This document shows positions 1 through 64,000 of a DNA stretch of 64,000 bases, piece after piece. Every line of letters starts with the position of its first letter. Position 1 is the first letter of the stretch. Origin of the DNA: Microlunatus parietis (GTDB lineage Bacteria; Actinomycetota; Actinomycetes; Propionibacteriales; Propionibacteriaceae); the NCBI RefSeq assembly GCF_013407955.1, contig NZ_JACCBU010000001.1:1488001-1552000 (forward strand). The letters run 5' to 3'. The translations under genes and the position numbers were made by a program. The notes under the pieces are model-generated. The model was given only the letters and a program-made list of their open reading frames with translations. It ran no database searches and was not told the DNA's origin.

Positions 1-1822
1 CGCGCTCGGCCTTGAAGAACTCGATCCAGCCGCCCAGCTCGGCCAGCTCGGCCTCGGTCGCCTCGGCCAGGTCCCACTCGATGCCGAAGTGCCCGAAGAC
101 CGCGGTGCCGGCCCGGAACGACAGGTCGTGCCAGCGTCCGGTCGTGTGCGACCGGCCGGAGGCGACGTGCGAACCCATCAACTCCGGCGGGATCAGCTGC
201 GTCGTCCACCGGTTCATCTGCTGCCGGTCCAGCGGGTCGATGCAGTCGGACACCCAGACCCGGTCGGTCCGTTCCAGGATGCCGAGATCGACCCGGGCGC
301 CGCCGGACGAGCAGGACTCGATCTCCAGGCCGGGGTGGGCGGCCTTGAGTTCGTCGATCAGGCGATACACGGCCGCGGTCTGCGTGTGCACGCCGGGCCG
401 GCCCTCCGGAGCCGTACCGGAATCGATCAGGTCGCGGTTGTGGTCCCACTTGATGTAGCCGATCGGGTACTCGTCGAGCAGCGCACCGATCGCGTCCCGC
501 AGGTAGGCATAGCACTCGGGGATGCCGAGATTGATCACCTGCTGGTGCCGGTGCTCCACCGGCAGCCGGTCGCCGGTCGCCATTACCCATTCCGGATGGG
601 CCCGGGCGACGTCGGAGTCGAGGTTGATCATCTCCGGTTCGAACCAGAGGCCGAACTCCATGCCGAGTTCGCGGACCCGGTTCACCAGCGGGTGCAGCCC
701 GTCCGGCCAGACGTCCTTCGACACGGTCCAGTCACCGAGGCCGGCATGATCGTTGCGGCGCGCGCCGAACCAGCCGTCGTCGAGCACGTACCGCTCGACA
801 CCGAGCGCCGCCGCCCGCTCGGCAAGGTCGAGCAGCCGGTCGGTGTCATGATCGAAATAGACCGCCTCCCACACGTTCAGCGTCACCGGCCGGTCCCGGC
901 CGGGATGCTGATCGCGGCTGCGCAGGTAGCGGTGGAACCGGCGCGCCACCTGGTCCAGCCCGACGCCGTAGCTGCCGTACAGCCAAGGACTGGTGTACGA
1001 CTCCCCCGCCGCGAGCCGGACCTCGCCGGGCAGCAGCAGTTCGCCGCCGCCGACCACCTGCTCGCCGTTGGCAAGTCGTTCCGCGTAGTGGGTGTGGTTG
1101 CCGCTCCAGGCGACGTGGACGCCCCAGAGCTCGCCGTCGGCGAAGCCGAAGCCGGGCGTGCCGACGTGCAGCACCGTGGCCGCGTCCGCTCCGGTCCGGC
1201 CGCGGCGGCCCTCGCGCAGGTGCGTGCCCACGGTGAGCTCGCGCCGTTGCGGGGTGCGCTCCTTCGACCAGCGCCCGGCGAAGTCGAGCAGCTCCCGGCC
1301 CCGTTCCGGCACCGGGTAGGCCAGCACCAGATCGTCCAGCTGGTACGGCTCCGCGCCCGAGTTGATCACCTCGGCGCGGCTGCGCAACAACCCGCCCGCG
1401 GTCAGCTCGACGGTGATCACCAGGTCCAGACCCGCGACGGGATCGGCCGCCCGGAACTCGACGCTCGCGGCTCCGCCGATGATCACGGCGCCCTGTTCGC
1501 TGACCTCGCCGGTGACGCTGACCCCGGTCGTGGTGAACCTCGGCGACCAGTCCCGGCCGTTCCGCGAACCGCTCAGCCCGGGCCGTCCGGTCCAGGTGGT
1601 CCACTGCTCCGGCAAGAGCGCCGGACCGGTCGGAACGCCCTGGTCCACCAGCGGCCCGCGCCGCGACCCGGCGGCGATCACCGCGGTCACGTCCGCCGGC
1701 GTCAGCTCACCGAGATCCGCACCCCAGTAGGCGATTCCCGGCAGCCGTCCCGCCGAACCGTCGATGATCACCGAGACCGCCTCGGTGCGCAGGTGGATCA
1801 GGCAATCGACTCGTTCCGGCAC
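1..1822 (-). CDS. alpha-galactosidase, GH36 (3' part beyond window)
   Basis: Partial: it runs off the left edge, so about 607 N-terminal codons are seen of a family usually near 700. It hydrolyses terminal alpha-1,6-galactosides (melibiose, raffinose). Reading the reverse strand, the N-terminal beta-sandwich begins VPERVDCLIHLRTEAVSVII. The GH36 nucleophile motif IKWDHNRDLIDSG lies near nt 440-480, and the acid/base region SCSSGGARVDLG...WVSDCIDPLDRQ lies near nt 235-330. The GTG start at 1822 is chosen because GGAGAG sits about 6 nt upstream and the family N-terminus begins there. The assignment rests on these active-site motifs; the exact substrate is inferred. Confidence 0.92.
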   Translation of the reverse strand, partial: MPERVDCLIHLRTEAVSVIIDGSAGRLPGIAYWGADLGELTPADVTAVIAAGSRRGPLVDQGVPTGPALLPEQWTTWTGRPGLSGSRNGRDWSPRFTTTGVSVTGEVSEQGAVIIGGAASVEFRAADPVAGLDLVITVELTAGGLLRSRAEVINSGAEPYQLDDLVLAYPVPERGRELLDFAGRWSKERTPQRRELTVGTHLREGRRGRTGADAATVLHVGTPGFGFADGELWGVHVAWSGNHTHYAERLANGEQVVGGGELLLPGEVRLAAGESYTSPWLYGSYGVGLDQVARRFHRYLRSRDQHPGRDRPVTLNVWEAVYFDHDTDRLLDLAERAAALGVERYVLDDGWFGARRNDHAGLGDWTVSKDVWPDGLHPLVNRVRELGMEFGLWFEPEMINLDSDVARAHPEWVMATGDRLPVEHRHQQVINLGIPECYAYLRDAIGALLDEYPIGYIKWDHNRDLIDSGTAPEGRPGVHTQTAAVYRLIDELKAAHPGLEIESCSSGGARVDLGILERTDRVWVSDCIDPLDRQQMNRWTTQLIPPELMGSHVASGRSHTTGRWHDLSFRAGTAVFGHFGIEWDLAEATEAELAELGGWIEFFKAER

Positions 1823-1949
1823 GGCTCTCCTCGGCTCAACCTCTGCGGCGGTACGTTCCGCCCAGTCCTGACCCTATCGCCCGTTCTTACTTCCGCCACG
1901 GAACTTACCCGCGAGCACGGCGCCCCAGGCGGGCAGATTCCAAGGTGGG

Positions 1950-1976
1950 CAGTTTTTCACGTCACGTGAAAAACTG
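1950..1976. promoter_or_regulatory. 27-bp perfect palindrome, possible operator
   Basis: Thirteen-base arms (CAGTTTTTCACGT and its exact complement) flank a single central C at 1963. It lies between the GH36 gene and the downstream end of the isomerase gene, about 130 nt upstream of the GH36 start. A LacI- or ROK-type repressor site for the galactosidase would fit. It also overlaps the terminator hairpin by three bases, so the two structures compete. Confidence 0.5.
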
Positions 1977-2013
1977 TCGCTCCACCAGAGAAGTTTCTCG
2001 GGTGGAGCGACAG
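1974..2013 (-). terminator. intrinsic terminator after the isomerase gene
   Basis: A 13-bp perfect stem (CTGTCGCTCCACC, 1974-1986, with 2001-2013) continues, past one mismatch, as a 5-bp inner stem GAGAA/TTCTC. Read on the minus strand, the stem is followed directly by TTTTT (1955-1973 region). This is the classical rho-independent layout, 27 nt after the isomerase stop codon. Confidence 0.75.
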
Positions 2014-2040
2014 GAAAGCTGGTGAGGTGGTGCGGGAGGG

Positions 2041-2895
2041 TCAGGAGTTGATCGCGTCCCGGAGCCGCTGGGAGACGTCGGCCAGCACCTCGTCGACCGG
2101 CTGCTCGGCCAGGGATTTCATGAACGGCTCCACCTTGACCGGACCGGTGTAACCGGCGGCCCGTACCGCGGCCATGAAGCCGGCCAAGTCGATCACGCCG
2201 GTCGCGCCGGGCAGCCGTCTGTCGAGGTCCTGCTGCTCGTCGCGCTCCCGGTCGTCCCGGGCGTCGTTGATGTCGACCGAGACGATGTCCGCGTCGGTCA
2301 GCCCGGCAAGATCGGCCGCGGACTCGCCGGCGGTGTACCAGTGGTAGGTGTCCAGGATCAGGCCGATGTTGGGCCGGCCGACCTCGGCGATCAGCTCCCG
2401 CGCCTCGCCGAGCGAGTGCAGGAACGGGAAGCGTTCGGTCGACCAGAACGTCTTCGGGCCGATGTATTCCAGGCCGAGCCGCAGGCCCGCATCGGCGAGC
2501 AGCTCGCCGACGAGGTTGAGCCGGCTGACGTGCAGCACCCAGTTGCGCCGGTAGTTCAGGTCGTCGTGCATCGGCCGCAGCCAGGTGCCGACCGACGTCA
2601 CGCCGGCGGCGGTGAGCAACTCGAGGGTCGCCGGGAGGTCGGTCAGCGCGGCCCGGAACTCCTCCGCCGGCGCGGTCAGCGGCACCGGCAGCCCGGCGAT
2701 GCCCCACTGCAATCCACGCTCCCGGACGGCCGCGGCGTGTTCGGCGATCGCTGCCGTGCCGTCGAGACTTCGCAGGAACCCGAGGTCCGGATCGACACCG
2801 CCGAATCCGTGCTTCTCGGCGAGATCGATGGCCGTGGGATGGTCGAGGGACAGTCCGAGAGCGCCCGCGCTCAGGTTCGAGAACATGATCATCAT
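2041..2895 (-). CDS. sugar phosphate isomerase/epimerase family TIM barrel
   Basis: 284 residues, typical for the xylose isomerase-like AP2Ec family. These metal-dependent barrels act on sugars and polyols. Supporting segments are LGLEYIGPKTFWS (metal-binding Glu strand), NIGLILDTYHWY (Asp-Thr-x-His strand), DIVSVDINDA and GPVKVEPFM (final Glu strand). Three in-frame ATG codons (2895, 2892, 2886) crowd the start and none has a clear ribosome site, so the exact start is open. Neighbours (an alpha-galactosidase and, further away, GH4) suggest sugar catabolism; the substrate cannot be read from the sequence. Confidence 0.8.
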   Translation of the reverse strand: MMIMFSNLSAGALGLSLDHPTAIDLAEKHGFGGVDPDLGFLRSLDGTAAIAEHAAAVRERGLQWGIAGLPVPLTAPAEEFRAALTDLPATLELLTAAGVTSVGTWLRPMHDDLNYRRNWVLHVSRLNLVGELLADAGLRLGLEYIGPKTFWSTERFPFLHSLGEARELIAEVGRPNIGLILDTYHWYTAGESAADLAGLTDADIVSVDINDARDDRERDEQQDLDRRLPGATGVIDLAGFMAAVRAAGYTGPVKVEPFMKSLAEQPVDEVLADVSQRLRDAINS

Positions 2896-2957
2896 CGTAG
2901 GGCGGCGCGGCGCCCGGCCGGCCGCCGGGGACCCGGCCTTTCACTCGGTGAACTTGA

Positions 2958-4085
2958 TCATTCGCCGTGATCGATTCCCTGCGGCAGCCGATCCGGGTCC
3001 CAGCCGAGTTCGGAGACCGCCGACGAGAAGGCGTACCGGTCGGTCATGCCGGCGACGTACGTGACGGCGGCTCGGACCGCGGTCTCGGTGCCGGCGTCGT
3101 CGTCCGGCGGCTCCGGCATCGCCTCGGGATGGGCGGCGTAGAACTCGACCAGGGCGTGCAGCACCTCGATCACCGCCCGGGACTGCTCGCGCGACGCCGG
3201 CCGGACGTAGATCCGCTCGTAGTTGAAGTTGCGCAGTTCGGCGAGCGCGGCGGCCTCGGCGGGTTCCATGCCGACGGTGCCGTACCGGTCGATCGTGTCG
3301 GCAACCGCCCGGATGAACGTGCCCAACTGCTCGCGCCGGGTCCGGCCGGCGACCTCGGCGACCTGTTTCGGTACGTCGTCCAGGGTGACGATGCCGGCGT
3401 GGATCGCGTCCTCCAGATCATGCGCGCAGTACGCGATCCGGTCGGCCCAACTGACGATCTCGCCCTCGATCGTGCTCGGCGCGGGCCGCGACCAGGAGTG
3501 GTTGCGGATCCCGTCCAGCGTCTCGGCGCACAGGTTGAGCCCGGACAGCACGACGTTCGCACCCCACGGCCCGTGGTCGTAGCCCTCCGGAATGAACGCG
3601 TCGAAGGCGTCCTCGCTGGCGTGGCCGCCGGGACCGTGGCCGCAGTCGTGGCCGAGCGCGATCGCGTCGGCGAGGGTGACGTTGACGCCGGCCGAACGGG
3701 CGATCGAGGTCGCCACCTGGGCCACCTCGATCGCGTGGGTCAGCCGGGTCCGCTGATGGTCGGTGGGATGGACGACGACCTGCGTCTTGCCGGCCAGCCG
3801 GCGGAACGCGGCGGAATGCACGATCCGGTCACGGTCCCGTTCGAAACAGGTCCGCTCCGGGTCCGGCGCCTCCTGCCGGGCCCGATGACCGGCCCCCTCG
3901 GCCACGGTCGCGCCCGGCCGCAACAGCAGCCGCTCGCGTTCCTCCCGCAGCTCCCGGGTCACCAGCGGCGCCGGCCGCATCGTCAGGGACGAGTCGCTAT
4001 GGGCTCGCACGACACCGTCATGATCATGACCGGCCATCGTCTCGGCCCAGGCCCGGGCGCGGGCCGTGATCTCGGGATCGCTCAC
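2958..4085 (-). CDS. dgt: dGTP triphosphohydrolase-like HD protein
   Basis: 375 residues from a GTG start. The family hydrolyses dNTPs to deoxynucleoside plus tripolyphosphate. The HD-domain metal ligands are visible as RLTHAIEVAQ (His), HDCGHGPGGH (His-Asp) and the late Asp in SWADRIAYCAHDLEDA. The N-terminal FERDRDRIVHSAAFRRLAGKTQV is the family hallmark. The start is placed at VSDPEITARARAW because residues further upstream are low-complexity GC-rich shadow. It follows the TetR gene by 83 nt on the same strand and may share its transcript. Confidence 0.88.
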   Translation of the reverse strand: MSDPEITARARAWAETMAGHDHDGVVRAHSDSSLTMRPAPLVTRELREERERLLLRPGATVAEGAGHRARQEAPDPERTCFERDRDRIVHSAAFRRLAGKTQVVVHPTDHQRTRLTHAIEVAQVATSIARSAGVNVTLADAIALGHDCGHGPGGHASEDAFDAFIPEGYDHGPWGANVVLSGLNLCAETLDGIRNHSWSRPAPSTIEGEIVSWADRIAYCAHDLEDAIHAGIVTLDDVPKQVAEVAGRTRREQLGTFIRAVADTIDRYGTVGMEPAEAAALAELRNFNYERIYVRPASREQSRAVIEVLHALVEFYAAHPEAMPEPPDDDAGTETAVRAAVTYVAGMTDRYAFSSAVSELGWDPDRLPQGIDHGE

Positions 4086-4168
4086 CCGCCGAGCGTAACG
4101 AGTCCGGCGAGAACCCCGGTGGCCGAGCCGCCCGCCACGCCCGCTCGGCGGTTGGGTGACGGATGGGC

Positions 4169-4771
4169 TCAGCACTCGACGACGAAGGCCCCGGCCCGGA
4201 CGCCGGCCAGGGTGACCGCCACGGCCTGCTCGACCGCGCGGCGATCCAGCCGCTGGTCGGAGAGCAGCAACCGGTAGTACAGCGGCGCGGAGACGGCGGT
4301 GATCACGGCGACCGGGTCGGTGCCGGGCGGTGCCTCGCCGCGGTCGATCGCCTCGACGACACAGGGCGCCCAGGTACGCAGCCGGGTCCGGTAGAAGTCG
4401 TGCAGCGCCCGCGCACACTCGGGGTCGGTCGTCGAGGCGGCGATCACCGCGCGGAAGATCGGGCCCTGCCGACGGCTGTTCAGCGTGCGCTGGACCAGGC
4501 GGGCGTTGGCCAGCAGGTCCGTCTCGAGGCGCCCGGTCCGGGCCCGGGGTTCAGACCGTTCCGCCATGTCGGCGAGCAGGTCGGCGATCAACCCCGAGGC
4601 GGTACGCCAGCGTCGGTAGACCGTGGCCCGGCCGACGCCCGCCCGCCGAGCCACGTCGCCGAGATCGATCCCGGCCGGCCCGTGCTCGACGATCACGTCC
4701 TCGGTCGCCACCATCACCGCGCGCCGGACCCGGGCGGTCCGTCCGCCCGGGCGCTCCATCGCGATCACCAT
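4169..4771 (-). CDS. TetR-family transcriptional regulator
   Basis: 200 residues from the ATG at 4771 (MVIAMERPGGRTARVRRAV). The N-terminal helix-turn-helix is clear: IDLGDVARRAGVGRATVYRRW, then a variable all-helical ligand domain with WAPCVVEAIDRGEAPPGTDP near the end. An upstream ATG at 4816 would add 15 residues but would run through the presumed operator. It is divergent from the aldo/keto reductase gene, so it probably represses that gene and itself. Confidence 0.88.
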   Translation of the reverse strand: MVIAMERPGGRTARVRRAVMVATEDVIVEHGPAGIDLGDVARRAGVGRATVYRRWRTASGLIADLLADMAERSEPRARTGRLETDLLANARLVQRTLNSRRQGPIFRAVIAASTTDPECARALHDFYRTRLRTWAPCVVEAIDRGEAPPGTDPVAVITAVSAPLYYRLLLSDQRLDRRAVEQAVAVTLAGVRAGAFVVEC

Positions 4772-4775
4772 GCTT

Positions 4776-4830
4776 AACGAGACTCCCGTTGGTCCTGCCG
4801 GCCCGCTCCGACGCATTCTACTAACGAGAT
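4776..4830. promoter_or_regulatory. probable TetR operator region
   Basis: Between the divergent TetR and reductase genes, AACGAGACTCCCGTT (4776-4790) is a dyad with one mismatch, and CTAACGAGA (4821-4829) repeats its left half. TetR proteins usually bind such sites next to their own gene. Binding itself is inferred. Confidence 0.45.
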
Positions 4831-4854
4831 CAGCGTATCAATAGGAGGATGATC

Positions 4855-5925
4855 ATGGAGTTCCGACGACTCGGAGGGTCCGGGCTCAAAGTCCCGGTGC
4901 TGAGCTTCGGCGCGGGGACGTTCGGCGGTCGCGGGCCACTGTTCAGCGGCTGGGGCAACACCCAGGTCGCGCAGGCCCGGGAGTTGATCAACATCGCGGT
5001 CGACGCCGGTGCGATCATGATCGACACCGCCGACGTCTATTCCGACGGGGCCTCCGAGGAGATCGTCGGCGCCGCGATCCGGGGCCGGCGGGACCAGGTG
5101 CTGCTGTCGACCAAGGCCGGTCTGCCGACCGGGTCCGGCCCGGCCGACGCGGGAACGTCGCGGTCCCGGTTGATCGGCGCGGTCGAGGCCGCGCTGCGCC
5201 GGCTGGGCACCGATCACCTCGATCTGTTCCAGGTGCACGGTTTCGACGCCGCGACCCCGGTGGAGGAGGTGCTGAGCACCCTGCAGCAGTTGGTCCAGCA
5301 GGGCAAGCTCCGCTACATCGGCGCCTCGAACTTCGCCGGCTGGCAACTGATGAAGTCGCTGCACGCCAGTGATGATCATGGTTGGCCCCGCTACGTCGGT
5401 CACCAGGTGTACTACTCCCTGGTCGGCCGCGACTACGAGGCGGAACTGATGCCGCTCGGTCTTGATCAACAGGTCGGCGCGCTGGTCTGGAGTCCGCTCG
5501 CCTGGGGCCGGCTGACCGGCCGGATCCGCCGCGATCACCCGATTCCGCCCGGCAGCCGGTTGCACACGACGGCCGAGTTCGGGCCGCCGGTGGACGACGC
5601 CCTGCTCTACGCCGTCGTCGACGTCTTGCTGGATATCGCCGAGCAGACCGGCCGTACCGTGCCGCAGATCGCGCTCAACTGGCTGATCGGCCGGCCGACC
5701 GTCGCCTCGGTGATCATCGGCGCTCGCGACGCCGACCAGCTTCGGCAGAACCTCGGCGCGGTCGGCTGGAGCCTTGATCCCGAACACGTCCGGCGCCTCG
5801 ACGAGATCAGCTACCGGGTCCCGCCGTACCCGCACTTCCCCTACCACCGCCAGGAGGGCTTCGCGCGGCTGGCACCCCCGCTGTTTCCGGCCGTCAGTTC
5901 AGGAGCAGTCCAGCACCGTAGCTGA
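4855..5925 (+). CDS. aldo/keto reductase
   Basis: 356 residues; an NADPH-dependent carbonyl reductase of the (alpha/beta)8 AKR superfamily. The catalytic tetrad is visible: Asp and Tyr in DTADVYSDGASEE, Lys in LLSTKAG, His in LFQVHGFD. The C-terminal VIIGARDADQLRQNL is the cofactor-binding loop. Start: GGAGG at 4844-4848 is 6 nt from the ATG at 4855 but abuts the ATG at 4849, so 4855 is preferred. Divergent from a TetR gene, which probably controls it. The 3' end overlaps an antisense, apparently decayed membrane-protein gene. Confidence 0.9.
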   Translation: MEFRRLGGSGLKVPVLSFGAGTFGGRGPLFSGWGNTQVAQARELINIAVDAGAIMIDTADVYSDGASEEIVGAAIRGRRDQVLLSTKAGLPTGSGPADAGTSRSRLIGAVEAALRRLGTDHLDLFQVHGFDAATPVEEVLSTLQQLVQQGKLRYIGASNFAGWQLMKSLHASDDHGWPRYVGHQVYYSLVGRDYEAELMPLGLDQQVGALVWSPLAWGRLTGRIRRDHPIPPGSRLHTTAEFGPPVDDALLYAVVDVLLDIAEQTGRTVPQIALNWLIGRPTVASVIIGARDADQLRQNLGAVGWSLDPEHVRRLDEISYRVPPYPHFPYHRQEGFARLAPPLFPAVSSGAVQHRS

Positions 5926-6566
5926 GGAATTCGCCGAGGCACGGCGTTCAGGTCGGGTACGAGGGCCCGGAGCGCGGCCGAGATCGGAACGGCCAGGGCG
6001 GCGAGCACCAGAGTCGCGAGGACGCACCGAGCCCAGCCCGCTTCCCGGCGATGCCGCAGCAGCAGGACGAACTCGATGATCGCGACGACAAGAGCCGCAG
6101 CGGCGGCCACGGCCGACGCCGGACCGCTGCTGCCGGCCGCTCCGAACCCAGCCACAACGACGGTCAGGGTGAGGGCCAGGTCGGCGAACTGCCCCAGTTG
6201 AGTCGGCACGCCCGCCAGGTCGAAGGTCTCGTCGCGGAAGCGGACGCACCAGCGGAGGAACATCAGGACCAGGACCACGCCCACCGCCGGGACCGTCTCG
6301 GCGAAGGTCGGCAGCCGGTGGCCGGCGTCCCCGAAGACCCAGCTGATCACCGCCGCGACGAGGAGGATGCCGGCCGCCGTCGCGATGCTGTCCGGCAACG
6401 CCTGGCCGGGCGGAAGGCGCCACCGCGGCAGCGGTCGCGGCGCGGTGGCGGCCTTGGTCCAGAGCTGGACGCCGCCGGCCTGGACCAGGCGCAGCTAGCC
6501 GACCCCGATCAGCAAGATCGCGCCCGGCATGATCGCGCGCAGGTCCCAGGGATGGTCCGCGCTCAC
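5841..6566 (-). pseudogene. membrane protein interrupted by an in-frame TAG
   Basis: A GTG start at 6566 (VSADHPWDLRAIMPGAILLIGVG) runs into a TAG at 6497-6495. The same frame then stays open for another 200-odd codons to 5841 and encodes several hydrophobic helices (TAAGILLVAAVISWVF, VGVVLVLMFLRWCV, LALTLTVVVAGF, LVVAIIEFVLLLR). The C-terminus reads through the antisense end of the aldo/keto reductase gene, so the original end may also be lost. Either a nonsense mutation or a sequencing error explains it. No family was recognised. Confidence 0.5.
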
Positions 6567-6691
6567 CAGTCGGCGGCGAAGCCGAGCACCAGCGCCGTCT
6601 GCAGGAGCAAGATCAGGAACCGGTGCAGCGGCACGGCCAGCAGGCGGGGCCCGAGCCGGAGGATCAGTCCGAACATCACTGTCGCGATCAT
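6563..6691 (-). CDS. small hydrophobic protein upstream of the broken gene
   Basis: 42 codons from the ATG at 6691, reading MIATVMFGLILRLGPRLLAV then LILLLQTALVLGFAADW: two hydrophobic stretches. Its TGA overlaps the GTG of the interrupted gene (GTGA), which suggests the two once formed a translationally coupled pair. There is no clear ribosome site, and the frame stays open upstream into the divergent gene. It may be a remnant. Confidence 0.35.
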   Translation of the reverse strand: MIATVMFGLILRLGPRLLAVPLHRFLILLLQTALVLGFAADW

Positions 6692-6769
6692 GGTCGCCTG
6701 GATCGCCTCGCCACAGAGGATCGCGGTGGCTCGTGGATCGCCACAGCCGGAGCGGGCTAGGGTCTGCCG

Positions 6770-7930
6770 GTGACCTCTTCGTCGGGCGCCGAACCGAAGG
6801 CCGGTCCGGCGTTCGTGATCGCCCACACCGTGTTCCGGCTCGCCCAGGCGACGACCGTGGCCAGCATGATCAGCTTCCTGCTGGTGCTGGCGCTCGGCCT
6901 GTTCGTCGAAGAGGGGCCGGAGGTGCTGCCGCCCGGCTGGCCGGCCGGCCGGCTCGTCGCCGAGGCCCTGCTGCCGACCCTCGCCGCACTCGGCCTCGGC
7001 CTGCTCGTGATCGGGCCTGCGCGGACGGCGCAGCAGATCACCCTGGCCGGTCTCCTGATCCGGGCCGGGGAACAGCCCGGTGCCGGGCTCGCGGTGCCCG
7101 ATCCGCGGGGTCCGGTCAGCCGGAGGCCGTACCTGATCTCGATGATCACCGCCGTCGGCCTGCTCATCGCCGCGCCGGTCGTCCTGGGGGTCGCGTTCGA
7201 CCGGCTCGACGGCTCGCGTCCGGTCGTGATCAGCGCGGCTGCCCTGCTGGTCGGTGCGGTGATCGCCATCCCCTGCCTCGTGATCGCGGACCGACGTTGG
7301 CGGGCGGAGGCGCTACCCAGGCTGGCGGGACACCTGACGCCCGAGCCGCCGGCGGCCGCAGGCTTGCGCGACAAGGTGACCCGGTCCGACCAGGGCAGGT
7401 TTCGTCCGGTGGCTTGGCTGTACGTCCTCGGCACCGTCGCCCTACTGATCGTCAACTGGCTCCGGAACCCGGACTCGGGGCGGGTCAGCGTCGATCGGGG
7501 AACCGTGCTGGCCTCGGTGATCGAGTGGCTGGTGATCATCGGCTGCGTCATGATCGTTCTCGCCGCCGTGGCCAATCTGCTGGTGCGGTTGATCCGCGCG
7601 ATCGCCGGGCTGATCCGGTTGGGCGGCCTGATCAACGCGCCGGTCGATCCGGCCCGGCCGGCTGATCCGGCACCGGCCGACGCGGATCCGGCCGGTCAGC
7701 TGTCCTTGGTGCTGGCCGGGTTCGGTGTCGTCGTCGGCGAGTGGCTGTTCGCCCTGAACCGGCTGAGTTCGATCCCGTACCCGTCGCTCGCCGGGCTGGC
7801 GGCCGCGCTTCCGATGATCAACATCGCCTGGCTGGCCCTCATGATCATCGTCGCGGTGGGCACCGCTGCCGCGTGCCGGTTCGCCGGCTGGGCACGGAAT
7901 CGGCTCCGCGGAGTGCTCAGCGACGCCTGA
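6770..7930 (+). CDS. multi-pass membrane protein of unknown function
   Basis: 386 residues from GTG. At least seven hydrophobic helices are visible, including MISFLLVLALGLFV, LLPTLAALGLGLLVI, ISMITAVGLLIAAPVVLGV, AAALLVGAVIAIPCLVI, WLYVLGTVALLIVNWL, VIEWLVIIGCVMIVLAAVANLLV and LALMIIVAVGTAAACRF. No enzyme or transporter signature was recognised. It is divergent from the decayed membrane genes and converges on the small frameshifted gene, overlapping its end by 14 nt. A Pro/Ala/Asp-rich cytoplasmic-looking linker lies around residues 290-310. Confidence 0.65.
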   Translation: MTSSSGAEPKAGPAFVIAHTVFRLAQATTVASMISFLLVLALGLFVEEGPEVLPPGWPAGRLVAEALLPTLAALGLGLLVIGPARTAQQITLAGLLIRAGEQPGAGLAVPDPRGPVSRRPYLISMITAVGLLIAAPVVLGVAFDRLDGSRPVVISAAALLVGAVIAIPCLVIADRRWRAEALPRLAGHLTPEPPAAAGLRDKVTRSDQGRFRPVAWLYVLGTVALLIVNWLRNPDSGRVSVDRGTVLASVIEWLVIIGCVMIVLAAVANLLVRLIRAIAGLIRLGGLINAPVDPARPADPAPADADPAGQLSLVLAGFGVVVGEWLFALNRLSSIPYPSLAGLAAALPMINIAWLALMIIVAVGTAAACRFAGWARNRLRGVLSDA

Positions 7931-8140
7931 CCCGGGCCAGGCGCTCCTTCTTCGACAGCCGGGTCCAGCCCCAGGCGCCGGCCGCGCAGATCACGGCGGC
8001 GATCGGGACCGAGCCGTACATCGCCAGCGGTGAACGGTGGTAGACCACATCCCGGGAGGTGGCCGTCAGCCGAGGCCGACGCCGACGATGATCAGGACCC
8101 GGCGGACGACCCGCGCCGTATCGTCGGCACCATCAGCCAC
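7917..8140 (-). pseudogene. small two-helix membrane protein split by a frameshift
   Basis: The first frame starts GTG at 8140, overlapping the dus stop codon, reads MADGADDTARVVRRVLIIVG and ends at TGA 8068-8066. A second frame, open at the same place, continues LTATSRDVVYHRSPLAMYGS then VPIAAVICAAGAWGWTRL and a basic tail to a stop at 7917. Joined, they make a sensible protein of about 74 residues with two hydrophobic helices. The break is at the GGCCTCGGCTGACGG tract near 8068. It could be a real frameshift, a sequencing error, or less likely programmed. Confidence 0.5.
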
Positions 8141-9281
8141 CCGAGACGCCGATCTCGGCCGCGGCAAGATCGAGATCGCGGCCCGAGTCGTCGTCCAGCC
8201 ATCCTTCCGGCAGCGCCACCCGGTCCCGCGGCGAGCCCTGACGCCCGCGCGGCAGCCCGAGTTCGCCGACCGGGAACTCCAGGTCCGGATCCAGCTGGCC
8301 GAGCGCCCGGTCAAGATCATCGAAGCTGGTGATCAGGCCGAGCTGCCGGCGGATCTCGCTGCCGACCGGGAATCCCTTGAAATACCAGGCCATGTGCTTG
8401 CGCAGGTCGGTCAGCCCGTGCCGCTCGTTGCTCAGCCCGGCCAGCAGCTCGGCGTGCCGGCGGACCATGATCGCGACCTCGCCGAGCCGGGGCAGGGTCC
8501 GGGTCGGCCGGCCGGCGAACGCATCGGCAAGATCACGGAACAGCCAGGGCCGGCCGAGACAGCCGCGGCCGATCACGACGCCGTCGACACCGGTCTGCTC
8601 GACCATCCGCAGGGCGTCGGCCGCCTCCCAGATGTCGCCGTTGCCGAGCACCGGGATGCTCACAGACGCCTTGAGTTTCGCGATCGCGTCCCAATCGGCC
8701 ACGCCGGAATAGGCCTGCCGCGCGGTCCGGCCGTGCAGCGCGATCGCCGCGCAGCCCGAGTCCTCGGCGATCCGGCCGGCGTCCAGGTAGGTGAGATGAT
8801 CTTCGTCGATGCCCATCCGGGTCTTCATCGTCACCGGCACGCCGTAGCGTTCGCCGGCTGTGACCGTCGCGCGCAGGATCGCGGCCAGCCGGTCCCGTTT
8901 GTACGGCAGCGCCGCTCCCCCGCCCTTCCGGGTCACCTTGGGCACCGGGCAGCCGAAGTTCAGGTCCAGGTGGCCGACCCCGTACTCGTTGCAGAGGATC
9001 TCCGCCGCCTCGGCCATGATCAGCGGATCGACGCCGTACAGCTGAACCGAGCGGATCTTCTCGCCCGGGTCGAACTGCAGCATCTGCACCGTCTTGCGGT
9101 CACGCTCGACGATGCCGCGCGACGTGATCATCTCGCACACGTACAGCCCGGCGCCCTGCTCCCGGCACAGCTGCCGGAACGCGGCGTTGGTGATGCCCGC
9201 CATCGGCGCAAGCACCACCGGCGTCTCGACCAGGTGCGGTCCGAGCCGGAGGCTCTTGTGGGTCTCGACGGTGTCTGTCAT
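8133..9281 (-). CDS. dusB: tRNA-dihydrouridine synthase (DusB type)
   Basis: 382 residues; an FMN enzyme that reduces uridines in the tRNA D-arm using NADPH. The N-terminal VVLAPMAGITNAAFRQLCRE is the FMN-binding family start. HLDLNFGCPVPKVTRKGGGAAL contains the catalytic Cys, and VTMKTRMGID, ALHGRTARQAYSG and DGVVIGRGCLGRPWLF complete the barrel. A C-terminal extension of about 60 residues (from LGQLDPDLEF) is unremarkable. Its ATG overlaps the vapC stop (ATGA), so translation of this housekeeping gene is coupled to a toxin gene. Confidence 0.93.
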   Translation of the reverse strand: MTDTVETHKSLRLGPHLVETPVVLAPMAGITNAAFRQLCREQGAGLYVCEMITSRGIVERDRKTVQMLQFDPGEKIRSVQLYGVDPLIMAEAAEILCNEYGVGHLDLNFGCPVPKVTRKGGGAALPYKRDRLAAILRATVTAGERYGVPVTMKTRMGIDEDHLTYLDAGRIAEDSGCAAIALHGRTARQAYSGVADWDAIAKLKASVSIPVLGNGDIWEAADALRMVEQTGVDGVVIGRGCLGRPWLFRDLADAFAGRPTRTLPRLGEVAIMVRRHAELLAGLSNERHGLTDLRKHMAWYFKGFPVGSEIRRQLGLITSFDDLDRALGQLDPDLEFPVGELGLPRGRQGSPRDRVALPEGWLDDDSGRDLDLAAAEIGVSGG

Positions 9282-9679
9282 GACGGCGTGATCCCTACGA
9301 CGCCCGGCAGATCGCCGAACTTGGCCTTCGCGTCGAGCGAGACGACGGTCCGGCTCGACTCGAGTGCATGAGCTGCGATGATCAGATCATGCGCGCCGCG
9401 AGTCGTTCCAGAACGACGGGTATACGCGAGCAGCTGGGCATGGTGAGTGGCAGTCCGCGAGGTGTAGTCGAGCACTTCGAGTTCGGCAAGGAAGACGTCG
9501 AGGCTCCGCGAACGCGCTGCTGCCCGCGGTTGAGAGTCGGCCAGTTCGATACCGACCCGATACTCGGCAAGAGTCACGGCAGCAATCACGACTTGATCAT
9601 CGTCGAAGATGGACTGCTCGAGCTTCCCGCGCTCGTAGGCGATCAGCACACCCGTGTCCAGAATCAACTTTCGGCCCAC
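9278..9679 (-). CDS. vapC: VapC-type PIN-domain ribonuclease toxin
   Basis: 133 residues, the usual VapC length. The acidic PIN active site is complete: LILDTGVLIAYERG (Asp), VTLAEYRVGIE (Glu), GAHDLIIAAHALE (Asp) and VVSLDAKAKFGDLPGV. VapC toxins cleave tRNA or rRNA unless bound by the antitoxin. Its start lies inside the 3' end of the Phd antitoxin gene (16-nt overlap), typical of a coupled pair. Its stop overlaps the dus start. Confidence 0.9.
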   Translation of the reverse strand: MGRKLILDTGVLIAYERGKLEQSIFDDDQVVIAAVTLAEYRVGIELADSQPRAAARSRSLDVFLAELEVLDYTSRTATHHAQLLAYTRRSGTTRGAHDLIIAAHALESSRTVVSLDAKAKFGDLPGVVGITPS

Positions 9680-9927
9680 GGGTCCCTCACGTCGCTCGAG
9701 ACGAAGGACAGCGCAGCGGCGATGTCGGCCTCAAATTCGTCGTCCGGCGGCGGAATGGCGGCCTTCTCGAGTGCGAGCCGCAGGTCCCGACCCGTCTTCT
9801 TCGGAGCCGGGGACACAGTCGCGACGGTGCGACCGTGCCGCACGATGGTGATCGTCTCCCCGTGCTCAGCCCGGTCCAGCACCGCGGAAAAGTTCCGCGA
9901 CGCTTCGGCAGCGGTCATGGTGGTCAC
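9664..9927 (-). CDS. Phd/YefM-type antitoxin
   Basis: 87 residues from GTG, or 84 from the ATG at 9918. The N-terminal TAAEASRNFSAVLDRAEHGE followed by TITIVRHGRTVATVSP is the Phd/YefM DNA-binding fold. The acidic C-terminus (PDDEFEADIAAALSFV) would wrap the toxin. No ribosome site precedes either start, and the palindrome at 9926-9950 overlaps the GTG, so initiation is probably leaderless or near-leaderless. Autorepression by antitoxin-toxin complexes is usual for this family. Confidence 0.88.
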   Translation of the reverse strand: MTTMTAAEASRNFSAVLDRAEHGETITIVRHGRTVATVSPAPKKTGRDLRLALEKAAIPPPDDEFEADIAAALSFVSSDVRDPWAES

Positions 9928-9950
9928 GGATTCAGAATATCTGAATCCGT
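9926..9950. promoter_or_regulatory. 25-bp palindrome, autoregulatory operator of phd-vapC
   Basis: Two perfect 11-base arms (ACGGATTCAGA and its complement) surround ATA. The palindrome covers the GTG start of the antitoxin gene, where TA operators normally lie. Confidence 0.7.
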
Positions 9951-9977
9951 GCCGGCAGCCAACTTCTGCCCGTCATA

Positions 9978-10000
9978 CTACCGCTGGTAGGATAGCGCCC
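9978..10000 (+). promoter_or_regulatory. operator and -10 of the second toxin-antitoxin pair
   Basis: CTACC-GCT-GGTAG (9978-9990) is a perfect 5-bp dyad. TAGGAT (9988-9993) ends seven bases before the ATG at 10001 and makes a good -10 element. The transcript would then begin at or next to the ATG, that is, leaderless. The dyad overlapping the -10 fits autorepression. Confidence 0.5.
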
Positions 10001-10249
10001 ATGGCCAGCAAGAAGTATTCGGTGAGTCTGCCCGAGGAACTTGCCGAGGACGTACGCGCACGCGTCGGACCCGGCGGATTCTCCGCGTACATCGCGGCGG
10101 CCCTCGAACAACAGGTCGCCATGGACAAGCTCGGTGAACTCGTCGCGGACTTCGAAAAGAACCACGATCCGCTGACCGAAGAGGAGATCGAGGCCGCGCG
10201 CAAGGAACTCACCCATCACCGCGACGGGTCCTCAGGGGCTGCCGCTTGA
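10001..10249 (+). CDS. antitoxin of a VapBC-like pair
   Basis: 82 residues. The N-terminal KKYSVSLPEELAEDVRARVG resembles ribbon-helix-helix or CopG-like strands. GGFSAYIAAALEQQVAMDKL and the Glu-rich tail DPLTEEEIEAARKEL are common in actinobacterial VapB-like antitoxins. The ATG at 10001 is chosen because a -10 box and dyad sit immediately upstream and the longer frame has no family similarity. Its TGA overlaps the ATG of the downstream PIN gene. Confidence 0.75.
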   Translation: MASKKYSVSLPEELAEDVRARVGPGGFSAYIAAALEQQVAMDKLGELVADFEKNHDPLTEEEIEAARKELTHHRDGSSGAAA

Positions 10250-10641
10250 TGGCGGGCACTCTGCTGCTGGACTCCGAGGGATTGTCGAGGCTTTACCTGC
10301 AGGAGCCGCGCATGCTTGCGAGAGTCGAGGTTGCGCGACAGGAAGGCATCCGTATCGGAACGACGACGATGACTCGCCTTGAGGCCGAGCAGGCTCGAGT
10401 GCACCGGTCTCGAATCGCCTGGACTCTTTCCCACATTGATGTGCATCCCATCACTCGCGAGGTCGGTGATGGAGCCGCCGAGCTGCTGCGAACGCATGGG
10501 TTGAGCGGTCACAAACACGCCATTGACGCGACGTTGGCAGCGATCGCGCGGTCGGCACCTGCGCCGGTCACGGTTGCGACCTCCGATCCCGAGGATTTGG
10601 AGCTGCTGTGCGGACCGGCGATCGAGATCCTCAGGCTCTGA
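10249..10641 (+). CDS. PIN-domain toxin, second VapC-like
   Basis: 130 residues from the ATG at 10249, which overlaps the antitoxin stop (TGATG). PIN acidic residues are visible in LLLDSEGLSRLY, TTTMTRLEAEQAR, GHKHAIDATLAAIA and VATSDPEDLELL. It is more divergent than the neighbouring VapC. The pair is divergent from the first toxin-antitoxin pair across 73 nt and converges on a methyltransferase gene. Confidence 0.78.
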   Translation: MAGTLLLDSEGLSRLYLQEPRMLARVEVARQEGIRIGTTTMTRLEAEQARVHRSRIAWTLSHIDVHPITREVGDGAAELLRTHGLSGHKHAIDATLAAIARSAPAPVTVATSDPEDLELLCGPAIEILRL

Positions 10642-10649
10642 CCTGATTC

Positions 10650-11354
10650 TTAGGAAGCGGCCGCTCGGACCAAGGCGGTCCCGCGCTGCTCGGTCCAATT
10701 TCCCGAGTGCAGAGCCGACTCCTCCTGAAGGCGGCGCAGCCCTTGGCGTAGCTCGTGTCCGTCGAGATCGGGATATCGAGCCTTCGCATCGACCACCGCG
10801 GTGGACGCCAGGCGTTCGGCATCGATGCGCCGGTCCCGCAGGACGCGTTCGCTGGTGACCTCGCCGAATCCCGCTGCAGACAGCCAGTTCGTGATCATGG
10901 AAAGCCCCGGCAGCCGGGCGAGTTGGGCGGCGGCCACGGTCGGAAACAGTCGGTACGGCAGCGATCCCGCCGCGTCGGCCGGCAGCACGGTCTTGATCAA
11001 CAACGATCCGCCCGGCCGGAGCAGCCGACGGGCCTCGGCGACCGCCTGAGCCGGATCGGGCAATCGGTGCAGCAGCAGGGACATGATCGCGCAGTCGACC
11101 GAGCCGTCGGCCAACGGCACGGCTTGCGCATCGGCGACCAGCCAGCGGACCGGTGAGTCCCGCCCGCCGGCGTACCGAACGAACGTCGCCGAGAGGTCGC
11201 AGCCGAGGTCGAGGACCAGGTCGCCGGCGCCGATCGGCCCGAGCCCGGCGAGCCGGGACACCCAGACGTCCACGGAATCCCTGCTGTAGCGGCGATCGAA
11301 GTCCTGCGCGGAGCCGAGGTCGGCCCAGCGTGACAGTTGCCCACGCCCGGTCAT
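10650..11354 (-). CDS. SAM-dependent methyltransferase, class I
   Basis: 234 residues. The Rossmann glycine motif is LVLDLGCDLSATFVRYAG, followed by WLVADAQAVPLADGSVDCAIMSLLLHRLPD and ARRLLRPGGSLLIK, the standard class I order. The start is set at MTGRGQLSRWADL (11354); the longer upstream frame is shadow. The substrate is unknown. Low numbers of Lys and no transmembrane segment indicate a cytoplasmic enzyme. It converges on the PIN toxin gene. Confidence 0.85.
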   Translation of the reverse strand: MTGRGQLSRWADLGSAQDFDRRYSRDSVDVWVSRLAGLGPIGAGDLVLDLGCDLSATFVRYAGGRDSPVRWLVADAQAVPLADGSVDCAIMSLLLHRLPDPAQAVAEARRLLRPGGSLLIKTVLPADAAGSLPYRLFPTVAAAQLARLPGLSMITNWLSAAGFGEVTSERVLRDRRIDAERLASTAVVDAKARYPDLDGHELRQGLRRLQEESALHSGNWTEQRGTALVRAAAS

Positions 11355-11459
11355 GATCAACACCGTAGCCCGAGATCGTCGTCGTCGGTTTCGTCCAAGA
11401 CCCGCAGGGCTCCCGACACTAGAGTCGGCCTCCTCAGCAACGACTTGGAGGAGGTTTCG

Positions 11460-12035
11460 GTGGCACGGGAGTTGGTCTGGACCGGGTTCATGTCGCTCGA
11501 CGGCGTGATGGATTCGCCGGGTGGCGAGTCGGAGGGGCATGACGGCGGCGGCTGGGTGTTCGACGTGGAGTTCTCCGAGGAGGCGTACTCGCTGAAGAGT
11601 GAGGAGCTCGAGGACACGGCCGCGCTGATGTTCGGCCGGCGCAGCTACGAGGCCTTCGCGCCGATCTGGCCGGGCTCGGAGGATCACGCGGCCTACAAGG
11701 AGATCCCGAAGTACGTGGTCTCGTCGACCCTGGGCGAGGACGCGCTGGTCGACGGCTGGGGCCCGATCACCGTCCTCCGGTCCACCGAGGACGTCGCGGC
11801 CTTGAAAGAACAGGACGGCGGCGGGATCTTCATTCACGGCAGCCCCACGCTCGGCCTGCGACTGGCCGAGGCCGGCCTGATCGACCGGTACAACCTGCTC
11901 GTCTTCCCGGTCCTGCTCGGCGCCGGCAAGAGCGTGTTCCCGCGGACCGACCCGGGCAAGCAGAAGCTCCGCCTGCGCGACGCCGACAGCTATGCCAACG
12001 GGGTGGCGAAGCTCGTCTACGAGGTGGTGCGCTGA
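11460..12035 (+). CDS. dihydrofolate reductase-fold protein (RibD C-terminal family)
   Basis: 191 residues from GTG, with GGAGGAGG about 6 nt upstream. VWTGFMSLDGVMDSPGGE, ALMFGRRSYEAFAPIWPG, KYVVSST, GGGIFIHGSPTLGLRLAEAGL and VFPVLLGAGKSVFP are the hallmarks of the RibD-C/YyaP group of NADPH-binding reductase-like proteins. These stand-alone members are widespread in actinomycetes and mostly of unknown substrate. It converges with the AraC gene and overlaps its 3' end by 19 nt. Confidence 0.85.
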   Translation: MARELVWTGFMSLDGVMDSPGGESEGHDGGGWVFDVEFSEEAYSLKSEELEDTAALMFGRRSYEAFAPIWPGSEDHAAYKEIPKYVVSSTLGEDALVDGWGPITVLRSTEDVAALKEQDGGGIFIHGSPTLGLRLAEAGLIDRYNLLVFPVLLGAGKSVFPRTDPGKQKLRLRDADSYANGVAKLVYEVVR

Positions 12036-12727
12036 CCGACCTCGAGCGCGATCGCCCCGCCCGCGCCGGCCCGGAGCTGGCCGGCCGTCCGGCCGACGTA
12101 GCGGCGCAGCGCCCGGGCCAGATGAGGCTCGTCGTAGTAGCCCAGCTTGTCGACCACGTCGGCCGCCGGCACGCCGTCACCGAGCAGGACGGCTGCTGTC
12201 CGGGCCCGCTCGATCTGCCGGACGGCGCCCTGCCGTAGCCCGGTCGCGGCCCGGAACCGCCGCTCGACCGTGCGCTCGGTGACCGGTGGCCGCCCGCCGC
12301 GCAACACCTCCGCGACCAGCGGGTCGCGCTCGATGACGCCCCGCCGGACCAGCCGCTCGACCAGGGCTTCGGCGTCGTCGGCACCGGGCGTCGGCCACCG
12401 GACGCCGTCCAGCCGGAACGACCGCCGGGTCGTGTCGGGCAGCATCAGGCCGCCGTCGAGCAGGTCCGTCCCGGCCACCGCCCGGAGCGAGGTGCCGACG
12501 GCGAACTGGATCCCGACGAACATGGCGCCCTCGGGCACCGGTGCGGTCCCGGTCCGGCTCTCCGGTCCGGCGACGCTCGCGTACGACCTCCCCAGCTGCT
12601 GCCAGAACACCAGGCCCCAGGTCTCCGAGGCGACCGAGGTCATCTCCGAGACCTGGTCGCTCCGGCAGGTCCACACGGTGGCGATCCACGGCGAATCGGA
12701 CGCGCGCGAGCCGAACTGCAGGCGCAT
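12017..12727 (-). CDS. AraC-family transcriptional regulator
   Basis: 236 residues. The C-terminal AraC domain has two helix-turn-helix units: VTERTVERRFRAATGLRQGAV and AADVVDKLGYYDEPHLARAL, the latter being the conserved second motif. The N-terminal half (GAMFVGIQFAVGTSLRAVAG, then LMLPDTTRRSFRLDG) is a cupin-like sensor of the kind that pairs with this domain. The ligand is unknown. It lies between glyS and the RibD-like gene. Confidence 0.83.
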   Translation of the reverse strand: MRLQFGSRASDSPWIATVWTCRSDQVSEMTSVASETWGLVFWQQLGRSYASVAGPESRTGTAPVPEGAMFVGIQFAVGTSLRAVAGTDLLDGGLMLPDTTRRSFRLDGVRWPTPGADDAEALVERLVRRGVIERDPLVAEVLRGGRPPVTERTVERRFRAATGLRQGAVRQIERARTAAVLLGDGVPAADVVDKLGYYDEPHLARALRRYVGRTAGQLRAGAGGAIALEVGQRTTS

Positions 12728-12748
12728 CGGACTACCGCGGGTCCATGA

Positions 12749-14140
12749 TCAACAGCCGATCAGCCTGGTCGCCAGGTAGTCGGTGATCTTGTCCAGCGAC
12801 ACCCGCTCCTGCGCCATCGAGTCCCGCTCGCGGACCGTGACAGCATGATCATCAAGGGTGTCGAAGTCGACCGTGATGCAGTACGGCGTGCCGATCTCGT
12901 CCTGCCGGCGGTAGCGGCGGCCGATCGCCTGGGCGTCGTCGAAGTCGACGTTCCAGTTCTTGCGTAGCTCGGCGGCAAGATCACGGGCCTTCGGGGACAG
13001 CGCCTCGTTGCGGGACAGCGGCAGGACGGCGGCCTTCACCGGAGCGAGCCGATGATCAAGCCTGAGCACGGTCCGCTTGTCCACGCCACCCTTGGTGTTC
13101 GGCGCCTCGTCCTCGGTGTAGGCATCGATCAAGAACGTCATCAGCGATCGGGTCAGGCCGGCGGCCGGCTCGATCACGTACGGGGTGTAGCGCTCGTTCT
13201 TGGCCTGGTCGAAGTAGGACAGGTCCTGCCCGGACGCCTTGCTGTGCGTCGAAAGGTCGAAGTCGGTCCGGTTGGCGATGCCCTCCAGCTCGCCCCACTC
13301 GCTGCCCGCGAAGCCGAACCGGTATTCGATGTCGACGGTCCGGGTGGAGTAGTGGGACAGCTTCTCCTTCGGGTGCTCGAAGTGCCGCAGGTTGTCCCGG
13401 TCGACGCCGAGGTCGACGTACCAGTTGGTCCGCTCGTCGATCCAGTACTGGTGCCACTCCTCGTCCGTCCCGGGCTCGACGAAGAACTCCATCTCCATCT
13501 GCTCGAACTCGCGGGTCCGGAAGATGAAGTTGCCCGGCGTGATCTCGTTCCGGAACGACTTGCCGACCTGCCCGATGCCGAACGGCGGCTTCTTCCGCGT
13601 CGTCTGCACCACGTTGGCGAAGTTGACGAAGATGCCCTGCGCGGTCTCCGGCCGCAGGTAGTGCAGGCCGGACGCATCCTCGACCACGCCGAGGTAGGTC
13701 TTGAGCATCCCGTTGAAGTCGCGCGGCTCGGTGTACTGGCCGCGGGTGCCGCAGTGCGGGCAGGGGACGTCGGTCAGCGGGACGTCGTCGGGATTGTCGA
13801 TCCCCTTCCGCTCCGCGAACTCCTCCTGCAGATGGTCCGCCCGGAACCGGCGATGGCAGCTGAGGCATTCGACCAGCGGATCGGTGAAGACGTCCAGGTG
13901 CCCGGAGGCCTGCCAGACCGGCGTCGGCAGGATCACCGAGGAGTCCAGCCCGACCACGTCCTCGCGGGAGGTGACCACGGAACGCCACCACTGCCTCTTG
14001 ATGTTCTCCTTCAATTCGACGCCGAGCGGGCCGTAGTCCCACGCGGAGCGCGTACCGCCGTAGATCTCACCGGCCGGAAAGACGAATCCGCGCCTCTTGC
14101 AGAGGCTGGTGACATTGTCCAGACGACTTGCGGCGGCCAC
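12749..14140 (-). CDS. glyS: glycyl-tRNA synthetase, single-chain class II
   Basis: 463 residues from the GTG at 14140, the usual length for the alpha2 type. It charges tRNA-Gly. [39 protein letters not shown] (motif 2 region), [20 protein letters not shown] and [20 protein letters not shown] (motif 3) are diagnostic. The C-terminal anticodon domain ends with [20 protein letters not shown]. Two CxxC pairs (CLSCHRRF and CPHCGTRGQ) form a probable zinc knuckle that mycobacterial homologues appear to lack. A longer start at 14194 is open but lacks family similarity. Confidence 0.96.
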
Positions 14141-14201
14141 GTGCTGCTCCAATACGGTGATGAAGGATTTTCTCTCGCGGTACGGGATTCGCACCGACGC
14201 C

Positions 14202-14528
14202 TCAGGATAACGGCCCGAGCCCGGAACCCCGGGCCTGGTTTTCGCCGACCAGCTCCGCGTCGTCGTACGCGCTCGGCTCGTCGATCGCGACCGAGAGCAG
14301 CGGCACCACGACCGACTTCGCCTCGAACCCCTGCAGCGCCCGCCGGTAGGAACCGACGTCGGCCCACCGGGTGGTGATCGTCCACAACTCCGGATCGTCC
14401 AGGTTGCGCCCGAAGTCGACGCTGCGGAAGCCCTTCGCGGCCTCCAGCACCCGCACCGCGGCGGCCGCCCGGTCGGCGAACGAGGCGGCCTCGGCCACCG
14501 GGACCCGGAAGCGGCTGATCGCGATCAT
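14202..14528 (-). CDS. ABM-fold (antibiotic biosynthesis monooxygenase-like) protein
   Basis: 108 residues from the ATG at 14528. [30 protein letters not shown] and [20 protein letters not shown] match the dimeric alpha/beta barrel ABM pattern, in which small cofactor-independent oxygenases or heme enzymes occur. The Trp-x-x-x-x-x-W spacing (WTITTRW) is typical. No active-site prediction is possible. Upstream of glyS on the same strand. Confidence 0.7.
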
Positions 14529-14644
14529 TCGGACGAGGATAGGGCCTGATGACCGAAATCCAGCGCGCGTTCGCCGAGCAGGGCCGAAACGGACTCGTTC
14601 GAGCGGAGTGAGCTGGATCCCGGACACCTCCCTACACTGGTCAG

Positions 14645-14935
14645 ATGTCCGAGCCGACACAGCCCACGTTCCGCCAGTCGATGGAGCGGGTGAGCCGGCC
14701 GGCCCTGGTCCGCCTGACGGCCCTGCCGCGCCTGATCATCCCGATCGCGACGCTCGCCCTGGTCGCCGTGGGAGCCTTCGCACCGCTGCCAGTGGCCATG
14801 ATCGCGTTCCTGCTGGTGTTCGCGTTCATCGCCTGGATCTCGTACCTGTCCTGGCCCGCGATCCCCACCAGCGGCAAGGCGATCCGCGCCGTCATGCTCG
14901 CCCTGATCGCCGTGCTGGCGATCACCCGCTTCTGA
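14645..14935 (+). CDS. small conserved-looking actinobacterial membrane protein
   Basis: 96 residues with hydrophobic stretches IIPIATLALVAVGAFAPL, AMIAFLLVFAFIAWISYL and AVMLALIAVLAITRF; the N-terminus carries an Arg-rich basic segment. Similar short proteins with a YLSWPAIPTSGKAIR-like loop occur in actinomycetes, but I cannot assign a function. A strong terminator follows at 14947. Confidence 0.7.
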   Translation: MSEPTQPTFRQSMERVSRPALVRLTALPRLIIPIATLALVAVGAFAPLPVAMIAFLLVFAFIAWISYLSWPAIPTSGKAIRAVMLALIAVLAITRF

Positions 14936-14946
14936 CCGGCCCATTC

Positions 14947-14986
14947 GGGGACGATCGGGTCCGCGCACCGCGACCGGATCGTCCCC
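14947..14986 (+). terminator. strong intrinsic terminator
   Basis: GGGGACGATC (14947-14956) pairs perfectly with 14977-14986, and the stem continues GGGTC/GACCG with one mismatch around a 10-nt loop. TTTCTCC follows. It separates the small membrane protein gene from the zinc operon. Confidence 0.8.
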
Positions 14987-15023
14987 TTTCTCCTGCCTGC
15001 ACGGAACGCCCGGGCCGGCGGAT

Positions 15024-15060
15024 TTGACGGGGCCGAGTATCTTATTGAAAATGGTTTTCA
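15024..15060 (+). promoter_or_regulatory. znu promoter with Zur box
   Basis: TGAAAATGGTTTTCA (15046-15060) is a near-perfect dyad and matches the actinobacterial Zur consensus (TGAAAATNNTTTTCA). It overlaps the likely -10 region and touches the ATG at 15060. TTGACG at 15024-15029 is a plausible -35. Zinc-loaded Zur bound here would block transcription; the zur gene is the fourth gene of the same operon. Confidence 0.85.
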
Positions 15061-16031
15061 TGCATAGGTTCCCGCGCGCGCTCATCGGCCTGGTCACGTC
15101 GTCATTCCTCCTCCTTGCTGCGGCGTGCGGGTCCCCAACCGGAACCGGAGGGAGCGCGGCGCAGCCTGGTCAGCTGTCCGTACTCACCTCGATCTACCCG
15201 TTCCAGTTCATCGCCGAGCGCGTCGCGGGGCCTCATGCACAAGTCCAGAACCTGACCCAGCCCGGAGCCGAACCGCACGATCTCGAGCTGACCCCGCAGC
15301 AGGTGGCCGAGCTGGCCAAGGCCGATCTCGTCGTGTACGAGAAGACGCTGCAGCCCGCCGTCGACGCCGGGGTGGAACAGAACGCCGGCGACAACGTGCT
15401 GGAGACGTCGACCGTCGTCCCGCTGCAGCCGGTCGCCGCCGAGGAACACGATCACGGCGAGGGCGAGGAGACCGAGGAAGGCGGGGAGCACGAGGAGCAC
15501 GATCACGGCGGCCTCGATCCGCACGTCTGGCTCGATCCCCACAACATGATCACGATCACGAAGGCGGTCGCCGAGCGGCTCGCCGCGATCGATCCCGATC
15601 ATGCCGCCGACTACACCGCCAACGCCGACGCGCTGACCAAGGAACTGACCGGCCTCGACCAGGAGTACGCCAGCGGCCTGAAGCAGTGCGAGCGCAAGGA
15701 GTTCATCACCAATCACGCCGCGTTCGGCTACCTGGCCAAGCGCTACGGCCTGACCCAGCTCGCGATCAGCGGGATCAGCCCGGACGCCGAGCCGTCGCCC
15801 GCCCGGATCGCCGAGATCCACGAGGAGGCGACCGAGCACAAGATCACCACGATCTTCTACGAGACGCTGGTCTCACCGGCCGTCGCGGAAGCGATCGCCG
15901 CCGACCTCAAGCTGAAGACCGATGTTCTCGATCCGATCGAGGGCATCACCCAGCAATCGCGCGGTACGGACTACCTTGAGATCATGCGTGCCAACCTCAC
16001 CGCGCTGAAGTCCGCCAACTCATGCAGCTGA
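15060..16031 (+). CDS. znuA: zinc ABC transporter substrate-binding lipoprotein
   Basis: 323 residues (326 if the in-frame ATG at 15051 is used). A short signal ends in LLLAAAC, a lipobox, giving a membrane-anchored lipoprotein. The cluster A-I fold shows in LSVLTSIYPFQFIAERVAG, the metal ligand in PGAEPHDLELTP (His), then DPHVWLDPHNM (His), FITNHAAFGYLAKRYGL (His) and VLDPIEGI (Asp). A Glu/His-rich loop (EEHDHGEGEE...EEHDHGG) is typical of zinc-specific members. The start lies inside the Zur box region, suggesting leaderless or nearly leaderless translation. Confidence 0.95.
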   Translation: MHRFPRALIGLVTSSFLLLAAACGSPTGTGGSAAQPGQLSVLTSIYPFQFIAERVAGPHAQVQNLTQPGAEPHDLELTPQQVAELAKADLVVYEKTLQPAVDAGVEQNAGDNVLETSTVVPLQPVAAEEHDHGEGEETEEGGEHEEHDHGGLDPHVWLDPHNMITITKAVAERLAAIDPDHAADYTANADALTKELTGLDQEYASGLKQCERKEFITNHAAFGYLAKRYGLTQLAISGISPDAEPSPARIAEIHEEATEHKITTIFYETLVSPAVAEAIAADLKLKTDVLDPIEGITQQSRGTDYLEIMRANLTALKSANSCS

Positions 16032-16837
16032 CTTCCGCCGAGACCGTCCTGGAGGCCACCGACCTGTCGGTCGAGCTCGGTGGCCTGCCGGTCCTGCGCG
16101 GAATCAGCCTCAGCGTCGGGGTCGGCGAGACGGTCGCCCTGCTCGGTGGCAACGGTTCGGGCAAGTCCACGCTCGTCCGCACGGTGGTCGGGCTGCTGCC
16201 GTACCAGCACGGCACGATCGCCCTGTTCGGCCGGCCGCAGCGGCTGTTCCGGTCCTGGCGACGGATCGGCTACGTGCCGCAGCGGACTCCGGTCGGCACC
16301 AGCGCGGCCACGGTCCGCGAGGTCGTCGGCGCCGGGCTGCTGGCCCAGCGGCCCCCGTTCCTGCCGGCCGGGAAGGCCCACCGGCGCGCGGTCACCGAGG
16401 CCCTGGAGGTGGTCGGGATGGCCGGCCGGGCCGGCGACCGGGTCTCCTGGCTCTCCGGCGGCCAGCAGCAGCGGGTCCTGATCGCCCGCGCCCTGGTCGG
16501 CAAGCCGCAGTTGTTGATCTTGGACGAGCCGACCGCCGGCGTGGACCTGGAGCACCAGCAGGTGCTGGCCGGGGTGCTGGACCGGCTCACCGACAACGGC
16601 ACCGCGATGCTCGTGGTGCTGCACGAGATCGGTCCGCTCGCCGAGCAGATCGACCGGGCCGTGGTCCTGCGGGAGGGACGCGTCGCGTACCAGGGCAGCC
16701 TGGCCGGGATCCCCGGCCTGCACGCCGGCGGCCACGAGTGCGAGGAGCCCGCCGCACCGGATCCGATCGGCGGCGCGATCCTGCAGCAGACCGACCTGGT
16801 CCGGCCGAACGGCAGTCAGGGGAACGGCCGGCCATGA
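16022..16837 (+). CDS. znuC: zinc ABC transporter ATP-binding protein
   Basis: 271 residues; powers zinc import through ZnuB. Walker A LLGGNGSGKSTL, Q-loop GYVPQRTPVGT, signature WLSGGQQQRVLIARALVG, Walker B LLILDEPTAGVD and the H-loop VLHEIG are all intact. The start overlaps the znuA stop by 10 nt and its stop overlaps the znuB ATG (ATGA), so the three are translated together. Confidence 0.96.
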   Translation: MQLTSAETVLEATDLSVELGGLPVLRGISLSVGVGETVALLGGNGSGKSTLVRTVVGLLPYQHGTIALFGRPQRLFRSWRRIGYVPQRTPVGTSAATVREVVGAGLLAQRPPFLPAGKAHRRAVTEALEVVGMAGRAGDRVSWLSGGQQQRVLIARALVGKPQLLILDEPTAGVDLEHQQVLAGVLDRLTDNGTAMLVVLHEIGPLAEQIDRAVVLREGRVAYQGSLAGIPGLHAGGHECEEPAAPDPIGGAILQQTDLVRPNGSQGNGRP

Positions 16838-17835
16838 TCGAGATCTTGCAATATCCCTTCATGCAAAGGGCTTTGCTCGCCGCGTTGCTGACCGGGCTGA
16901 TGGCGCCCGCGATCGGGAGTTACGTGGTGCAGCGGCGGCTCAGCCTGCTCGGCGACGGCCTCGGCCATGTCGCGATCGCCGGGGTCGGGCTGGCCCTGCT
17001 CACCGGCCAGCAGCCGATCCCGGTCGCCGTCGTGGTCTGCGTGATCGGCGGGGTGATCGTCGAGCTGCTCCGGCAACAGGGCAAGGCCACCGGCGACGTC
17101 GGCCTGGCGATCTTGTTCTACGGCGGGTTGGCCGCCGGGGTGCTGATGTCGGGGATCGCGGGCGCCGGGGCCGGGGCGCTGTCGCAGTATCTGTTCGGCT
17201 CGCTGACCAGCGTGACCGACGGCGATCTGATCATGGTCGCCGTGCTCACCGTGGTGGTGCTGGTGCCGACGATCGGCCTGGCGCCGCAACTGTTCGCGGT
17301 CACCTCCGACGAGGACTTCGCCCGGGTGCAGGGGCTCAAGGTCCGGCTCTACAACCTGATCATCGTCGTCGTCGCCGCGATCACCGTGACACTGGCGATG
17401 CGGACCGTCGGGCTGCTGCTGGTGAGCGCCCTGATGGTGATCCCGGTGGCCGCCGCCCAGAACCTCACCCGCGGCTTCAGGGCCGGCCTGGTCGGCGCGA
17501 TCGTGATCGGCGTCGTCGTCGCCGTCGGCGGCGCGACCGCCTCGTTCTACGCCGACTCCCCGCCCGGGGCGATGATCGTCGTCCTCGCGATCGCCGTCTT
17601 CGCGCTCAGTTGGCCTTTCTCGATTCTTGCGACCCGCCGTCGTAAAGTGCTCCCCGTGCTACCGGAACTGAGCGAGGACCTCGACCAGCCGACGCCGCAC
17701 GAACCGGCGCCGGACCATCCGCACGAGCACAACGAGGTCTGTGGCCACCAACCGGTACGCCACGGAGACCACATCGACTACGTCCACGACGGACACCGAC
17801 ACGCCCCGCACGCGGGCCACTACGACGAGCACTGA
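16834..17835 (+). CDS. znuB: zinc ABC transporter permease with His-rich tail
   Basis: 333 residues from the ATG at 16834. About eight hydrophobic helices of the ABC-3 family are visible; GSYVVQRRLSLLGDGLGHVA is the conserved N-terminal motif and TVGLLLVSALMVIPVAAAQN the conserved late one. The last 60 residues are cytoplasmic and extremely rich in His and Asp (PDHPHEHNEV, HGDHIDYVHDGHRHAPHAGH), a likely zinc-binding or buffering tail. It is followed 10 nt later by zur. Confidence 0.95.
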   Translation: MIEILQYPFMQRALLAALLTGLMAPAIGSYVVQRRLSLLGDGLGHVAIAGVGLALLTGQQPIPVAVVVCVIGGVIVELLRQQGKATGDVGLAILFYGGLAAGVLMSGIAGAGAGALSQYLFGSLTSVTDGDLIMVAVLTVVVLVPTIGLAPQLFAVTSDEDFARVQGLKVRLYNLIIVVVAAITVTLAMRTVGLLLVSALMVIPVAAAQNLTRGFRAGLVGAIVIGVVVAVGGATASFYADSPPGAMIVVLAIAVFALSWPFSILATRRRKVLPVLPELSEDLDQPTPHEPAPDHPHEHNEVCGHQPVRHGDHIDYVHDGHRHAPHAGHYDEH

Positions 17836-17845
17836 GCTGGACGAC

Positions 17846-18247
17846 ATGCCCGAGAGCCACGCGACCGCATCGCCGCAGCGCCGGACCCGGCAGCGGGCCG
17901 CCGTCCACGCGATCATGTCCGACCTGGACGAGTTCCGTACCGCACAGCAGATCCATGACGTGCTGCGCGGCAACGGAGACCGGATCGGGCTGACCACGGT
18001 CTATCGCACGCTGCAGTCGATGGCCGACGCCGGCGAGGTCGACGCGCTGCGGACCGGTGACGGCGAGATGGCGTACCGCCGCTGCTCGACCGGGCACCAC
18101 CATCACCTGGTCTGCCGGGTCTGCGGCCGCACGGTCGAGGTGACCGGACCGGCAGTCGAGCGGTGGGCCACCCGGGTGGCCGAGGAGAACGGCTTCCGCG
18201 AGGTCAGCCACGATCTGGAGATCTTCGGCACCTGCGCCGAGCACTGA
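17846..18247 (+). CDS. zur: zinc uptake regulator, Fur family
   Basis: 133 residues from the ATG at 17846; the longer Thr-rich frame upstream overlaps znuB and is rejected. Winged helix TAQQIHDVLRGNGDRIGLTT then VYRTLQSMADAGEVD; regulatory metal site STGHHHHLVCRVCGRTVEV with the first CxxC; the second Cys is in FGTC near the end. Zur represses zinc import when zinc is plentiful. The Zur box on the znuA start implies it autoregulates the operon. Confidence 0.93.
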   Translation: MPESHATASPQRRTRQRAAVHAIMSDLDEFRTAQQIHDVLRGNGDRIGLTTVYRTLQSMADAGEVDALRTGDGEMAYRRCSTGHHHHLVCRVCGRTVEVTGPAVERWATRVAEENGFREVSHDLEIFGTCAEH

Positions 18248-18380
18248 GCCCTTGAGACACCTCTTGCGGACGTCCCCAATCGTGCGTCAAGGTCGTCCGT
18301 AACGTACCGATCTGCGCGCAACGATGCTCTCGCGGGTCGATCAGACGGTGCGGCCGGCTCATGCTTCGGGAGATCCTGCC

Positions 18381-20423
18381 ATGTCTTCAGCATTCCCACT
18401 GCGACGCCGTCGGATCCTGCAGCTCGGCGCCGCGTCCCTGGCGACCGCAGCGGTCGGAAGTTCGACGACCTGGCCTGCCCGGGCCGCGACGCCGACCGTG
18501 TACGACGAGGCCTCGCTGTCCTGCGAACTGTCCGGCTTCGGCGTCCACGGCAGCACCGGCTACCTGACCAGCCGCGGTCTCTCGCCGGTCCGCCATCTCC
18601 GGTACGACTTCGCCAACCGGCAGGTCACGAACCTCTCCTACCTGCCGGTGACCGGCGCCAACGGCAAGCAGAACGACGGCGCCTACTGCCTGCACCCCTC
18701 GCCGGACGGCTCGGTCGTGTATTCGGCGCCCTGGTCCGGCAGCGACCTGTACCGCTGGAGCACCAGCACGCAGGCGTTCACCCGGGTGGCCACCAGTCTC
18801 GGCAACCTCCCGTACGCCATGGATGTGGCGCCCGACGGCAAGGTCTACGTCGGGCTCTACGACCCGGCCGCCGGAGCGATCGTCCGCGCGTACGATCCCG
18901 GCACCGGCACCGTGACCTCGCTCGGGCAGGCTGTTCCGGCCGCCACTTCGCTCTACGCCCGCTGGCTCTCAGTCGACGCCGACCACGTCTACGTCGCCAC
19001 GACCCGGGACGGCGTCCTGGTCCGCCGGCCCCGCAACAGCGGCGCCTGGACCGAGCTGCACCGGATCCCGAAGCCGGACGGAGTGACCGTCACCGGCTAC
19101 AACGGCATCGCACTGAGCGCCTCGAAGGTGTACGCCCTCAGTGGTCGCACCGTGCTCCGGATGAACCTCAACGGCACCGGGCTGGAGACCCTCACCGCTC
19201 CGGCGTCGCTGGACCGGCTCGTGCACGACCCGGCCACCGGAGCGCTCTACGTCGCCGATGTCGACCGTGCGATCCACCGGCTCTCGGACGGTTCGAGCAC
19301 CTTCGTCAAGCTGGCCCAGTCGACGTCCACGCTGCGCCACGCCGGCATCGGACTGGCCGACCCCGGGCTGCTCGTCGGTTGCACCGAGGACGGCATCGTC
19401 TGGGACCTCGCCCTGGCCACCGGCGCCTATCAGGAACGGAATCTGGCCGAACTCGCGCCACAGGCGGCCGGTGGCGAACTCGTCCACTCGCTCTGTGCCT
19501 CGACGAGTGCGAGCGTGGCCTGGGTCGGCGGGCGCAACGCGGTCACGATGCACAACGTCTCGACCGGCGCCTCCATACGGTATCCGGTCCGGGGTGAGGC
19601 CAAGGCGGTCGGCGTCTGCGGGAACGACCTCGTCGCCGCCATCTACCCCTCCACCGAGCTGCACGCGATCGACCGCACGACCGGGGCCCAGCGGACCCTG
19701 GCCCGGATCCAGAACGACCAGTACCGGCCAATGGATCTCGAGGTCGACGACGCCACCGGCCGCGTCTTCATCGCCACGAAACCCAACAAGGGCGTCGCCG
19801 ACGGGGCCCTGGCGGTGATCAAGCCGGCGGTCGCGAACAGCCTCCAGGTGCTGAAGGGCCTGCTGCCCGGACAGGCCGTGGTCTCGGTCGACCTCGACGC
19901 CGGCAAGATCTTTCTCGCCGGTGACCGCTCGGCCGGTGACGAGGCGGTGCCGCCGGGCGCGGCCGGCGCCCAGATCACGGTCCTCAACCTCGCCACGCTG
20001 GCGGTCGAGAGGACCTTCACCCCGCTCGGCGAGGGCACCGCCCTGATGAGCATCGCTCACCTCGACGGCCTCGTTTACGGCGTATACAAGGTGCCGTCCG
20101 GCTACTGGTTCGCCTGGGACCTCGCGCAGGGCAAGCGGGTGGCCGGCTCCTCCAAGGACGCCAACGGGAACTGGGTCCGGATGCTGCCCGGCTACGGCGA
20201 GGTGGTCCGGCACGGCGGCCACGTCTTCGCCGCCGTGATCGCCGAGTCGGCCGCCGACGTCCACCTGTACCGACTCGGCCCCGGACTCACGAACGCCGTC
20301 CTGCGCAACCAGGACCTCGGCCGGTCCTGGTACACCTTCCCACAGCTCGGCTTCATCGGCTCGTCCATGACCGCCTGGACGCTCTCGAACCGGAAGCTCG
20401 CGAAGGTCGACCTGACCGTGTGA
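18381..20423 (+). CDS. Tat-exported beta-propeller protein
   Basis: 680 residues. The start at 18381 gives a twin-arginine signal (FPLRRRRILQLGAASLATAA, cleavage near PARAA), so it is exported folded. The mature part is a string of propeller-like blades (GAYCLHPSPDGSVVYSAPWS, YAMDVAPDGKVYVGLYDP, WLSVDADHVYVATTRDG and similar), with no catalytic motif recognised. Comparable actinomycete proteins are annotated only as PQQ/Kelch-like or hypothetical. It may bind or process a carbohydrate; that is a guess. Confidence 0.7.
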   Translation: MSSAFPLRRRRILQLGAASLATAAVGSSTTWPARAATPTVYDEASLSCELSGFGVHGSTGYLTSRGLSPVRHLRYDFANRQVTNLSYLPVTGANGKQNDGAYCLHPSPDGSVVYSAPWSGSDLYRWSTSTQAFTRVATSLGNLPYAMDVAPDGKVYVGLYDPAAGAIVRAYDPGTGTVTSLGQAVPAATSLYARWLSVDADHVYVATTRDGVLVRRPRNSGAWTELHRIPKPDGVTVTGYNGIALSASKVYALSGRTVLRMNLNGTGLETLTAPASLDRLVHDPATGALYVADVDRAIHRLSDGSSTFVKLAQSTSTLRHAGIGLADPGLLVGCTEDGIVWDLALATGAYQERNLAELAPQAAGGELVHSLCASTSASVAWVGGRNAVTMHNVSTGASIRYPVRGEAKAVGVCGNDLVAAIYPSTELHAIDRTTGAQRTLARIQNDQYRPMDLEVDDATGRVFIATKPNKGVADGALAVIKPAVANSLQVLKGLLPGQAVVSVDLDAGKIFLAGDRSAGDEAVPPGAAGAQITVLNLATLAVERTFTPLGEGTALMSIAHLDGLVYGVYKVPSGYWFAWDLAQGKRVAGSSKDANGNWVRMLPGYGEVVRHGGHVFAAVIAESAADVHLYRLGPGLTNAVLRNQDLGRSWYTFPQLGFIGSSMTAWTLSNRKLAKVDLTV

Positions 20424-20467
20424 CTGGTCGATGAGATCAGGGCGGGCCGACCTGGCATGATGACCGG

Positions 20468-21301
20468 ATGACCGCGGCCGAGCAGGCGAGTGAGGCGGAA
20501 ACGCCTGCGCCGCCACGGTTCTCCTGGGGTCTGATCCCCGCCGCGGGCGTGTCCGCTTCCGCGGTGCTGCTGTTCGGCGTGCAGCATCAACTCTCCGGCT
20601 ATCTCACCCTGGCGATCAGCATCGTGGTCGCGATGCTGCTGGATCGCGACCTCGGCAAGAGCCTGCTGCTGATCGGGATCGGATTGGCTCCGATCGGCCT
20701 GATCTCGCTCGAGGCCGACATCAGTTGGTTCAACTTCCTCCGGATGGGCGGCGTACTCGCGTTCGCCGCGAGCGCGCCGTACTTGATCGACCGGTTCATC
20801 CTGAAACGTCACGTGATCCGGTTCCCGGTCAACACCGGTCGGCGTTGGACCAGACTGGAGCGCTGGTACCTGGTCGTCGTCGTCGCACTGGCCTGGCTGA
20901 TCCTGCCCTTCTACTTCATCAGGTCCGGCACCTACCTGAACTGGCCTGCGGTCCACGAGACGAGCGAACTGATCAGGCTCGGCGTCGCCGTGAACGCCGT
21001 CGGACTGTGGGACGAGTTGTTCTTCATCTGCACCGCGTTCGCTCTGTTCCGGCGCCACTTCCCGATGTGGCAGGCCAACATTCTTCAGTCCATCATCTTC
21101 GTGTCGTTCCTGTGGGAACTGGGCTATCAGAGCTGGGGTCCGCTGCTCACCATCCCGTTCACCCTGGTCCAGGGCTACATCTTCAAGCGGACCCGATCAC
21201 TCCCCTACGTCGTCTGTACGCACCTGATCTTCGACTGTGTGCTGTGGTTCGTCCTGGTCCACGCCCACAACCCCGGCTGGCTGCCGATCTTCATCTACTG
21301 A
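20468..21301 (+). CDS. CPBP-like intramembrane protein
   Basis: 277 residues with about eight hydrophobic helices. GLWDELFFICTAFALFRRHF followed by ILQSIIFVSFLWELG and CTHLIFDCVLWFVLVH resemble the CPBP (Rce1/Abi) glutamic protease family, but the EExxxR motif is degenerate (DELFFIC), so peptidase activity is uncertain. No partner is evident. It follows the propeller gene by 44 nt. Confidence 0.6.
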   Translation: MTAAEQASEAETPAPPRFSWGLIPAAGVSASAVLLFGVQHQLSGYLTLAISIVVAMLLDRDLGKSLLLIGIGLAPIGLISLEADISWFNFLRMGGVLAFAASAPYLIDRFILKRHVIRFPVNTGRRWTRLERWYLVVVVALAWLILPFYFIRSGTYLNWPAVHETSELIRLGVAVNAVGLWDELFFICTAFALFRRHFPMWQANILQSIIFVSFLWELGYQSWGPLLTIPFTLVQGYIFKRTRSLPYVVCTHLIFDCVLWFVLVHAHNPGWLPIFIY

Positions 21302-21350
21302 CCGTCAGCAGATCGCCTTCGTCCATGTTCGCGCTCCTGTCGCCCCATCC

Positions 21351-21430
21351 ATGTCGCGATTTCTCTTCGCACCAATCGGTAAGCGCTTGATCCCGCCCGA
21401 ATCGTCCCAAGCCAAGAGAAATCGTGACAT
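21351..21430. repeat. 80-bp inverted-repeat element, copy A
   Basis: Terminal arms ATGTCGCGATTTCTCTT (21351-21367) and its complement at 21414-21430 differ by one base. The left 35 bases recur at 44066 in a second element of the same length. It could fold into a long hairpin and may serve as a bidirectional terminator between the converging genes. Confidence 0.7.
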
Positions 21431-21624
21431 CTCCCGCTCGGACGCTGACCGCACCTGCCCACCCGCCCCACGAGTTCGGTCTCACCCGCCGACCCGACGC
21501 CACTGCCGCCCGCCCAACCGCGGCTGATCACCGAACGGACCTACATGGCCGAAGCCGCCCGCACCGCGATCCCGAACCGGCCCTCCCTCCCCTGCACCGA
21601 CCGGGCAGTTCCGCAGCGACACGC

Positions 21625-21642
21625 CCCTTCGACAGGCTCAGG
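21625..21642. repeat. CCCTTCGACAGGCTCAGG repeat, single copy
   Basis: The same sequence occurs twice in opposite orientation at 37400-37458. This short GC-rich repeat is common between genes in many high-GC bacteria; its role is unknown. Confidence 0.6.
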
Positions 21643-21688
21643 ACTGGCTACGCCTGCTTTTGTGACCGGTCGGCGGGTTTTCTGGGGG

Positions 21689-22462
21689 TCAGGCCTTGCC
21701 GTAGCGGCGCTCGCGGTCGGCGTAGAGCTCGATCGCTCGCCAGAGGTCCCGGCGGTCGAAGTCGGGCCAGAGGCGGTCCAGGAAGACCATCTCGGCGTAC
21801 GCGGACTGCCAGACCAGGAAGTTCGAGGTCCTTTGCTCGCCGGAGGACCGGACGAAAAGGTCGACGTCGGGGATGTCCGGTTCGTCCAGGAAGCGACGGA
21901 ACCGGTCCTCGGTGAGCCGGGACGGGTCGAGCCGGCCGGCCGCGGCCTCCTCGGCGATCCGGCGGGCGGCGTCGACGATCTCGGCCCGGCCGCCGTAGTT
22001 GACGCAGAACTGCAGGGTGATCACGTCGTTGTCTTTCGTACGGGCCTCCGCCGCCTCCAGCTCGGAGATCACGCTGCGCCACAGCCGGGGCCGCCGACCG
22101 GCCCAGCGGATCCGTACCCCCATCGCGTCGAGCTCGTCCCGCCGGCGCCGGATCACGTCGCGGTTGAAGCCCATCAGCCAGCGCACCTCGTCCGGCGACC
22201 GGCGCCAGTTCTCGGTCGAGAACGCGTACGCCGACAGGTACTTCACGCCGACCTCGATGGCCCCCTCGATCACGTCGAACAGGGACGACTCCCCCGCCGA
22301 ATGCCCGTCGGTACGGGGCAGCCCGCGCGCCTTGGCCCAGCGGCCGTTGCCGTCCATCACGATCGCCACGTGCCGCGGCAGCTTGGCCGCTGGAATCCGC
22401 GGCGGCCGGGCACCGCTCGGGTGAGGAGTGGGCGGCGTGCGCTGCCCGGAACGTCTTGGCAC
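21689..22462 (-). CDS. uppS: isoprenyl transferase (undecaprenyl/polyprenyl diphosphate synthase)
   Basis: 257 residues from the GTG at 22462. It is a cis-prenyltransferase that makes the lipid carrier for cell-wall synthesis. [20 protein letters not shown] (catalytic Asp), [55 protein letters not shown] and AYAEMVF give all conserved regions. The upstream open frame is shadow of recO. It is divergent from recO with only 18 nt between start codons, so promoters must overlap the coding regions or both transcripts are leaderless. Confidence 0.95.
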
Positions 22463-22480
22463 GTAGGGGACAATAGCCGG

Positions 22481-23221
22481 GTGCCGACCTACTCCGATGA
22501 GGCCGTCGTCCTCCGGACCCACAAGCTGGGCGAGGCCGATCGGATCATCACCGTCCTCAGCCGTCGGCACGGCAAGCTGCGCGCGGTCGCGAAGGGGATC
22601 CGGCGCACCTCCTCCAAGTTCGGGGCCCGGCTGGAGCCGTTCTCCCGGGTCGATCTCCAGTTCGCGGTGGGCCGGTCGCTGGACGTGATCACCCAGGCGG
22701 TCACGCTGGAGCCGAACAGCGACGAACTCGGCCAGGACTACCGCAAATACACGGCCGGCCACGCGATGGTCGAGACCGCCGACCGGCTGGTCGCCGAGGA
22801 GCGGGAACCGGCGGTGCAGCACTACCTGCTGCTGGCCGGGGCGCTGCGGGTGCTGCAGTCGGGCACCCGGGACGGGCCGCGGACGCCGTCGATGATCTTG
22901 GACTCCTACCTGCTCCGCGCGGTCGCCATCGCCGGTTACGCACCGTCGTTCGTCGACTGTGCCCGTTGCGGGCTGGCCGGTCCGCACGGGGCCTTCTCCC
23001 CCACCTCCGGCGGGGTGGTCTGCGAGCCGTGCCGGCCGCCCGGGTCGAGCCGGCCGGCTCCGGACACGCTGGCGCTGCTCAGCGCCCTGCTGGAAGGCCG
23101 CTGGGAGGCGACCCGCAACCAGCCCGAGGCGGTCGTCGCCGAGGCCAGTTCGATCACCGGCGGCTACGTCGCCTGGCACCTGGATCGCAACCTCCGTTCA
23201 CTGGCGCATGTCGAGCGTTGA
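22481..23221 (+). CDS. recO: DNA repair protein RecO
   Basis: 246 residues from GTG. OB-fold N-terminus [19 protein letters not shown] then [19 protein letters not shown]; helical C-terminal half with a zinc site [13 protein letters not shown]...VVCEPC. RecO anneals DNA and loads RecA with RecR. Its 3' end overlaps the M1 peptidase start by 14 nt. In mycobacteria recO and uppS lie on the same strand; here they are divergent. Confidence 0.93.
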
Positions 23222-24752
23222 CCCCGACTGGGGGCCGCCCGATCCGTGGGGCCGCTTCAACGAGACTCCGGTGCGCCACCGTCCGTACCGCGCCGCGTAC
23301 GTCTTCGCCGTGATCATGGCCGTGATCGCGTTCCTGGCGGTCGCCGTGCCGGTCGGGATCCCGTTCCTGGTCTCCCGCTGGACCGAGCAGCCGCCGGTTG
23401 TGGCGCCCGATCCGGCCGGCGGCCGGCCGGGAGTCGGCGACCCGTACTTCCCGGACTACGGCAGCAGCGGCTACGACGCGATCAAGTACACGATCTCGGT
23501 CGACTGGGACCCGGCCGCGAAGCGGCTGAGCGGCCGGACCGTGATCACCGCTCGGGCCGACCAGACGCTGCCGTCCTTCTATGTCGATCTTGCCCTGCCG
23601 GTCGAGTCGGTCCTCGTGGACGGCGCACCGGCGCGGCACGCCAAGGCCGGCTTCCAGGATGTCAAGATCACGCCGAGGGAACCGGTGCCGGCCGGCCGCG
23701 ACTTCAAGATCACGATCGAGTACGCCGGCGAGCCGGGAGCCGTGCAGCGCAACGAAACCCGGGCCTGGTATGCGACCGGCCAGGAGTGGACGGCGGCCGG
23801 CGAGCCGGAGAGCGCGGCCTGGTGGTATCCGTCGAATGATCATCCGTCGGACGTCGCGCTGATGGACGTCAGCGTCCGGGTGCCGGCCGGCTTCGAGGTG
23901 ATCAGCGTCGGGCGACTGGAGTCCCGGGACACCGCCGAGGAGGCCGACCACGACACCTGGCGCTGGATCGCCCGGCAGCCGATGGCCACCTATCTCAATT
24001 TCATCTCGATCGGGCAGTACCAGATCAAGGAAGGCGTCGCAGCCGGGCGGCCGTACCTCTACGCCGTCTCGGAGCAGCTGACGGAGCCGGAGCGCAAGAT
24101 CGCGTTCGCCCAATTGGAGAAGTCGGAGTCCATGATCACGATCATGGAGGAGGCGTTCGGGCCGTACCCGTTCAGCGAGTTCGGCGGCGTCGTCCCGGTG
24201 CATGACTTCTGGTTCGGCGGGCTGGAGACACAGACCCGGCCGATCTACCAGCGGCAGGCGATCCTGGACGACGACTTCGCGCCGGAGTTGATCATGCACG
24301 AGTTGGCCCACATGTGGTACGGCAACCACGTCACGCTGGCCCAGTGGGACGACATCTTCATCAACGAGTCGTACGCGACCTGGGCACAATGGCTGTACCG
24401 GGAGCGAACCGGCCGACAGCCGGCGGCCGAGGCGTTCGCGGACATGTACGGAAGGGTCAAGGACCGGCCCGACTTCTGGCGGGTGACCATGATCGATCCG
24501 GGCCCCGGTCAGCTGTTCAGCACCGTGTACGCCCGCGGCCCGATGACCCTGCAGGCCCTGCGAACCGTGATCGGCGACGAGGCGTTCTTCGCCCTGGCCA
24601 GGGAGTGGGCCGCCGATCCGGGCCCGCGCAGCGTCGAGCAGTGGATGGCGGCCGCCCAGGCCAAGACGTCGACGGACCTCGGGCCGTTCTTCGACGCCTG
24701 GCTGAGGTCGACGTCGGCACCGGATCCCACCGCAGCGAATGGCTTCGGCTGA
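23208..24752 (+). CDS. M1-family metallopeptidase, membrane-anchored
   Basis: 514 residues from an ATG inside the recO 3' end. An N-terminal transmembrane segment (AAYVFAVIMAVIAFLAVAVP) leaves the catalytic part outside. The zinc site LIMHELAHMWYGNHVTLAQW with downstream INESYATW (HExxH-18-E) is intact. The substrate-anchoring GxMEN loop reads FGGLETQTRP, a variant seen in other actinomycete M1 proteins. It lacks the large C-terminal helical domain of aminopeptidase N, so it is a short M1 form. Confidence 0.9.
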   Translation: MSSVDPDWGPPDPWGRFNETPVRHRPYRAAYVFAVIMAVIAFLAVAVPVGIPFLVSRWTEQPPVVAPDPAGGRPGVGDPYFPDYGSSGYDAIKYTISVDWDPAAKRLSGRTVITARADQTLPSFYVDLALPVESVLVDGAPARHAKAGFQDVKITPREPVPAGRDFKITIEYAGEPGAVQRNETRAWYATGQEWTAAGEPESAAWWYPSNDHPSDVALMDVSVRVPAGFEVISVGRLESRDTAEEADHDTWRWIARQPMATYLNFISIGQYQIKEGVAAGRPYLYAVSEQLTEPERKIAFAQLEKSESMITIMEEAFGPYPFSEFGGVVPVHDFWFGGLETQTRPIYQRQAILDDDFAPELIMHELAHMWYGNHVTLAQWDDIFINESYATWAQWLYRERTGRQPAAEAFADMYGRVKDRPDFWRVTMIDPGPGQLFSTVYARGPMTLQALRTVIGDEAFFALAREWAADPGPRSVEQWMAAAQAKTSTDLGPFFDAWLRSTSAPDPTAANGFG

Positions 24753-24846
24753 CGGTATGGTGCGGAGTCTGCGACTCAGTTCGGGAACGACCCCGGACCG
24801 GATCGGACACGACGTCGTACTCGGGGGCATCGAGTAGGAGGAACGG

Positions 24847-25791
24847 GTGCGGAAGCGCCGGCCATCGTCGCCGAATTCGCCCAGGTCTGGGCGCGTCCTC
24901 GGCGTCGCCGGCATCGCGATGATCGCGATCGCCGTCTTTGGCGTGGTCTTCGTCATGGCGAACCGGCCCAGCCCGGTGACCACGGCGGCCGAGCCGGCCA
25001 GCGCCGCGCCGGCGACCTCGTTGGCCGAGTTGCCCGCGAGCAAGGCGCCGACCCCGATGGTGAACGAGCACTCGCGCGCCCCCGACGACGGGCCGGACGA
25101 CGAACCGGAGGCCGGGAACGAGCCGCCGTCGCGCGCGCCCTCTCCGTCGCCCACGCCGACCGAGGTCTCGACCCAGCCGCGGGCGCCGTCGCAGGGTACG
25201 CCACCGCGGCCGGAACAAAAGCAGCCACCGATCACCGAGAGCAACCTGCCCGCGGCGGCGGACCTCGCCTGGCGCGCGGCGGGCGAGTGGCAGGAGGAGC
25301 CCGCAAGCGACGCCACCGGCGACCGTCCGCCGTCGGTCTGCGTGCCGTCGATGACCGTTCTGGCCAACCCGGACACCCTGCTCCGGCGCGACTACCTCCT
25401 GCCCGGCGTCGGCCGCAGCACGGCGATCACGGTCGACTACGCCACCGAGGCCGAGGCCGAGGCCGCGTACACCGAACTGGGCCGCAGTGTCCGCGAGTGC
25501 CCGGCCCTGCTACGCCAGCAGGGCTACGTCCAGCCGAGCCCGGTCGCCGTCCAGCCGGTGCCGCTGCCGGAAGGCATCGTCTCGGAGCACCTGCGCCTGG
25601 AGTACCAGTTCCGGAAGGCGAAGCCGACCACCGAGAGCATCGGCCTGCTCCGCGCCGGCAACCGGCTGCTGATGATCTCCATGGTGACCCCGGCCGCCGA
25701 CACCAGCTGGGCCAAGGATCCGTCCGGCGAGCCGCAGGACCACCCGATGCTGCGCACCCTGCCCGCCGCGGCCGCCCGCCTCATCGGCTAG
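24847..25791 (+). CDS. membrane-anchored extracellular protein, unknown
   Basis: 314 residues from GTG with GGAGGAAC upstream. A basic N-terminus and one helix (VLGVAGIAMIAIAVFGVVFV) are followed by a Pro/Ser/Glu-rich linker (about residues 45-135), then a globular domain with two Cys (SVCVPS, RECPALL) that could form a disulfide. The domain resembles the PknH-type or YegJ-like sensor domains of actinomycete surface proteins, but the match is weak. Confidence 0.6.
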   Translation: MRKRRPSSPNSPRSGRVLGVAGIAMIAIAVFGVVFVMANRPSPVTTAAEPASAAPATSLAELPASKAPTPMVNEHSRAPDDGPDDEPEAGNEPPSRAPSPSPTPTEVSTQPRAPSQGTPPRPEQKQPPITESNLPAAADLAWRAAGEWQEEPASDATGDRPPSVCVPSMTVLANPDTLLRRDYLLPGVGRSTAITVDYATEAEAEAAYTELGRSVRECPALLRQQGYVQPSPVAVQPVPLPEGIVSEHLRLEYQFRKAKPTTESIGLLRAGNRLLMISMVTPAADTSWAKDPSGEPQDHPMLRTLPAAAARLIG

Positions 25792-25955
25792 GACCGGCCC
25801 CGGCCCATCCGATGCTGGAAATCCCGCACCGACTTCGGCTGAAGGCCTCGCCGAAACGCTGAGCGGCGGCCATGGTTTGCGACTGTCAGGCCTCTGTCGA
25901 CTGCTGAGCCACGAGCCTCCTCGTGCGGGCGGAGGTAGACCCTACGGAGGTTACG

Positions 25956-26051
25956 TTGGGCGGAAGCTCGGGCGACCAGTTCGGGCGGGCACTGAACGAG
26001 TGGTCCCGGGTGCCGGCGGAGAGCCGGCGTACATGGAGGAGTTGCGGATGA
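25956..26051 (+). CDS. possible 31-codon ORF upstream of the WXG100 gene
   Basis: TTG at 25956 has GGAGG (25946-25950) at a 5-nt spacing. The frame ends in a TGA that overlaps the ATG of the WXG100 gene (ATGA). The product (MGGSSGDQFGRALNEWSRVP...) has no family similarity. The ribosome site and stop-start overlap are the only support. It may be a translational-coupling leader. Confidence 0.3.
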   Translation: MGGSSGDQFGRALNEWSRVPAESRRTWRSCG

Positions 26052-26329
26052 GTCGAGTGCTCTCGACCGAGGAAGCCAAGTCGGCGATCCGGCAGATTCA
26101 GGCGATTGTGACCGGTGGTCTGACGGATCAGATCTCACAGCTGGACACGCAGGGGCAGAAGTTGTCGCAGCCGGACAACTGGGATGGTCCGCTGGCGGCG
26201 ACGTTCCGGAGTTCGACGTGGCCGGAGACGAAGGCCGCGTTGGACAAGGCGAAGCAGGAGTTGGACGACCTGCGGGGGCAGCTGGAGAAGATCTCGACGA
26301 ACATCTTCAGCGCGGGCGGCGGTAGCTGA
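26048..26329 (+). CDS. WXG100-family protein (type VII secretion)
   Basis: 93 residues from the ATG at 26048, with GGAGGAG 7 nt upstream. An all-helical hairpin: first helix SRVLSTEEAKSAIRQIQAIV, a turn with the WXG motif QPDNWDGPLAATF, and a second helix TKAALDKAKQELDDLRGQL then a Gly/Ser tail. Such proteins are secreted by ESX/type VII systems, often as partners of larger effectors. It lies directly upstream of the RHS toxin gene, so it probably pairs with that protein's N-terminal helical domain. Confidence 0.82.
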   Translation: MSRVLSTEEAKSAIRQIQAIVTGGLTDQISQLDTQGQKLSQPDNWDGPLAATFRSSTWPETKAALDKAKQELDDLRGQLEKISTNIFSAGGGS

Positions 26330-26359
26330 CTGCGGTTGTCCCATGGTCGTTATGAGTTC

Positions 26360-26392
26360 GGCCGTCGCGATCGATTTCTGGTCGCGGCGGCC
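26360..26392 (+). other. intercistronic hairpin between WXG100 and RHS genes
   Basis: GGCCGTCGCGA (26360-26370) pairs with TCGCGGCGGCC (26382-26392) with one U-G pair and an 11-nt loop. It is not followed by a T tract. It may reduce read-through or stabilise the upstream mRNA, favouring the small protein over the giant one. Confidence 0.45.
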
Positions 26393-26478
26393 GTTCGCTC
26401 GGGTGCGGAAAGTTTGCGGGTGCGGGTTCACGGGGCTGCGGTGCGCGGTCAGGCGCGGATTAAGGGGTTGAGGTTGCT

Positions 26479-29400
26479 GTGGTGGACATCGACAAGCTGA
26501 AGGGCATGCCGGATGTCACGTACGACTTCGGGGTGTCGGGTGAGGTGAAGTCGGCGTTCCGGGCGGTGGCGAACACGTTGTCGGGTCAGCGAGGTGATCG
26601 GTCGACGTGGCGGGAGACGGGGCTGGAACAGTTCGACGGCAGGTTCTCGGAGATCTTCAAGACCAACGGCACCACCCAGCTGGGCGACCTCGACGAGGTG
26701 GTGACCGCGCTGCGGGCCGTCGCGACCAAGCTCGAGGACGTGGAGGAGGCGGCCAGGGAGGAGAACCAGCGCCGCAAGACCGCCCGGGAATGGGCCCAGC
26801 GGCAGGCCGACCGGTCCGGGTTCGAGAAGGGCTGGGACGAGTTCTGGGGGACGGGCGAGGATCCGCCGGACGTGAACATCAAGGAGACCGGCCCGGCGCA
26901 GCGGGTGAGTGCCCCGGCGTCGCGGCCGCGGGAGACCCCGGCGCCGGGCAGCGGCGGTGACGGTGGCGGTGGTACGTCGTCGGCGAAGCCGTCCAACCTG
27001 CGCTCGTTCGCCACCAGTACGGAGGGTGGGGACGGCGCGTTCGACGGGAAGCCGGCCAGTCTTGAGGGCAAGTGCACCGACTTCGCCACGTCCTGTTCCT
27101 GGGCGACGCTGGACGCGTCGGGCCCGATCCAGGGGCTGCGGGACTGGCTCCGCCTGAACGGCGAGGACTCGAAGTGGGCCACCACCGTGGCCGATGCGTT
27201 CGCCCGCGCCGGCGGCGAGGGCAACGTCTCCACCCTGTCCAACTCCACCATCGAGGCCGCACTCCGTGCCGCGAACGTGGCGGTGAACCGGCAGGACATC
27301 GTGGTCGACCCGCCGACCGCGTACGGTTCCCCGCCCACCACCGGCTACTCGGACGACCCGGTGAACACGGCGACCGGCAACTTCATCGAGAACGAGAATG
27401 ATCTTGCCTTTCCGGGCGCCTCGGCCGAGCTCGGCCTGACCCGGACCTACAACTCGCTGAACCGGAAGCTCGGCGCCTTCGGGCCGGGCTGGTCGTCCTG
27501 GACCGAAGCGGGCCTGACCCTGACCGACGAGGCGGCACGGCTCCGGCTCGCGGACGGACGGGAGGTCGTCTTCCCCCGCCTCGGCCAGGATTGGGATCGG
27601 GCGAACGGCGAGAACCTGTGGCTGGCCCGCGACGCCACCGGCTACACGGTCACGAACTCGGCCGGGCTGCGCTGGGACCTCGGCGCCGACGGCCGCCTCC
27701 TGGCCACGAGCACCGGACCGGGCACCAAGATCAATTTCGGGTACGACAGCGACGCCCGCCTGATCTCGATGGCGCACGAGTTCGGCCGTACGCTCGCCCT
27801 CGTCTGGGACGACGACCTCGGCCGCGTGGTGTCCGCCGTCGCGTCCGACGGCCGTACCGCGACCTTCCGGTACGACGAGCGTGGTCGCCTGGTCGCGGCG
27901 GAGACGCCGGCCGGCACCCGCACCTACCGGTGGAACGACGCCGACCTGATCGATGCCGTGATCGACCCCGACGGCGTGGTGGAGGCCGAGAACACCTACG
28001 ACGCGCTGGGCCGGGTCACCACCCAGCGCTCACCGTTCGGCCGGACCACACGCTTCGTCTACCTGCCCGGCGGCGTCACCGAGGTGTCGGATGCCGACGG
28101 CACCAGGGCGAACACCTGGATTGCCGACGGCAAGGGCCGGCTGATCGGCGTGATCGACGCCGATGATCATCGCCAGTCCACCAGCTACGACCGGTACGGC
28201 AACCCGGTCATGATCACCGACCGGCAGGGAGCCACGGTGATCAACGGCTACGACGACCGGGGCCGGCTGATCCACCGGGAAACGCCCACCGGCGCCAAGA
28301 TCGACTGGGAGCACGATGATCATGACCGCCCGGTCACGATCACCCTCCACAACGGTGACACGACCGCGATCACGCGCTACACCTACGAGGGCGACGAGCG
28401 GAACCCGGCCGAGGTGATCGACGCCGAGGGCGGCCTGACCCGGATGCGCTGGGACCGCGGCCTGCTCAAGGAGATCATCGACCCCGAAGGCGTACGCCTC
28501 CGCTTCGATCATGATCACCACGGTGAGCTGATCGCCGCCACCGACGCCGACGGCAACACGGCCCGCCTGGAACGCGATGATCTTGGTCGGGTGATCGCCG
28601 CGATCACCCCACTCGGCCACAAGACCAGCTACCGCTATCACGCCAACGGCCCGCTGGAATCCCGCCGCGACCCCGACGGCGCGATCTGGCGCTACGAGCA
28701 CACCACCGGCGGCCGCCTGTCGGCGGTGATCGACCCCACCGGCGGTCGCAGCGCCATCGAGCACGGTGATCACGGCGTGGAGTCCCGCACGATCGACGCG
28801 GTGGGCCGGGCCTACACCACGGAGTACGACGAGCTCGGCAACGTCAGCCGCGTCGTCCTGCCCGACGGCGCCGAATGGAGCTTCGCGCACGACGCGCTGT
28901 CCCGCCTGGTCGAGACGACCGACGCCGCCGGCGGCCGCTGGCGGGCCGGCTACGACGCCAACGGACACCTGACCGAGACCATCGACCCGACCGGCGTGCG
29001 TCAGGCGGTGCAGCGCGACCAGGCGGGCCGCAGCGTGCTCACCGCCGACCGGTTGACCGAGGTCCGCGCCGATTACGACGTGCTGGGCCGCACCGTGTCC
29101 GAGACGGGCCCCGACGGAACGACCCAGCGCTACCGGTACGACCGGTGCGGCCGGCTGGTCGACTACACCGACGCCACCGGCGCGGTGACGCGGATCCGGC
29201 GGGACCGGGCGGGCCGTCCCGTCGCGGTCACGCACCCGATGGGCTCCACCTTCCACTACGAGTACGACGCCTGCGGCCGCCGCGTCGCGACCGTCGACAC
29301 CGACGGCTCCCGCTACGCGTTCAGCTACGACGCCGACGGGCGCCTGGTCCGGGAGGACTGGCCCACCGGCGAACAGGCCTGGATCAGCTACGACCCGGCC

Positions 29401-32232
29401 GGGCGGCCGATCCGGCGGTTCGAGCCCGGTGCCGGTGTCAGTACGTTCGCCTACGACGCCCTCGGCCGCGTGGTCCGGACCACCGACGGCTGGCACGGCA
29501 CGCGCCATTACCGCTACGACGCCGCCGGGCAGTTGAGCTCGGTGCAGAACGCGGCCGGCGGGGTGACCCGGTTCGAGTACGACGACAACGGCCGCTGCGT
29601 CGCGACGATCGACCCGCTCGGCGGCCGTACCGAACGATCCTTCGACGCGGTCGGCCGGATCGTGGCCGAGACCGATCCGCTCGGGCGGGTCGCTCGGTAC
29701 GAGTACGACCTCGCCGGCCGCCAGACGAAGCGCGTCGACCCGTCCGGGGCGACCCTGTCCTGGCGGTTCGACGACACCGGGCGTCAGGTCGAGTCCTTCG
29801 CCGACGGCGTCCGGTTGTCCCGGGTCGAGCGTGACTTCGCCGCCCGGACGTTGCGGCTGTTCGAGCCGGGCCGGGACGGCGGTGAGGTCGTCAACGAACT
29901 GACCTACGACCCGGAGGGCCGGCTGGTGCGCCGGCTGCGGGGCGGGGTCGGAATGGCGTGGTCGTACGACGGCGACGGTCGGCGGGTGTCGTTCACCGGT
30001 GTGCACGGTGATCAGACCCGGTACGAGTACGACCGGGCGGGCCGGGTGTCCGCCGTCGAAGCACCGGAACTCGGCCGGGCCGTGATCGATCGGGACGCGA
30101 TCGGGCGGATCTGCTCGATGACCGCCCCCGGCCTGCACGCGGCTTGGACCTGGACCGGCGGCGCCGTGACCCGGCTCGAGGTGGCGCGCGAGGGCCGGAC
30201 CCAGGTCACCGAGATCGAACGCGACGACGCCGGCCGCGTCACCGCCGAAACCACCGACGGAGTACGGATCTCCTACGGCTACGACCCGACCGGCCAGCTG
30301 GTCGAGGCCCGCCGCAGCGACGGCTCGGTCACCAGTTACGGCTACGACGCCGGCGGCCGGCTGATCCGCGAGACCACCGACGGCCACAGCATCCACTACC
30401 GCTACGACGCCGCCGGACAACTCCTCGAACGGCACGGCCCGGACGGCACGACCGGCTACACCTACGACGGCGCCGGCCGGCGGACCTCCGAGGCCGGCCC
30501 GGCGGGTGAACGGCGGTTCGGTTGGGACCCGCGCGGCTTCCTGGCCACGATCACCACGATCACCCATGCCGGTGACAAGATCACGGCGCGCACCCAGCAG
30601 CTCCAGGTCGACGCTCTCGGCGAGCTCGCCACGGTGGACGACCAGCCGGTCGCCTGGGACACCGCCAACCCGGTCCCGACCCTGGCCCGGCTCGGCGACC
30701 AGGACATCACCGGGTTCGGGCCGCTGACCGCGCTGCTGCCCGATCCGGCCGGGCGCGCGGACGGTCAGTGGATCACGCCGGACTGGCGGCCGCGGCCCAC
30801 CGGCACCGACGATCCGTGGGGCATCGGCACGGGCACCGCGCCGGCCGGGCTTCCCTCGGGGGTGCAGGTCGGCGGGCAGGGCAACCTGCTGGTCGACGGG
30901 ATGGAATGGATGCAGGCCCGGGTCTACGACCCGGGCACCCGCGGCTTCCTCTCCACCGACCCGCTGGACCCCATCCTGGGCACCGGCTGGGCCGGGAACC
31001 CGTACTCCTTCGCCGGCAACGACCCGCTCAACCAGTCCGACCCCTGGGGCCTCAAACCCGTTACCGACAAGGAACTCCAGGCCTACCGCGACTCCAACAA
31101 CGGCGCCATCGCCGCAGCCTGGAACGCCACCACGAACTGGGTGGCGAACAACTGGGAATACATCGCCGCCGGCGCCATGATCGTCGCCGGCGTGGCCCTG
31201 ATGGCGACCGGCGTCGGCGGCCCGATCGGCCTCGCCCTGGCCGGCGGCGCCCTGTCGATGGGCATGTCGGTCGCCCAGCAGAAGGCGACCAACGGCTCCG
31301 TCGACTGGGGTCAGGCCGGTCTCGAGGGTGTGATGGGCATGGTCCCGATCCCGGGTGCCGGGGCCGCCAGTGCGCTGCTGAAGTCCGGAGCGAAGGCGGT
31401 CGGCCGGACTGCGGTCGGCAACGGAGTCAAGACGTTCGGCCGGAATGCTCTCAGCAGTGCCAGGCAGTACGGCGACAACGCCCTGTCCAAGCTCACCGGG
31501 ACAGCCAAGGGCGGCTGCTTCGTCGCCGGCACCCAGGTCCTGTTGGCCGACGGCGTGTCGAAGCCGATCGAGGAGATCACTGTCGGCGACCAGGTCGTTG
31601 CGGCAGACCCGGAGACCGGTGAGACCCACCTCAGGCCCGTCGTCGAAACCTTCCGCCACGAGGAGGTCGAGACCTTCCTGGTGGAGACCTCCGCGGGGTC
31701 GGTGACCTCGACGGCCGAGCATCCGTTCTACGTGCAGGGCCAGGGCTGGGTTCCGGTCCGCGAGCTCGTTCCCGGCAACGTCTTGATCGACTCGAACGGC
31801 GATCCGGTCGAGTTGATCGAGGTCGTCCGGACCGGCGAGACCGCGACCGTGCACAACTTCCACGTCGACGACCTGCACAACTATCATGTCCGGACCGGCA
31901 CCCGATGGGTCCGGGTCCACAACGACTGCAAGCCGTTCGCGATGGGAATCGACGATCACTTGGACGACTTCGCCCGGCAACACGGTGCGACGACCTGGAA
32001 GCAGTTCGACGACAAGTTGAACTGGCAGCAAGGCGTGTACGCCAAGCTGAGCGACCCGGACCAGCGAGTGCTCTTCAATCTCGATGGCGTTGACGTCTGG
32101 CCCGGGGTCATGCGAGCCGCCTCCGGACGCGGCGGCCCGACCGATTGGGAACTCATGCAACTGAAGCAGGGCAACTTCCCCAACGTCGAGTTCTGGCAGA
32201 ACGGCGTCCGAGTCGAAAGCCCGTTCTCATGA
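26479..32232 (+). CDS. RHS/YD-repeat polymorphic toxin with HINT domain
   Basis: 1917 residues from GTG. Residues 1-130 form a helical LXG/WXG-like region (VKSAFRAVANTLSGQRGDRS, a W-rich linker and a Gly-rich spacer), probably the type VII secretion signal. Residues about 290-330 match the pre-RHS DUF6531 motif (DDPVNTATGNF). Dozens of YDxxGR/YD repeats fill about 350-1480. The RHS core ends with ARVYDPGTRGFLSTDPLD and NPYSFAGNDPLNQSDPWGL (about 1484-1528). A hydrophobic helical stretch lies at about 1555-1600. A HINT autocleavage domain runs from Cys1680 (CFVAGTQVLLADG) to VHN at Asn1815. The last 102 residues are an unrecognised tip beginning DCKPFAMG. The shell-and-tip design is the standard RHS toxin architecture. 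Confidence 0.92.
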   Translation: MVDIDKLKGMPDVTYDFGVSGEVKSAFRAVANTLSGQRGDRSTWRETGLEQFDGRFSEIFKTNGTTQLGDLDEVVTALRAVATKLEDVEEAAREENQRRKTAREWAQRQADRSGFEKGWDEFWGTGEDPPDVNIKETGPAQRVSAPASRPRETPAPGSGGDGGGGTSSAKPSNLRSFATSTEGGDGAFDGKPASLEGKCTDFATSCSWATLDASGPIQGLRDWLRLNGEDSKWATTVADAFARAGGEGNVSTLSNSTIEAALRAANVAVNRQDIVVDPPTAYGSPPTTGYSDDPVNTATGNFIENENDLAFPGASAELGLTRTYNSLNRKLGAFGPGWSSWTEAGLTLTDEAARLRLADGREVVFPRLGQDWDRANGENLWLARDATGYTVTNSAGLRWDLGADGRLLATSTGPGTKINFGYDSDARLISMAHEFGRTLALVWDDDLGRVVSAVASDGRTATFRYDERGRLVAAETPAGTRTYRWNDADLIDAVIDPDGVVEAENTYDALGRVTTQRSPFGRTTRFVYLPGGVTEVSDADGTRANTWIADGKGRLIGVIDADDHRQSTSYDRYGNPVMITDRQGATVINGYDDRGRLIHRETPTGAKIDWEHDDHDRPVTITLHNGDTTAITRYTYEGDERNPAEVIDAEGGLTRMRWDRGLLKEIIDPEGVRLRFDHDHHGELIAATDADGNTARLERDDLGRVIAAITPLGHKTSYRYHANGPLESRRDPDGAIWRYEHTTGGRLSAVIDPTGGRSAIEHGDHGVESRTIDAVGRAYTTEYDELGNVSRVVLPDGAEWSFAHDALSRLVETTDAAGGRWRAGYDANGHLTETIDPTGVRQAVQRDQAGRSVLTADRLTEVRADYDVLGRTVSETGPDGTTQRYRYDRCGRLVDYTDATGAVTRIRRDRAGRPVAVTHPMGSTFHYEYDACGRRVATVDTDGSRYAFSYDADGRLVREDWPTGEQAWISYDPAGRPIRRFEPGAGVSTFAYDALGRVVRTTDGWHGTRHYRYDAAGQLSSVQNAAGGVTRFEYDDNGRCVATIDPLGGRTERSFDAVGRIVAETDPLGRVARYEYDLAGRQTKRVDPSGATLSWRFDDTGRQVESFADGVRLSRVERDFAARTLRLFEPGRDGGEVVNELTYDPEGRLVRRLRGGVGMAWSYDGDGRRVSFTGVHGDQTRYEYDRAGRVSAVEAPELGRAVIDRDAIGRICSMTAPGLHAAWTWTGGAVTRLEVAREGRTQVTEIERDDAGRVTAETTDGVRISYGYDPTGQLVEARRSDGSVTSYGYDAGGRLIRETTDGHSIHYRYDAAGQLLERHGPDGTTGYTYDGAGRRTSEAGPAGERRFGWDPRGFLATITTITHAGDKITARTQQLQVDALGELATVDDQPVAWDTANPVPTLARLGDQDITGFGPLTALLPDPAGRADGQWITPDWRPRPTGTDDPWGIGTGTAPAGLPSGVQVGGQGNLLVDGMEWMQARVYDPGTRGFLSTDPLDPILGTGWAGNPYSFAGNDPLNQSDPWGLKPVTDKELQAYRDSNNGAIAAAWNATTNWVANNWEYIAAGAMIVAGVALMATGVGGPIGLALAGGALSMGMSVAQQKATNGSVDWGQAGLEGVMGMVPIPGAGAASALLKSGAKAVGRTAVGNGVKTFGRNALSSARQYGDNALSKLTGTAKGGCFVAGTQVLLADGVSKPIEEITVGDQVVAADPETGETHLRPVVETFRHEEVETFLVETSAGSVTSTAEHPFYVQGQGWVPVRELVPGNVLIDSNGDPVELIEVVRTGETATVHNFHVDDLHNYHVRTGTRWVRVHNDCKPFAMGIDDHLDDFARQHGATTWKQFDDKLNWQQGVYAKLSDPDQRVLFNLDGVDVWPGVMRAASGRGGPTDWELMQLKQGNFPNVEFWQNGVRVESPFS

Positions 32233-32600
32233 TCGCGGCGTTCCCCACCCGGCGGTTCCAGTTCTGGGAATACCGGGTCGGCCACGGGTCGCTGCTGATT
32301 CGGAGTCCGCGGGGCCCGGAACAGGAGACCAACGTCGACGTGATCTTCGTCGGCGTCGAGTTCGTCTCACTCCCCCGTCGTCTGGAGGGATTGGAGTTGC
32401 GGCTGGGCACCGCCGAGGAGGCGCAGGCCCTGGCCGCCCTGTTCGGGACGACCGTGAAAGGAACGTTGTACGCGGTCTCCTCCGGCGCTTCGACCTACTA
32501 CGTCGACGCCCTGCAGGCCACCACCGACGAGAACCGGGACGATCTCTTCAGCAGTCCGTTCGACCTTGATCGTTATGCGCCGGATCATCCTGCCGAGTGA
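32229..32600 (+). CDS. candidate immunity protein 1
   Basis: 123 residues from the ATG at 32229, which overlaps the RHS stop codon (ATGA). It has a mixed alpha/beta composition (FQFWEYRVGHGSLLIRSP, NVDVIFVGVEFVSLPRRL) and no signal peptide or recognised family. Immediate position after a toxin tip is the strongest sign of an immunity gene in RHS loci. The longer upstream frame lies within the RHS gene and is rejected. Confidence 0.65.
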   Translation: MIAAFPTRRFQFWEYRVGHGSLLIRSPRGPEQETNVDVIFVGVEFVSLPRRLEGLELRLGTAEEAQALAALFGTTVKGTLYAVSSGASTYYVDALQATTDENRDDLFSSPFDLDRYAPDHPAE

Positions 32601-32844
32601 CGGTCGACACGACTGGTTGACGGAGTCGAAGGGTTACCTCGACGACGTCGACGTCGAACTCGACGACGGCAGCATCGTCAAGATCAACTTCTATGATCCG
32701 GTACGGCTGGCGCAGGACATCGAAGCCGAGCTCGGCCGCGGGGCGGTCGGGCTGGCCTGGAAGCGGTTGATCGTCGTCGATTCGGTGACGCCGGCGGCGA
32801 TGCAGGCCGCCGTGCAGGCGATGTCGCCCGACTTCTTCGACTGA
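32575..32844 (+). CDS. candidate immunity protein 2
   Basis: 89 residues from the ATG at 32575 (a TTG at 32566 would add three). It overlaps the previous gene by 26 nt. The fold is unrecognised: RRIILPSDGRHDWLTESKGY, an acidic strand LDDVDVELDDGSIVKINFYD, then helix DIEAELGRGAVGLAWKRLIV. It is the last gene before the converging leuA. It may be a second immunity protein or an accessory one. Confidence 0.55.
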   Translation: MRRIILPSDGRHDWLTESKGYLDDVDVELDDGSIVKINFYDPVRLAQDIEAELGRGAVGLAWKRLIVVDSVTPAAMQAAVQAMSPDFFD

Positions 32845-32908
32845 TCGGGCCATGACGCGCGAGAGGGCGGGGCCGGTGTGCACCAGCCCCGCCCTCGCCA
32901 CGTTCCCG

Positions 32909-34738
<1,830 letters not shown>

Positions 34739-34757
<19 letters not shown>

Positions 34758-34786
34758 CAGCGAAGGAGGAGCGACCAGAAGGCCAT
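34739..34786 (-). CDS. leuL: leucine-rich leader peptide of leuA
   Basis: Fifteen codons reading MAFWSLLLRCRSEAR, with three consecutive Leu codons (CTC CTC CTT) at positions 6-8, ending in TAA 72 nt before the leuA ATG. This is the layout of amino-acid-sensing attenuator peptides, known for leuA in other actinobacteria. Its 3' half forms one strand of the alternative helices. It is much too short for ordinary gene calling. Confidence 0.7.
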
Positions 34787-34829
34787 GGCGCCCACTGTAG
34801 CCACCTCCACCCGGATTTGGCCACCCGGC

Positions 34830-35768
34830 TCAGGGAGCTGGGGGCCGGATGTTCGCGCTCGCGTTCCGGTTGCGGCGGCGACGAGCCGCCAGCCAGCCGA
34901 GCAGCAGGCCGATGGCGAGCAGGCCGCCCAGAACAGCGATCACCACCAGGCCGCTGGCCGGGTTGCTGATCGTGAACGCGGTGATCCAGAAGATCACGGT
35001 CGCACCGATCAGGCAGCCGGCGCCGACCGACAGCGCCTTGTTGCCGGGCGGCGGCTGCGTCGTCAACTCCAGCCGTTGACTCAGGCGGACGGCACCGGAC
35101 TCGTACACGTCGGCGAGGTCGGCCAGTTCGTTCAGGGTGCGGGTGGAATCCCAACCGGGCAAGGGACCCGGCATGGCGATCTCGAAGCCGTCGCCGGCGA
35201 ACGTGATCATCGCCGCCTGCCCGTCCGGGTGGGCCAGCAGCCAGTCGATCACCGCCGGCGGCACGGCGCCGGCGACGGTCGCCGGATCCTTGGCCAGCAC
35301 CCGGAACTGTTCGTCGAACCGGGCGTGCCCGGTCGGTGCCTCGGTCAGCCCGCCGAACAGGATCGTCGGCACTGCGACCGAACGGGAGATGATCTTGAGG
35401 GGCGTCGTCCGCGGGCCGAGGACCTGGATCGAGTGGTGCGAGGTCCGGCTGGTCGACCCGGAGGTCACGGTCTGGGTGGAGTACTCGATCAGGACCACCC
35501 GGCGGCCCCGGTACTCGGCGGCGAAGGCGTAGTCGAACGCCTTGCCGGTGCCGGTGTACGGAGCTCCGGTGAACGGATCGGCGACCCGCCCGAACGGCAG
35601 CCCGAGGTCCGCGGTGAACCAGCGTGCCCCGAGCCGGCGGCCCAGGTCGTCGGTCTCGGCGCGCAGCCGTCGCTTGCGGCGGTAGCTCGCTAAGGCGATC
35701 CCCGCGAAGCCGATGACGAAACCGCAGACGATGATCAATGCCGAGATGCCCTGATCCATGCCGGTCAC
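34830..35768 (-). CDS. membrane protein with large cytosolic or extracellular domain
   Basis: 312 residues (309 from the Met at 35759). One N-terminal helix (SALIIVCGFVIGFAGIALAS) and two near the C-terminus (SVGAGCLIGATVIFWITAF and GLVVIAVLGGLLAIGLLLGWL) flank a domain of about 200 residues with RVVLIEYSTQTVTSGS and FDEQFRVLAKDPATVAGAV. Similar proteins of unknown function occur in actinomycetes. It lies between the leuA leader and the SAM riboswitch. An Arg-rich terminus follows the last helix. Confidence 0.6.
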   Translation of the reverse strand: MTGMDQGISALIIVCGFVIGFAGIALASYRRKRRLRAETDDLGRRLGARWFTADLGLPFGRVADPFTGAPYTGTGKAFDYAFAAEYRGRRVVLIEYSTQTVTSGSTSRTSHHSIQVLGPRTTPLKIISRSVAVPTILFGGLTEAPTGHARFDEQFRVLAKDPATVAGAVPPAVIDWLLAHPDGQAAMITFAGDGFEIAMPGPLPGWDSTRTLNELADLADVYESGAVRLSQRLELTTQPPPGNKALSVGAGCLIGATVIFWITAFTISNPASGLVVIAVLGGLLAIGLLLGWLAARRRRNRNASANIRPPAP

Positions 35769-35871
35769 CCTAGCGACCCACGCGATCCCAGGATCCGGAC
35801 ACTGATCTCAAGATATGGGAACTCGATTGCACCCGGCCGCGCCGTTCGGTTGCAATGGTCGGCGAGCAATA

Positions 35872-35980
35872 CGTGTGACGAGTACCAGCGTTCAGCCCCG
35901 GCTTGCTGGTCGGCAACCCTCCTCCGCGGCGGGGTGCCCCGGGTGAACACACGGCCACCCCTGGCAAGCGCGGGCCGAAG
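35872..35980 (+). promoter_or_regulatory. SAM-IV-type S-adenosylmethionine riboswitch
   Basis: A near-verbatim match to the actinomycete SAM-IV core: closing stem CGTGTG (35872-35877) with CACACG (35948-35953); inside it ACCAGCG...CCCCGGCTTGCTGG, CGGCAACCCTCC and GGGGTGCCCCGGGTGA; then a 3' arm with GGCAAGCGCGGGCC. It sits 44 nt upstream of a cysteine desulfurase-like gene, as expected for sulfur-metabolism control. High SAM should lower expression of that gene. Confidence 0.88.
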
Positions 35981-36023
35981 CGGACAACGATCCAAGGCCC
36001 CACGAACGTGAGGAGCCCCGGCG

Positions 36024-37388
36024 ATGTCCGTCGTCACCGAAGCCCGTACCGCCGACGACCCGCGGCCTCAGCCGGCCATTCCCGCCCTGCGTACGGTCAG
36101 CGGCGCCGGCCTCGCGGTCCCGCTGGTGAACGGCAGGACGACGCCGTACGTGAACCTCGACTACGCCGCCAGCGCGCCGGCCCTGACCGAGGTGCTGGAC
36201 GAACTCGGGCGGGCGCTGCCCTACTACGCATCCGTGCACCGCGGCGCCGGCTACGCGTCGGCGGCCAGCACGACCGCGTACGAGCAGGCCCGCCGGACCG
36301 TCGCCACGGCGACCGGGGCCCGGGCCGACGACCACGTGATCTTCACCCGCAACACCACCGACGCCCTGAACCTGCTGGCCCGGGCGGTCCCGGCCGACCT
36401 CGACGTGGTCTGCCTCGACATCGAGCACCACGCGAACCTGCTGCCCTGGCAGCAGCGCGGCGCGACCGTGATCACCGCCCGGCCGACCATCGCCGAGACG
36501 CTCGAGCTGATCGCCACCGAGCTCGCCCGGCCGGAAGTCGGCCTGCTGGCGATCACCGGCGCCTCCAACGTGACCGGCGAGACGCTGCCGCTGGACCGGA
36601 TCGCCGACCTGTGCCGGCGGACCGGGACCCGGCTCGCCGTCGACGGCGCCCAACTGGTCCCGCACCGTGACGTGGACCTGGCCGGCACCGGGATCGACTA
36701 CCTGGCCTTCTCCGGCCACAAGACCTATGCCCCGTTCGGCGCCGGGGTCCTGATCGGCCGGCCCGACTGGCTGGACGCGGCGCCGCCCTACCTGGCCGGC
36801 GGCGGTGCGGTCCGCCGGGTCCGTACCGACGACGCGGAGTGGGCCACCGGCCCGGCCCGCCACGAGGGCGGCACCCCGAACGTGCTCGGCGCGGTCACCC
36901 TGGCCGCCGCCTGCCGCACCCTGTCCGGCCTCGGCCGGCTGCGCCGGGACCGGCATGAGCGGGCGCTGACCGAACGACTGCGGGCCGGCCTCTTGGACGT
37001 GCCGGGCGTCAGCCTGCTGAGGATCTTCGAGGACAGTACGGACACCGTCGGCATCGTCGCGTTCACCGTGGCGGGGTTCGATGCGGGGCTGGTCGCGGCC
37101 TATCTGTCGGCGGAGCACGGGATCGGCGTCCGGGACGGCAAGTTCTGCGCGCATCCGCTGCTGAACCGACTCGGCTGCGCCGACGGCGCAATCCGGGTCA
37201 GCGTCGGCCTCGGCTCCTCCTCGGCCGATATCGACGCGCTACTGGCCGGCCTGCGCCGGCTGGTCGAGGACGGGCCGGGGTGGAACTACGGCGACGTGGA
37301 CGGGCGGATCCAACCGGTGCCCGACCCCCGCCCGGCGCCGGACTGGCTGCCCGAGCTGGAGACCGGCGGCGCCGGCTGCCGAGGCTGA
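36024..37388 (+). CDS. cysteine desulfurase-like PLP enzyme (aminotransferase class V)
   Basis: 454 residues with GAGGAG upstream. YVNLDYAASAPALTEVL, IEHHANLLPWQQRGA, the PLP Asp/Gln in LAVDGAQLVPH, the Schiff-base Lys in FSGHKTYAPFGAG and the catalytic Cys in RDGKFCAHPLL give the complete SufS/CsdA-type site. It could release sulfur or selenium from (seleno)cysteine. The SAM riboswitch upstream ties it to sulfur amino acid recycling rather than to iron-sulfur assembly. A long C-terminal tail after the fold is unusual. Confidence 0.9.
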   Translation: MSVVTEARTADDPRPQPAIPALRTVSGAGLAVPLVNGRTTPYVNLDYAASAPALTEVLDELGRALPYYASVHRGAGYASAASTTAYEQARRTVATATGARADDHVIFTRNTTDALNLLARAVPADLDVVCLDIEHHANLLPWQQRGATVITARPTIAETLELIATELARPEVGLLAITGASNVTGETLPLDRIADLCRRTGTRLAVDGAQLVPHRDVDLAGTGIDYLAFSGHKTYAPFGAGVLIGRPDWLDAAPPYLAGGGAVRRVRTDDAEWATGPARHEGGTPNVLGAVTLAAACRTLSGLGRLRRDRHERALTERLRAGLLDVPGVSLLRIFEDSTDTVGIVAFTVAGFDAGLVAAYLSAEHGIGVRDGKFCAHPLLNRLGCADGAIRVSVGLGSSSADIDALLAGLRRLVEDGPGWNYGDVDGRIQPVPDPRPAPDWLPELETGGAGCRG

Positions 37389-37399
37389 GCCCCAACGCT

Positions 37400-37458
37400 C
37401 CCTGAGCTTGTCGAAGGGCAAGGCACGACCTGGCTTGGCCCTTCGACAGGCTCAGGGC
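37400..37458. terminator. inverted pair of CCCTTCGACAGGCTCAGG repeats
   Basis: CCCTGAGCTTGTCGAAGGGC (37400-37419) and its near-complement at 37439-37458 can fold into a stem of about 20 bp with a loop of about 20 nt. It lies exactly between two converging genes, so a bidirectional terminator role is likely. One more copy of the half-site lies at 21625. Confidence 0.6.
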
Positions 37459-37468
37459 ACTGGAGGGC

Positions 37469-37855
37469 TCAGGGGTTGGCGTGCAGCGTGCGCGGCTTGC
37501 GGGCGGCCTCGCCGAGCTGCTGGATGCCGAGCACCAGGCCGCCGACGATGTCGCCGCCGGCGAACGAGGACTGCATGCTCGCCGCGGCCAGTCGGCATTC
37601 AAGATCATCAAGGGTCCGCCGCGCCTCGGCGCCGGTGACGATCTCGAGCGCCCGGAAGCCGGGGTCGCAGAGCACCAGGACCGAATGCTTCGGGTCGTCG
37701 AGGCCGGCGTGCAGGCGCTCGGCGTACTGCCGGGAATCCTCCTCGGCGACGCCGATGAAGACGGAGAAGGTCAGCCCGGAGACCGACTCGGCGTTGGCGA
37801 CCGCCTGCTCGATCCGGTGCAGCTGCTGCGGGGTCAGATCGTTACCAGCGGGCAC
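37469..37855 (-). CDS. DUF5130-like (TPM-related) protein
   Basis: 128 residues from the GTG at 37855. [20 protein letters not shown] then [39 protein letters not shown] and [16 protein letters not shown] match the small actinobacterial TPM-domain relatives often labelled DUF5130. The function is unknown. Its start overlaps the 3' end of the upstream membrane gene by 14 nt, so they form a coupled pair. Confidence 0.75.
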
Positions 37856-38150
37856 TTGCGCCTCCGGTCTCGGCCACCGGCGCGGCGGGCAGTTCACCGG
37901 CAGCGGCGCCCTGCTCCAGCTGGCCCAGTTCGGCACCACGGCCGAGCCAGACCGGCTCGGTGACCGCGAGCGACTGCCGCTGGTTGGCCCGGATCAGCGA
38001 GGGCGCCTTGCCCAGCGCGAAGATCGCCACGAACACCAGACCCGGGATGCCGATCAGCAGGCCGAGGGTCTGCAGGGCGGTCGGGTTCGCGACCTCGGGC
38101 CAGCCCGATAGCGTTTCGAGGGGCACTACCATGCTCAGCAGTTCACTCAC
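37842..38150 (-). CDS. single-helix membrane protein
   Basis: 102 residues from the GTG at 38150 (an ATG at 38132 is possible). One membrane helix ([20 protein letters not shown]) is followed by a basic segment and an Ala/Glu-rich cytosolic tail ([20 protein letters not shown]). It precedes and overlaps the DUF5130-like gene, and it is divergent from the pyrimidine operon across 40 nt. The function is unknown. Confidence 0.65.
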
Positions 38151-38190
38151 GCCCCATACGGTAGTCGATCACGCCCCAGAAGGAGGCACC

Positions 38191-38775
38191 GTGTCCGACC
38201 GCGCAGCCGACGCGTCCGCGGCGGATTCCCGAGTCGTGATGGACGGCGAGCAGATCTCCCGGGCCTGTGCCCGGATGGCGCACCAACTGCTCGAGGGCAA
38301 CCGCGGCGCGGGCGGTCTGGTGCTGCTCGGCATCCCGACCCGCGGCGTGCCGCTGGCCGAGCGGCTGGCCGAGGCGATCGCCGGCGTCGAGGGAGTCCGG
38401 GTCCCGGTCGGGGCGCTCGACATCACGCTCTACCGGGACGACCTGCGCCGCAACCCGACCCGGGCACCGGCCCAGACCAGGCTGCCGGTCGACCTGGACG
38501 ACACGACGGTGGTGCTGGTCGACGACGTCCTCTATTCCGGACGTACGGTGCGCGCGGCGCTGGACGCCCTTGGTGATCTTGGTCGGCCCCGGGCGGTACG
38601 GCTCGCGGTGCTGGTCGACCGGGGCCACCGGCAACTGCCGATCCGGGCCGATCACGTCGGCAAGAACCTGCCGACCGCGGCCAGTGAACGGGTCCAGGTC
38701 CGGCTCGCCGAACTCGACGGCGTCAGCGAGGTCACGATCACCCGGGACTCGGGTGCGGAGGGGGAATCCGCCTGA
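38191..38775 (+). CDS. pyrR: bifunctional pyr operon regulator/uracil phosphoribosyltransferase
   Basis: 194 residues from GTG with a perfect AAGGAGG at 38180. The phosphoribosyltransferase fold shows in [26 protein letters not shown] and the PRPP loop [19 protein letters not shown]; the C-terminus [20 protein letters not shown] and GKNLPT is the PyrR hallmark. It binds pyr mRNA or translation leaders in response to UMP. It starts the operon pyrR-pyrB-pyrC with stop-start overlaps. Confidence 0.95.
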
Positions 38776-39734
38776 TGCGACATCTGTTGTCCGCAGCCGA
38801 TCTCGATCATGACGAGATCGTCGAGATCCTCGATCTCGCCGAAGAGATGGCCCAGGTGCTGCACCGGCCGATCAAGAAACTGCCGGCCCTGCGCGGCCGG
38901 ACGGTGGTCAATCTGTTCTTCGAGGACTCGACCCGGACCAGGTCGTCGTTCGAGATCGCCGGCAAGTGGCTGTCCGCCGACGTGATCAACATCAGCGCCA
39001 AGGGATCCTCTGTGTCCAAGGGAGAATCGCTGCGGGACACCGTGCTCACGGTCGCCGCGATGGGTGTCGACGCGCTGGTGATCAGGCACCAGGCCTCCGG
39101 CGCCCCGCTGCAGGCCTCGCAGTGGATCGACGCGCACGTGATCAACGCCGGCGACGGGATGCACGAACACCCGACCCAGGCCCTGTTGGACGCGTTCACC
39201 ATCCGCCGGCACCTGCGCGCCGAGACGCCTGACGTGATCGACTTCGCCGGCCGCACCGTGGCGATCGTCGGCGACATCACCCACTCCCGGGTGGCCCGGA
39301 GCAACGTGGCCCTGCTCCGCACGCTCGGCGCGAACGTGATCATCGTGGCGCCGCCGACGCTGCTGCCGTCCGGCATCGACAGCTGGCCGGTGGAGGTCTC
39401 GACCGATCTCGATTCGGTGCTGGACCGGGCCGACGTGATCATGATGCTGCGGGTGCAGCGGGAACGGATGTCCGGCGGCTACTTCCCCACCCCGCGGGAA
39501 TACACGGTGTCGTACGGGCTCACTCGGGACCGGCTGGCCAAGCTCCGGCCGGGCGCCGCGATCTGCCACCCGGGCCCGATGAACCGGGGCCTGGAGATCT
39601 CCGCCGACGCAGCCGACGCGGCGAACTCGTTGATCTTGGACCAGGTCGCCGCCGGCGTCGCGGTCCGGATGAGCGTGCTCTACGAGCTGCTCGGCGGCGC
39701 CGACGAAACCGTACCCACGAAGGAGCACGCGTGA
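38775..39734 (+). CDS. pyrB: aspartate carbamoyltransferase, catalytic chain
   Basis: 319 residues; joins carbamoyl phosphate and aspartate in pyrimidine synthesis. [20 protein letters not shown] (carbamoyl-phosphate loop), [30 protein letters not shown] and [15 protein letters not shown] with the terminal [12 protein letters not shown] are diagnostic. Its ATG overlaps the pyrR stop, and its stop abuts pyrC. Confidence 0.97.
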
Positions 39735-40999
39735 TGCCCCCGATCATGATCACCGGCGCCGACCTGGCCGGCGCCGGTCCGGGTGACTTGTTGATCATGG
39801 ACGGGCAGTTCGCCGACCCGGCCCTGGCTCCTGCCGACGTGCAGCGGTTCGACGCTGCCGGGCTGGTCGCGCTGCCCGGGCTGGTCGACCTGCACACGCA
39901 TCTGCGCGAGCCGGGCCGGGAGGACGCCGAGACCGTCGAGTCGGGTACGGCAGCGGCGGCCCGGGGCGGCTTCACGGCCGTGCTGGCGATGGCCAACACC
40001 GACCCGGTCACCGACACCGCCGAGGCCGCGGCCCACGTCGCGGCGCTCGGCCGGCGGGCCGGCCACACCCAGGTGATCCCGGTCGGCGCCGTCACCAAGG
40101 GGCTGGCCGGCACCGAACTCGCCGAGCTCGGCCTGATGGCCCGGTCGGCGGCCGGGGTCCGGGTCTTCTCCGACGACGGGCACTGTGTCGGCGACGCGCG
40201 GCTGATGCGCCGGGCCCTCGAATACGTACGGGCGTTCGGCGGCGTGATCGCCCAGCACGCCCAGGATCCGCGGCTGGCCGGCCCGGACGCCTGCTGCCAT
40301 GAGGGTGAGATCTCCGGTCGGCTCGGGTTGGCCGGCTGGCCGCCGGCGGCGGAGTCGACGATCGTCGCGCGGGACGTCGAGTTGGCCGAGCTGACCCGGT
40401 CCCGGGTGCACGTCTGCCATGTGTCCACCGCCGAGACGGTCGAGGTGCTGCGCTGGGCGAAGCGGCGCGGCATCGCCGTCACCGCCGAGGTGACGCCGCA
40501 CCATCTGCTGCTCACCACCGACCTCGTCACCGGCTACGACCCGACGTTCAAGGTCAATCCGCCGTTGCGACCGGCCGAGCACGTGACCGTGCTGCGGGAG
40601 GCCCTCGCCGACGGCACCATCGACGCCGTCGCCACCGACCACGCCCCGCACGCGCGGCACGACAAGGAACACGCGTTCCCGGACGCGGCGTTCGGCATGG
40701 TCGGGCTGGAGACCGCGCTCGGCGTGGTGCTGGAGACGATGCTGGACGCCCTCGGCTGGGCGGGAGTCGCCGACCGGCTGTCCGTGGCGCCGGCCCGGAT
40801 CGCCGGCCTGAACGGGCAGGGCCGTGCCTTGACGCCGGGTGAGCCGGCCAACCTGGTGCTGGTGGACCCGTCGGCGCGGCGCGTGGTCGACGCCACCGAC
40901 TCCGCCTCGCTGTCCCGGAACAATCCCTGGCACGGCCTGGACCTGCCGGACCCGGTCGTCGCGACGTACTGGAACGGGAACCAGACCTACCGCCGGTGA
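39734..40999 (+). CDS. pyrC: dihydroorotase
   Basis: 421 residues from the ATG at 39734 (a GTG at 39731 is equally possible). Type I amidohydrolase: metal ligands LVDLHTHLREPGRED, VCHVSTAETVEVL, the second His in AEVTPHHLLLT and Asp in AVATDHAPHARHDKE. Its start overlaps the pyrB stop. No carA/carB follows in this window, so the rest of the pathway must lie elsewhere. Confidence 0.95.
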   Translation: MPPIMITGADLAGAGPGDLLIMDGQFADPALAPADVQRFDAAGLVALPGLVDLHTHLREPGREDAETVESGTAAAARGGFTAVLAMANTDPVTDTAEAAAHVAALGRRAGHTQVIPVGAVTKGLAGTELAELGLMARSAAGVRVFSDDGHCVGDARLMRRALEYVRAFGGVIAQHAQDPRLAGPDACCHEGEISGRLGLAGWPPAAESTIVARDVELAELTRSRVHVCHVSTAETVEVLRWAKRRGIAVTAEVTPHHLLLTTDLVTGYDPTFKVNPPLRPAEHVTVLREALADGTIDAVATDHAPHARHDKEHAFPDAAFGMVGLETALGVVLETMLDALGWAGVADRLSVAPARIAGLNGQGRALTPGEPANLVLVDPSARRVVDATDSASLSRNNPWHGLDLPDPVVATYWNGNQTYRR

Positions 41000-41056
41000 C
41001 CGGCCTGTCCGATTTGTGAAAGACCCGGGCCGGGGCCCGGTCCTAGCGTCGAGGAC

Positions 41057-41950
41057 ATGAGTATCGACCTTGTCGCTGCGGAACGTTTCCTGCACACCCA
41101 CGCGCGGCTGCTGGAACGGCAGCTCTTCGGCGCGCTCGTCCACGGCGCGCCGGACGAACCCGCCCGGGCCGCGCTGCGGGCCTTCCAGAACCCGGACGGC
41201 GGCTTCGGCCACGGCCTGGAACCCGATGTTCGCGGACCGGACAGCCAACCGTCCGCGGCCCGTACGGCCTTGACCGTCCTGGCCGATCTCGACGCCCTGG
41301 ACGATCCGCTCACCGAACAGGTGGCCGACTGGCTGCTGACGGTCAGCGGTCCCGACGGCGGCGTGCCGACCGTGCTGCCCACCGCGACCGCCTACCCGCG
41401 CGCGCCGTGGATGCAGCCGCAGCCCGAGAGCGGCTTCCTGACCTACGCCCTGGCCGGGCTGCTCTGGCAGTCGGGGCTCGACCACCCGTGGCTGCGGTCG
41501 GCGACCGAGTGGTGCTGGGCCAGCCTGGCCGCGGACCCCGACCCGGCCGGCTACACCGTGAAGTTCGCGCTGGACTTCCTCGATTCCGTACCGGATCCGC
41601 GGCGGGCCGCCGACGCCGTCGAACGGCTCCGGCCCGCCCTCGCCGCCGACGGCACCCTGCCCATTCCGGGCGGGACCGACGGCGAACGGGTCCCGCCGCT
41701 CGAGCTGTCGCCGCGGCCCGACTCGCCGAGCCGGGCGCTGTTCAGCGACGAGCAGCTGAGCGCCGACCTCGACCGGCTGGAACACGATCAGCACGAGGAC
41801 GGCGGCTGGGACGTCGACTACCTGCACTGGAGCCCCGCGCAGGCGCTGGAATGGCGCGGCATCGCCACCGTGGCGGCTGTCGCGACGCTGGCCCGCAACG
41901 GCCGGCTCGAACTCCCCGGCCGGCTGCTCGGTGCGGCGGGCGCATCATGA
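41057..41950 (+). CDS. alpha-toroid (terpenoid cyclase-like) protein
   Basis: 297 residues. Repeated QNPDGGFGHGLEPDVRGPDS, SGPDGGVPTVLP and HEDGGWDVDYLHWSP motifs are the Gly/Trp-rich repeats of the alpha-alpha barrel shared by terpene cyclases and prenyltransferases. The catalytic DxDD motif is not seen, so it may be a structural relative. The following LLM gene overlaps its stop (ATGA), implying a joint function. Confidence 0.7.
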   Translation: MSIDLVAAERFLHTHARLLERQLFGALVHGAPDEPARAALRAFQNPDGGFGHGLEPDVRGPDSQPSAARTALTVLADLDALDDPLTEQVADWLLTVSGPDGGVPTVLPTATAYPRAPWMQPQPESGFLTYALAGLLWQSGLDHPWLRSATEWCWASLAADPDPAGYTVKFALDFLDSVPDPRRAADAVERLRPALAADGTLPIPGGTDGERVPPLELSPRPDSPSRALFSDEQLSADLDRLEHDQHEDGGWDVDYLHWSPAQALEWRGIATVAAVATLARNGRLELPGRLLGAAGAS

Positions 41951-42828
41951 GAATCGGGGTCGGGCTGCCGGCCGCCGTCCCGGGCGCCCCGTTCGAGCTG
42001 CTCGGCGACTGGGCGGCCGCCGCCGAGATGTACGGTTTCCGGCACGTCGCCGCTCTGGACCGGCTCGTGTACGACAGCCTGGACCCGATCGTCGCCCTGG
42101 CGACGGCGGCCGGCCGGACCAGCCGGGTCGAGTTGATCACCACGATCCTCGGCGTCCCGTACCGGCGGAACGCGGTGGTGCTCGCCAAGCAGCTCGCCTC
42201 GCTCGACCTGGTGGCCGCCGGCCGGTTCGTGGCCGGGCTGGCCCTGGGCGGCTGGCCGGAGGACTACGCGGCCTCGGACGTTGCGCTGCGCGGCCGGGGC
42301 GAACGCTTCGCCGTCATGCTGGACACCCTGCGCTGCGTCTGGGCCGGCAAACTCGCCGGGGCGGCCGGACCGATGACTCCACATCCAAGATCAGGACCGT
42401 CGATGCTGCTGGGCGCGCTGTCGCCGGCCGGTTTCGGCCGGGTGGCGACGTTCGCGGACGGCTGGATCGCGCCGTTCTTCGGGCTGCAGACGCTCCGCGA
42501 CGGCATCGCCTCGGCCCGGGAGGCCTGGCAACGTGCCGGCCGCGAGGGCCGGCCGCGGGTGATCACCGAGCGGTACTTCTGTCTCGGTCCGGGAGCCGAC
42601 GAGGTCGCCGGCGCCTATCTTGATCATTACTACGGAGCCGAGTACCGGTCCGAGGTGCTGGCCGAAACGCTGACCACCCCGGCCCGGCTGATCGAGGAGC
42701 TCGACCGCATCGAAGCCACCGGTTGCGACGATCTCCTGCTGTTCCCCTGCACCGCCGACCAAGATCAACTTCATCGCCTCGTCGATGCCCTGGCGGCATC
42801 GCGACACTTCATCGAACGGAGCCATTGA
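41947..42828 (+). CDS. LLM-class flavin-dependent oxidoreductase
   Basis: 293 residues. The luciferase-like barrel shows in MRIGVGLPAA, LITTILGVPYRRNAVVLAKQ, DLVAAGRFVAGLALGGWPED and GRVATFADGWIAPFFG. Cofactor FMN or F420 cannot be decided from sequence. It overlaps the toroid gene and is followed closely by a glyoxalase-fold gene, forming a three-gene unit. Confidence 0.85.
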   Translation: MRIGVGLPAAVPGAPFELLGDWAAAAEMYGFRHVAALDRLVYDSLDPIVALATAAGRTSRVELITTILGVPYRRNAVVLAKQLASLDLVAAGRFVAGLALGGWPEDYAASDVALRGRGERFAVMLDTLRCVWAGKLAGAAGPMTPHPRSGPSMLLGALSPAGFGRVATFADGWIAPFFGLQTLRDGIASAREAWQRAGREGRPRVITERYFCLGPGADEVAGAYLDHYYGAEYRSEVLAETLTTPARLIEELDRIEATGCDDLLLFPCTADQDQLHRLVDALAASRHFIERSH

Positions 42829-42829
42829 C

Positions 42830-43195
42830 ATGCCGCAGACCCATCACACCATCGATTACATCGAGATCCCGGCCCGCGACCTGGACGCCTCCCGGGCGTT
42901 CTATGCCGACGCCTTCGGTTGGACCTTCAACGACTACGGCCCGGCCTACGCGGGCATCCGCCGGCCCGGCAGCGAGGACGAGGAGGTCGGCGGGCTGGCC
43001 GCGACCGACGGCGACATCGTGACCGGCAGCCCGCTGGTGCTGCTCTACTCCGACGATCTTGATGCCACCCTGGACGCGATCAAGGCCGCCGGCGGCACCA
43101 TCCTCCAGGAGCCGTACGGGTTCCCGGGCGGGCGCCGACTGCACTTCGCCGACCCCTCCGGCAACGAACTCGGAGTCTGGGCCACCGCCGATTGA
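42830..43195 (+). CDS. VOC/glyoxalase-family protein
   Basis: 121 residues from the ATG at 42830, with GGAG upstream. HHTIDYIEIPARDLDASRAF then FGWTFNDYGPAYAGI and RRLHFADPSGNELGVWA show two beta-alpha-beta-beta-beta units of the vicinal oxygen chelate fold. Possible metal ligands include the N-terminal Glu and the His near the end. Substrate unknown. It lies 1 nt after the LLM stop. Confidence 0.85.
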   Translation: MPQTHHTIDYIEIPARDLDASRAFYADAFGWTFNDYGPAYAGIRRPGSEDEEVGGLAATDGDIVTGSPLVLLYSDDLDATLDAIKAAGGTILQEPYGFPGGRRLHFADPSGNELGVWATAD

Positions 43196-43242
43196 GCACG
43201 TACGATCGGGTTGATACGCAGCTTCCCGACCGAGGGCGCCCG

Positions 43243-43983
43243 ATGACCTCGACCCAGCACGGATCAGCCGAGCCGGGACCGTACCGCGAATATCCGGCGG
43301 TCCGCGGCCTGCAACACCTGGTCTCCTGCCTCTGGGAGAACGACGTCCAGGACCGGCAGCACACCGTGATCCCGGACGGCTGCGTCGACCTGATCTGGCT
43401 CGGCCACCACGGACTCGTCGTCGCCGGCGCGGACACCGGGCCGCGCTTGTCGGGGCCGATTCCGGGGCCGGTCTGCGGCATCCGGCTGCGGCCCGGCGCC
43501 GCCGGCACGGTCCTCGGCCTGCCGGCGGCCGAACTCCGGGACCAACTCGTCCCGGTCGAGCACGTCTGGCAGCGGTCCGGCCCTGAACTGGCCGCGACCA
43601 TGGCCGAGGCCGATGCCGAACGCCGGCTCGCGATCCTGACCGAGGCGGTGCTGGTCCGGCGGGGCGCGCCCGATCCGGTCGTGGTCCAGGCCGCCACGAA
43701 GCTCGCCGAGCCCGGCGTCCGGGTGTCCGCGGCCGCGGCCGACCTCGGCCTCAGCGAACGGCAGCTGAACCGCCGCCTGCTGCACGCCGTCGGCTACGGC
43801 CCCAAGATGCTGGCCCGGGTGGCGCGGCTGCGCCGGCTGATCGCGGCGGACGAGCCGTCGTTGGCGCTGCGGGCCCTGGCCGCCGGGTACGCCAGCCAGG
43901 CGCACATGAACGAGGAGGTCCGCCGGCTGACCGGAGACTCGGCCGGCCGGTTCCTGAAGGACGCCGCCCTGACCGCCGCCTGA
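43243..43983 (+). CDS. AraC-family regulator with DUF6597 sensor
   Basis: 246 residues. The N-terminal YREYPAVRGLQHLVSCLWEN and TVIPDGCVDLIWLGHHG are the DUF6597 sensor. The C-terminal helix-turn-helix pair is VSAAAADLGLSERQLNRRLL and LALRALAAGYASQAHMNEEV. The start is set at MTSTQHGSAEPG (43243). It follows the VOC gene and probably regulates the neighbouring unit. Confidence 0.83.
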   Translation: MTSTQHGSAEPGPYREYPAVRGLQHLVSCLWENDVQDRQHTVIPDGCVDLIWLGHHGLVVAGADTGPRLSGPIPGPVCGIRLRPGAAGTVLGLPAAELRDQLVPVEHVWQRSGPELAATMAEADAERRLAILTEAVLVRRGAPDPVVVQAATKLAEPGVRVSAAAADLGLSERQLNRRLLHAVGYGPKMLARVARLRRLIAADEPSLALRALAAGYASQAHMNEEVRRLTGDSAGRFLKDAALTAA

Positions 43984-44516
43984 CCCCGGCAGATCTGGGT
44001 CATCGCCTGGCTGCCCACCGCCGAGGGAGGAGGCCCGACCGGCGGGATCACGCGCGTCGCGGAGGATGTCGCGATTTCTCTTCACACCAACCAGGAAGCG
44101 CCTTGGCCACGCGGCAACGGTCCGTCAGCAGTGGAATCGCGACAGCGGTAGGGATCGCGCGAGTTCACCGAGGGCACGGCTGCTCGACCTCGGCACGTCC
44201 CGGACGTGTTGCTGGCGTCCGCGACGGCATCCTCCGGGTGTCGCGTCTGCCGCACCTGTGACCCCACCCCGCAGAGCCGGTCGCGGCTGGGGACGTGACG
44301 CGGCCCGACACACGGCAACTCCCCCGCACCGCAGCCGCGACCCCTGCACCCACCCGCGACCGTTGCACCGGTCGCGGACGCGAGGAACGGTCGCGGTTGG
44401 AGACGTGGCCGGGCCCGGCGGGGTCAACCGAGTCGCCGCGACCCGGCGGCACCGACCCGCACGCCGCTGCCGGGCGGGTGCGCGGGGTCCCGGAGGGGCG
44501 CGGCTAGGCTGGCTCG
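43984..44516. other. repeat-rich intergenic region
   Basis: 533 bp with no convincing gene. It contains the second 80-bp inverted-repeat element (44066-44145), several copies of the octamer GGTCGCGG or its complement (about 44279, 44335, 44355, 44370, 44389) and a 20-bp direct repeat (44278 and 44388). CCGCGACCG-TTGCAC-CGGTCGCGG makes a perfect 9-bp hairpin. Open frames here are GC-rich shadows. Confidence 0.6.
44066..44145. repeat. 80-bp inverted-repeat element, copy B
   Basis: Starts with the same 18 bases as copy A (ATGTCGCGATTTCTCTTC) and continues CACCAACCAGGAAGCGCCTTG, close to copy A. The right end keeps only AATCGCGACA, complementary to the left TGTCGCGATT. Both copies are 80 bp long, so it is probably the same mobile or structural element, more decayed here. 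Confidence 0.6.
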
Positions 44517-45155
44517 GTGCCCGATTGGTTCCCGACGAACGTCGCCGACGTGGTGGTCTTCGCGCCGCTGCGGATCGCGTTCCTGATCATCGTCGCGCTC
44601 GTCATACGTTATGTAGCGCACCGGTTGATCGACCGTTCGGTTCGCAAGTCGATCAATGCGACGCCGAAGCAGCGCAACCGGGCGATCGAGGCGCTGACGG
44701 TGCCGGCCCGGCTGCCGGCGGAGCGGCGGGCGCAACGGATCCAGGCGCTGGGGTCGCTGACCAAGAGCGTCACCACCGTCGTGATCTTGGTGATCACGGT
44801 GATCATGATCTTGACCGAGCTCGGCTTCAACGTGACGACGATCATCGCCGGCACGTCCTTGATCGGCGTCACGTTGGCCTTCGGCCTGCAGAACATCGTC
44901 AAGGACTTCCTGTCCGGCGTCTTCATGCTCATCGAAGATCAACTCGGCGTCGGCGACTTCGTCGATCTGGAGAAGGCTTCCGGCACGGTCGAGGAGATCG
45001 GGCTCCGGGTGACCCAGTTGCGCGACGACGACGGCACGGTCTGGTACGTCCGCAACGGCGAGGTGCTCCGCGTCGGCAACTACTCCCAGGGCGGGCCCGG
45101 CCGGCCGCCGGAGCCCGCCGAGGCGGAGGCCGATCAACCGGACGAGGCGACGTAG
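44517..45155 (+). CDS. small MscS-family mechanosensitive channel
   Basis: 212 residues from GTG. Helices APLRIAFLIIVALVIRYVAH and TTVVILVITVIMILTELGFN, then the pore helix TTIIAGTSLIGVTLAFGLQN followed by IVKDFLSGVFMLIEDQLGVG are the MscS core. The beta domain is short (GTVEEIGLRVTQLRDDDGTV). It releases solutes on hypo-osmotic shock. The last residues overlap the antisense end of the lantibiotic exporter gene by 22 nt. A GGAGG lies about 20 nt upstream, which is far. Confidence 0.9.
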   Translation: MPDWFPTNVADVVVFAPLRIAFLIIVALVIRYVAHRLIDRSVRKSINATPKQRNRAIEALTVPARLPAERRAQRIQALGSLTKSVTTVVILVITVIMILTELGFNVTTIIAGTSLIGVTLAFGLQNIVKDFLSGVFMLIEDQLGVGDFVDLEKASGTVEEIGLRVTQLRDDDGTVWYVRNGEVLRVGNYSQGGPGRPPEPAEAEADQPDEAT

Positions 45156-46852
45156 CGGTCCGCCGAAGCCGGTGGCTGCCAGAAGCCGATCAGGTCGCGA
45201 TACAGGGGCGATCGCTGCAGCAGCGAGTCATGATCACCGAGTACGGTGCGTTCGCCGTCCAGGACCAGGATCCGCTTGGCCCGCAGCGCCGAGGTCATCC
45301 GGTGCGCGACGACGATCAGCGGCCCACGCGCCGCGAAGGCCTCCTCGGCGCGGCGTTCCGCCTCGGGATCGAGATGACAGGTCGCCTCGTCCAGGACGGC
45401 CAGCGGCGCCGGTGACAGGTAGGCCCGGACCAGGGCGATCAGCTGGCGTTCGCCGGCCGACAGGTCGCCCGGGCGCAGCTCGGCTGCGAGCCCGCCGAGC
45501 CGGTCGACCAGCTCCGTCGCGCCGAGCTCCGCCGCCGCGGCGGCAACCTGGGCCGGTGTCGCCTCCGGCCGCAGATAGGCCAGATTGTCGATCAGCCGGC
45601 CCGAGAACACGTACGCCTCCTGCGGGATCAGCACCCGGCAGCCGGCCAGCAGGGCGGGCGATACGGCGGCCGGCGGCACACCGCCCAGCATCACCCGGCC
45701 GTCCGTCGGCCGGAGCAGACCGCAGGCGAGCGCCGTGAGCGTCGACTTGCCGGCCCCGCTGGGTCCGACCACGGCGAGATGATCACCGGGTCCGACCGTC
45801 AGGTCCAGCCGGTCCAGGATCGGCTCGGCGTGCGGCCCGTACGCAAAGGTCACCCGGTCGAAGATCAACTCCGGATCACCGGGCACCTGTTCGGCGGGAC
45901 GCGCCGGCGGCGGGCCGGCGTCGAGGATGCGGCCGAGCGTCACCACGTAGCGCAGCCCGCTGTCGCCCAGGGCGGACAGCATGGTGTTCAGGGCCGGCTG
46001 CAGCCCGAGCAGCACGTACGTCAGACCGCCGAGCAGAACGCCCGGCGTGAGGCCCCGCGAGACCAGCCAGGGCCCGGCTCCGAGCAAGATCAGCAACGGC
46101 AGCCAGCCGCCGACGGCGAAGCAGGCCATCCGCAGCGCGGCGATCCGGGCCTGCGCCCGCTCGGCCCGGGCGTGCGCCTCGGTCGGGGCACCGACCAGGT
46201 CGGCCGCGTAGTCCTCGGCGCCGGAGCCGGTCACGTCCCGGACCGCGGCGAAGACCGAGCCGGCGGCGGTGGTCAGGTCCTCGTCGGCCTGGATCGAACG
46301 CAGCAGCCGGCGGGCCGCCGGGCCGAGGACAGCGAACGAGGCCGTGAACCCGAGCAGGAACGGGACCAGGACGAGGACGGCGATCAGCGGATCCAGCGAC
46401 AGCAGCCCGGTCAGGACGCCGAGCACGGTGATCACGAACCCGCGCACGGACAGCACCAGGCCGCCGAAGGAGTCCCGGACGATCTCCACCTGCCGGTTCA
46501 GCCGGGCCACCGCTCCGCCGTCCGCGCGACCGGCCGAAGACCGGGCCAGGGCGCCGGCCACCACGTGCCGTACCAGGTCGTCCCGGAACGGCTCGACCAG
46601 CCGGCCGAGGCTCCGGTACACCTGGCGGGCACCGACGCCGCCGACGCCCGCGGCGACGACCAGCCCGGCCAGCCAGGCCAGGCCGAGACCCAACTGCCCG
46701 GCCAGGAACGCGTCGGTGGCGTGCGCGACGGCGACCCCGAACAGGGCGGTCGGCAGGATCTCCGGCACCGACCAGAGCAGCAGCCCGGCCAGCCGGCGGC
46801 GGGCCGAGCGGCGGCCCAGGGCGGCGATCCCGTACCGCAGTTCCCGCATCAT
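45134..46852 (-). CDS. ABC exporter half, lanthipeptide cluster (subunit 2)
   Basis: 572 residues: an N-terminal six-helix membrane domain and a C-terminal ATPase. Walker A VVGPSGAGKSTLTAL, Q-loop LIPQEAYVFSG, signature DLSAGERQLIALVRAYL, Walker B LAVLDEATCHLD with the catalytic Glu, and H-loop VVAHRMTSA. The companion subunit lacks the catalytic Glu, so this one supplies the working Walker B. Last gene of the operon; its ATG overlaps the previous gene's stop. Likely role: exporting the mature peptide, as RamA/RamB do for SapB. Confidence 0.88.
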   Translation of the reverse strand: MMRELRYGIAALGRRSARRRLAGLLLWSVPEILPTALFGVAVAHATDAFLAGQLGLGLAWLAGLVVAAGVGGVGARQVYRSLGRLVEPFRDDLVRHVVAGALARSSAGRADGGAVARLNRQVEIVRDSFGGLVLSVRGFVITVLGVLTGLLSLDPLIAVLVLVPFLLGFTASFAVLGPAARRLLRSIQADEDLTTAAGSVFAAVRDVTGSGAEDYAADLVGAPTEAHARAERAQARIAALRMACFAVGGWLPLLILLGAGPWLVSRGLTPGVLLGGLTYVLLGLQPALNTMLSALGDSGLRYVVTLGRILDAGPPPARPAEQVPGDPELIFDRVTFAYGPHAEPILDRLDLTVGPGDHLAVVGPSGAGKSTLTALACGLLRPTDGRVMLGGVPPAAVSPALLAGCRVLIPQEAYVFSGRLIDNLAYLRPEATPAQVAAAAAELGATELVDRLGGLAAELRPGDLSAGERQLIALVRAYLSPAPLAVLDEATCHLDPEAERRAEEAFAARGPLIVVAHRMTSALRAKRILVLDGERTVLGDHDSLLQRSPLYRDLIGFWQPPASADRYVASSG

Positions 46853-48498
46853 CCGAACACCTGCCGGTAGGCCGGGTCGGACCAGAGTTGATCATGGCGA
46901 CCGAAACCGCGCAACCGGCCGGACTCCAGCCACACCACCAGGTCGGCCCGGGCCGCGGTGCCGAGCCGGTGCGTGACGATCAGCCGAGTCCGGCGGTCGT
47001 CCGCGGCGAGCAGCGACCGGCCGATCTGCGCCTCGGTCATGGAGTCGAGGCTCGACGTGGCATCGTCCAGCACCAGCAGCCGGCCGGCCGGCCAGGCCCG
47101 GGCGAGGCCGAGCCGCTGCGCCTCGCCGCCGGATAGCGGCGCGACCGCGAGCGGCGTCCGGTAGCCCTCCGGCAGCCGGCTGACGAAGGCGTGCGCGTTG
47201 GCCGCGGCGGCGACGGTCGCCGCCGCCGGCTCGGTACGGCCGACCAGAATCGACTCCTCGACGGTCCGGCCGAACAACGCCGGGCGCTCGAACGCGCAGC
47301 CGACCGCGCGCCGCAGCTCGGACCGGCTGAGTTCGGCCAGCGGCACCCCGTCCAGCAGGATCCGGCCGGTGTCGGGGTCGCGAAGCCGCGCCGCGAGGGC
47401 CGCCAGCAACGACTTGCCCGATCCGCTCGGCCCGACCACGGCCACCCGGGCGCTACCGGGAAGATCAAGATCGAGTTCCGCCAACCGGTCGGCGCCGCCC
47501 GCTGTGACGCCGACCCCGCGGAACTGCAGCCGCCCGGAGCCGGGCCCAAGCGTCCTGGTCCCATGGCCGAGCGGCGCGATCGCCAGCACCGCGTCGGTCC
47601 GGCGGATGCCGGCGCGGGACCGGGCCAGCTCGCCGAACATTCCGGTCAGGCCGCCGAGCCCGGCCCCGAGCACCGCGTACTGCGCCGCGGCGAACAGGTC
47701 GCCGGGGCTGATCACCCCGCCGGTCAGCCGGACGCCGCCGACGGCCAGCACCGCGACCAGGATCAGCGGTCCGACGATCGCCGCCTGCGCCCCGGACCGG
47801 GCCAGCACGTCCCAGGTCAGCAGGCCGTGCCGGTGCAGCGTCCGCAGCGGCCGCAGGATTCGCCGTTGCTCGCGGTCCAGGGTGCCGGCCGCGGCGACGG
47901 TACGGATTCCGGCGAGCGTCTCGGACAGCAGCGCGGCCAGCCGGCCCTGCGTCTCGGCGTAGGCCTGGCTGAGCTCGGTCGTCCGCAGCGTGAACAGCCA
48001 GAGCACCGCGATCACCAGCGCCACCCCGGCGACGAAGGCCACCGCGAGCCACGGGTCGATCAAGATCAACAACACCAGGCTGCCGACCGGCGGGATCACC
48101 GCGGCCAACGCCGCCACTGCCGCGGGCCCGGCCCGGGCGGCGTCCGCCGCGTCGCCGGACACCCGGCTGACCAGGTCGCCGGACTCGTACGGCCGGGACC
48201 CCTCCGGGCCGCCCGCCACCACCCGCCGCACCAGCCGGTGCCGCAGCCACGCCGTCGTCCCGGCCACGCAGGCGGTGTCGGCGAAGGCGTCGACCAGGTC
48301 ACAGACCACGGCCACCGCGATCAGTCCGCCGGCCAGCGCCAGCCAGCCGCCGACCGAGCTTCCGGCCACGATCGCGTCCACCGCACGTCCCAGCACGGAC
48401 GGCAGCGCCAGCGCGACCAGGCTGCCGGCCAGCGCCGCGACACCGATCACGGGCAGCCAGCCCCGACCGTGCCGGACGACCGAGCCGAAGCCGCTCAT
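46849..48498 (-). CDS. ABC exporter half, lanthipeptide cluster (subunit 1)
   Basis: 549 residues from the ATG at 48498, overlapping the peptidase stop (ATGA). Six membrane helices then ATPase: Walker A VVGPSGSGKSLLAAL, signature PLSGGEAQRLGLARAW, H-loop IVTHRLGTA. Walker B is LLVLDDATSSLD, with Asp in place of the catalytic Glu, and the Q-loop region reads CAFERPALFGRT, with Glu where Gln is usual. One degenerate ATP site is typical of heterodimeric ABC exporters. Confidence 0.88.
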   Translation of the reverse strand: MSGFGSVVRHGRGWLPVIGVAALAGSLVALALPSVLGRAVDAIVAGSSVGGWLALAGGLIAVAVVCDLVDAFADTACVAGTTAWLRHRLVRRVVAGGPEGSRPYESGDLVSRVSGDAADAARAGPAAVAALAAVIPPVGSLVLLILIDPWLAVAFVAGVALVIAVLWLFTLRTTELSQAYAETQGRLAALLSETLAGIRTVAAAGTLDREQRRILRPLRTLHRHGLLTWDVLARSGAQAAIVGPLILVAVLAVGGVRLTGGVISPGDLFAAAQYAVLGAGLGGLTGMFGELARSRAGIRRTDAVLAIAPLGHGTRTLGPGSGRLQFRGVGVTAGGADRLAELDLDLPGSARVAVVGPSGSGKSLLAALAARLRDPDTGRILLDGVPLAELSRSELRRAVGCAFERPALFGRTVEESILVGRTEPAAATVAAAANAHAFVSRLPEGYRTPLAVAPLSGGEAQRLGLARAWPAGRLLVLDDATSSLDSMTEAQIGRSLLAADDRRTRLIVTHRLGTAARADLVVWLESGRLRGFGRHDQLWSDPAYRQVFG

Positions 48499-50510
48499 GG
48501 CCTGGTCAAACCCGTATGAGCACCGAGGAAGGCGAGCACGTCGGCGGCCAACGCGACGCCGCCGCTGACCGTACCCCCGGTGTGGGACTCGCCTTCGCTC
48601 GTCCGCAACAGGACCGGACCACCGGTCGTCGCGTGCTGCAGCGCGGCGCACATCTTGCGGGCGTGCAGCGGGTCGACCCGCGCATCGTCGGCGGAGACCG
48701 TGAACAGCACGGCCGGATAGGCGACGCCCTCCCGGACCCGGTGATACGGCGAGTACGCGAGCAGCCAGCCGAGCTGCTCGGGGTCGGCCGCCGAACCGTA
48801 CTCGGGGACCCAGGCCGGCCCGTGCCCGGACAATTCGTAGCGGACCATGTCCAGCACCGGCGAGGAGCAGACCGCCGCCGCGAACAGCTCCGGCCGCCGG
48901 GTCAGCACGGCGCCGACGGTCAGCCCCCCGTTGGACTCGCCGAAGGCCGCCAGCCGGTCCGGCGTCGTCCAGCCGTCCATGATCAACTTCTCGGCGGCGG
49001 AGGTGAAGTCGTCGAACACGTTCTGCTTGGCCGCGCCGGCGCCCGCCCGGTGCCAGGCCTCGCCCCGCTCCGAGCCGCCGCGGGTCCGGACCGCGGCGAA
49101 GACACCACCGGCCTCGACCCAGGCCAGCGAGAAGGCCGAGTAGGTCGGGATCAGCGACTGACCGAAGCCTCCGTAGCCGTAGAGGATGGTCGGCCGGGCC
49201 GGCTGCGGCCCCGGCCCGGGCGGTGCATGGACGGTCAGCCCGACGTCGGTGCCGTCGGCGGAGACGCAGCTGAGGCGCCGGAGCTCGACCGGCGGCGTCC
49301 GGTCCAGACCCGGCGGCCGGGCCCAGAGCTCGGATCGCCCGGTGCGGGCGTCGAACCGGTGGACCGCCGTCGGGGTGACGCTGTCGCAGTAGTCGTACCA
49401 GGCCTCGGGACCGCCCTCGGGCCGGGTGCTGATCGACCCGACCGTGCCCGCGCCGGGCAGCTCGACCTCGCCGACCCGGGCGCCGGACTCGCGATCATGG
49501 AGGCCGAGTTCGGCGATCCCGTCGACCGTGCGCCCGACCAACAGCAGCGGCCGCGAAGCGCTGTCCAGGAAGGCGATGTTGCTGAGCGGAGCCTCGGGGA
49601 GCTCGGGCACCAGCTCGCGCCAGTGCTCGGCGTGCGGCCGCTGCGGGTCGGCGACACAGATCCGGCCGGCGTCCGCGGCCAGCGTCGTCGCGACGTACAG
49701 CCGGCCGTCGGCGGCCACGGTGAGCATGGTCCTGGCGTCGATCCCTTCCTGGACCGGGATCAGGGCGGGCCGGTCCAGGCGGCCGTCGGCGAGGTCGGCC
49801 AGCCACACGTCATTGCGCGTCCCGTACCCCTTCGAGACGACCAGCCAGCGGCCGTCCCGACTCAGTTCCAGTCCGTACGCCGCCGGGTCGCCGAGCACCA
49901 CGGCCTCGTCATCGGTGCCGAGCCGATGCAGCAGCAACCGGCCGTTCCGGACGTAATAGAAGGTACGGGAATCCGGCAGCCAGCCGACCGGCGCGTGGCG
50001 GCAGCCGTCGAGCGGCCGGTCGAGCTGGTCCCCGGTGCCGACGTCCAGCAGGTGCAGGGTCCCGTCCTCAGCGCCCCCGTGCGCAAGCTGGTACGCCAGC
50101 ACACCGCCGTCCGGGCTGACCTGCCAGGTGTCCAGCCGGGTCCGGCCGGACGGATCGAGCGCCACCGGGTCCACCAGGATCCGCTCGCCGGCCGGGTCCA
50201 CCATGATCAACACCGGCTGTTCCCGACCGGCGTCGCGCCGTTCGAAGAACCTGCGGTCGCCGCGCCAGGTCGGCACGGTGATCATTCCGACCGCGCTCAG
50301 TTCGGCCACCCGCCGCCGGAACCGGTACCGGTCCGGCAGCGCTGCGGCATGGGCGAACCAGAGCTGATCCTGGGCCGCGACCCAGCTTCGCGTTTGCTGA
50401 TTCGCCGTATCCTCGAGCCAGCGGTAAGGGTCCGCCACCCGGCGACTGTGCAGGTCGTCGACGACGGTTCCTCGTTCGGCCTCGGGGTAGCTGCGCGTCT
50501 GCAGATGCAT
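48495..50510 (-). CDS. lanP: prolyl oligopeptidase, probable leader peptidase
   Basis: 671 residues, S9A family: N-terminal propeller (about 75-400) and C-terminal hydrolase. Catalytic triad: Ser in AAFGESNGGLTVG (about 523), Asp in TVSADDARVDP, His in EGESHTGG. The usual GGSNGG is GESNGG here. Some class III lanthipeptide clusters use a prolyl oligopeptidase to cut the leader (for example flavipeptin FlaP). The precursor here has Pro12 in the leader and Pro35 in the core, so Pro-directed cutting near the leader end is plausible. The gene sits between precursor and exporter. Confidence 0.85.
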   Translation of the reverse strand: MHLQTRSYPEAERGTVVDDLHSRRVADPYRWLEDTANQQTRSWVAAQDQLWFAHAAALPDRYRFRRRVAELSAVGMITVPTWRGDRRFFERRDAGREQPVLIMVDPAGERILVDPVALDPSGRTRLDTWQVSPDGGVLAYQLAHGGAEDGTLHLLDVGTGDQLDRPLDGCRHAPVGWLPDSRTFYYVRNGRLLLHRLGTDDEAVVLGDPAAYGLELSRDGRWLVVSKGYGTRNDVWLADLADGRLDRPALIPVQEGIDARTMLTVAADGRLYVATTLAADAGRICVADPQRPHAEHWRELVPELPEAPLSNIAFLDSASRPLLLVGRTVDGIAELGLHDRESGARVGEVELPGAGTVGSISTRPEGGPEAWYDYCDSVTPTAVHRFDARTGRSELWARPPGLDRTPPVELRRLSCVSADGTDVGLTVHAPPGPGPQPARPTILYGYGGFGQSLIPTYSAFSLAWVEAGGVFAAVRTRGGSERGEAWHRAGAGAAKQNVFDDFTSAAEKLIMDGWTTPDRLAAFGESNGGLTVGAVLTRRPELFAAAVCSSPVLDMVRYELSGHGPAWVPEYGSAADPEQLGWLLAYSPYHRVREGVAYPAVLFTVSADDARVDPLHARKMCAALQHATTGGPVLLRTSEGESHTGGTVSGGVALAADVLAFLGAHTGLTRP

Positions 50511-50545
50511 GATGAGTTGCCCCTCCTACCGGACGTCCGCTGAGC

Positions 50546-50578
50546 GGTCCTGGACGGAACCGAGTTCCGTCCAGGACC
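50546..50578 (-). terminator. strong intercistronic hairpin after the precursor gene
   Basis: GGTCCTGGACGGAAC (50546-50560) and its perfect complement (50564-50578) form a 15-bp stem with a 3-nt loop, between the precursor stop and the peptidase start. No T tract follows on the minus strand. A partial terminator or mRNA stabiliser here would yield excess precursor over the enzymes, as in other RiPP operons. Confidence 0.7.
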
Positions 50579-50602
50579 CTCCCTTTACCGATCGGCCAGC
50601 GA

Positions 50603-50737
50603 TCAGTGACAGAGCAACAGGCTGAGTCCACTCGGACGGTAGGAACCGCAACCGAGCAGCGTCAGCGACGAGCCGCCGCCCTTGCCACCGCCGTAGCCGC
50701 CGGGGGCGTCGAGCCCCTGAAGGTCGAGAAGCGCCAT
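50603..50737 (-). CDS. lanA: class III lanthipeptide precursor, SapB-like
   Basis: 44 codons, too short for ordinary gene calling, with an excellent AAAGGAGGTGA ribosome site. The leader begins MALLDLQGLD; the (I/L)LDLQ box is the class III synthetase recognition motif (SapB has LFDLQ). A Gly-rich stretch precedes the core. The core contains two labionin/lanthionine motifs Ser-x-x-(Ser/Thr)-x-x-x-Cys: SSLTLLGC (Ser23, Thr26, Cys30) and SGLSLLLC (Ser36, Ser39, Cys43), separated by GSYRP and ending in His44. The same two-motif plan occurs in SapB. It lies 15 nt after the synthetase gene. Confidence 0.9.
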   Translation of the reverse strand: MALLDLQGLDAPGGYGGGKGGGSSLTLLGCGSYRPSGLSLLLCH

Positions 50738-50752
50738 GTGTTTCACCTCCTT

Positions 50753-53323
50753 TCAGTTCTCGTCGGTTCGGGTTCCTGGAGCGGACCCGAAGAACGGGAG
50801 CTGCACCGGTTCGTGGTGCAGCGCGGCCCCCAGCGCGAGCAGGACGCCCGCCGAACCGGTGGCCAGATCCATCGAGAGCCGGAGCAGCCGGTCGCCCGGG
50901 AAGGCCAGCCCGCCCCGGTGCGGCACCGCGTGCCAGGCCAGCCCCCGGATCAGCCGCTCGGTGACCTCGTCCGGACCGCCGGTCCGGTCGTCGGCTGCGG
51001 CCATGATCAAACCGGCCCGGCCGGCGAAGAGGCCCGGCTGGACGAAGTACTCCGACCGGGTGACCCGCTGCAGCGACCGCAACGCCTCGGCCAGGTCCGG
51101 GTCCGGGCGGTGCTGCAGGTACCGCCGCAACACGACGGCGATCCCGACCGAGCCTTCTTCGAGGTACGGCAGCGTCCGCCAGCCCTGGCTGACCTGCCGG
51201 GTCCCGTAGTCGTCGAGGACGCAGCGGCGCAGATCCTGGCGGAGCGCGATCTCGGCGAGTTCGAGCAGGCCGGCGTCGCCGTTCTGTTCGTACCCGCGAA
51301 GAAAGAGCAGCGCCGCCCCCGACGACCCGTGCAGCAGGCCGGCCCGCGGATTCCCTTCGCCGCTGATCTCCGGTACGTCGTCCGGGCCGCCGAGCCGGTC
51401 GGCGACGAAGTCGATCACCCGGGTCGCGTTGGCCAGGAACGAGGTCTCGCCGGTCCGGTGCCAGAAGTGCAGCAGGTTCAGGCCGATCCCGGCCAGCCCG
51501 GAGCGCAGGCCGAACTCGAGGCCGTCGACCGGCTCGGTGAGGCTGAGCTCGATCACGTCCAGCGCGTCCTGCCGGTGACCAAGATCATCCAGCACGTACG
51601 CCACGCCGGCCCGGCCGTCGTAGAAGCCGGTCCCCTTGACCGGTCCGAGCGCCCGGCTGCGCAGCCACGTCTCGTACTCTTCGAAGCGGCCGGCCCCGGT
51701 GTGGTGCAGCGCGTACAGCACGCCGGCGGCGCCGTGGGCGAAGCCGAGCCCGCCGCCGGGCGTGAACTGAGCGATGTCGCCCGGGAACAGCCGATCGTCC
51801 CGGTCCGGCGTCGCGCTGCCGACGATGGCCCGGCTGAGCGACTCCCGGACCTCCGGCCAACGGCCGCGGCCGGGCAGGGCCGGCCAGGTTTCCGCATCCT
51901 CGGAATCCTCGGCGGCCTCGCCGACGATCGTCTGGACCGCCCGCTCCAACCAAGGCCGCGGCACCGGGAAGGTCTCCGCGATCAGGTCGGCCAGCTGGGC
52001 CGCCTTGCCCGGGTGGAACGGCAGCAGCATCGTCGTCTCCGGTGCGAAGATCCCGATCCGCATGCAGGCCAGCGCGTAGTCGTCGACAGCGACACCCTGC
52101 CGGTCCGGCGGCGCCGAGTAGCCGGGATGGGCCAGGGCCGACCGGGCCTGCTCCTCCACCGCGGTGGCCACCTCGAAGTCGATCAGCACGAGCCGGTCCT
52201 CGGCGCCGATCAGCACGTTGTCGGGGTGCAGGTCGCAGAACACCACGCCCCGGCCGTGCAGGGCGCGGACCGCGGTCTCGACCCGGTCCAGGACCGAACG
52301 GGCCCACGCCGCGTAGGCCGCCAGGTCGGCCGGAGCCGGGTCCGGCCGGGTGAGCGGATAGTCGTTGACGATCAGCCGTTGCAGTGGGTTCGCGTCGACG
52401 AACTCCTCGACCAGGAAGCGGTGCTCGCCCAGCGTGAAGCTGTCCAGCACGGCCGGCACCTCGTCGATCCCGGCCAGCCGCTCGAGGATCGCCTGCTCGT
52501 GCTCGATCCGGGCCACCGCGTCGCGGTTGTGCACATCGAGCCCGGCGTGCGGCCGGCCCTCCTTGAGCACGACCAGCCGGTCGCTCGTCTTGTGCCGGCC
52601 GAGGTAGACCCCGCCGCCGTTGGAGAACTGGATCACGCCGTCGATCTGGTACGGAAGCTCGGTGGTCGTGACGGCGTTGCGGGCGGCCAGATGCGGCTCC
52701 AGGAAGCTCGGCAGCGACGCCCACTCCGGCGGCGCGAAGACCGGTCGCCGGTTGTCCGGGACGAGCCGCCCGTCGGGATGCTCGACCGCCAGGACCCGCT
52801 GCCCGGAGTCAGAAAGGCAGTGCCGTTCGGCGAAGCCGCCGTACCGGACGTACAACGGGCCGTCGGCATAGCGAAGGTCGGATAAGACGTACGGACCGCG
52901 GACGCCGGCCAGGAGATGATTGAGCTCCTTGAGAACCAACTCGAGTTGGGCGTCGTCGGCCGGATAGATCGTGACCAGCTTTCCACTCGCCTCACGGTCC
53001 GCCGACTTCGAGTTGTACATGACGACGACGGGTTCGTTACGAAGGAATTTGAACGGCACGCCCCGTTCGAGGCAGTAATCCCAGACGACCTGCAGCGTCC
53101 GGTCGACGTCGGCCAGACAGGACGAGACGTGGATCTTCCAACCCTGGTTGGGAACCGGCGCCTCCGCCGGCGCGTAGTTCATCCAGACGTCGGTCGCCTC
53201 GCGTTCCCACCCGGCCGGCAGCGGCCGCGTGCACAGCTCGAAGTCGGGATGTTCTGCGTCACGATTCGTCGGTGTGTCATAGAAGAATCGGTCAGCAAGG
53301 CAATACAGAACATACTCATCCAT
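50753..53323 (-). CDS. lanKC: class III lanthionine synthetase (LanKC)
   Basis: 856 residues from the ATG at 53323 (MDEYVLYCLADRFFYDTP), preceded by GGGTGGGGG. N-terminal lyase-like part with FKFLRNEPVVVMYNSKSADR and KLVTIYPADDAQLELVL; central kinase with VVFCDLHPDNVLIG and LVLIDFEVA (DFE in place of DFG); C-terminal cyclase-like part with GAAGVLYALHHTG, GLAGIGLNLLHFWHRTG and RAGLLHGSSGAALLFLRGYE but no clear zinc-ligand triad, as in class III. It phosphorylates Ser/Thr, eliminates phosphate and forms lanthionine or labionin rings in the precursor. Confidence 0.95.
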   Translation of the reverse strand: MDEYVLYCLADRFFYDTPTNRDAEHPDFELCTRPLPAGWEREATDVWMNYAPAEAPVPNQGWKIHVSSCLADVDRTLQVVWDYCLERGVPFKFLRNEPVVVMYNSKSADREASGKLVTIYPADDAQLELVLKELNHLLAGVRGPYVLSDLRYADGPLYVRYGGFAERHCLSDSGQRVLAVEHPDGRLVPDNRRPVFAPPEWASLPSFLEPHLAARNAVTTTELPYQIDGVIQFSNGGGVYLGRHKTSDRLVVLKEGRPHAGLDVHNRDAVARIEHEQAILERLAGIDEVPAVLDSFTLGEHRFLVEEFVDANPLQRLIVNDYPLTRPDPAPADLAAYAAWARSVLDRVETAVRALHGRGVVFCDLHPDNVLIGAEDRLVLIDFEVATAVEEQARSALAHPGYSAPPDRQGVAVDDYALACMRIGIFAPETTMLLPFHPGKAAQLADLIAETFPVPRPWLERAVQTIVGEAAEDSEDAETWPALPGRGRWPEVRESLSRAIVGSATPDRDDRLFPGDIAQFTPGGGLGFAHGAAGVLYALHHTGAGRFEEYETWLRSRALGPVKGTGFYDGRAGVAYVLDDLGHRQDALDVIELSLTEPVDGLEFGLRSGLAGIGLNLLHFWHRTGETSFLANATRVIDFVADRLGGPDDVPEISGEGNPRAGLLHGSSGAALLFLRGYEQNGDAGLLELAEIALRQDLRRCVLDDYGTRQVSQGWRTLPYLEEGSVGIAVVLRRYLQHRPDPDLAEALRSLQRVTRSEYFVQPGLFAGRAGLIMAAADDRTGGPDEVTERLIRGLAWHAVPHRGGLAFPGDRLLRLSMDLATGSAGVLLALGAALHHEPVQLPFFGSAPGTRTDEN

Positions 53324-53357
53324 GCAACCCCCACCCGAAATAACTACCCCCAGGCAA

Positions 53358-53386
53358 AGAGTAGGAGCGGTTCGAATAGGTGTCAA
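53358..53386 (-). promoter_or_regulatory. promoter of the lanthipeptide operon
   Basis: On the minus strand, TTGACA (53386-53381) and TACTCT (53363-53358) are separated by exactly 17 bp. Transcription would start near 53351, about 27 nt before the lanKC ATG. The surrounding 150 bp are markedly less GC-rich than the rest, typical of a regulated promoter. Confidence 0.75.
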
Positions 53387-53556
53387 TCAGTTCTGCGAAT
53401 TGCGTTGAAACTCGTTGAGCGGGTCACATTTCACGGTTCATAAGAAGTACCGATGTAGGGAATTCGGTCCGAAGATGATCTTGACGAGCCGGTGCGATCA
53501 GCGCTCGGCGATCACCCGATCCGCTGCCAGGCAAGGATGATCAACGCCGAACCTGA

Positions 53557-54459
53557 TCATGAACCGACCGCGCGTCCGAGGAAGCCGGACAGCCGGGCGG
53601 CCACCTCCCCGGCCGGCTGGTACGGCAGCGAGTGGTGCGACGCGTGCCCGATCACGGCCACCTCGGCACTCGGCAGCCGGCGCAGCGCCGCCAGCCGGGT
53701 CCGCCGGGCGTCGTTCACCCGGGACATCCCGGCCAGCATGATCAGGGTCGGCGCGGTGAGCTCGCGCAGCTCGGCGGCGCTCGGCCGGGGCTGCCGCGGC
53801 GGCAGTTGCCGGGGCACTCCGGTGCCGGCCGCGAACAGCTCCAGCCAGTCCTCGTCGACCGGCACGCCGGTCGACTCCCAGCGCACCAGGGCCCGGGCCC
53901 GGCCGGGCGTGCTGGCGAAGGTCAGGGCGAACTCGCGGCTCCGGTAGCCGGCCCGGGGACGGCCGAAGCAGTCGACCGGGTCCAACAGCGCGAGGGCGGA
54001 GACGCGGTCCGGCGCGGCGAGGGCGTACCGCAGCGCGAGCCAGCCGCCGCTGCCGTGCCCGGCCACTGCGGCCCGGTCGACGCCGCAGCCGTCGAGGACC
54101 CCGGTCAGCCAGTTCAGCAGGTCGGCGCCGGTCCGCAGCGGCAGGTCGGCACCGCCGAGGCCGGCGTCGCCGAGCCGGTCGATCGCGAAGATCCGGTAGC
54201 GCCGGGCGAGCAGGCCGGCGAGGGCGTACCAGATGGTCGAGGTGGCGCCACTGCCGTGCAGCAGCACCAGCGGCCGGGCGTCGGGCGGTCCAGCCACGGT
54301 GACGGCGGTGCGGCCGAAGCGGGAGTCCAGGTGTTCGGTCGTCGCCGCCGGCCAGCGGTCCAGCATGGCGTGGTAGCGGTAGAGGAATCGGCGGTACGGG
54401 TCGCCGCGGTCCGGGTAGCCGCGCAGCGTCGGCCAGCGCGTCGTGGGTGGCAGTTCCAT
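53557..54459 (-). CDS. alpha/beta hydrolase
   Basis: 300 residues from the ATG at 54459. Oxyanion loop RPLVLLHGSGATSTIWYALA, nucleophile elbow AAVAGHGSGGWLALRYA (Ser), acid in LDPVDCFGRP or later, and His in VIGHASHHSLPYQPAGEVA. The substrate is unknown. It is on the same strand upstream of the lanthipeptide operon but has its own gap of 170 bp containing the lan promoter, so co-transcription is doubtful. Confidence 0.82.
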   Translation of the reverse strand: MELPPTTRWPTLRGYPDRGDPYRRFLYRYHAMLDRWPAATTEHLDSRFGRTAVTVAGPPDARPLVLLHGSGATSTIWYALAGLLARRYRIFAIDRLGDAGLGGADLPLRTGADLLNWLTGVLDGCGVDRAAVAGHGSGGWLALRYALAAPDRVSALALLDPVDCFGRPRAGYRSREFALTFASTPGRARALVRWESTGVPVDEDWLELFAAGTGVPRQLPPRQPRPSAAELRELTAPTLIMLAGMSRVNDARRTRLAALRRLPSAEVAVIGHASHHSLPYQPAGEVAARLSGFLGRAVGS

Positions 54460-54544
54460 GATCACGATCATGAAACGCCGACGTCCGCCGGCGCATCGGC
54501 CGACGGACGTATTGCTGCTACGGCAGCGAGCGTAAGGCGAGGCC

Positions 54545-54973
54545 CTACTGGACCAGGGTCGCCTCGAGGGTGATCTCGGTCCCGGCCAGCGCCTGCGACA
54601 CCGGGCAGTTGGCCTTGGCGGTCTCGGCGGCCTCCTGGAACTGCTCCGCGGTCAGGCCCGGCACGGCGGCCTTCACGGTGAGCTTGATCCCGGTGATCCC
54701 GGTGCCCGGCACGAAGGTCACATCGGCGGAGGTGTCGACGGTCGTGGGCGGGGTGCCGGCGCCGGCCAGGCCGTGCGACAGCGCCATCGAGAAGCAGGTG
54801 GAATGCGCGGCGGCGATGAGCTCCTCCGGGCTGGTCTTGCCGTTCGCCTGCTCGGCCCGGGACGGCCAGCTGACCGGATAGGTGCCGATCCCCGACGAGG
54901 CGAGCTCGACGGTGCCGGAGCCCTCCATCAGGGAACCCTCCCAGTGGGCGTTGGCCGTGCGTACGGTAGCCAT
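54545..54973 (-). CDS. osmC: OsmC-family peroxide reductase
   Basis: 142 residues from the ATG at 54973 with AGGAGA upstream. It reduces organic hydroperoxides using paired Cys residues: AAAHSTCFSMALSHGL and ANCPVSQALAG supply the conserved Cys pair. The N-terminal ATVRTANAHWEGSLMEGSGT and TSPEELIAAAH are typical OsmC. Divergent from the truncated haemoglobin gene, a natural partner in oxidative or nitrosative stress. Confidence 0.93.
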   Translation of the reverse strand: MATVRTANAHWEGSLMEGSGTVELASSGIGTYPVSWPSRAEQANGKTSPEELIAAAHSTCFSMALSHGLAGAGTPPTTVDTSADVTFVPGTGITGIKLTVKAAVPGLTAEQFQEAAETAKANCPVSQALAGTEITLEATLVQ

Positions 54974-55080
54974 GACGATCTCCTTCTCGGGGGATGTGTG
55001 CGTCTGTGGTGTTCGCCGCTTATCTTGCCAGGCGCCCGCGGGGCCGGCTCCGGTGGGAAGGTGAGGAACAATGGGTGGCG

Positions 55081-55521
55081 ATGACGCACACTGAGGACCG
55101 CCAGTCGTTCTATGACGAGATCGGCGGACACGAGACCTTCGTCGCCCTGACCAAGCGGTTCTACGAGGGCGTGGCCGACGACCCGCCGCTGCGCGAGATG
55201 TATCCGGAGGAGGACCTCGGGCCCGCCGAGGTACGGCTCCGGATGTTCCTCGAGCAGTACTGGGGCGGCCCGACCACGTACAGCCAGGAGCGCGGCCACC
55301 CGCGACTGCGGATGCGGCACGCCCCGTTCGCCGTGACACCGGAACAGAAGGACCGCTGGCTCAAGCACATGCGCGACGCCGTCGACTCGCTGCACCTGAC
55401 CGAGGAGCAGCACGCGATCCTCTGGGAGTACCTGGAGCGGGCCGCCCAGTTCATGGTCAACACGTTCGACAGCAACGGCCCGCCGGCGATGCCGGGGCTG
55501 ACCATCCAGCCCCGGCCTTAG
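55081..55521 (+). CDS. glbO: truncated haemoglobin, group II (GlbO)
   Basis: 146 residues from the ATG at 55081 (a GTG at 55075 is better spaced from GAGGA). [60 protein letters not shown] and the C-terminal [14 protein letters not shown] are the group II pattern, with the proximal His in RMRHAPFAV and the distal-pocket Tyr/Trp. It binds oxygen and may scavenge NO or peroxides. Divergent from osmC. Confidence 0.93.
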
Positions 55522-55526
55522 CGTCG

Positions 55527-56912
55527 TCAGGCCGGGCGGAGCGACTCCGGCAGCAGCGGCGCGTGCGCGGCGAGCAGCTCATCGGTCATCGCCCGGATCT
55601 GATCAAGATCGAGCAGCGCCGCCGTCAGAGGATCCAGTGCCACGGCGTGGTAGACGTGGTCGCGGTTGCCGGTCAGCGCGGCCTCGAGGGCCAGGGTCTG
55701 GACGGCGATGTTGGTCCGGTTCAGCGCGGCCAGCTGCGGCGGCAGGGCGCCCATCGTGGTCGGCTGCACGCCGCTCGCGTCGACCAGGCAGGGCACCTCG
55801 ACGCAGGCGTCGAACGGCAGGTTGCTGATCGCCCCGTCCCGGTTCGACACGTTGCCGTGGATCACGCTCAACTCGCCGGTCACCATCGAGTTGACGATGC
55901 TGGCGCCGTACTCGACCGACGGCGCCAGCTCGGCCTTCAGCCGGTCCAGCTGGGCGCCGAGGTCGCCCGCTTCGTCGTGCGCCGCGCAGATCTCGTAGTA
56001 GTCCCAGCGCTGCGGGATGTATTCCTTGATCAACTCCTGGTTCTTCCGGAAGTACGGCAGGTATTCCGAGGCGTGGTGGCTGGACTCGGTCTCGAAGTAG
56101 CCGAACGTGTTCATCAGCGCCGTCCGGACCTGCTCGTTGCCGCCCTCGTAGTTGCTGGCCGCCTCGGCCGCTTCGCTGTGATCACCGTCGTCGGTGATCA
56201 ACTTCTCGGCACCCCGGGACCGGACGTGCCGCTTCGCCATCTCCACGCGCAGCCGCGGATAGAGATCGGTCCGGCCCTGCTTGAACTCCAGCACCCAGGC
56301 CTGGTGGTTGATCCCGGCGCAGCGGTAGGCGACCTCCTCGTACGGGACGCCGAGGGTGCGGGCCAGCATCCGCGTGGTCCCCTGCACGCTGTGGCAGAGC
56401 CCGACCGTGCGGGCACCGATCGCGTTCAGGTAGCCGGTTGCCATCGCCATCGGGTTGGCGTAGTTGATGAACTGGGCGCCCGGGCAGAGCTCGCGGGCGT
56501 CCTCGACGATGCCGCGGTAGGCGGGCACCGAGCGGAGGAACCGGAACACGCCGCCCGGCCCGATCGTGTCGCCGACGGTCTGGTCGACGCCGTACCGGCG
56601 TGGGATCTCGACGTCGTGCCGGTACGCCTCGAGCCCGCCCACCTGGAACGTGATGATCACGAAGTCGGCGTCCCGCAGCGCCTCCCGGCGATCCGTGGTC
56701 GCCTCGAGCGTCGCGCCGAGGCCGTGGTGGGTGATCAACTCCTGCGACACCTTCGCGACCCGGGCCAGCCGGTCCTCGTCGATGTCCATCAGGCACAGGG
56801 TCGCGTCCTGCAGGGCCGGGAAGCTCAGCAGGTCGCCGACCAGCCGGAACGGGAACACGTACCCGCCGGCGCCGATGATCGTGATCTTGGGGCGCAGAAT
56901 CGTGGAAGCCAT
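55527..56912 (-). CDS. melA: alpha-galactosidase/glucuronidase, GH4
   Basis: 461 residues; GH4 uses NAD+ and Mn2+ through an oxidation-elimination mechanism. The NAD loop ITIIGAGGYVFPFRLVGDLL, ETSSHHASEYLPYFRK, INYANPMAMATGYL, the metal Cys-His pair in VGLCHSVQ and AGINHQAWVLEF give the family. The substrate is inferred to be an alpha-galactoside because the divergent regulator looks MelR-like. Note that an unrelated GH36 enzyme sits at the left edge of the window. Confidence 0.92.
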   Translation of the reverse strand: MASTILRPKITIIGAGGYVFPFRLVGDLLSFPALQDATLCLMDIDEDRLARVAKVSQELITHHGLGATLEATTDRREALRDADFVIITFQVGGLEAYRHDVEIPRRYGVDQTVGDTIGPGGVFRFLRSVPAYRGIVEDARELCPGAQFINYANPMAMATGYLNAIGARTVGLCHSVQGTTRMLARTLGVPYEEVAYRCAGINHQAWVLEFKQGRTDLYPRLRVEMAKRHVRSRGAEKLITDDGDHSEAAEAASNYEGGNEQVRTALMNTFGYFETESSHHASEYLPYFRKNQELIKEYIPQRWDYYEICAAHDEAGDLGAQLDRLKAELAPSVEYGASIVNSMVTGELSVIHGNVSNRDGAISNLPFDACVEVPCLVDASGVQPTTMGALPPQLAALNRTNIAVQTLALEAALTGNRDHVYHAVALDPLTAALLDLDQIRAMTDELLAAHAPLLPESLRPA

Positions 56913-57008
56913 ACCAAGACGCTAGGCGCCGACCCGCCGGGTGCACCTCCGGCAGCCTCGGCAACCCTTCCGGAATCGTCCGCCGGGCGCGGCGGTTAGG
57001 ATCGCGGC

Positions 57009-57866
57009 ATGTCCGGCGCTGGACCGCTACCGCACCCGGTGGACGTCACCGGGTCGGAGTTGTGGCTGCACCGCGGCACGCCGCCGACGATGGTGCGGCC
57101 GCACCGGCACGACGATCTCGAGGTGAACCTCGTCCTGCGCGGTCGGCTGGACTACCTCTTCGGCGGCGACCGGCTCAGCGTGACCGCCGGTCAGGTCGCC
57201 GTCTTCTGGGCCGCGACGCCGCACCATCTGCTGCCCAGCCCGGAGCAGACCGAGGGCTGCTGGCTGCACCTCCCGCTCGGCACCGCGCTCGGCTGGAACC
57301 TGACCGACACCGACGTCGCCCGGCTGCTCTCGCTGACCCCGGTGATCGCACCGCAGAGCTGCCTCGGGCATGACGCCGTCGTCCTTTTCGGCACCTGGAT
57401 CCGAGAGCTCGGCGGATCGGACGCGGCGGCCCGAATCCCAGCCCTGCTTGAGATCCAAGCGATGATCAGCCGAGTGCTCCGGTACGACGAGCGGCAGCCG
57501 GACCGCCATGATCAACAGCAGCCGGCGCCGGAGGGAACGCTCAACTCGGTGACCGCGATGGCCCGGTTCATCGTGGAGAACTTCCGGGATTCGATCACCA
57601 TCGGCGACATCGCCGCGGCGGCCCACCTCAACCGCAGCCACGCCGCGATGATCTTCAGCCGCAGTCTCGGCCTCAGCCCGGGCCGGTATCTCGCCCGGCG
57701 CCGGATCGCCGAGGCGCAACGGCTGCTGATCACCACCGGCCTGGCCATGATCGACGTCGCACACGCCTCCGGGTTCAGTTCACAGAGCAGCTTCTACGAG
57801 CAGTTCACCAGACTCTGCGGCACCTCGCCCGGCGACTACCGGCGCCGGCATCAGCGGCCCGGATAG
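57009..57866 (+). CDS. AraC-family regulator (MelR-like)
   Basis: 285 residues. The cupin sensor domain has HDDLEVNLVLRGRLDYLFGG and VAVFWAATPHHLL; the DNA-binding domain has ITIGDIAAAAHLNRSHAAMI, RSLGLSPGRYLARRRIAEAQ and MIDVAHASGFSSQSSFYEQF. Divergent from the GH4 gene, whose expression it probably activates in response to sugar. Its 3' end overlaps the converging dehydrogenase by 16 nt. Confidence 0.88.
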   Translation: MSGAGPLPHPVDVTGSELWLHRGTPPTMVRPHRHDDLEVNLVLRGRLDYLFGGDRLSVTAGQVAVFWAATPHHLLPSPEQTEGCWLHLPLGTALGWNLTDTDVARLLSLTPVIAPQSCLGHDAVVLFGTWIRELGGSDAAARIPALLEIQAMISRVLRYDERQPDRHDQQQPAPEGTLNSVTAMARFIVENFRDSITIGDIAAAAHLNRSHAAMIFSRSLGLSPGRYLARRRIAEAQRLLITTGLAMIDVAHASGFSSQSSFYEQFTRLCGTSPGDYRRRHQRPG

Positions 57867-58882
57867 ACCACCGGCTTCAGGCTCTGCGGGTCGGTCTTGG
57901 ACGCCTGCAGCGCCTCGGCGACCTGGTCCAGGCCGAACCGGCCGGTGACCAGTCCGTCAAGATCAACAGCGCCCGAGGCGGCCAGGGCGATGGCGGCCGG
58001 GTAGCAGTTGGCGTACCGGAACGTGCCGGTGACGACGAGCTCCTTGATCTGGATCTCGGCCACCGGAAGCTCCAGGTTGGGGGCGCCGAGCCCGACCAGC
58101 ACGATCCGGGCCGCCGGCGCCGCCACCTCGAACGCGGACCGCACCGCCGGTGCCGCGCCGGAGCACTCGATGATCACGTCCACTGGCTCCAGGCTGTCGG
58201 TCAGCGGACCTGCAATAGCGTCGATCACCTGGTGCGCACCGCGCTGCCGGGCCACCTCGAGCCGGTGCCCGACCGCGTCGCTCACCGCGACCCAGGCGGC
58301 GCCGCGGGCCCGGGCCACGTCGGCACAGAGCAGCCCGACCGGGCCGGCGCCGGTGATCAACACCCGGTCCCCCGGCTCGATCGCCGCCTTGCGTGCGGCC
58401 CAGACCCCGACCGAGAGCGGCTCGATCAGCGCGGCCGCCTCGTCGGACAGTGTGTCCGGCACCGGGTGGGCCCGGTGCGCGGCCAGCACGACGTACCGGG
58501 CGAAGGCACCGTGCACCGGCGGCGTGGCGAAGAACTCGACGTCCGGGCACAGGTTGTAGCGACCGGTCAGGCACTGCGTGCAGCGCCCGCAGGTCTGCTG
58601 CGGCTCCAGCGCCACCCGCTGCCCGACCCGGTCCGCCGGCACGCCCGCACCCACGGCGCGGATCACGCCGGACGCCTCGTGGCCGAGCACCAGCGGCTCC
58701 TCCACCACGAAGTCGGCGATCCGACCATGATCGAAATAGTGCACGTCCGAGCCACAGACGCCGACCGCGGCGACCTCGATCAGCACCTGACCAGGCCCGG
58801 GCTCGGGCACCGGCGCGGTATCGACCACGACGTCGCCGGCTCGGCGGAGCAGGGAGCGCGGCTGTTCCTTCGGCAGATTCAT
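57851..58882 (-). CDS. zinc-dependent polyol/alcohol dehydrogenase
   Basis: 343 residues of the MDR family. Catalytic zinc Cys in VGVCGSDVHYFDHGRI and His-Glu in VLGHEASGVIRAVG; structural zinc cluster with four Cys in CGRCTQCLTGRYNLC; NAD fold VLITGAGPVGLLCADVARAR. The closest relatives look like sorbitol/L-iditol dehydrogenases. Sugar-related neighbours (GH4, AraC) support polyol or sugar oxidation. Confidence 0.88.
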   Translation of the reverse strand: MNLPKEQPRSLLRRAGDVVVDTAPVPEPGPGQVLIEVAAVGVCGSDVHYFDHGRIADFVVEEPLVLGHEASGVIRAVGAGVPADRVGQRVALEPQQTCGRCTQCLTGRYNLCPDVEFFATPPVHGAFARYVVLAAHRAHPVPDTLSDEAAALIEPLSVGVWAARKAAIEPGDRVLITGAGPVGLLCADVARARGAAWVAVSDAVGHRLEVARQRGAHQVIDAIAGPLTDSLEPVDVIIECSGAAPAVRSAFEVAAPAARIVLVGLGAPNLELPVAEIQIKELVVTGTFRYANCYPAAIALAASGAVDLDGLVTGRFGLDQVAEALQASKTDPQSLKPVVYPGR

Positions 58883-58898
58883 GATCGAACGATACGCG

Positions 58899-59504
58899 TC
58901 AGATCCACCCGTGGTGCTGGGCCACCTGGATCGCGGCGGCCCGGTCGGAGACCTCGAGCTTGGTCATGATCGCCGCCGCATAGTTGCGTACGGTTCCGGC
59001 CGACAACCCCACCCGGCGGGCGATCGCGGCCGGCGTCCCGCCCTCGGCCAGCGCGGCCAGCACCTCCAGCTCCCGCTCGGTGAGCGGGCAGTCCGGGCTG
59101 ATCAACAACTCCGCGGCCAGTTCCGGGTCGACGTACCGCGCTCCCTCGTGGACCCGGCGGATCGCCTGCGCCAGGGCGCCCGCCGGGGTGCCCTTGGTGA
59201 CGAAGCCGGACGCGCCGGCCCGCAGCGCCCGGCGCAGATGGGCCGGCCGGCCACGCCCGGTCAGGATGATCACCCGGCAGGACGGCAGCGCCCGGCCGAG
59301 CTCGGTGCTGACGGCCATCCCGTCCAGCTTCGGCATGTCCAGGTCGACCACCGCGACGTCCGGCCGATGATCAAGAGCGGCCTGCACCGCCTGCCGACCG
59401 TCGCTCGCCACCGCGACCACCGACAGGTCCGGCTCGAAGTCGAGCAGGGTGGCCACGGCGTCCCGAATCAAGGCCTCGTCGTCGGCCAGCAGAAGCTTGA
59501 TCAT
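58899..59504 (-). CDS. NarL/FixJ-family response regulator
   Basis: 201 residues from the ATG at 59504. Receiver: LLLADDEALIRDAVATLLDF, phospho-acceptor Asp in VAVVDLDMPKLDGMAV, Thr/Lys in VIILTGRG and GFVTKGTPAG. LuxR-type HTH: LTERELEVLAALAEGGTPAA then IARRVGLSAGTVRNYAAAIM. Its start overlaps the histidine kinase stop by 4 nt (ATGA). DesR-like in size. Confidence 0.94.
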   Translation of the reverse strand: MIKLLLADDEALIRDAVATLLDFEPDLSVVAVASDGRQAVQAALDHRPDVAVVDLDMPKLDGMAVSTELGRALPSCRVIILTGRGRPAHLRRALRAGASGFVTKGTPAGALAQAIRRVHEGARYVDPELAAELLISPDCPLTERELEVLAALAEGGTPAAIARRVGLSAGTVRNYAAAIMTKLEVSDRAAAIQVAQHHGWI

Positions 59505-60667
59505 GGCTGCCCAGTCTGGCACGGCACGGTCGCCTCGAAGACGAACCGATCACCCTCCCGGCCGGCCCGGACCGACCCACCGACCTCGGCGAACCGTTCC
59601 CGCATCCCGGTCAGGCCGGTGCCCGTCCGGCCCGGGCCGGTGCTCGGTTCGGCGGCGTCGTTGATCACCCGGAGCTTGAGGTCCCGGCCGGCCCGGTCCA
59701 GCGTGATCACGCATTCGGCGCCCCGGCCGTGGCGCAGCACGTTCGTGGTCGCCTCGCGGAGCGCGATCGCCAGCAGCCGGGACAGCGCGGCGGAGTCCGG
59801 GCGGGCCGCGAGCTCCATCCGGTACGGGATCCCGGCGGCGTCGAGGGCGTCCCCGACGGCCACCGCCTGTTGATCAAGGTCGATCCCGCGAAAGCCGTCC
59901 ACCGTGGACCGCAGTTGCACCAGCGCGTCAGCGGTGAGCCCGCGGAGCTGCCCGGCCTCGGCGGCGGCCCGGCCGGGATCGCTCTGCCGCAGCCGTTCCA
60001 CCAGTTCCGCCTTCAGCGCGATCACCGACAGCGAGTGACCGACCACGTCGTGGATGTCCCGGGCGAACCGCAGCCGCTCCTCGGCCACCGCGAGCCTGGC
60101 CCGGGCCTCCCGGCCGGCCCGGAGTTCGCCGACCAACCGCCAGAGGACGTACGGCAGGCCGCACATGAACACCACCGTCGCGCCGACCGCGAGCGCCGTG
60201 AGCCCGTACTGGAGCGGAGCGCCGGCCCAGGCCCCGATGGCGAGAACGGCGACCAGCAGGGCCAGCCAGCCGCCGACCAGCACCGCCGGCCGTCGGTACA
60301 GCAGTGGAAGCGATCCGGCCACGGTGCCGCCGAGCCAGGCCCAGGTGGACCACGCCGCGCCGCCGAGCGGCGCCACCAGCGGGATCGAGACCAGCAGCGC
60401 GAGACCGAGAACGACATCGGTCGGGACCGGTCGCCCCGGTCCCCCGGCCGCCACAGCGTCGTGCCTCAGCGACCGGTACAGCGCGGCGGCGAGGGCCGCG
60501 GTGACCAGGGCGATGCCGATCGCGCCGAGCACCGCGCGGACCGGATCGGCCTCTCGGGTGAGCGCGATGCCCGGCATGATCGCCGCCGTCGCCGGTGCCG
60601 CGAGCAGCGCGACCAGGGCCACGGCCCGGGCCCGGCGGACCGGCCGGTCGGCGTCGTCGTACCCCAT
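59501..60667 (-). CDS. sensor histidine kinase (HisKA_3 type)
   Basis: 388 residues from the ATG at 60667, with GGAGGAGGA upstream. Five or six N-terminal helices (ALVALLAAPATAAIMPGIAL through VGATVVFMCGLPYVLWRLVG) form the sensor, with no large extracellular domain. Phospho-acceptor FARDIHDVVGHSLSVIALKA; ATPase N-box ALREATTNVLRHG; GTGLTGMRERFAEVGGS. It phosphorylates the adjoining regulator. It is divergent from a four- to six-helix membrane protein that is a likely target. Confidence 0.93.
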   Translation of the reverse strand: MGYDDADRPVRRARAVALVALLAAPATAAIMPGIALTREADPVRAVLGAIGIALVTAALAAALYRSLRHDAVAAGGPGRPVPTDVVLGLALLVSIPLVAPLGGAAWSTWAWLGGTVAGSLPLLYRRPAVLVGGWLALLVAVLAIGAWAGAPLQYGLTALAVGATVVFMCGLPYVLWRLVGELRAGREARARLAVAEERLRFARDIHDVVGHSLSVIALKAELVERLRQSDPGRAAAEAGQLRGLTADALVQLRSTVDGFRGIDLDQQAVAVGDALDAAGIPYRMELAARPDSAALSRLLAIALREATTNVLRHGRGAECVITLDRAGRDLKLRVINDAAEPSTGPGRTGTGLTGMRERFAEVGGSVRAGREGDRFVFEATVPCQTGQP

Positions 60668-60693
60668 CGTCGCGTCCTCCTCCTCGCCGCCAC

Positions 60694-60722
60694 CATACCC
60701 CGGCCGGGTATGTGCACTGCAC
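60694..60722. promoter_or_regulatory. inverted repeats between divergent HK and membrane genes
   Basis: CATACCC-CGGCC-GGGTATG (60694-60712) is a perfect 7-bp dyad, directly followed by GTGCACTGCAC (60712-60722). LuxR-type response regulators bind such dyads; this may be the site used by the neighbouring regulator. Confidence 0.45.
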
Positions 60723-60780
60723 GGATTTCGATGACATTCCGACCAGTGCTTCGGCACCCGACCCCTTCCAGGCTGAAGCC

Positions 60781-61359
60781 ATGACAACCGTTCCCACATC
60801 ATCCACCGACAATCCCGGCCCCCTGCCGGCTGTCCTGGCCCGCTGGCCCACCCTGGTCGGCCTGGCAGCCCTGATCGCCACCTCCGCGGGCGGCGTCGAC
60901 GCCCATCTGGCGGCGACGATCATCATGATCGCGGCCCTCTGCTACCTGGCCGCCGCCGCGGCCGGCCGGCCCGCGGCCGCCTGGCTCACCATCCCGGCCG
61001 GCGTCGCCCTGGTGACCCTCGGCATGCTGACCGCCCTGGACGCCGTCCTGCTGCTGGTCCTGGCCGCCGCGGCCCTGGTGATCTTCGGGCTGGTCCGGCG
61101 ACCCCGCTCCGGCTGGCCCGAACTGGGCCTCCAGGCGGCCGGCTTCGCGGGCTTCACCACCCTCGGCCTGGTCGCGATGATGGTCGATCCCGTCCTGGCC
61201 GCCCACCTCGCCGCCCTGGCCGCGATCGGCCACGGCGTCTGGGATCTGGTGCACCATCGGCGGAACCGGGTCGTCGGCCGTTCCCTCGCCGAGTTCTGCG
61301 CCGTCCTCGACCTCGGCCTCGGCACCGTGATCTTGATCGTCACCTGGCTCGCCCGCTGA
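60781..61359 (+). CDS. multi-pass membrane protein, probable target of the two-component system
   Basis: 192 residues. Helices LVGLAALIATSAGGVD, AATIIMIAALCYLAAAAAG, WLTIPAGVALVTLGMLTAL, AVLLLVLAAAALVIFGLV, GFAGFTTLGLVAMMV and LDLGLGTVILIVTWLA, all tightly packed with little loop. No family function recognised; HGVWDLVHHRRNRVVGRSLA is a distinctive loop. Divergent from the sensor kinase gene across 113 bp. Confidence 0.7.
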   Translation: MTTVPTSSTDNPGPLPAVLARWPTLVGLAALIATSAGGVDAHLAATIIMIAALCYLAAAAAGRPAAAWLTIPAGVALVTLGMLTALDAVLLLVLAAAALVIFGLVRRPRSGWPELGLQAAGFAGFTTLGLVAMMVDPVLAAHLAALAAIGHGVWDLVHHRRNRVVGRSLAEFCAVLDLGLGTVILIVTWLAR

Positions 61360-61374
61360 CCGACGTCACTTGAG

Positions 61375-61415
61375 TTGACACGTCAGCTACATTGAGGAGA
61401 CAACTGACGTATCAA
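61375..61415. promoter_or_regulatory. two inverted MarR-type operator sites
   Basis: TTGACACGTCAG (61375-61386) and CTGACGTATCAA (61404-61415) are near reverse complements and match the sites at 63820 and 63847 in front of the MarR gene. Upstream of the acetyltransferase. The first TTGACA may double as a -35 box. Confidence 0.6.
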
Positions 61416-61525
61416 CGACCTCGCCGAAGGGTGCGCCGCGGCGAGCGGCGGCCGATCGTGGTGAATCTCGTCCTGCTCGTGCCCGGCCTACCGTTGTTCC
61501 TGCCTACGTCCTTGGAAGGGTCACC

Positions 61526-61861
61526 ATGAGTCAGTCAACCGCCCCCGTCGTCGAGCGGGTGGACGCCCAGCACCGGTACGAGATCTCGGTCGACGGCGCC
61601 CGCGCCGGGCTGACCGAGTACCGCGATCACGGCGGGCAGCGGATCTTCTTCCACACCGAGGTCGACGAGGCGTACGCCGGCCAGGGCCTGGCCGGCCAGC
61701 TGGTCCAGCAGGCACTCGCCGACACCCGGGCCGCGGGCCTGCGGGTGGTCCCGGTCTGCACCTACGTGGCCCGGTACGTGAAGCGGCACGACGAGTTCGC
61801 CGATCTCGCGGACCCGGTCACCGACGACATCCTGGACTGGCTGGAGCGGGAACTCGGCTGA
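61526..61861 (+). CDS. YjdJ-type GNAT acetyltransferase
   Basis: 111 residues, the size of the minimal single-domain GNAT group (COG2388). RYEISVDGARAGLTEYRDHG, RIFFHTEVDEAYAGQGLAGQ (CoA loop, degenerate R/Q-x-x-G-x-G/A), LADTRAAGLRVVPVCTYVAR and YVKRHDEFADLA are diagnostic. The substrate is unknown. Its ATG overlaps the stop of a short frame (GTG near 61432, ends 61529) of doubtful reality. Operators upstream link it to the MarR gene at the right edge. Confidence 0.87.
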   Translation: MSQSTAPVVERVDAQHRYEISVDGARAGLTEYRDHGGQRIFFHTEVDEAYAGQGLAGQLVQQALADTRAAGLRVVPVCTYVARYVKRHDEFADLADPVTDDILDWLERELG

Positions 61862-62049
61862 CGAGGCGCCCTCAGCCCGGATCCACCATGCCCCGCCGCT
61901 AACTGGCCGAGCCGCGTCGCCGCCGGCCATGAGCGCGGCAGCCGCCACAGCACCGAGCGGACTGCTTGACCCGCAGAACTTGCCGAAATCGAGGTCAAAG
62001 GGTCCGCTCAGTGAGCCGCCATTCCGGTTCGAGTGCGGTGTATCAGGGC

Positions 62050-62745
62050 TCAGGCGACGTCGGCCCGGGCGAGGGCGACGACCTGCCCGCGCTCCGTACG
62101 CTCGAAGCGGTCCAGCCTCGCCCGCACCTCCGCGGCGTCGACGTCGGCACCGAACAACTCGGTGCCCGGCTCGAAGCGAACTCCCTCGGCCAGCGGCCCG
62201 GCGATCACCGGGTCGAAGCCCAGCCGGTCCAGCAGGTCAGCCACGGCGCTCAGGTCGGCGGCGTCGTCGCCGGCGATCGCGACGGCCAGCCGGCCCGCTG
62301 CGCCGGCCGGCCGCGCCCGGTTCTCCAGATCGTGGTAGCCGACATGGTTGAGCGCCTTGACGACCCGGGAGCCGGAAAGGAACGCCTGGACGGTCTCGCT
62401 CGACGAGGTCCGCGGATCCGTCAGGTCGTCCCGTACCCCGTCGACCTCCCACCAGTAGTTCATCGCGTCGACGACCAACCTGCCCCGCAGCGCCTCGGCG
62501 GAAAGCTCGCGATACCTGCCCAGCGGAAGGGCCAGGACGACCAGGTCGACCTCCGCCGCGACGTCGGCGGCGGTGGTCGCGCGGGCTCCCGGCGTCAGGA
62601 CGTCCACGGTCAGCGCGATCCGTTCGGGGTCGCCGGAGCCGGCGATCAGCACGCGATAGCCGGCCGCCAGCGCGAGCCGGGCCAGCACGGTGCCGAGCTT
62701 GCCCGCGCCGAGGATGCCGAGCGTCGGCAGGTCCGGATGGGTCAC
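62050..62745 (-). CDS. NADP-binding F420-reductase-like protein
   Basis: 231 residues from GTG. Rossmann start [20 protein letters not shown] then [70 protein letters not shown] is the F420-dependent NADP reductase family pattern. It starts 2 nt after the LLM stop codon, so it is translated with it. The pair may use F420, but an NADPH role alone is possible. Confidence 0.82.
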
Positions 62746-62746
62746 G

Positions 62747-63799
62747 TCACACCCCCGCCCGCACGACCCGGTCGGCGAGCAGCTCGCGCACCCGCGGGAT
62801 CACCTCGGTCCCGTACAGCTCGACGGCCCGCAGCCTGGCGCTGATCGGCTGTGAACCCGCGGTGTAGATCAGGTCGAAGCGTTCGACGCCGAGCGTGTTC
62901 ACCGTCCTGGCGATCTTGGCCGCGACCGTCGCCGGTGAGCCGATGTAGAGGGAGCCGTACGCAATCTCCTCCTCGTACTGGTCCCGGCGGAGCCGCGGCC
63001 AGCCGCGCTGGGCGCCGATGCGATCATGGATGACCCGGTAACGCGGCCAGAACACCTCCTTGGCCTCCTCGTCGGTGTCGGCGATGAAGCCCGGCGAGTG
63101 CATGCCGACCCCGTGCGACGGAGTGCCGAACTGCTCGGCCGCCCGGCGGTAGAGCTCGACGTAGGAGGCGAACCGGCTCGGCGGGCCGCCGATGATCGCG
63201 AGCACCATCGGCAACCCGTACCTGGCCGTGCGGATCACCGACTGCGGCGAACCGCCGACCCCGACCCAGGTCGGCAGCCGCCCGGACTCGGACTTCGGGA
63301 AGACGTCGGCCCGGTCCAGCGGTGCCCGCAGGTCGCCGCTCCAGCTGACCGGTTGCTCGTCCAGCAGCCGGACGAAAAGGTCGAGCTTCTCCTCGAACAG
63401 CCGGTCATAGTCGGCCAGATCGTAACCGAACAAGGGAAAGGACTCGGTGAACGAGCCGCGGCCGAGGATCAGCTCGGCCCTCCCGCCGGAGATCCCGTCG
63501 ACGGTCGCGAACCGCTGGAAGACGCGGACCGGGTCGTCGGAGCTCAGTACGGTGACGCCCGACGACAGCCGGATCCGCGACGTCCGGGCGGCGATGGCGG
63601 CGAGCACGGTCTCTGGCGTCGCGATGGCGTACTCGGGACGATGGTGCTCACCCAGGGCGATTACGTCGACGCCGAGCTGGTCGGCCAGCACCGCCTCCTC
63701 GACGACCTGACGGATCGCCGCGGGGTAGCTCACGAGTTGACCGGTGTCGTCCTCCGGGACGTCGCCGAAGGTGTCGAGTCCGAAGATCAGATCGGGCAT
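62747..63799 (-). CDS. LLM-class oxidoreductase (luciferase-like)
   Basis: 350 residues from the ATG at 63799. [50 protein letters not shown] and [20 protein letters not shown] show the barrel with typical flavin-binding loops. Upstream on the minus strand TTGATG and TATGAT spaced 16 bp make a good promoter, and MarR-type operators flank it. The function is probably xenobiotic or quinone oxidation under MarR control. Confidence 0.88.
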
Positions 63800-63819
63800 G
63801 ATCAAGCCTTCCCAAGTAG

Positions 63820-63858
63820 TTGACGCGTCAATCATATACCATGTCATTGACACATCAA
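63820..63858. promoter_or_regulatory. MarR operators in the divergent promoter
   Basis: TTGACGCGTCAA (63820-63831) is a perfect 12-bp palindrome and TTGACACATCAA (63847-63858) is the same with two changes. They bracket the -10 TATGAT of the oxidoreductase gene (minus strand) and lie just upstream of the MarR gene. Both genes should be repressed by the product of the latter. Confidence 0.65.
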
Positions 63859-63871
63859 CCAGGGAGTGGCC

Positions 63872-64000
63872 ATGGCGAGGGAACGGGCGGCGGGCCGGGC
63901 GACGAAGCGCCGGCTGCCGACGAAGGAGGAGCTGCGGGTCTGGCGGGAGTTCATCGAGACGGCCGAGACGCTGCGGTCCGAGCTCGCGTCCCGGCTGCAG
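63872..64000 (+). CDS. MarR-family regulator, 5' part
   Basis: Partial: 43 codons from the ATG at 63872, with GGGAG upstream, cut by the right edge. The start MARERAAGRATKRRLPTKEE followed by LRVWREFIETAETLRSELAS is the first helix region of MarR regulators (LWRxxxET...L). The palindromes in front of it fit an autorepressor. The DNA-binding wing is outside the window. Confidence 0.7.
   Translation, partial: MARERAAGRATKRRLPTKEELRVWREFIETAETLRSELASRLQ

Follow-up and report, generated by a model that had tools for sequence, protein, structure and literature searches.

A predicted flavipeptin-type class III lanthipeptide operon in Microlunatus parietis and a conserved stem-loop behind its precursor gene

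The closest described relative of the locus reported here is the flavipeptin (fla) cluster of Kribbella flavida. Its prolyl oligopeptidase FlaP was characterised in 2013 and efficiently cuts only the ring-bearing form of the precursor FlaA, after Pro(-12), the remainder of the leader being likely taken off by metalloproteases (PMC10885120). FlaP-like proteases beside class III precursors are known in Kribbella and Streptomyces, and Amycolatopsis and Jiangella have FlaA homologues (PMC8960859). Clusters of the NAI-112 type are likewise class III and carry a dedicated in-cluster protease (AplP, an M1 peptidase; PMC10885120), which as a Zn metallopeptidase belongs to another family; they are set apart here by description. 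A protease of the prolyl oligopeptidase family is also found in the LanPB-containing class III clusters of Firmicutes (family III 3), which are distinguished, again by description, by an additional CAAX protease and another precursor family (PMC7268733). The ram (SapB) and amf (AmfS) operons of Streptomyces have in common with the present locus a LanKC, a small two-ring precursor with an LxLQ leader and ABC half-transporters. Statements on published systems refer to the cited passages of these papers.

The window, by which the whole analysed stretch of 64,000 nucleotides from M. parietis is meant, carries at 45134-53386 on the minus strand five intact genes in one direction, identified by reading its open reading frames: LanKC, the precursor, a prolyl oligopeptidase (POP) and two ABC half-transporters (ABC1 and ABC2). 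The first (50753..53323) encodes a class III lanthionine synthetase (lyase-kinase-cyclase) of 856 aa, which scored 1082.8 bits against the family model NF038151 (cut-off 575) and matched the RamC_N, Pkinase and LANC_like models, so that lyase, kinase and cyclase-like domains are all present. The precursor gene (50603..50737) encodes a peptide of 44 aa that scored 55.3 bits against NF033212 (cut-off 25) and 54.3 bits against PF19402 (cut-off 24.3). The FlaP-like POP (48495..50510; 671 aa) consists of an S9_N domain (Peptidase_S9_N, 196.8 bits) and an S9 domain (Peptidase_S9, 163.5 bits). ABC1 (46849..48498) has a membrane domain (PF00664, 77.8 bits) and an ATPase domain (PF00005, 70.7 bits), and ABC2 (45134..46852) has an ATPase domain (PF00005, 71.3 bits) and a match of 22.2 bits to the membrane model PF00664, under the Pfam cut-off of 28. 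The scores of LanKC, precursor and POP exclude chance matches. By its enzyme domains and precursor motifs the locus is a class III lanthipeptide cluster, for which the rings are predicted from sequence. A reading of the same DNA from its letters and open reading frames (hereafter the sequence-only reading) had claimed a complete class III operon at 45134..53386, and the five intact genes, in the order it gave and with family-model scores well past their cut-offs, bear this out; its upper limit needs revision, as the most likely start of LanKC is the ATG at 53323 (856 aa) and not 53386, where a TTG opens a TTGACA hexamer.

The genes are closely packed. The precursor start lies 15 nt past the LanKC stop, and the putative ribosome-binding site of the precursor, AAAGGAGGTGA (50743..50753, minus strand), is a strong one and overlaps the last base of that stop. 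For ABC1 the most likely start is the ATG at 48498, which overlaps the POP stop as ATGA (the open reading frame as listed opens at 48651), and the start of ABC2 overlaps the stop of ABC1 in the same manner (46852/46849); these two overlaps suggest coupled translation. At the far end, ABC2 shares 22 nt with the 3' end of an MscS gene.

LanKC was aligned with class III synthetases of solved structure, over residues 42-841 with the LanKC-like chain 9wop, in which VLKE, CDLHPDN and LIDFE, which we take to be the kinase motifs, correspond to IIKE, GDLQPAN and LIDFE. Residues 7-662 of POP were aligned with the prolyl endopeptidase 2bkl; the Ser of GESNGG, the Asp of DDARVDP and the His of ESHTGG, presumably the catalytic triad, fall on catalytic positions, and the Trp of AWVPEYG, presumably near the proline pocket, is kept. 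The precursor probably divides into a leader, MALLDLQGLDAP, a Gly-rich linker, GGYGGGKGGG, and a core, SSLTLLGCGSYRPSGLSLLLCH. The leader contains LLDLQ (LxLQ-type) and Pro12, and the core two S-x2-(S/T)-x3-C ring motifs, SSLTLLGC and SGLSLLLC, followed by a C-terminal Cys-His. A second Pro, Pro35, sits between the two ring motifs. Ten residues separate Pro12 from the first ring Ser23, which corresponds to Pro(-11) if the core begins at Ser23. A very large protein set, searched for exact-word relatives only, gave three matches: one was the protein of the window itself, in a version with a longer start, and the other two were environmental relatives (86 and 82%).

A scan of named genomes for LanKC returned 22 loci, one of them a distant myxobacterial locus (27% identity to the window's LanKC) and 21 of Kribbella type (62-67%). 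In all 21 Kribbella-type loci the genes stand in the order LanKC-precursor-POP-ABC1-ABC2, with a near full-length LanKC match and a homologous precursor open reading frame of 43-46 aa; neither a broken LanKC nor an unconserved precursor thus speaks against the operon, and synteny in relatives upholds it. One of the 21 loci is labelled Streptomyces sp. SID13031. The same gene order was found in both clusters of genome G036, which we take to be Kribbella flavida DSM 17836, in 3/3 loci of family f23 and in the single f4 locus with POP. Five f20 loci were read further; POP lies at the operon end in four and was not seen within the stretch in one. Among other class III loci, 28 were labelled as lacking POP, meaning none within about 1.5 kb; six were read further, with POP after ABC2 in four and none within the stretch in two, and the remaining 22 were judged on the 1.5 kb stretch.

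In an order-level sample, with the two best LanKC candidates scored per genome, LanKC was present at E <= 1e-150 in 43 of 391 genomes including the host, and 37 of these 43 belong to family f2, the Kribbella family (the named loci fall among f2 sequences). A class-wide sample gave LanKC in 50 of 394 genomes. The names assigned to families f4, f20, f22 (Streptomyces-like) and f23 are presumptive. A quick tree of 72 distinct LanKC proteins, constructed without bootstrap, placed the window's protein as sister to 39 Kribbella-type proteins (SH-aLRT 99 for all of them together, 88 for the 39 by themselves) and grouped it with POP clusters apart from the sampled f22 sequences, the window's branch being flagged as long and its placement as unsure. 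Loci L030 and L042 were left out of this tree and of the duplicate-free locus counts (44 POP-adjacent, 28 other). A leader Pro is present in 44/44 distinct POP-adjacent loci; it also occurs in 16/28 other class III loci, four of which carry POP further on, and was therefore rejected as a predictor of POP beside the precursor.

With the fla cluster the window has in common the gene order, the leader and ring motifs of the precursor, the leader Pro and a stem-loop past the precursor. Compared with the two G036 clusters its LanKC is 66 and 64%, its POP 57 and 59% and its precursor 71 and 80% identical. In one G036 precursor 11 residues lie between the Pro and the first ring Ser, i.e. Pro(-12). 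The window differs from the fla type in its linker, which has Lys and Tyr and no His, and in its second ring, which reads SGLS in place of the SN(L/V)S found in 43/44 distinct loci; the environmental precursor P0003 likewise has SGLS. It also differs from the fla cluster of K. flavida in its promoter region and host family. Taken together, the operon is very probably a flavipeptin-type class III lanthipeptide operon, with ring formation by LanKC, leader cleavage by POP after Pro12 and ABC export predicted from sequence. The sequence-only reading had described a ram/amf-like order with an inserted protease in a host other than Streptomyces. Host, order and protease stand, while the claim of a new arrangement was rejected, as this is the known fla type of Kribbella. 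Because the protease-containing arrangement is already known, the product, for which a new kind had been suggested, is a new sequence variant and not a new type.

A 15-pair perfect stem-loop, GGTCCTGGACGGAAC-TCG-GTTCCGTCCAGGACC (50546-50578, minus strand), begins 24 nt past the precursor stop, ahead of the protease gene. Its region folds at -48.3 kcal/mol, compared with -36.1 +- 3.6 in 200 shuffles, one of which was as low (z -3.4). The 64 kb window has seven stems with a score of at least 12. Stems with a score of at least 10 were found past the precursor in 43/44 distinct POP-adjacent loci (the exception being L066) and, in other class III loci, past the precursor taken as last in 24/28 and past non-last precursors in 0/8. 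In the 21 full operons such stems follow the precursor in 21, POP in three, ABC1 in one and LanKC and ABC2 in none. An alignment by MAFFT of 39 distinct stems from POP-adjacent loci had pairing in 98.6% of its cells, and 10 of 13 pairs had changed on both sides, with 52 two-sided (compensatory) cells observed versus 10.0 +- 5.2 in shuffles (0/500 as high), a count that is no probability, as the structure was derived from the same stems and the sequences share ancestry.

The model R2, constructed from the POP-adjacent stems, matched 15/29 other class III loci at E <= 0.1 (nine at E <= 0.01), all at 7-70 nt past the last precursor. The sampled f22 loci of ram/amf type likewise have a stem-loop past the precursor. 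Three of the four misses among the other loci (L093, L097, L100, L105) concern non-last precursors: in L093 and L097 a stem was found by R2 7 nt past the true last precursor, and in L100 a weak one was found 32 nt past the precursor by the superseded model R1 alone (E 0.078). No stem past the precursor was found in L105.

Whole genomes were searched with R2 at E <= 0.2, scoring the best 150 candidates in each. In the host, where these were drawn from about 14500, the operon site (both strands) was the sole place found; this result and the number of high-scoring stems in the window led us to reject a frequent genomic repeat as the nature of the hairpin. Among the best 150 candidates, G508 likewise gave its operon site alone and G048 its two clusters alone; in G560 and G033 the cluster ranked first, followed by other sites; G036 gave both clusters and two other sites, one of which outscored the hairpin of the second cluster; and in G047 other sites alone were found, the cluster's own hairpin not being among the matches at E <= 0.2. 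Two operon-free congeners gave no R2 match (E <= 0.2, best 150 candidates each). Stray R2 matches were observed inside LanKC of L093 and of G036. Rfam gave no match to the stem-loop at E <= 1. Among the open-licence papers searched, partly with broad terms, no description of a stem-loop in class III or ram/amf operons was found, an absence that carries little weight.

The stem-loop likely sets a LanKC-precursor segment of high expression apart from a protease-exporter segment with lower expression, for which a stabilised 3' end of the LanKC-precursor mRNA, or partial termination, would be the best-fitting route. We tentatively propose, with somewhat less than even confidence, that actinobacterial class III operons share an undescribed RNA stem-loop after the last precursor, which would set the ratio of enzyme plus precursor to protease plus exporter and travel with the operon. 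A competing reading, which we consider rather unlikely, is an ordinary transcription terminator or DNA operator with no special role. It would agree with the position of the stem-loop behind a gene end, with its palindromic form and with the similar hairpins at other sites in G560, G047, G033 and G036. The stem being palindromic, covariation alone does not separate an RNA from a DNA element. None of 67 stems has at least four T in the next 8 nt, however, which makes a classical intrinsic terminator unlikely and led us to reject a U-tract terminator. The loop varies in length from 3 to about 12 nt, which favours RNA over a DNA palindrome and would be awkward for a dimeric DNA-binding protein. 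Furthermore, the protease and exporter genes continue on the same strand past the stem, and the preference for one of the five gene ends in the 21 operons also speaks against an ordinary terminator.

As to the product, the likeliest guess by analogy with the SapB/AmfS relatives is a hydrophobic surface-active or signalling peptide. A closer analogy, a ram/amf-type morphogen operon whose peptide acts like SapB and whose protease is accessory, appears unlikely. The precursor does match the SapB/AmfS and RamS models, the LanKC-precursor-ABC-ABC backbone is common with ram/amf, and some two-ring class III peptides trigger aerial hyphae in streptomycetes (PMC13380574). Yet the LanKC clusters with POP clusters, and ram/amf LanKC are about 40-52% identical to that of the window, with no POP seen in the stretches covered, which reach roughly 1.5 kb beyond LanKC and further in one locus, L128. 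The chaplin model PF03777 had no match in the host (G000) or in three Kribbella-family genomes, while as controls two f22 genomes gave ten and seven matches and one f20 genome five weak ones in a single open reading frame. A direct partnership of SapB and chaplins is thus unlikely in this host, which weakens the direct SapB analogy.

Regulation points the same way. The ram/amf operons have a RamR regulator according to the literature, and none of RamR type was found within the 8.46 kb block that contains the operon, in its open reading frames or with family models, as the sequence-only reading had stated. This absence is expected, since the cited passage of PMC4255298 has ramR reported solely in streptomycetes. 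A response regulator of LuxR type, accompanied by a kinase, lies 5.6 kb upstream (58899-60802; the regulator itself at 58899-59522), in a stretch that aligns with an operon-free congener and therefore belongs to the host backbone. Ahead of LanKC, an element CACT[AG][CT][GT]-N17-26-[ACG][ACG]GATG was found in 34/44 POP-adjacent and 0/28 other loci, 55-91 nt upstream in 33 of the 34 and 286 nt in one; the pattern was derived from the same loci and matches 3/880 shuffles of the composition-only kind. It has no match in the window, which has instead a promoter-like TTGACA-17-TACTCT (53358..53386, minus strand; identified by eye and by pattern) 34 nt ahead of the LanKC ATG. A stricter sigma-70 scan gave no promoter above threshold and did not call this sequence, and together with the missing element this suggests that regulation may differ here.

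Within the host genus LanKC was found in 1/20 genomes, the host itself. In G004, the nearest congener by flanking genes, the orthologues of the MscS gene (81%) and of the alpha/beta hydrolase gene (65%) adjoin each other without the operon. By blastn the window at 44555-45115 corresponds to 7845-7285 of L158, the syntenic locus in the nearest congener, and 53579-55517 to 7109-5129, with 175 bp between the matches there. The flanks align in pieces with 77-86% DNA identity, and 45116..53578 (8.46 kb) is missing there. Either the lineage of the window acquired this block or that of the congener lost it; acquisition is the simplest reading of the alignments, with loss in G004 as the alternative. 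The alignment ends inside the MscS gene, whose last codons thus apparently derive from the inserted DNA. Judging by these comparisons, the operon likely arrived by horizontal transfer from a Kribbella-like lineage, and an identity of 62-68% to Kribbella-type LanKC indicates a donor other than a sampled species. An ancestral presence of the operon in the order, followed by loss in the congeners, is improbable: several families within the order and the class have it, but vertical descent would need many losses, given the single positive among 20 genus genomes, the concentration in f2 (37/43, two best candidates per genome scored) and two further congeners (G013, G016) in which MscS adjoins OsmC without operon or hydrolase. 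In congener G019 MscS and OsmC are apart. No literature on lanthipeptides in Microlunatus was found among the open-licence papers searched, a weak absence.

For maturation, LanKC would dehydrate Ser and Thr residues of the 44-residue precursor and form two rings with Cys (labionin or lanthionine). With four dehydrations the calculated monoisotopic mass (uncharged) would be 4189.09 Da for the full peptide, 2951.45 Da once cut behind Pro12 and 2204.12 Da for a core that begins at Ser23. Once the rings are formed, POP would likely remove the leader by cutting after Pro12, as reported for FlaP, and this model would require Pro35, between the rings, to be spared. The leftover Gly-rich stub may be trimmed by another host peptidase, an M1 enzyme being one candidate, and the ABC pair likely exports the peptide. 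A bystander role for POP, with removal of the leader by an M1 (AplP-like) aminopeptidase encoded elsewhere, is very improbable: although the host has three M1-family genes, one within the window at about 23.4-24.75 kb, and several class III peptides are matured by enzymes of the AplP type (PMC10885120), POP is the neighbour of the precursor in each of the 21 named Kribbella-type loci and lies at the operon end in four of the five f20 loci read further, the action of FlaP on FlaA is published, and both enzymes may work in series, POP first and M1 trimming afterwards.

The fla-type arrangement is already known, and the surprise is small; what is added is a new host group, a likely transfer and possibly an undescribed shared cis-element. 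FlaP-type class III biosynthesis is extended to a host group that the cited passages of PMC10885120 and PMC8960859 do not name, and the clean empty site makes the transfer testable. The locus also offers a natural protease-precursor variant (Lys/Tyr linker without His, SGLS ring, inter-ring Pro) for studying why the core escapes the protease. Most worth following up is the conserved stem-loop; if confirmed, it would provide a simple handle on the stoichiometry of class III operons and a marker by which short precursor genes can be located.

Among the 44 distinct class III loci of relatives that carry a prolyl oligopeptidase (POP) gene beside the precursor (L009-L085), 33 share a conserved CACTACG...GATG element, which lies 55-91 nt upstream of the LanKC match. 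The element, a putative promoter or operator, was not found upstream of LanKC in the window. A LuxR-type response regulator and a HisKA_3 kinase are encoded 5.6 kb upstream of LanKC (58899-60802, minus strand). Since this region is alignable to the congener in which the genes flanking the operon lie side by side without it, the two-component pair was assigned to the host backbone.

Elsewhere in the window, a SAM-IV riboswitch (35874-35976, plus strand; 97.8 bits, cut-off 38) precedes a class V aminotransferase gene (36024-37388), and a stem scan of the 64-kb window returned a 19-pair palindrome at 37400-37457 as the strongest stem of all. A large RHS-repeat protein with DUF6531 and pretoxin-HINT domains (26479-32232, plus strand) is polymorphic-toxin-like in its architecture.

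Two LanKC genes of the flavipeptin kind, each with at least 63% identity, were present in 10 of the 37 Kribbella-family genomes with a match (G036, G042, G048, G051, G066, G068, G070, G082, G097, and G138), with at most the best two matches per genome scored; in G076 of the same family the second LanKC had 46% identity. The LanKC of L029, from a record labelled Streptomyces sp. SID13031, sits within the Kribbella group in the LanKC tree, and the underlying genome is likely mislabelled.

Each of the 44 distinct precursors encoded next to a POP gene has Cys-His at its C-terminus. An M1-family metallopeptidase, one of three M1 genes in the genome (about 23406-24752, plus strand), is a candidate for trimming residues remaining after the POP cut. 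The linkers between the leader Pro and the core differ between the precursors of the two G036 clusters, and in precursors of Kribbella-type loci and those of another family (f20) they are often His-rich (e.g., GYGHGGHHHGG). Several of these loci contain P-GGH, in which a cut at Pro would give a Gly-Gly-His N-terminus, a possible Cu/Ni site.
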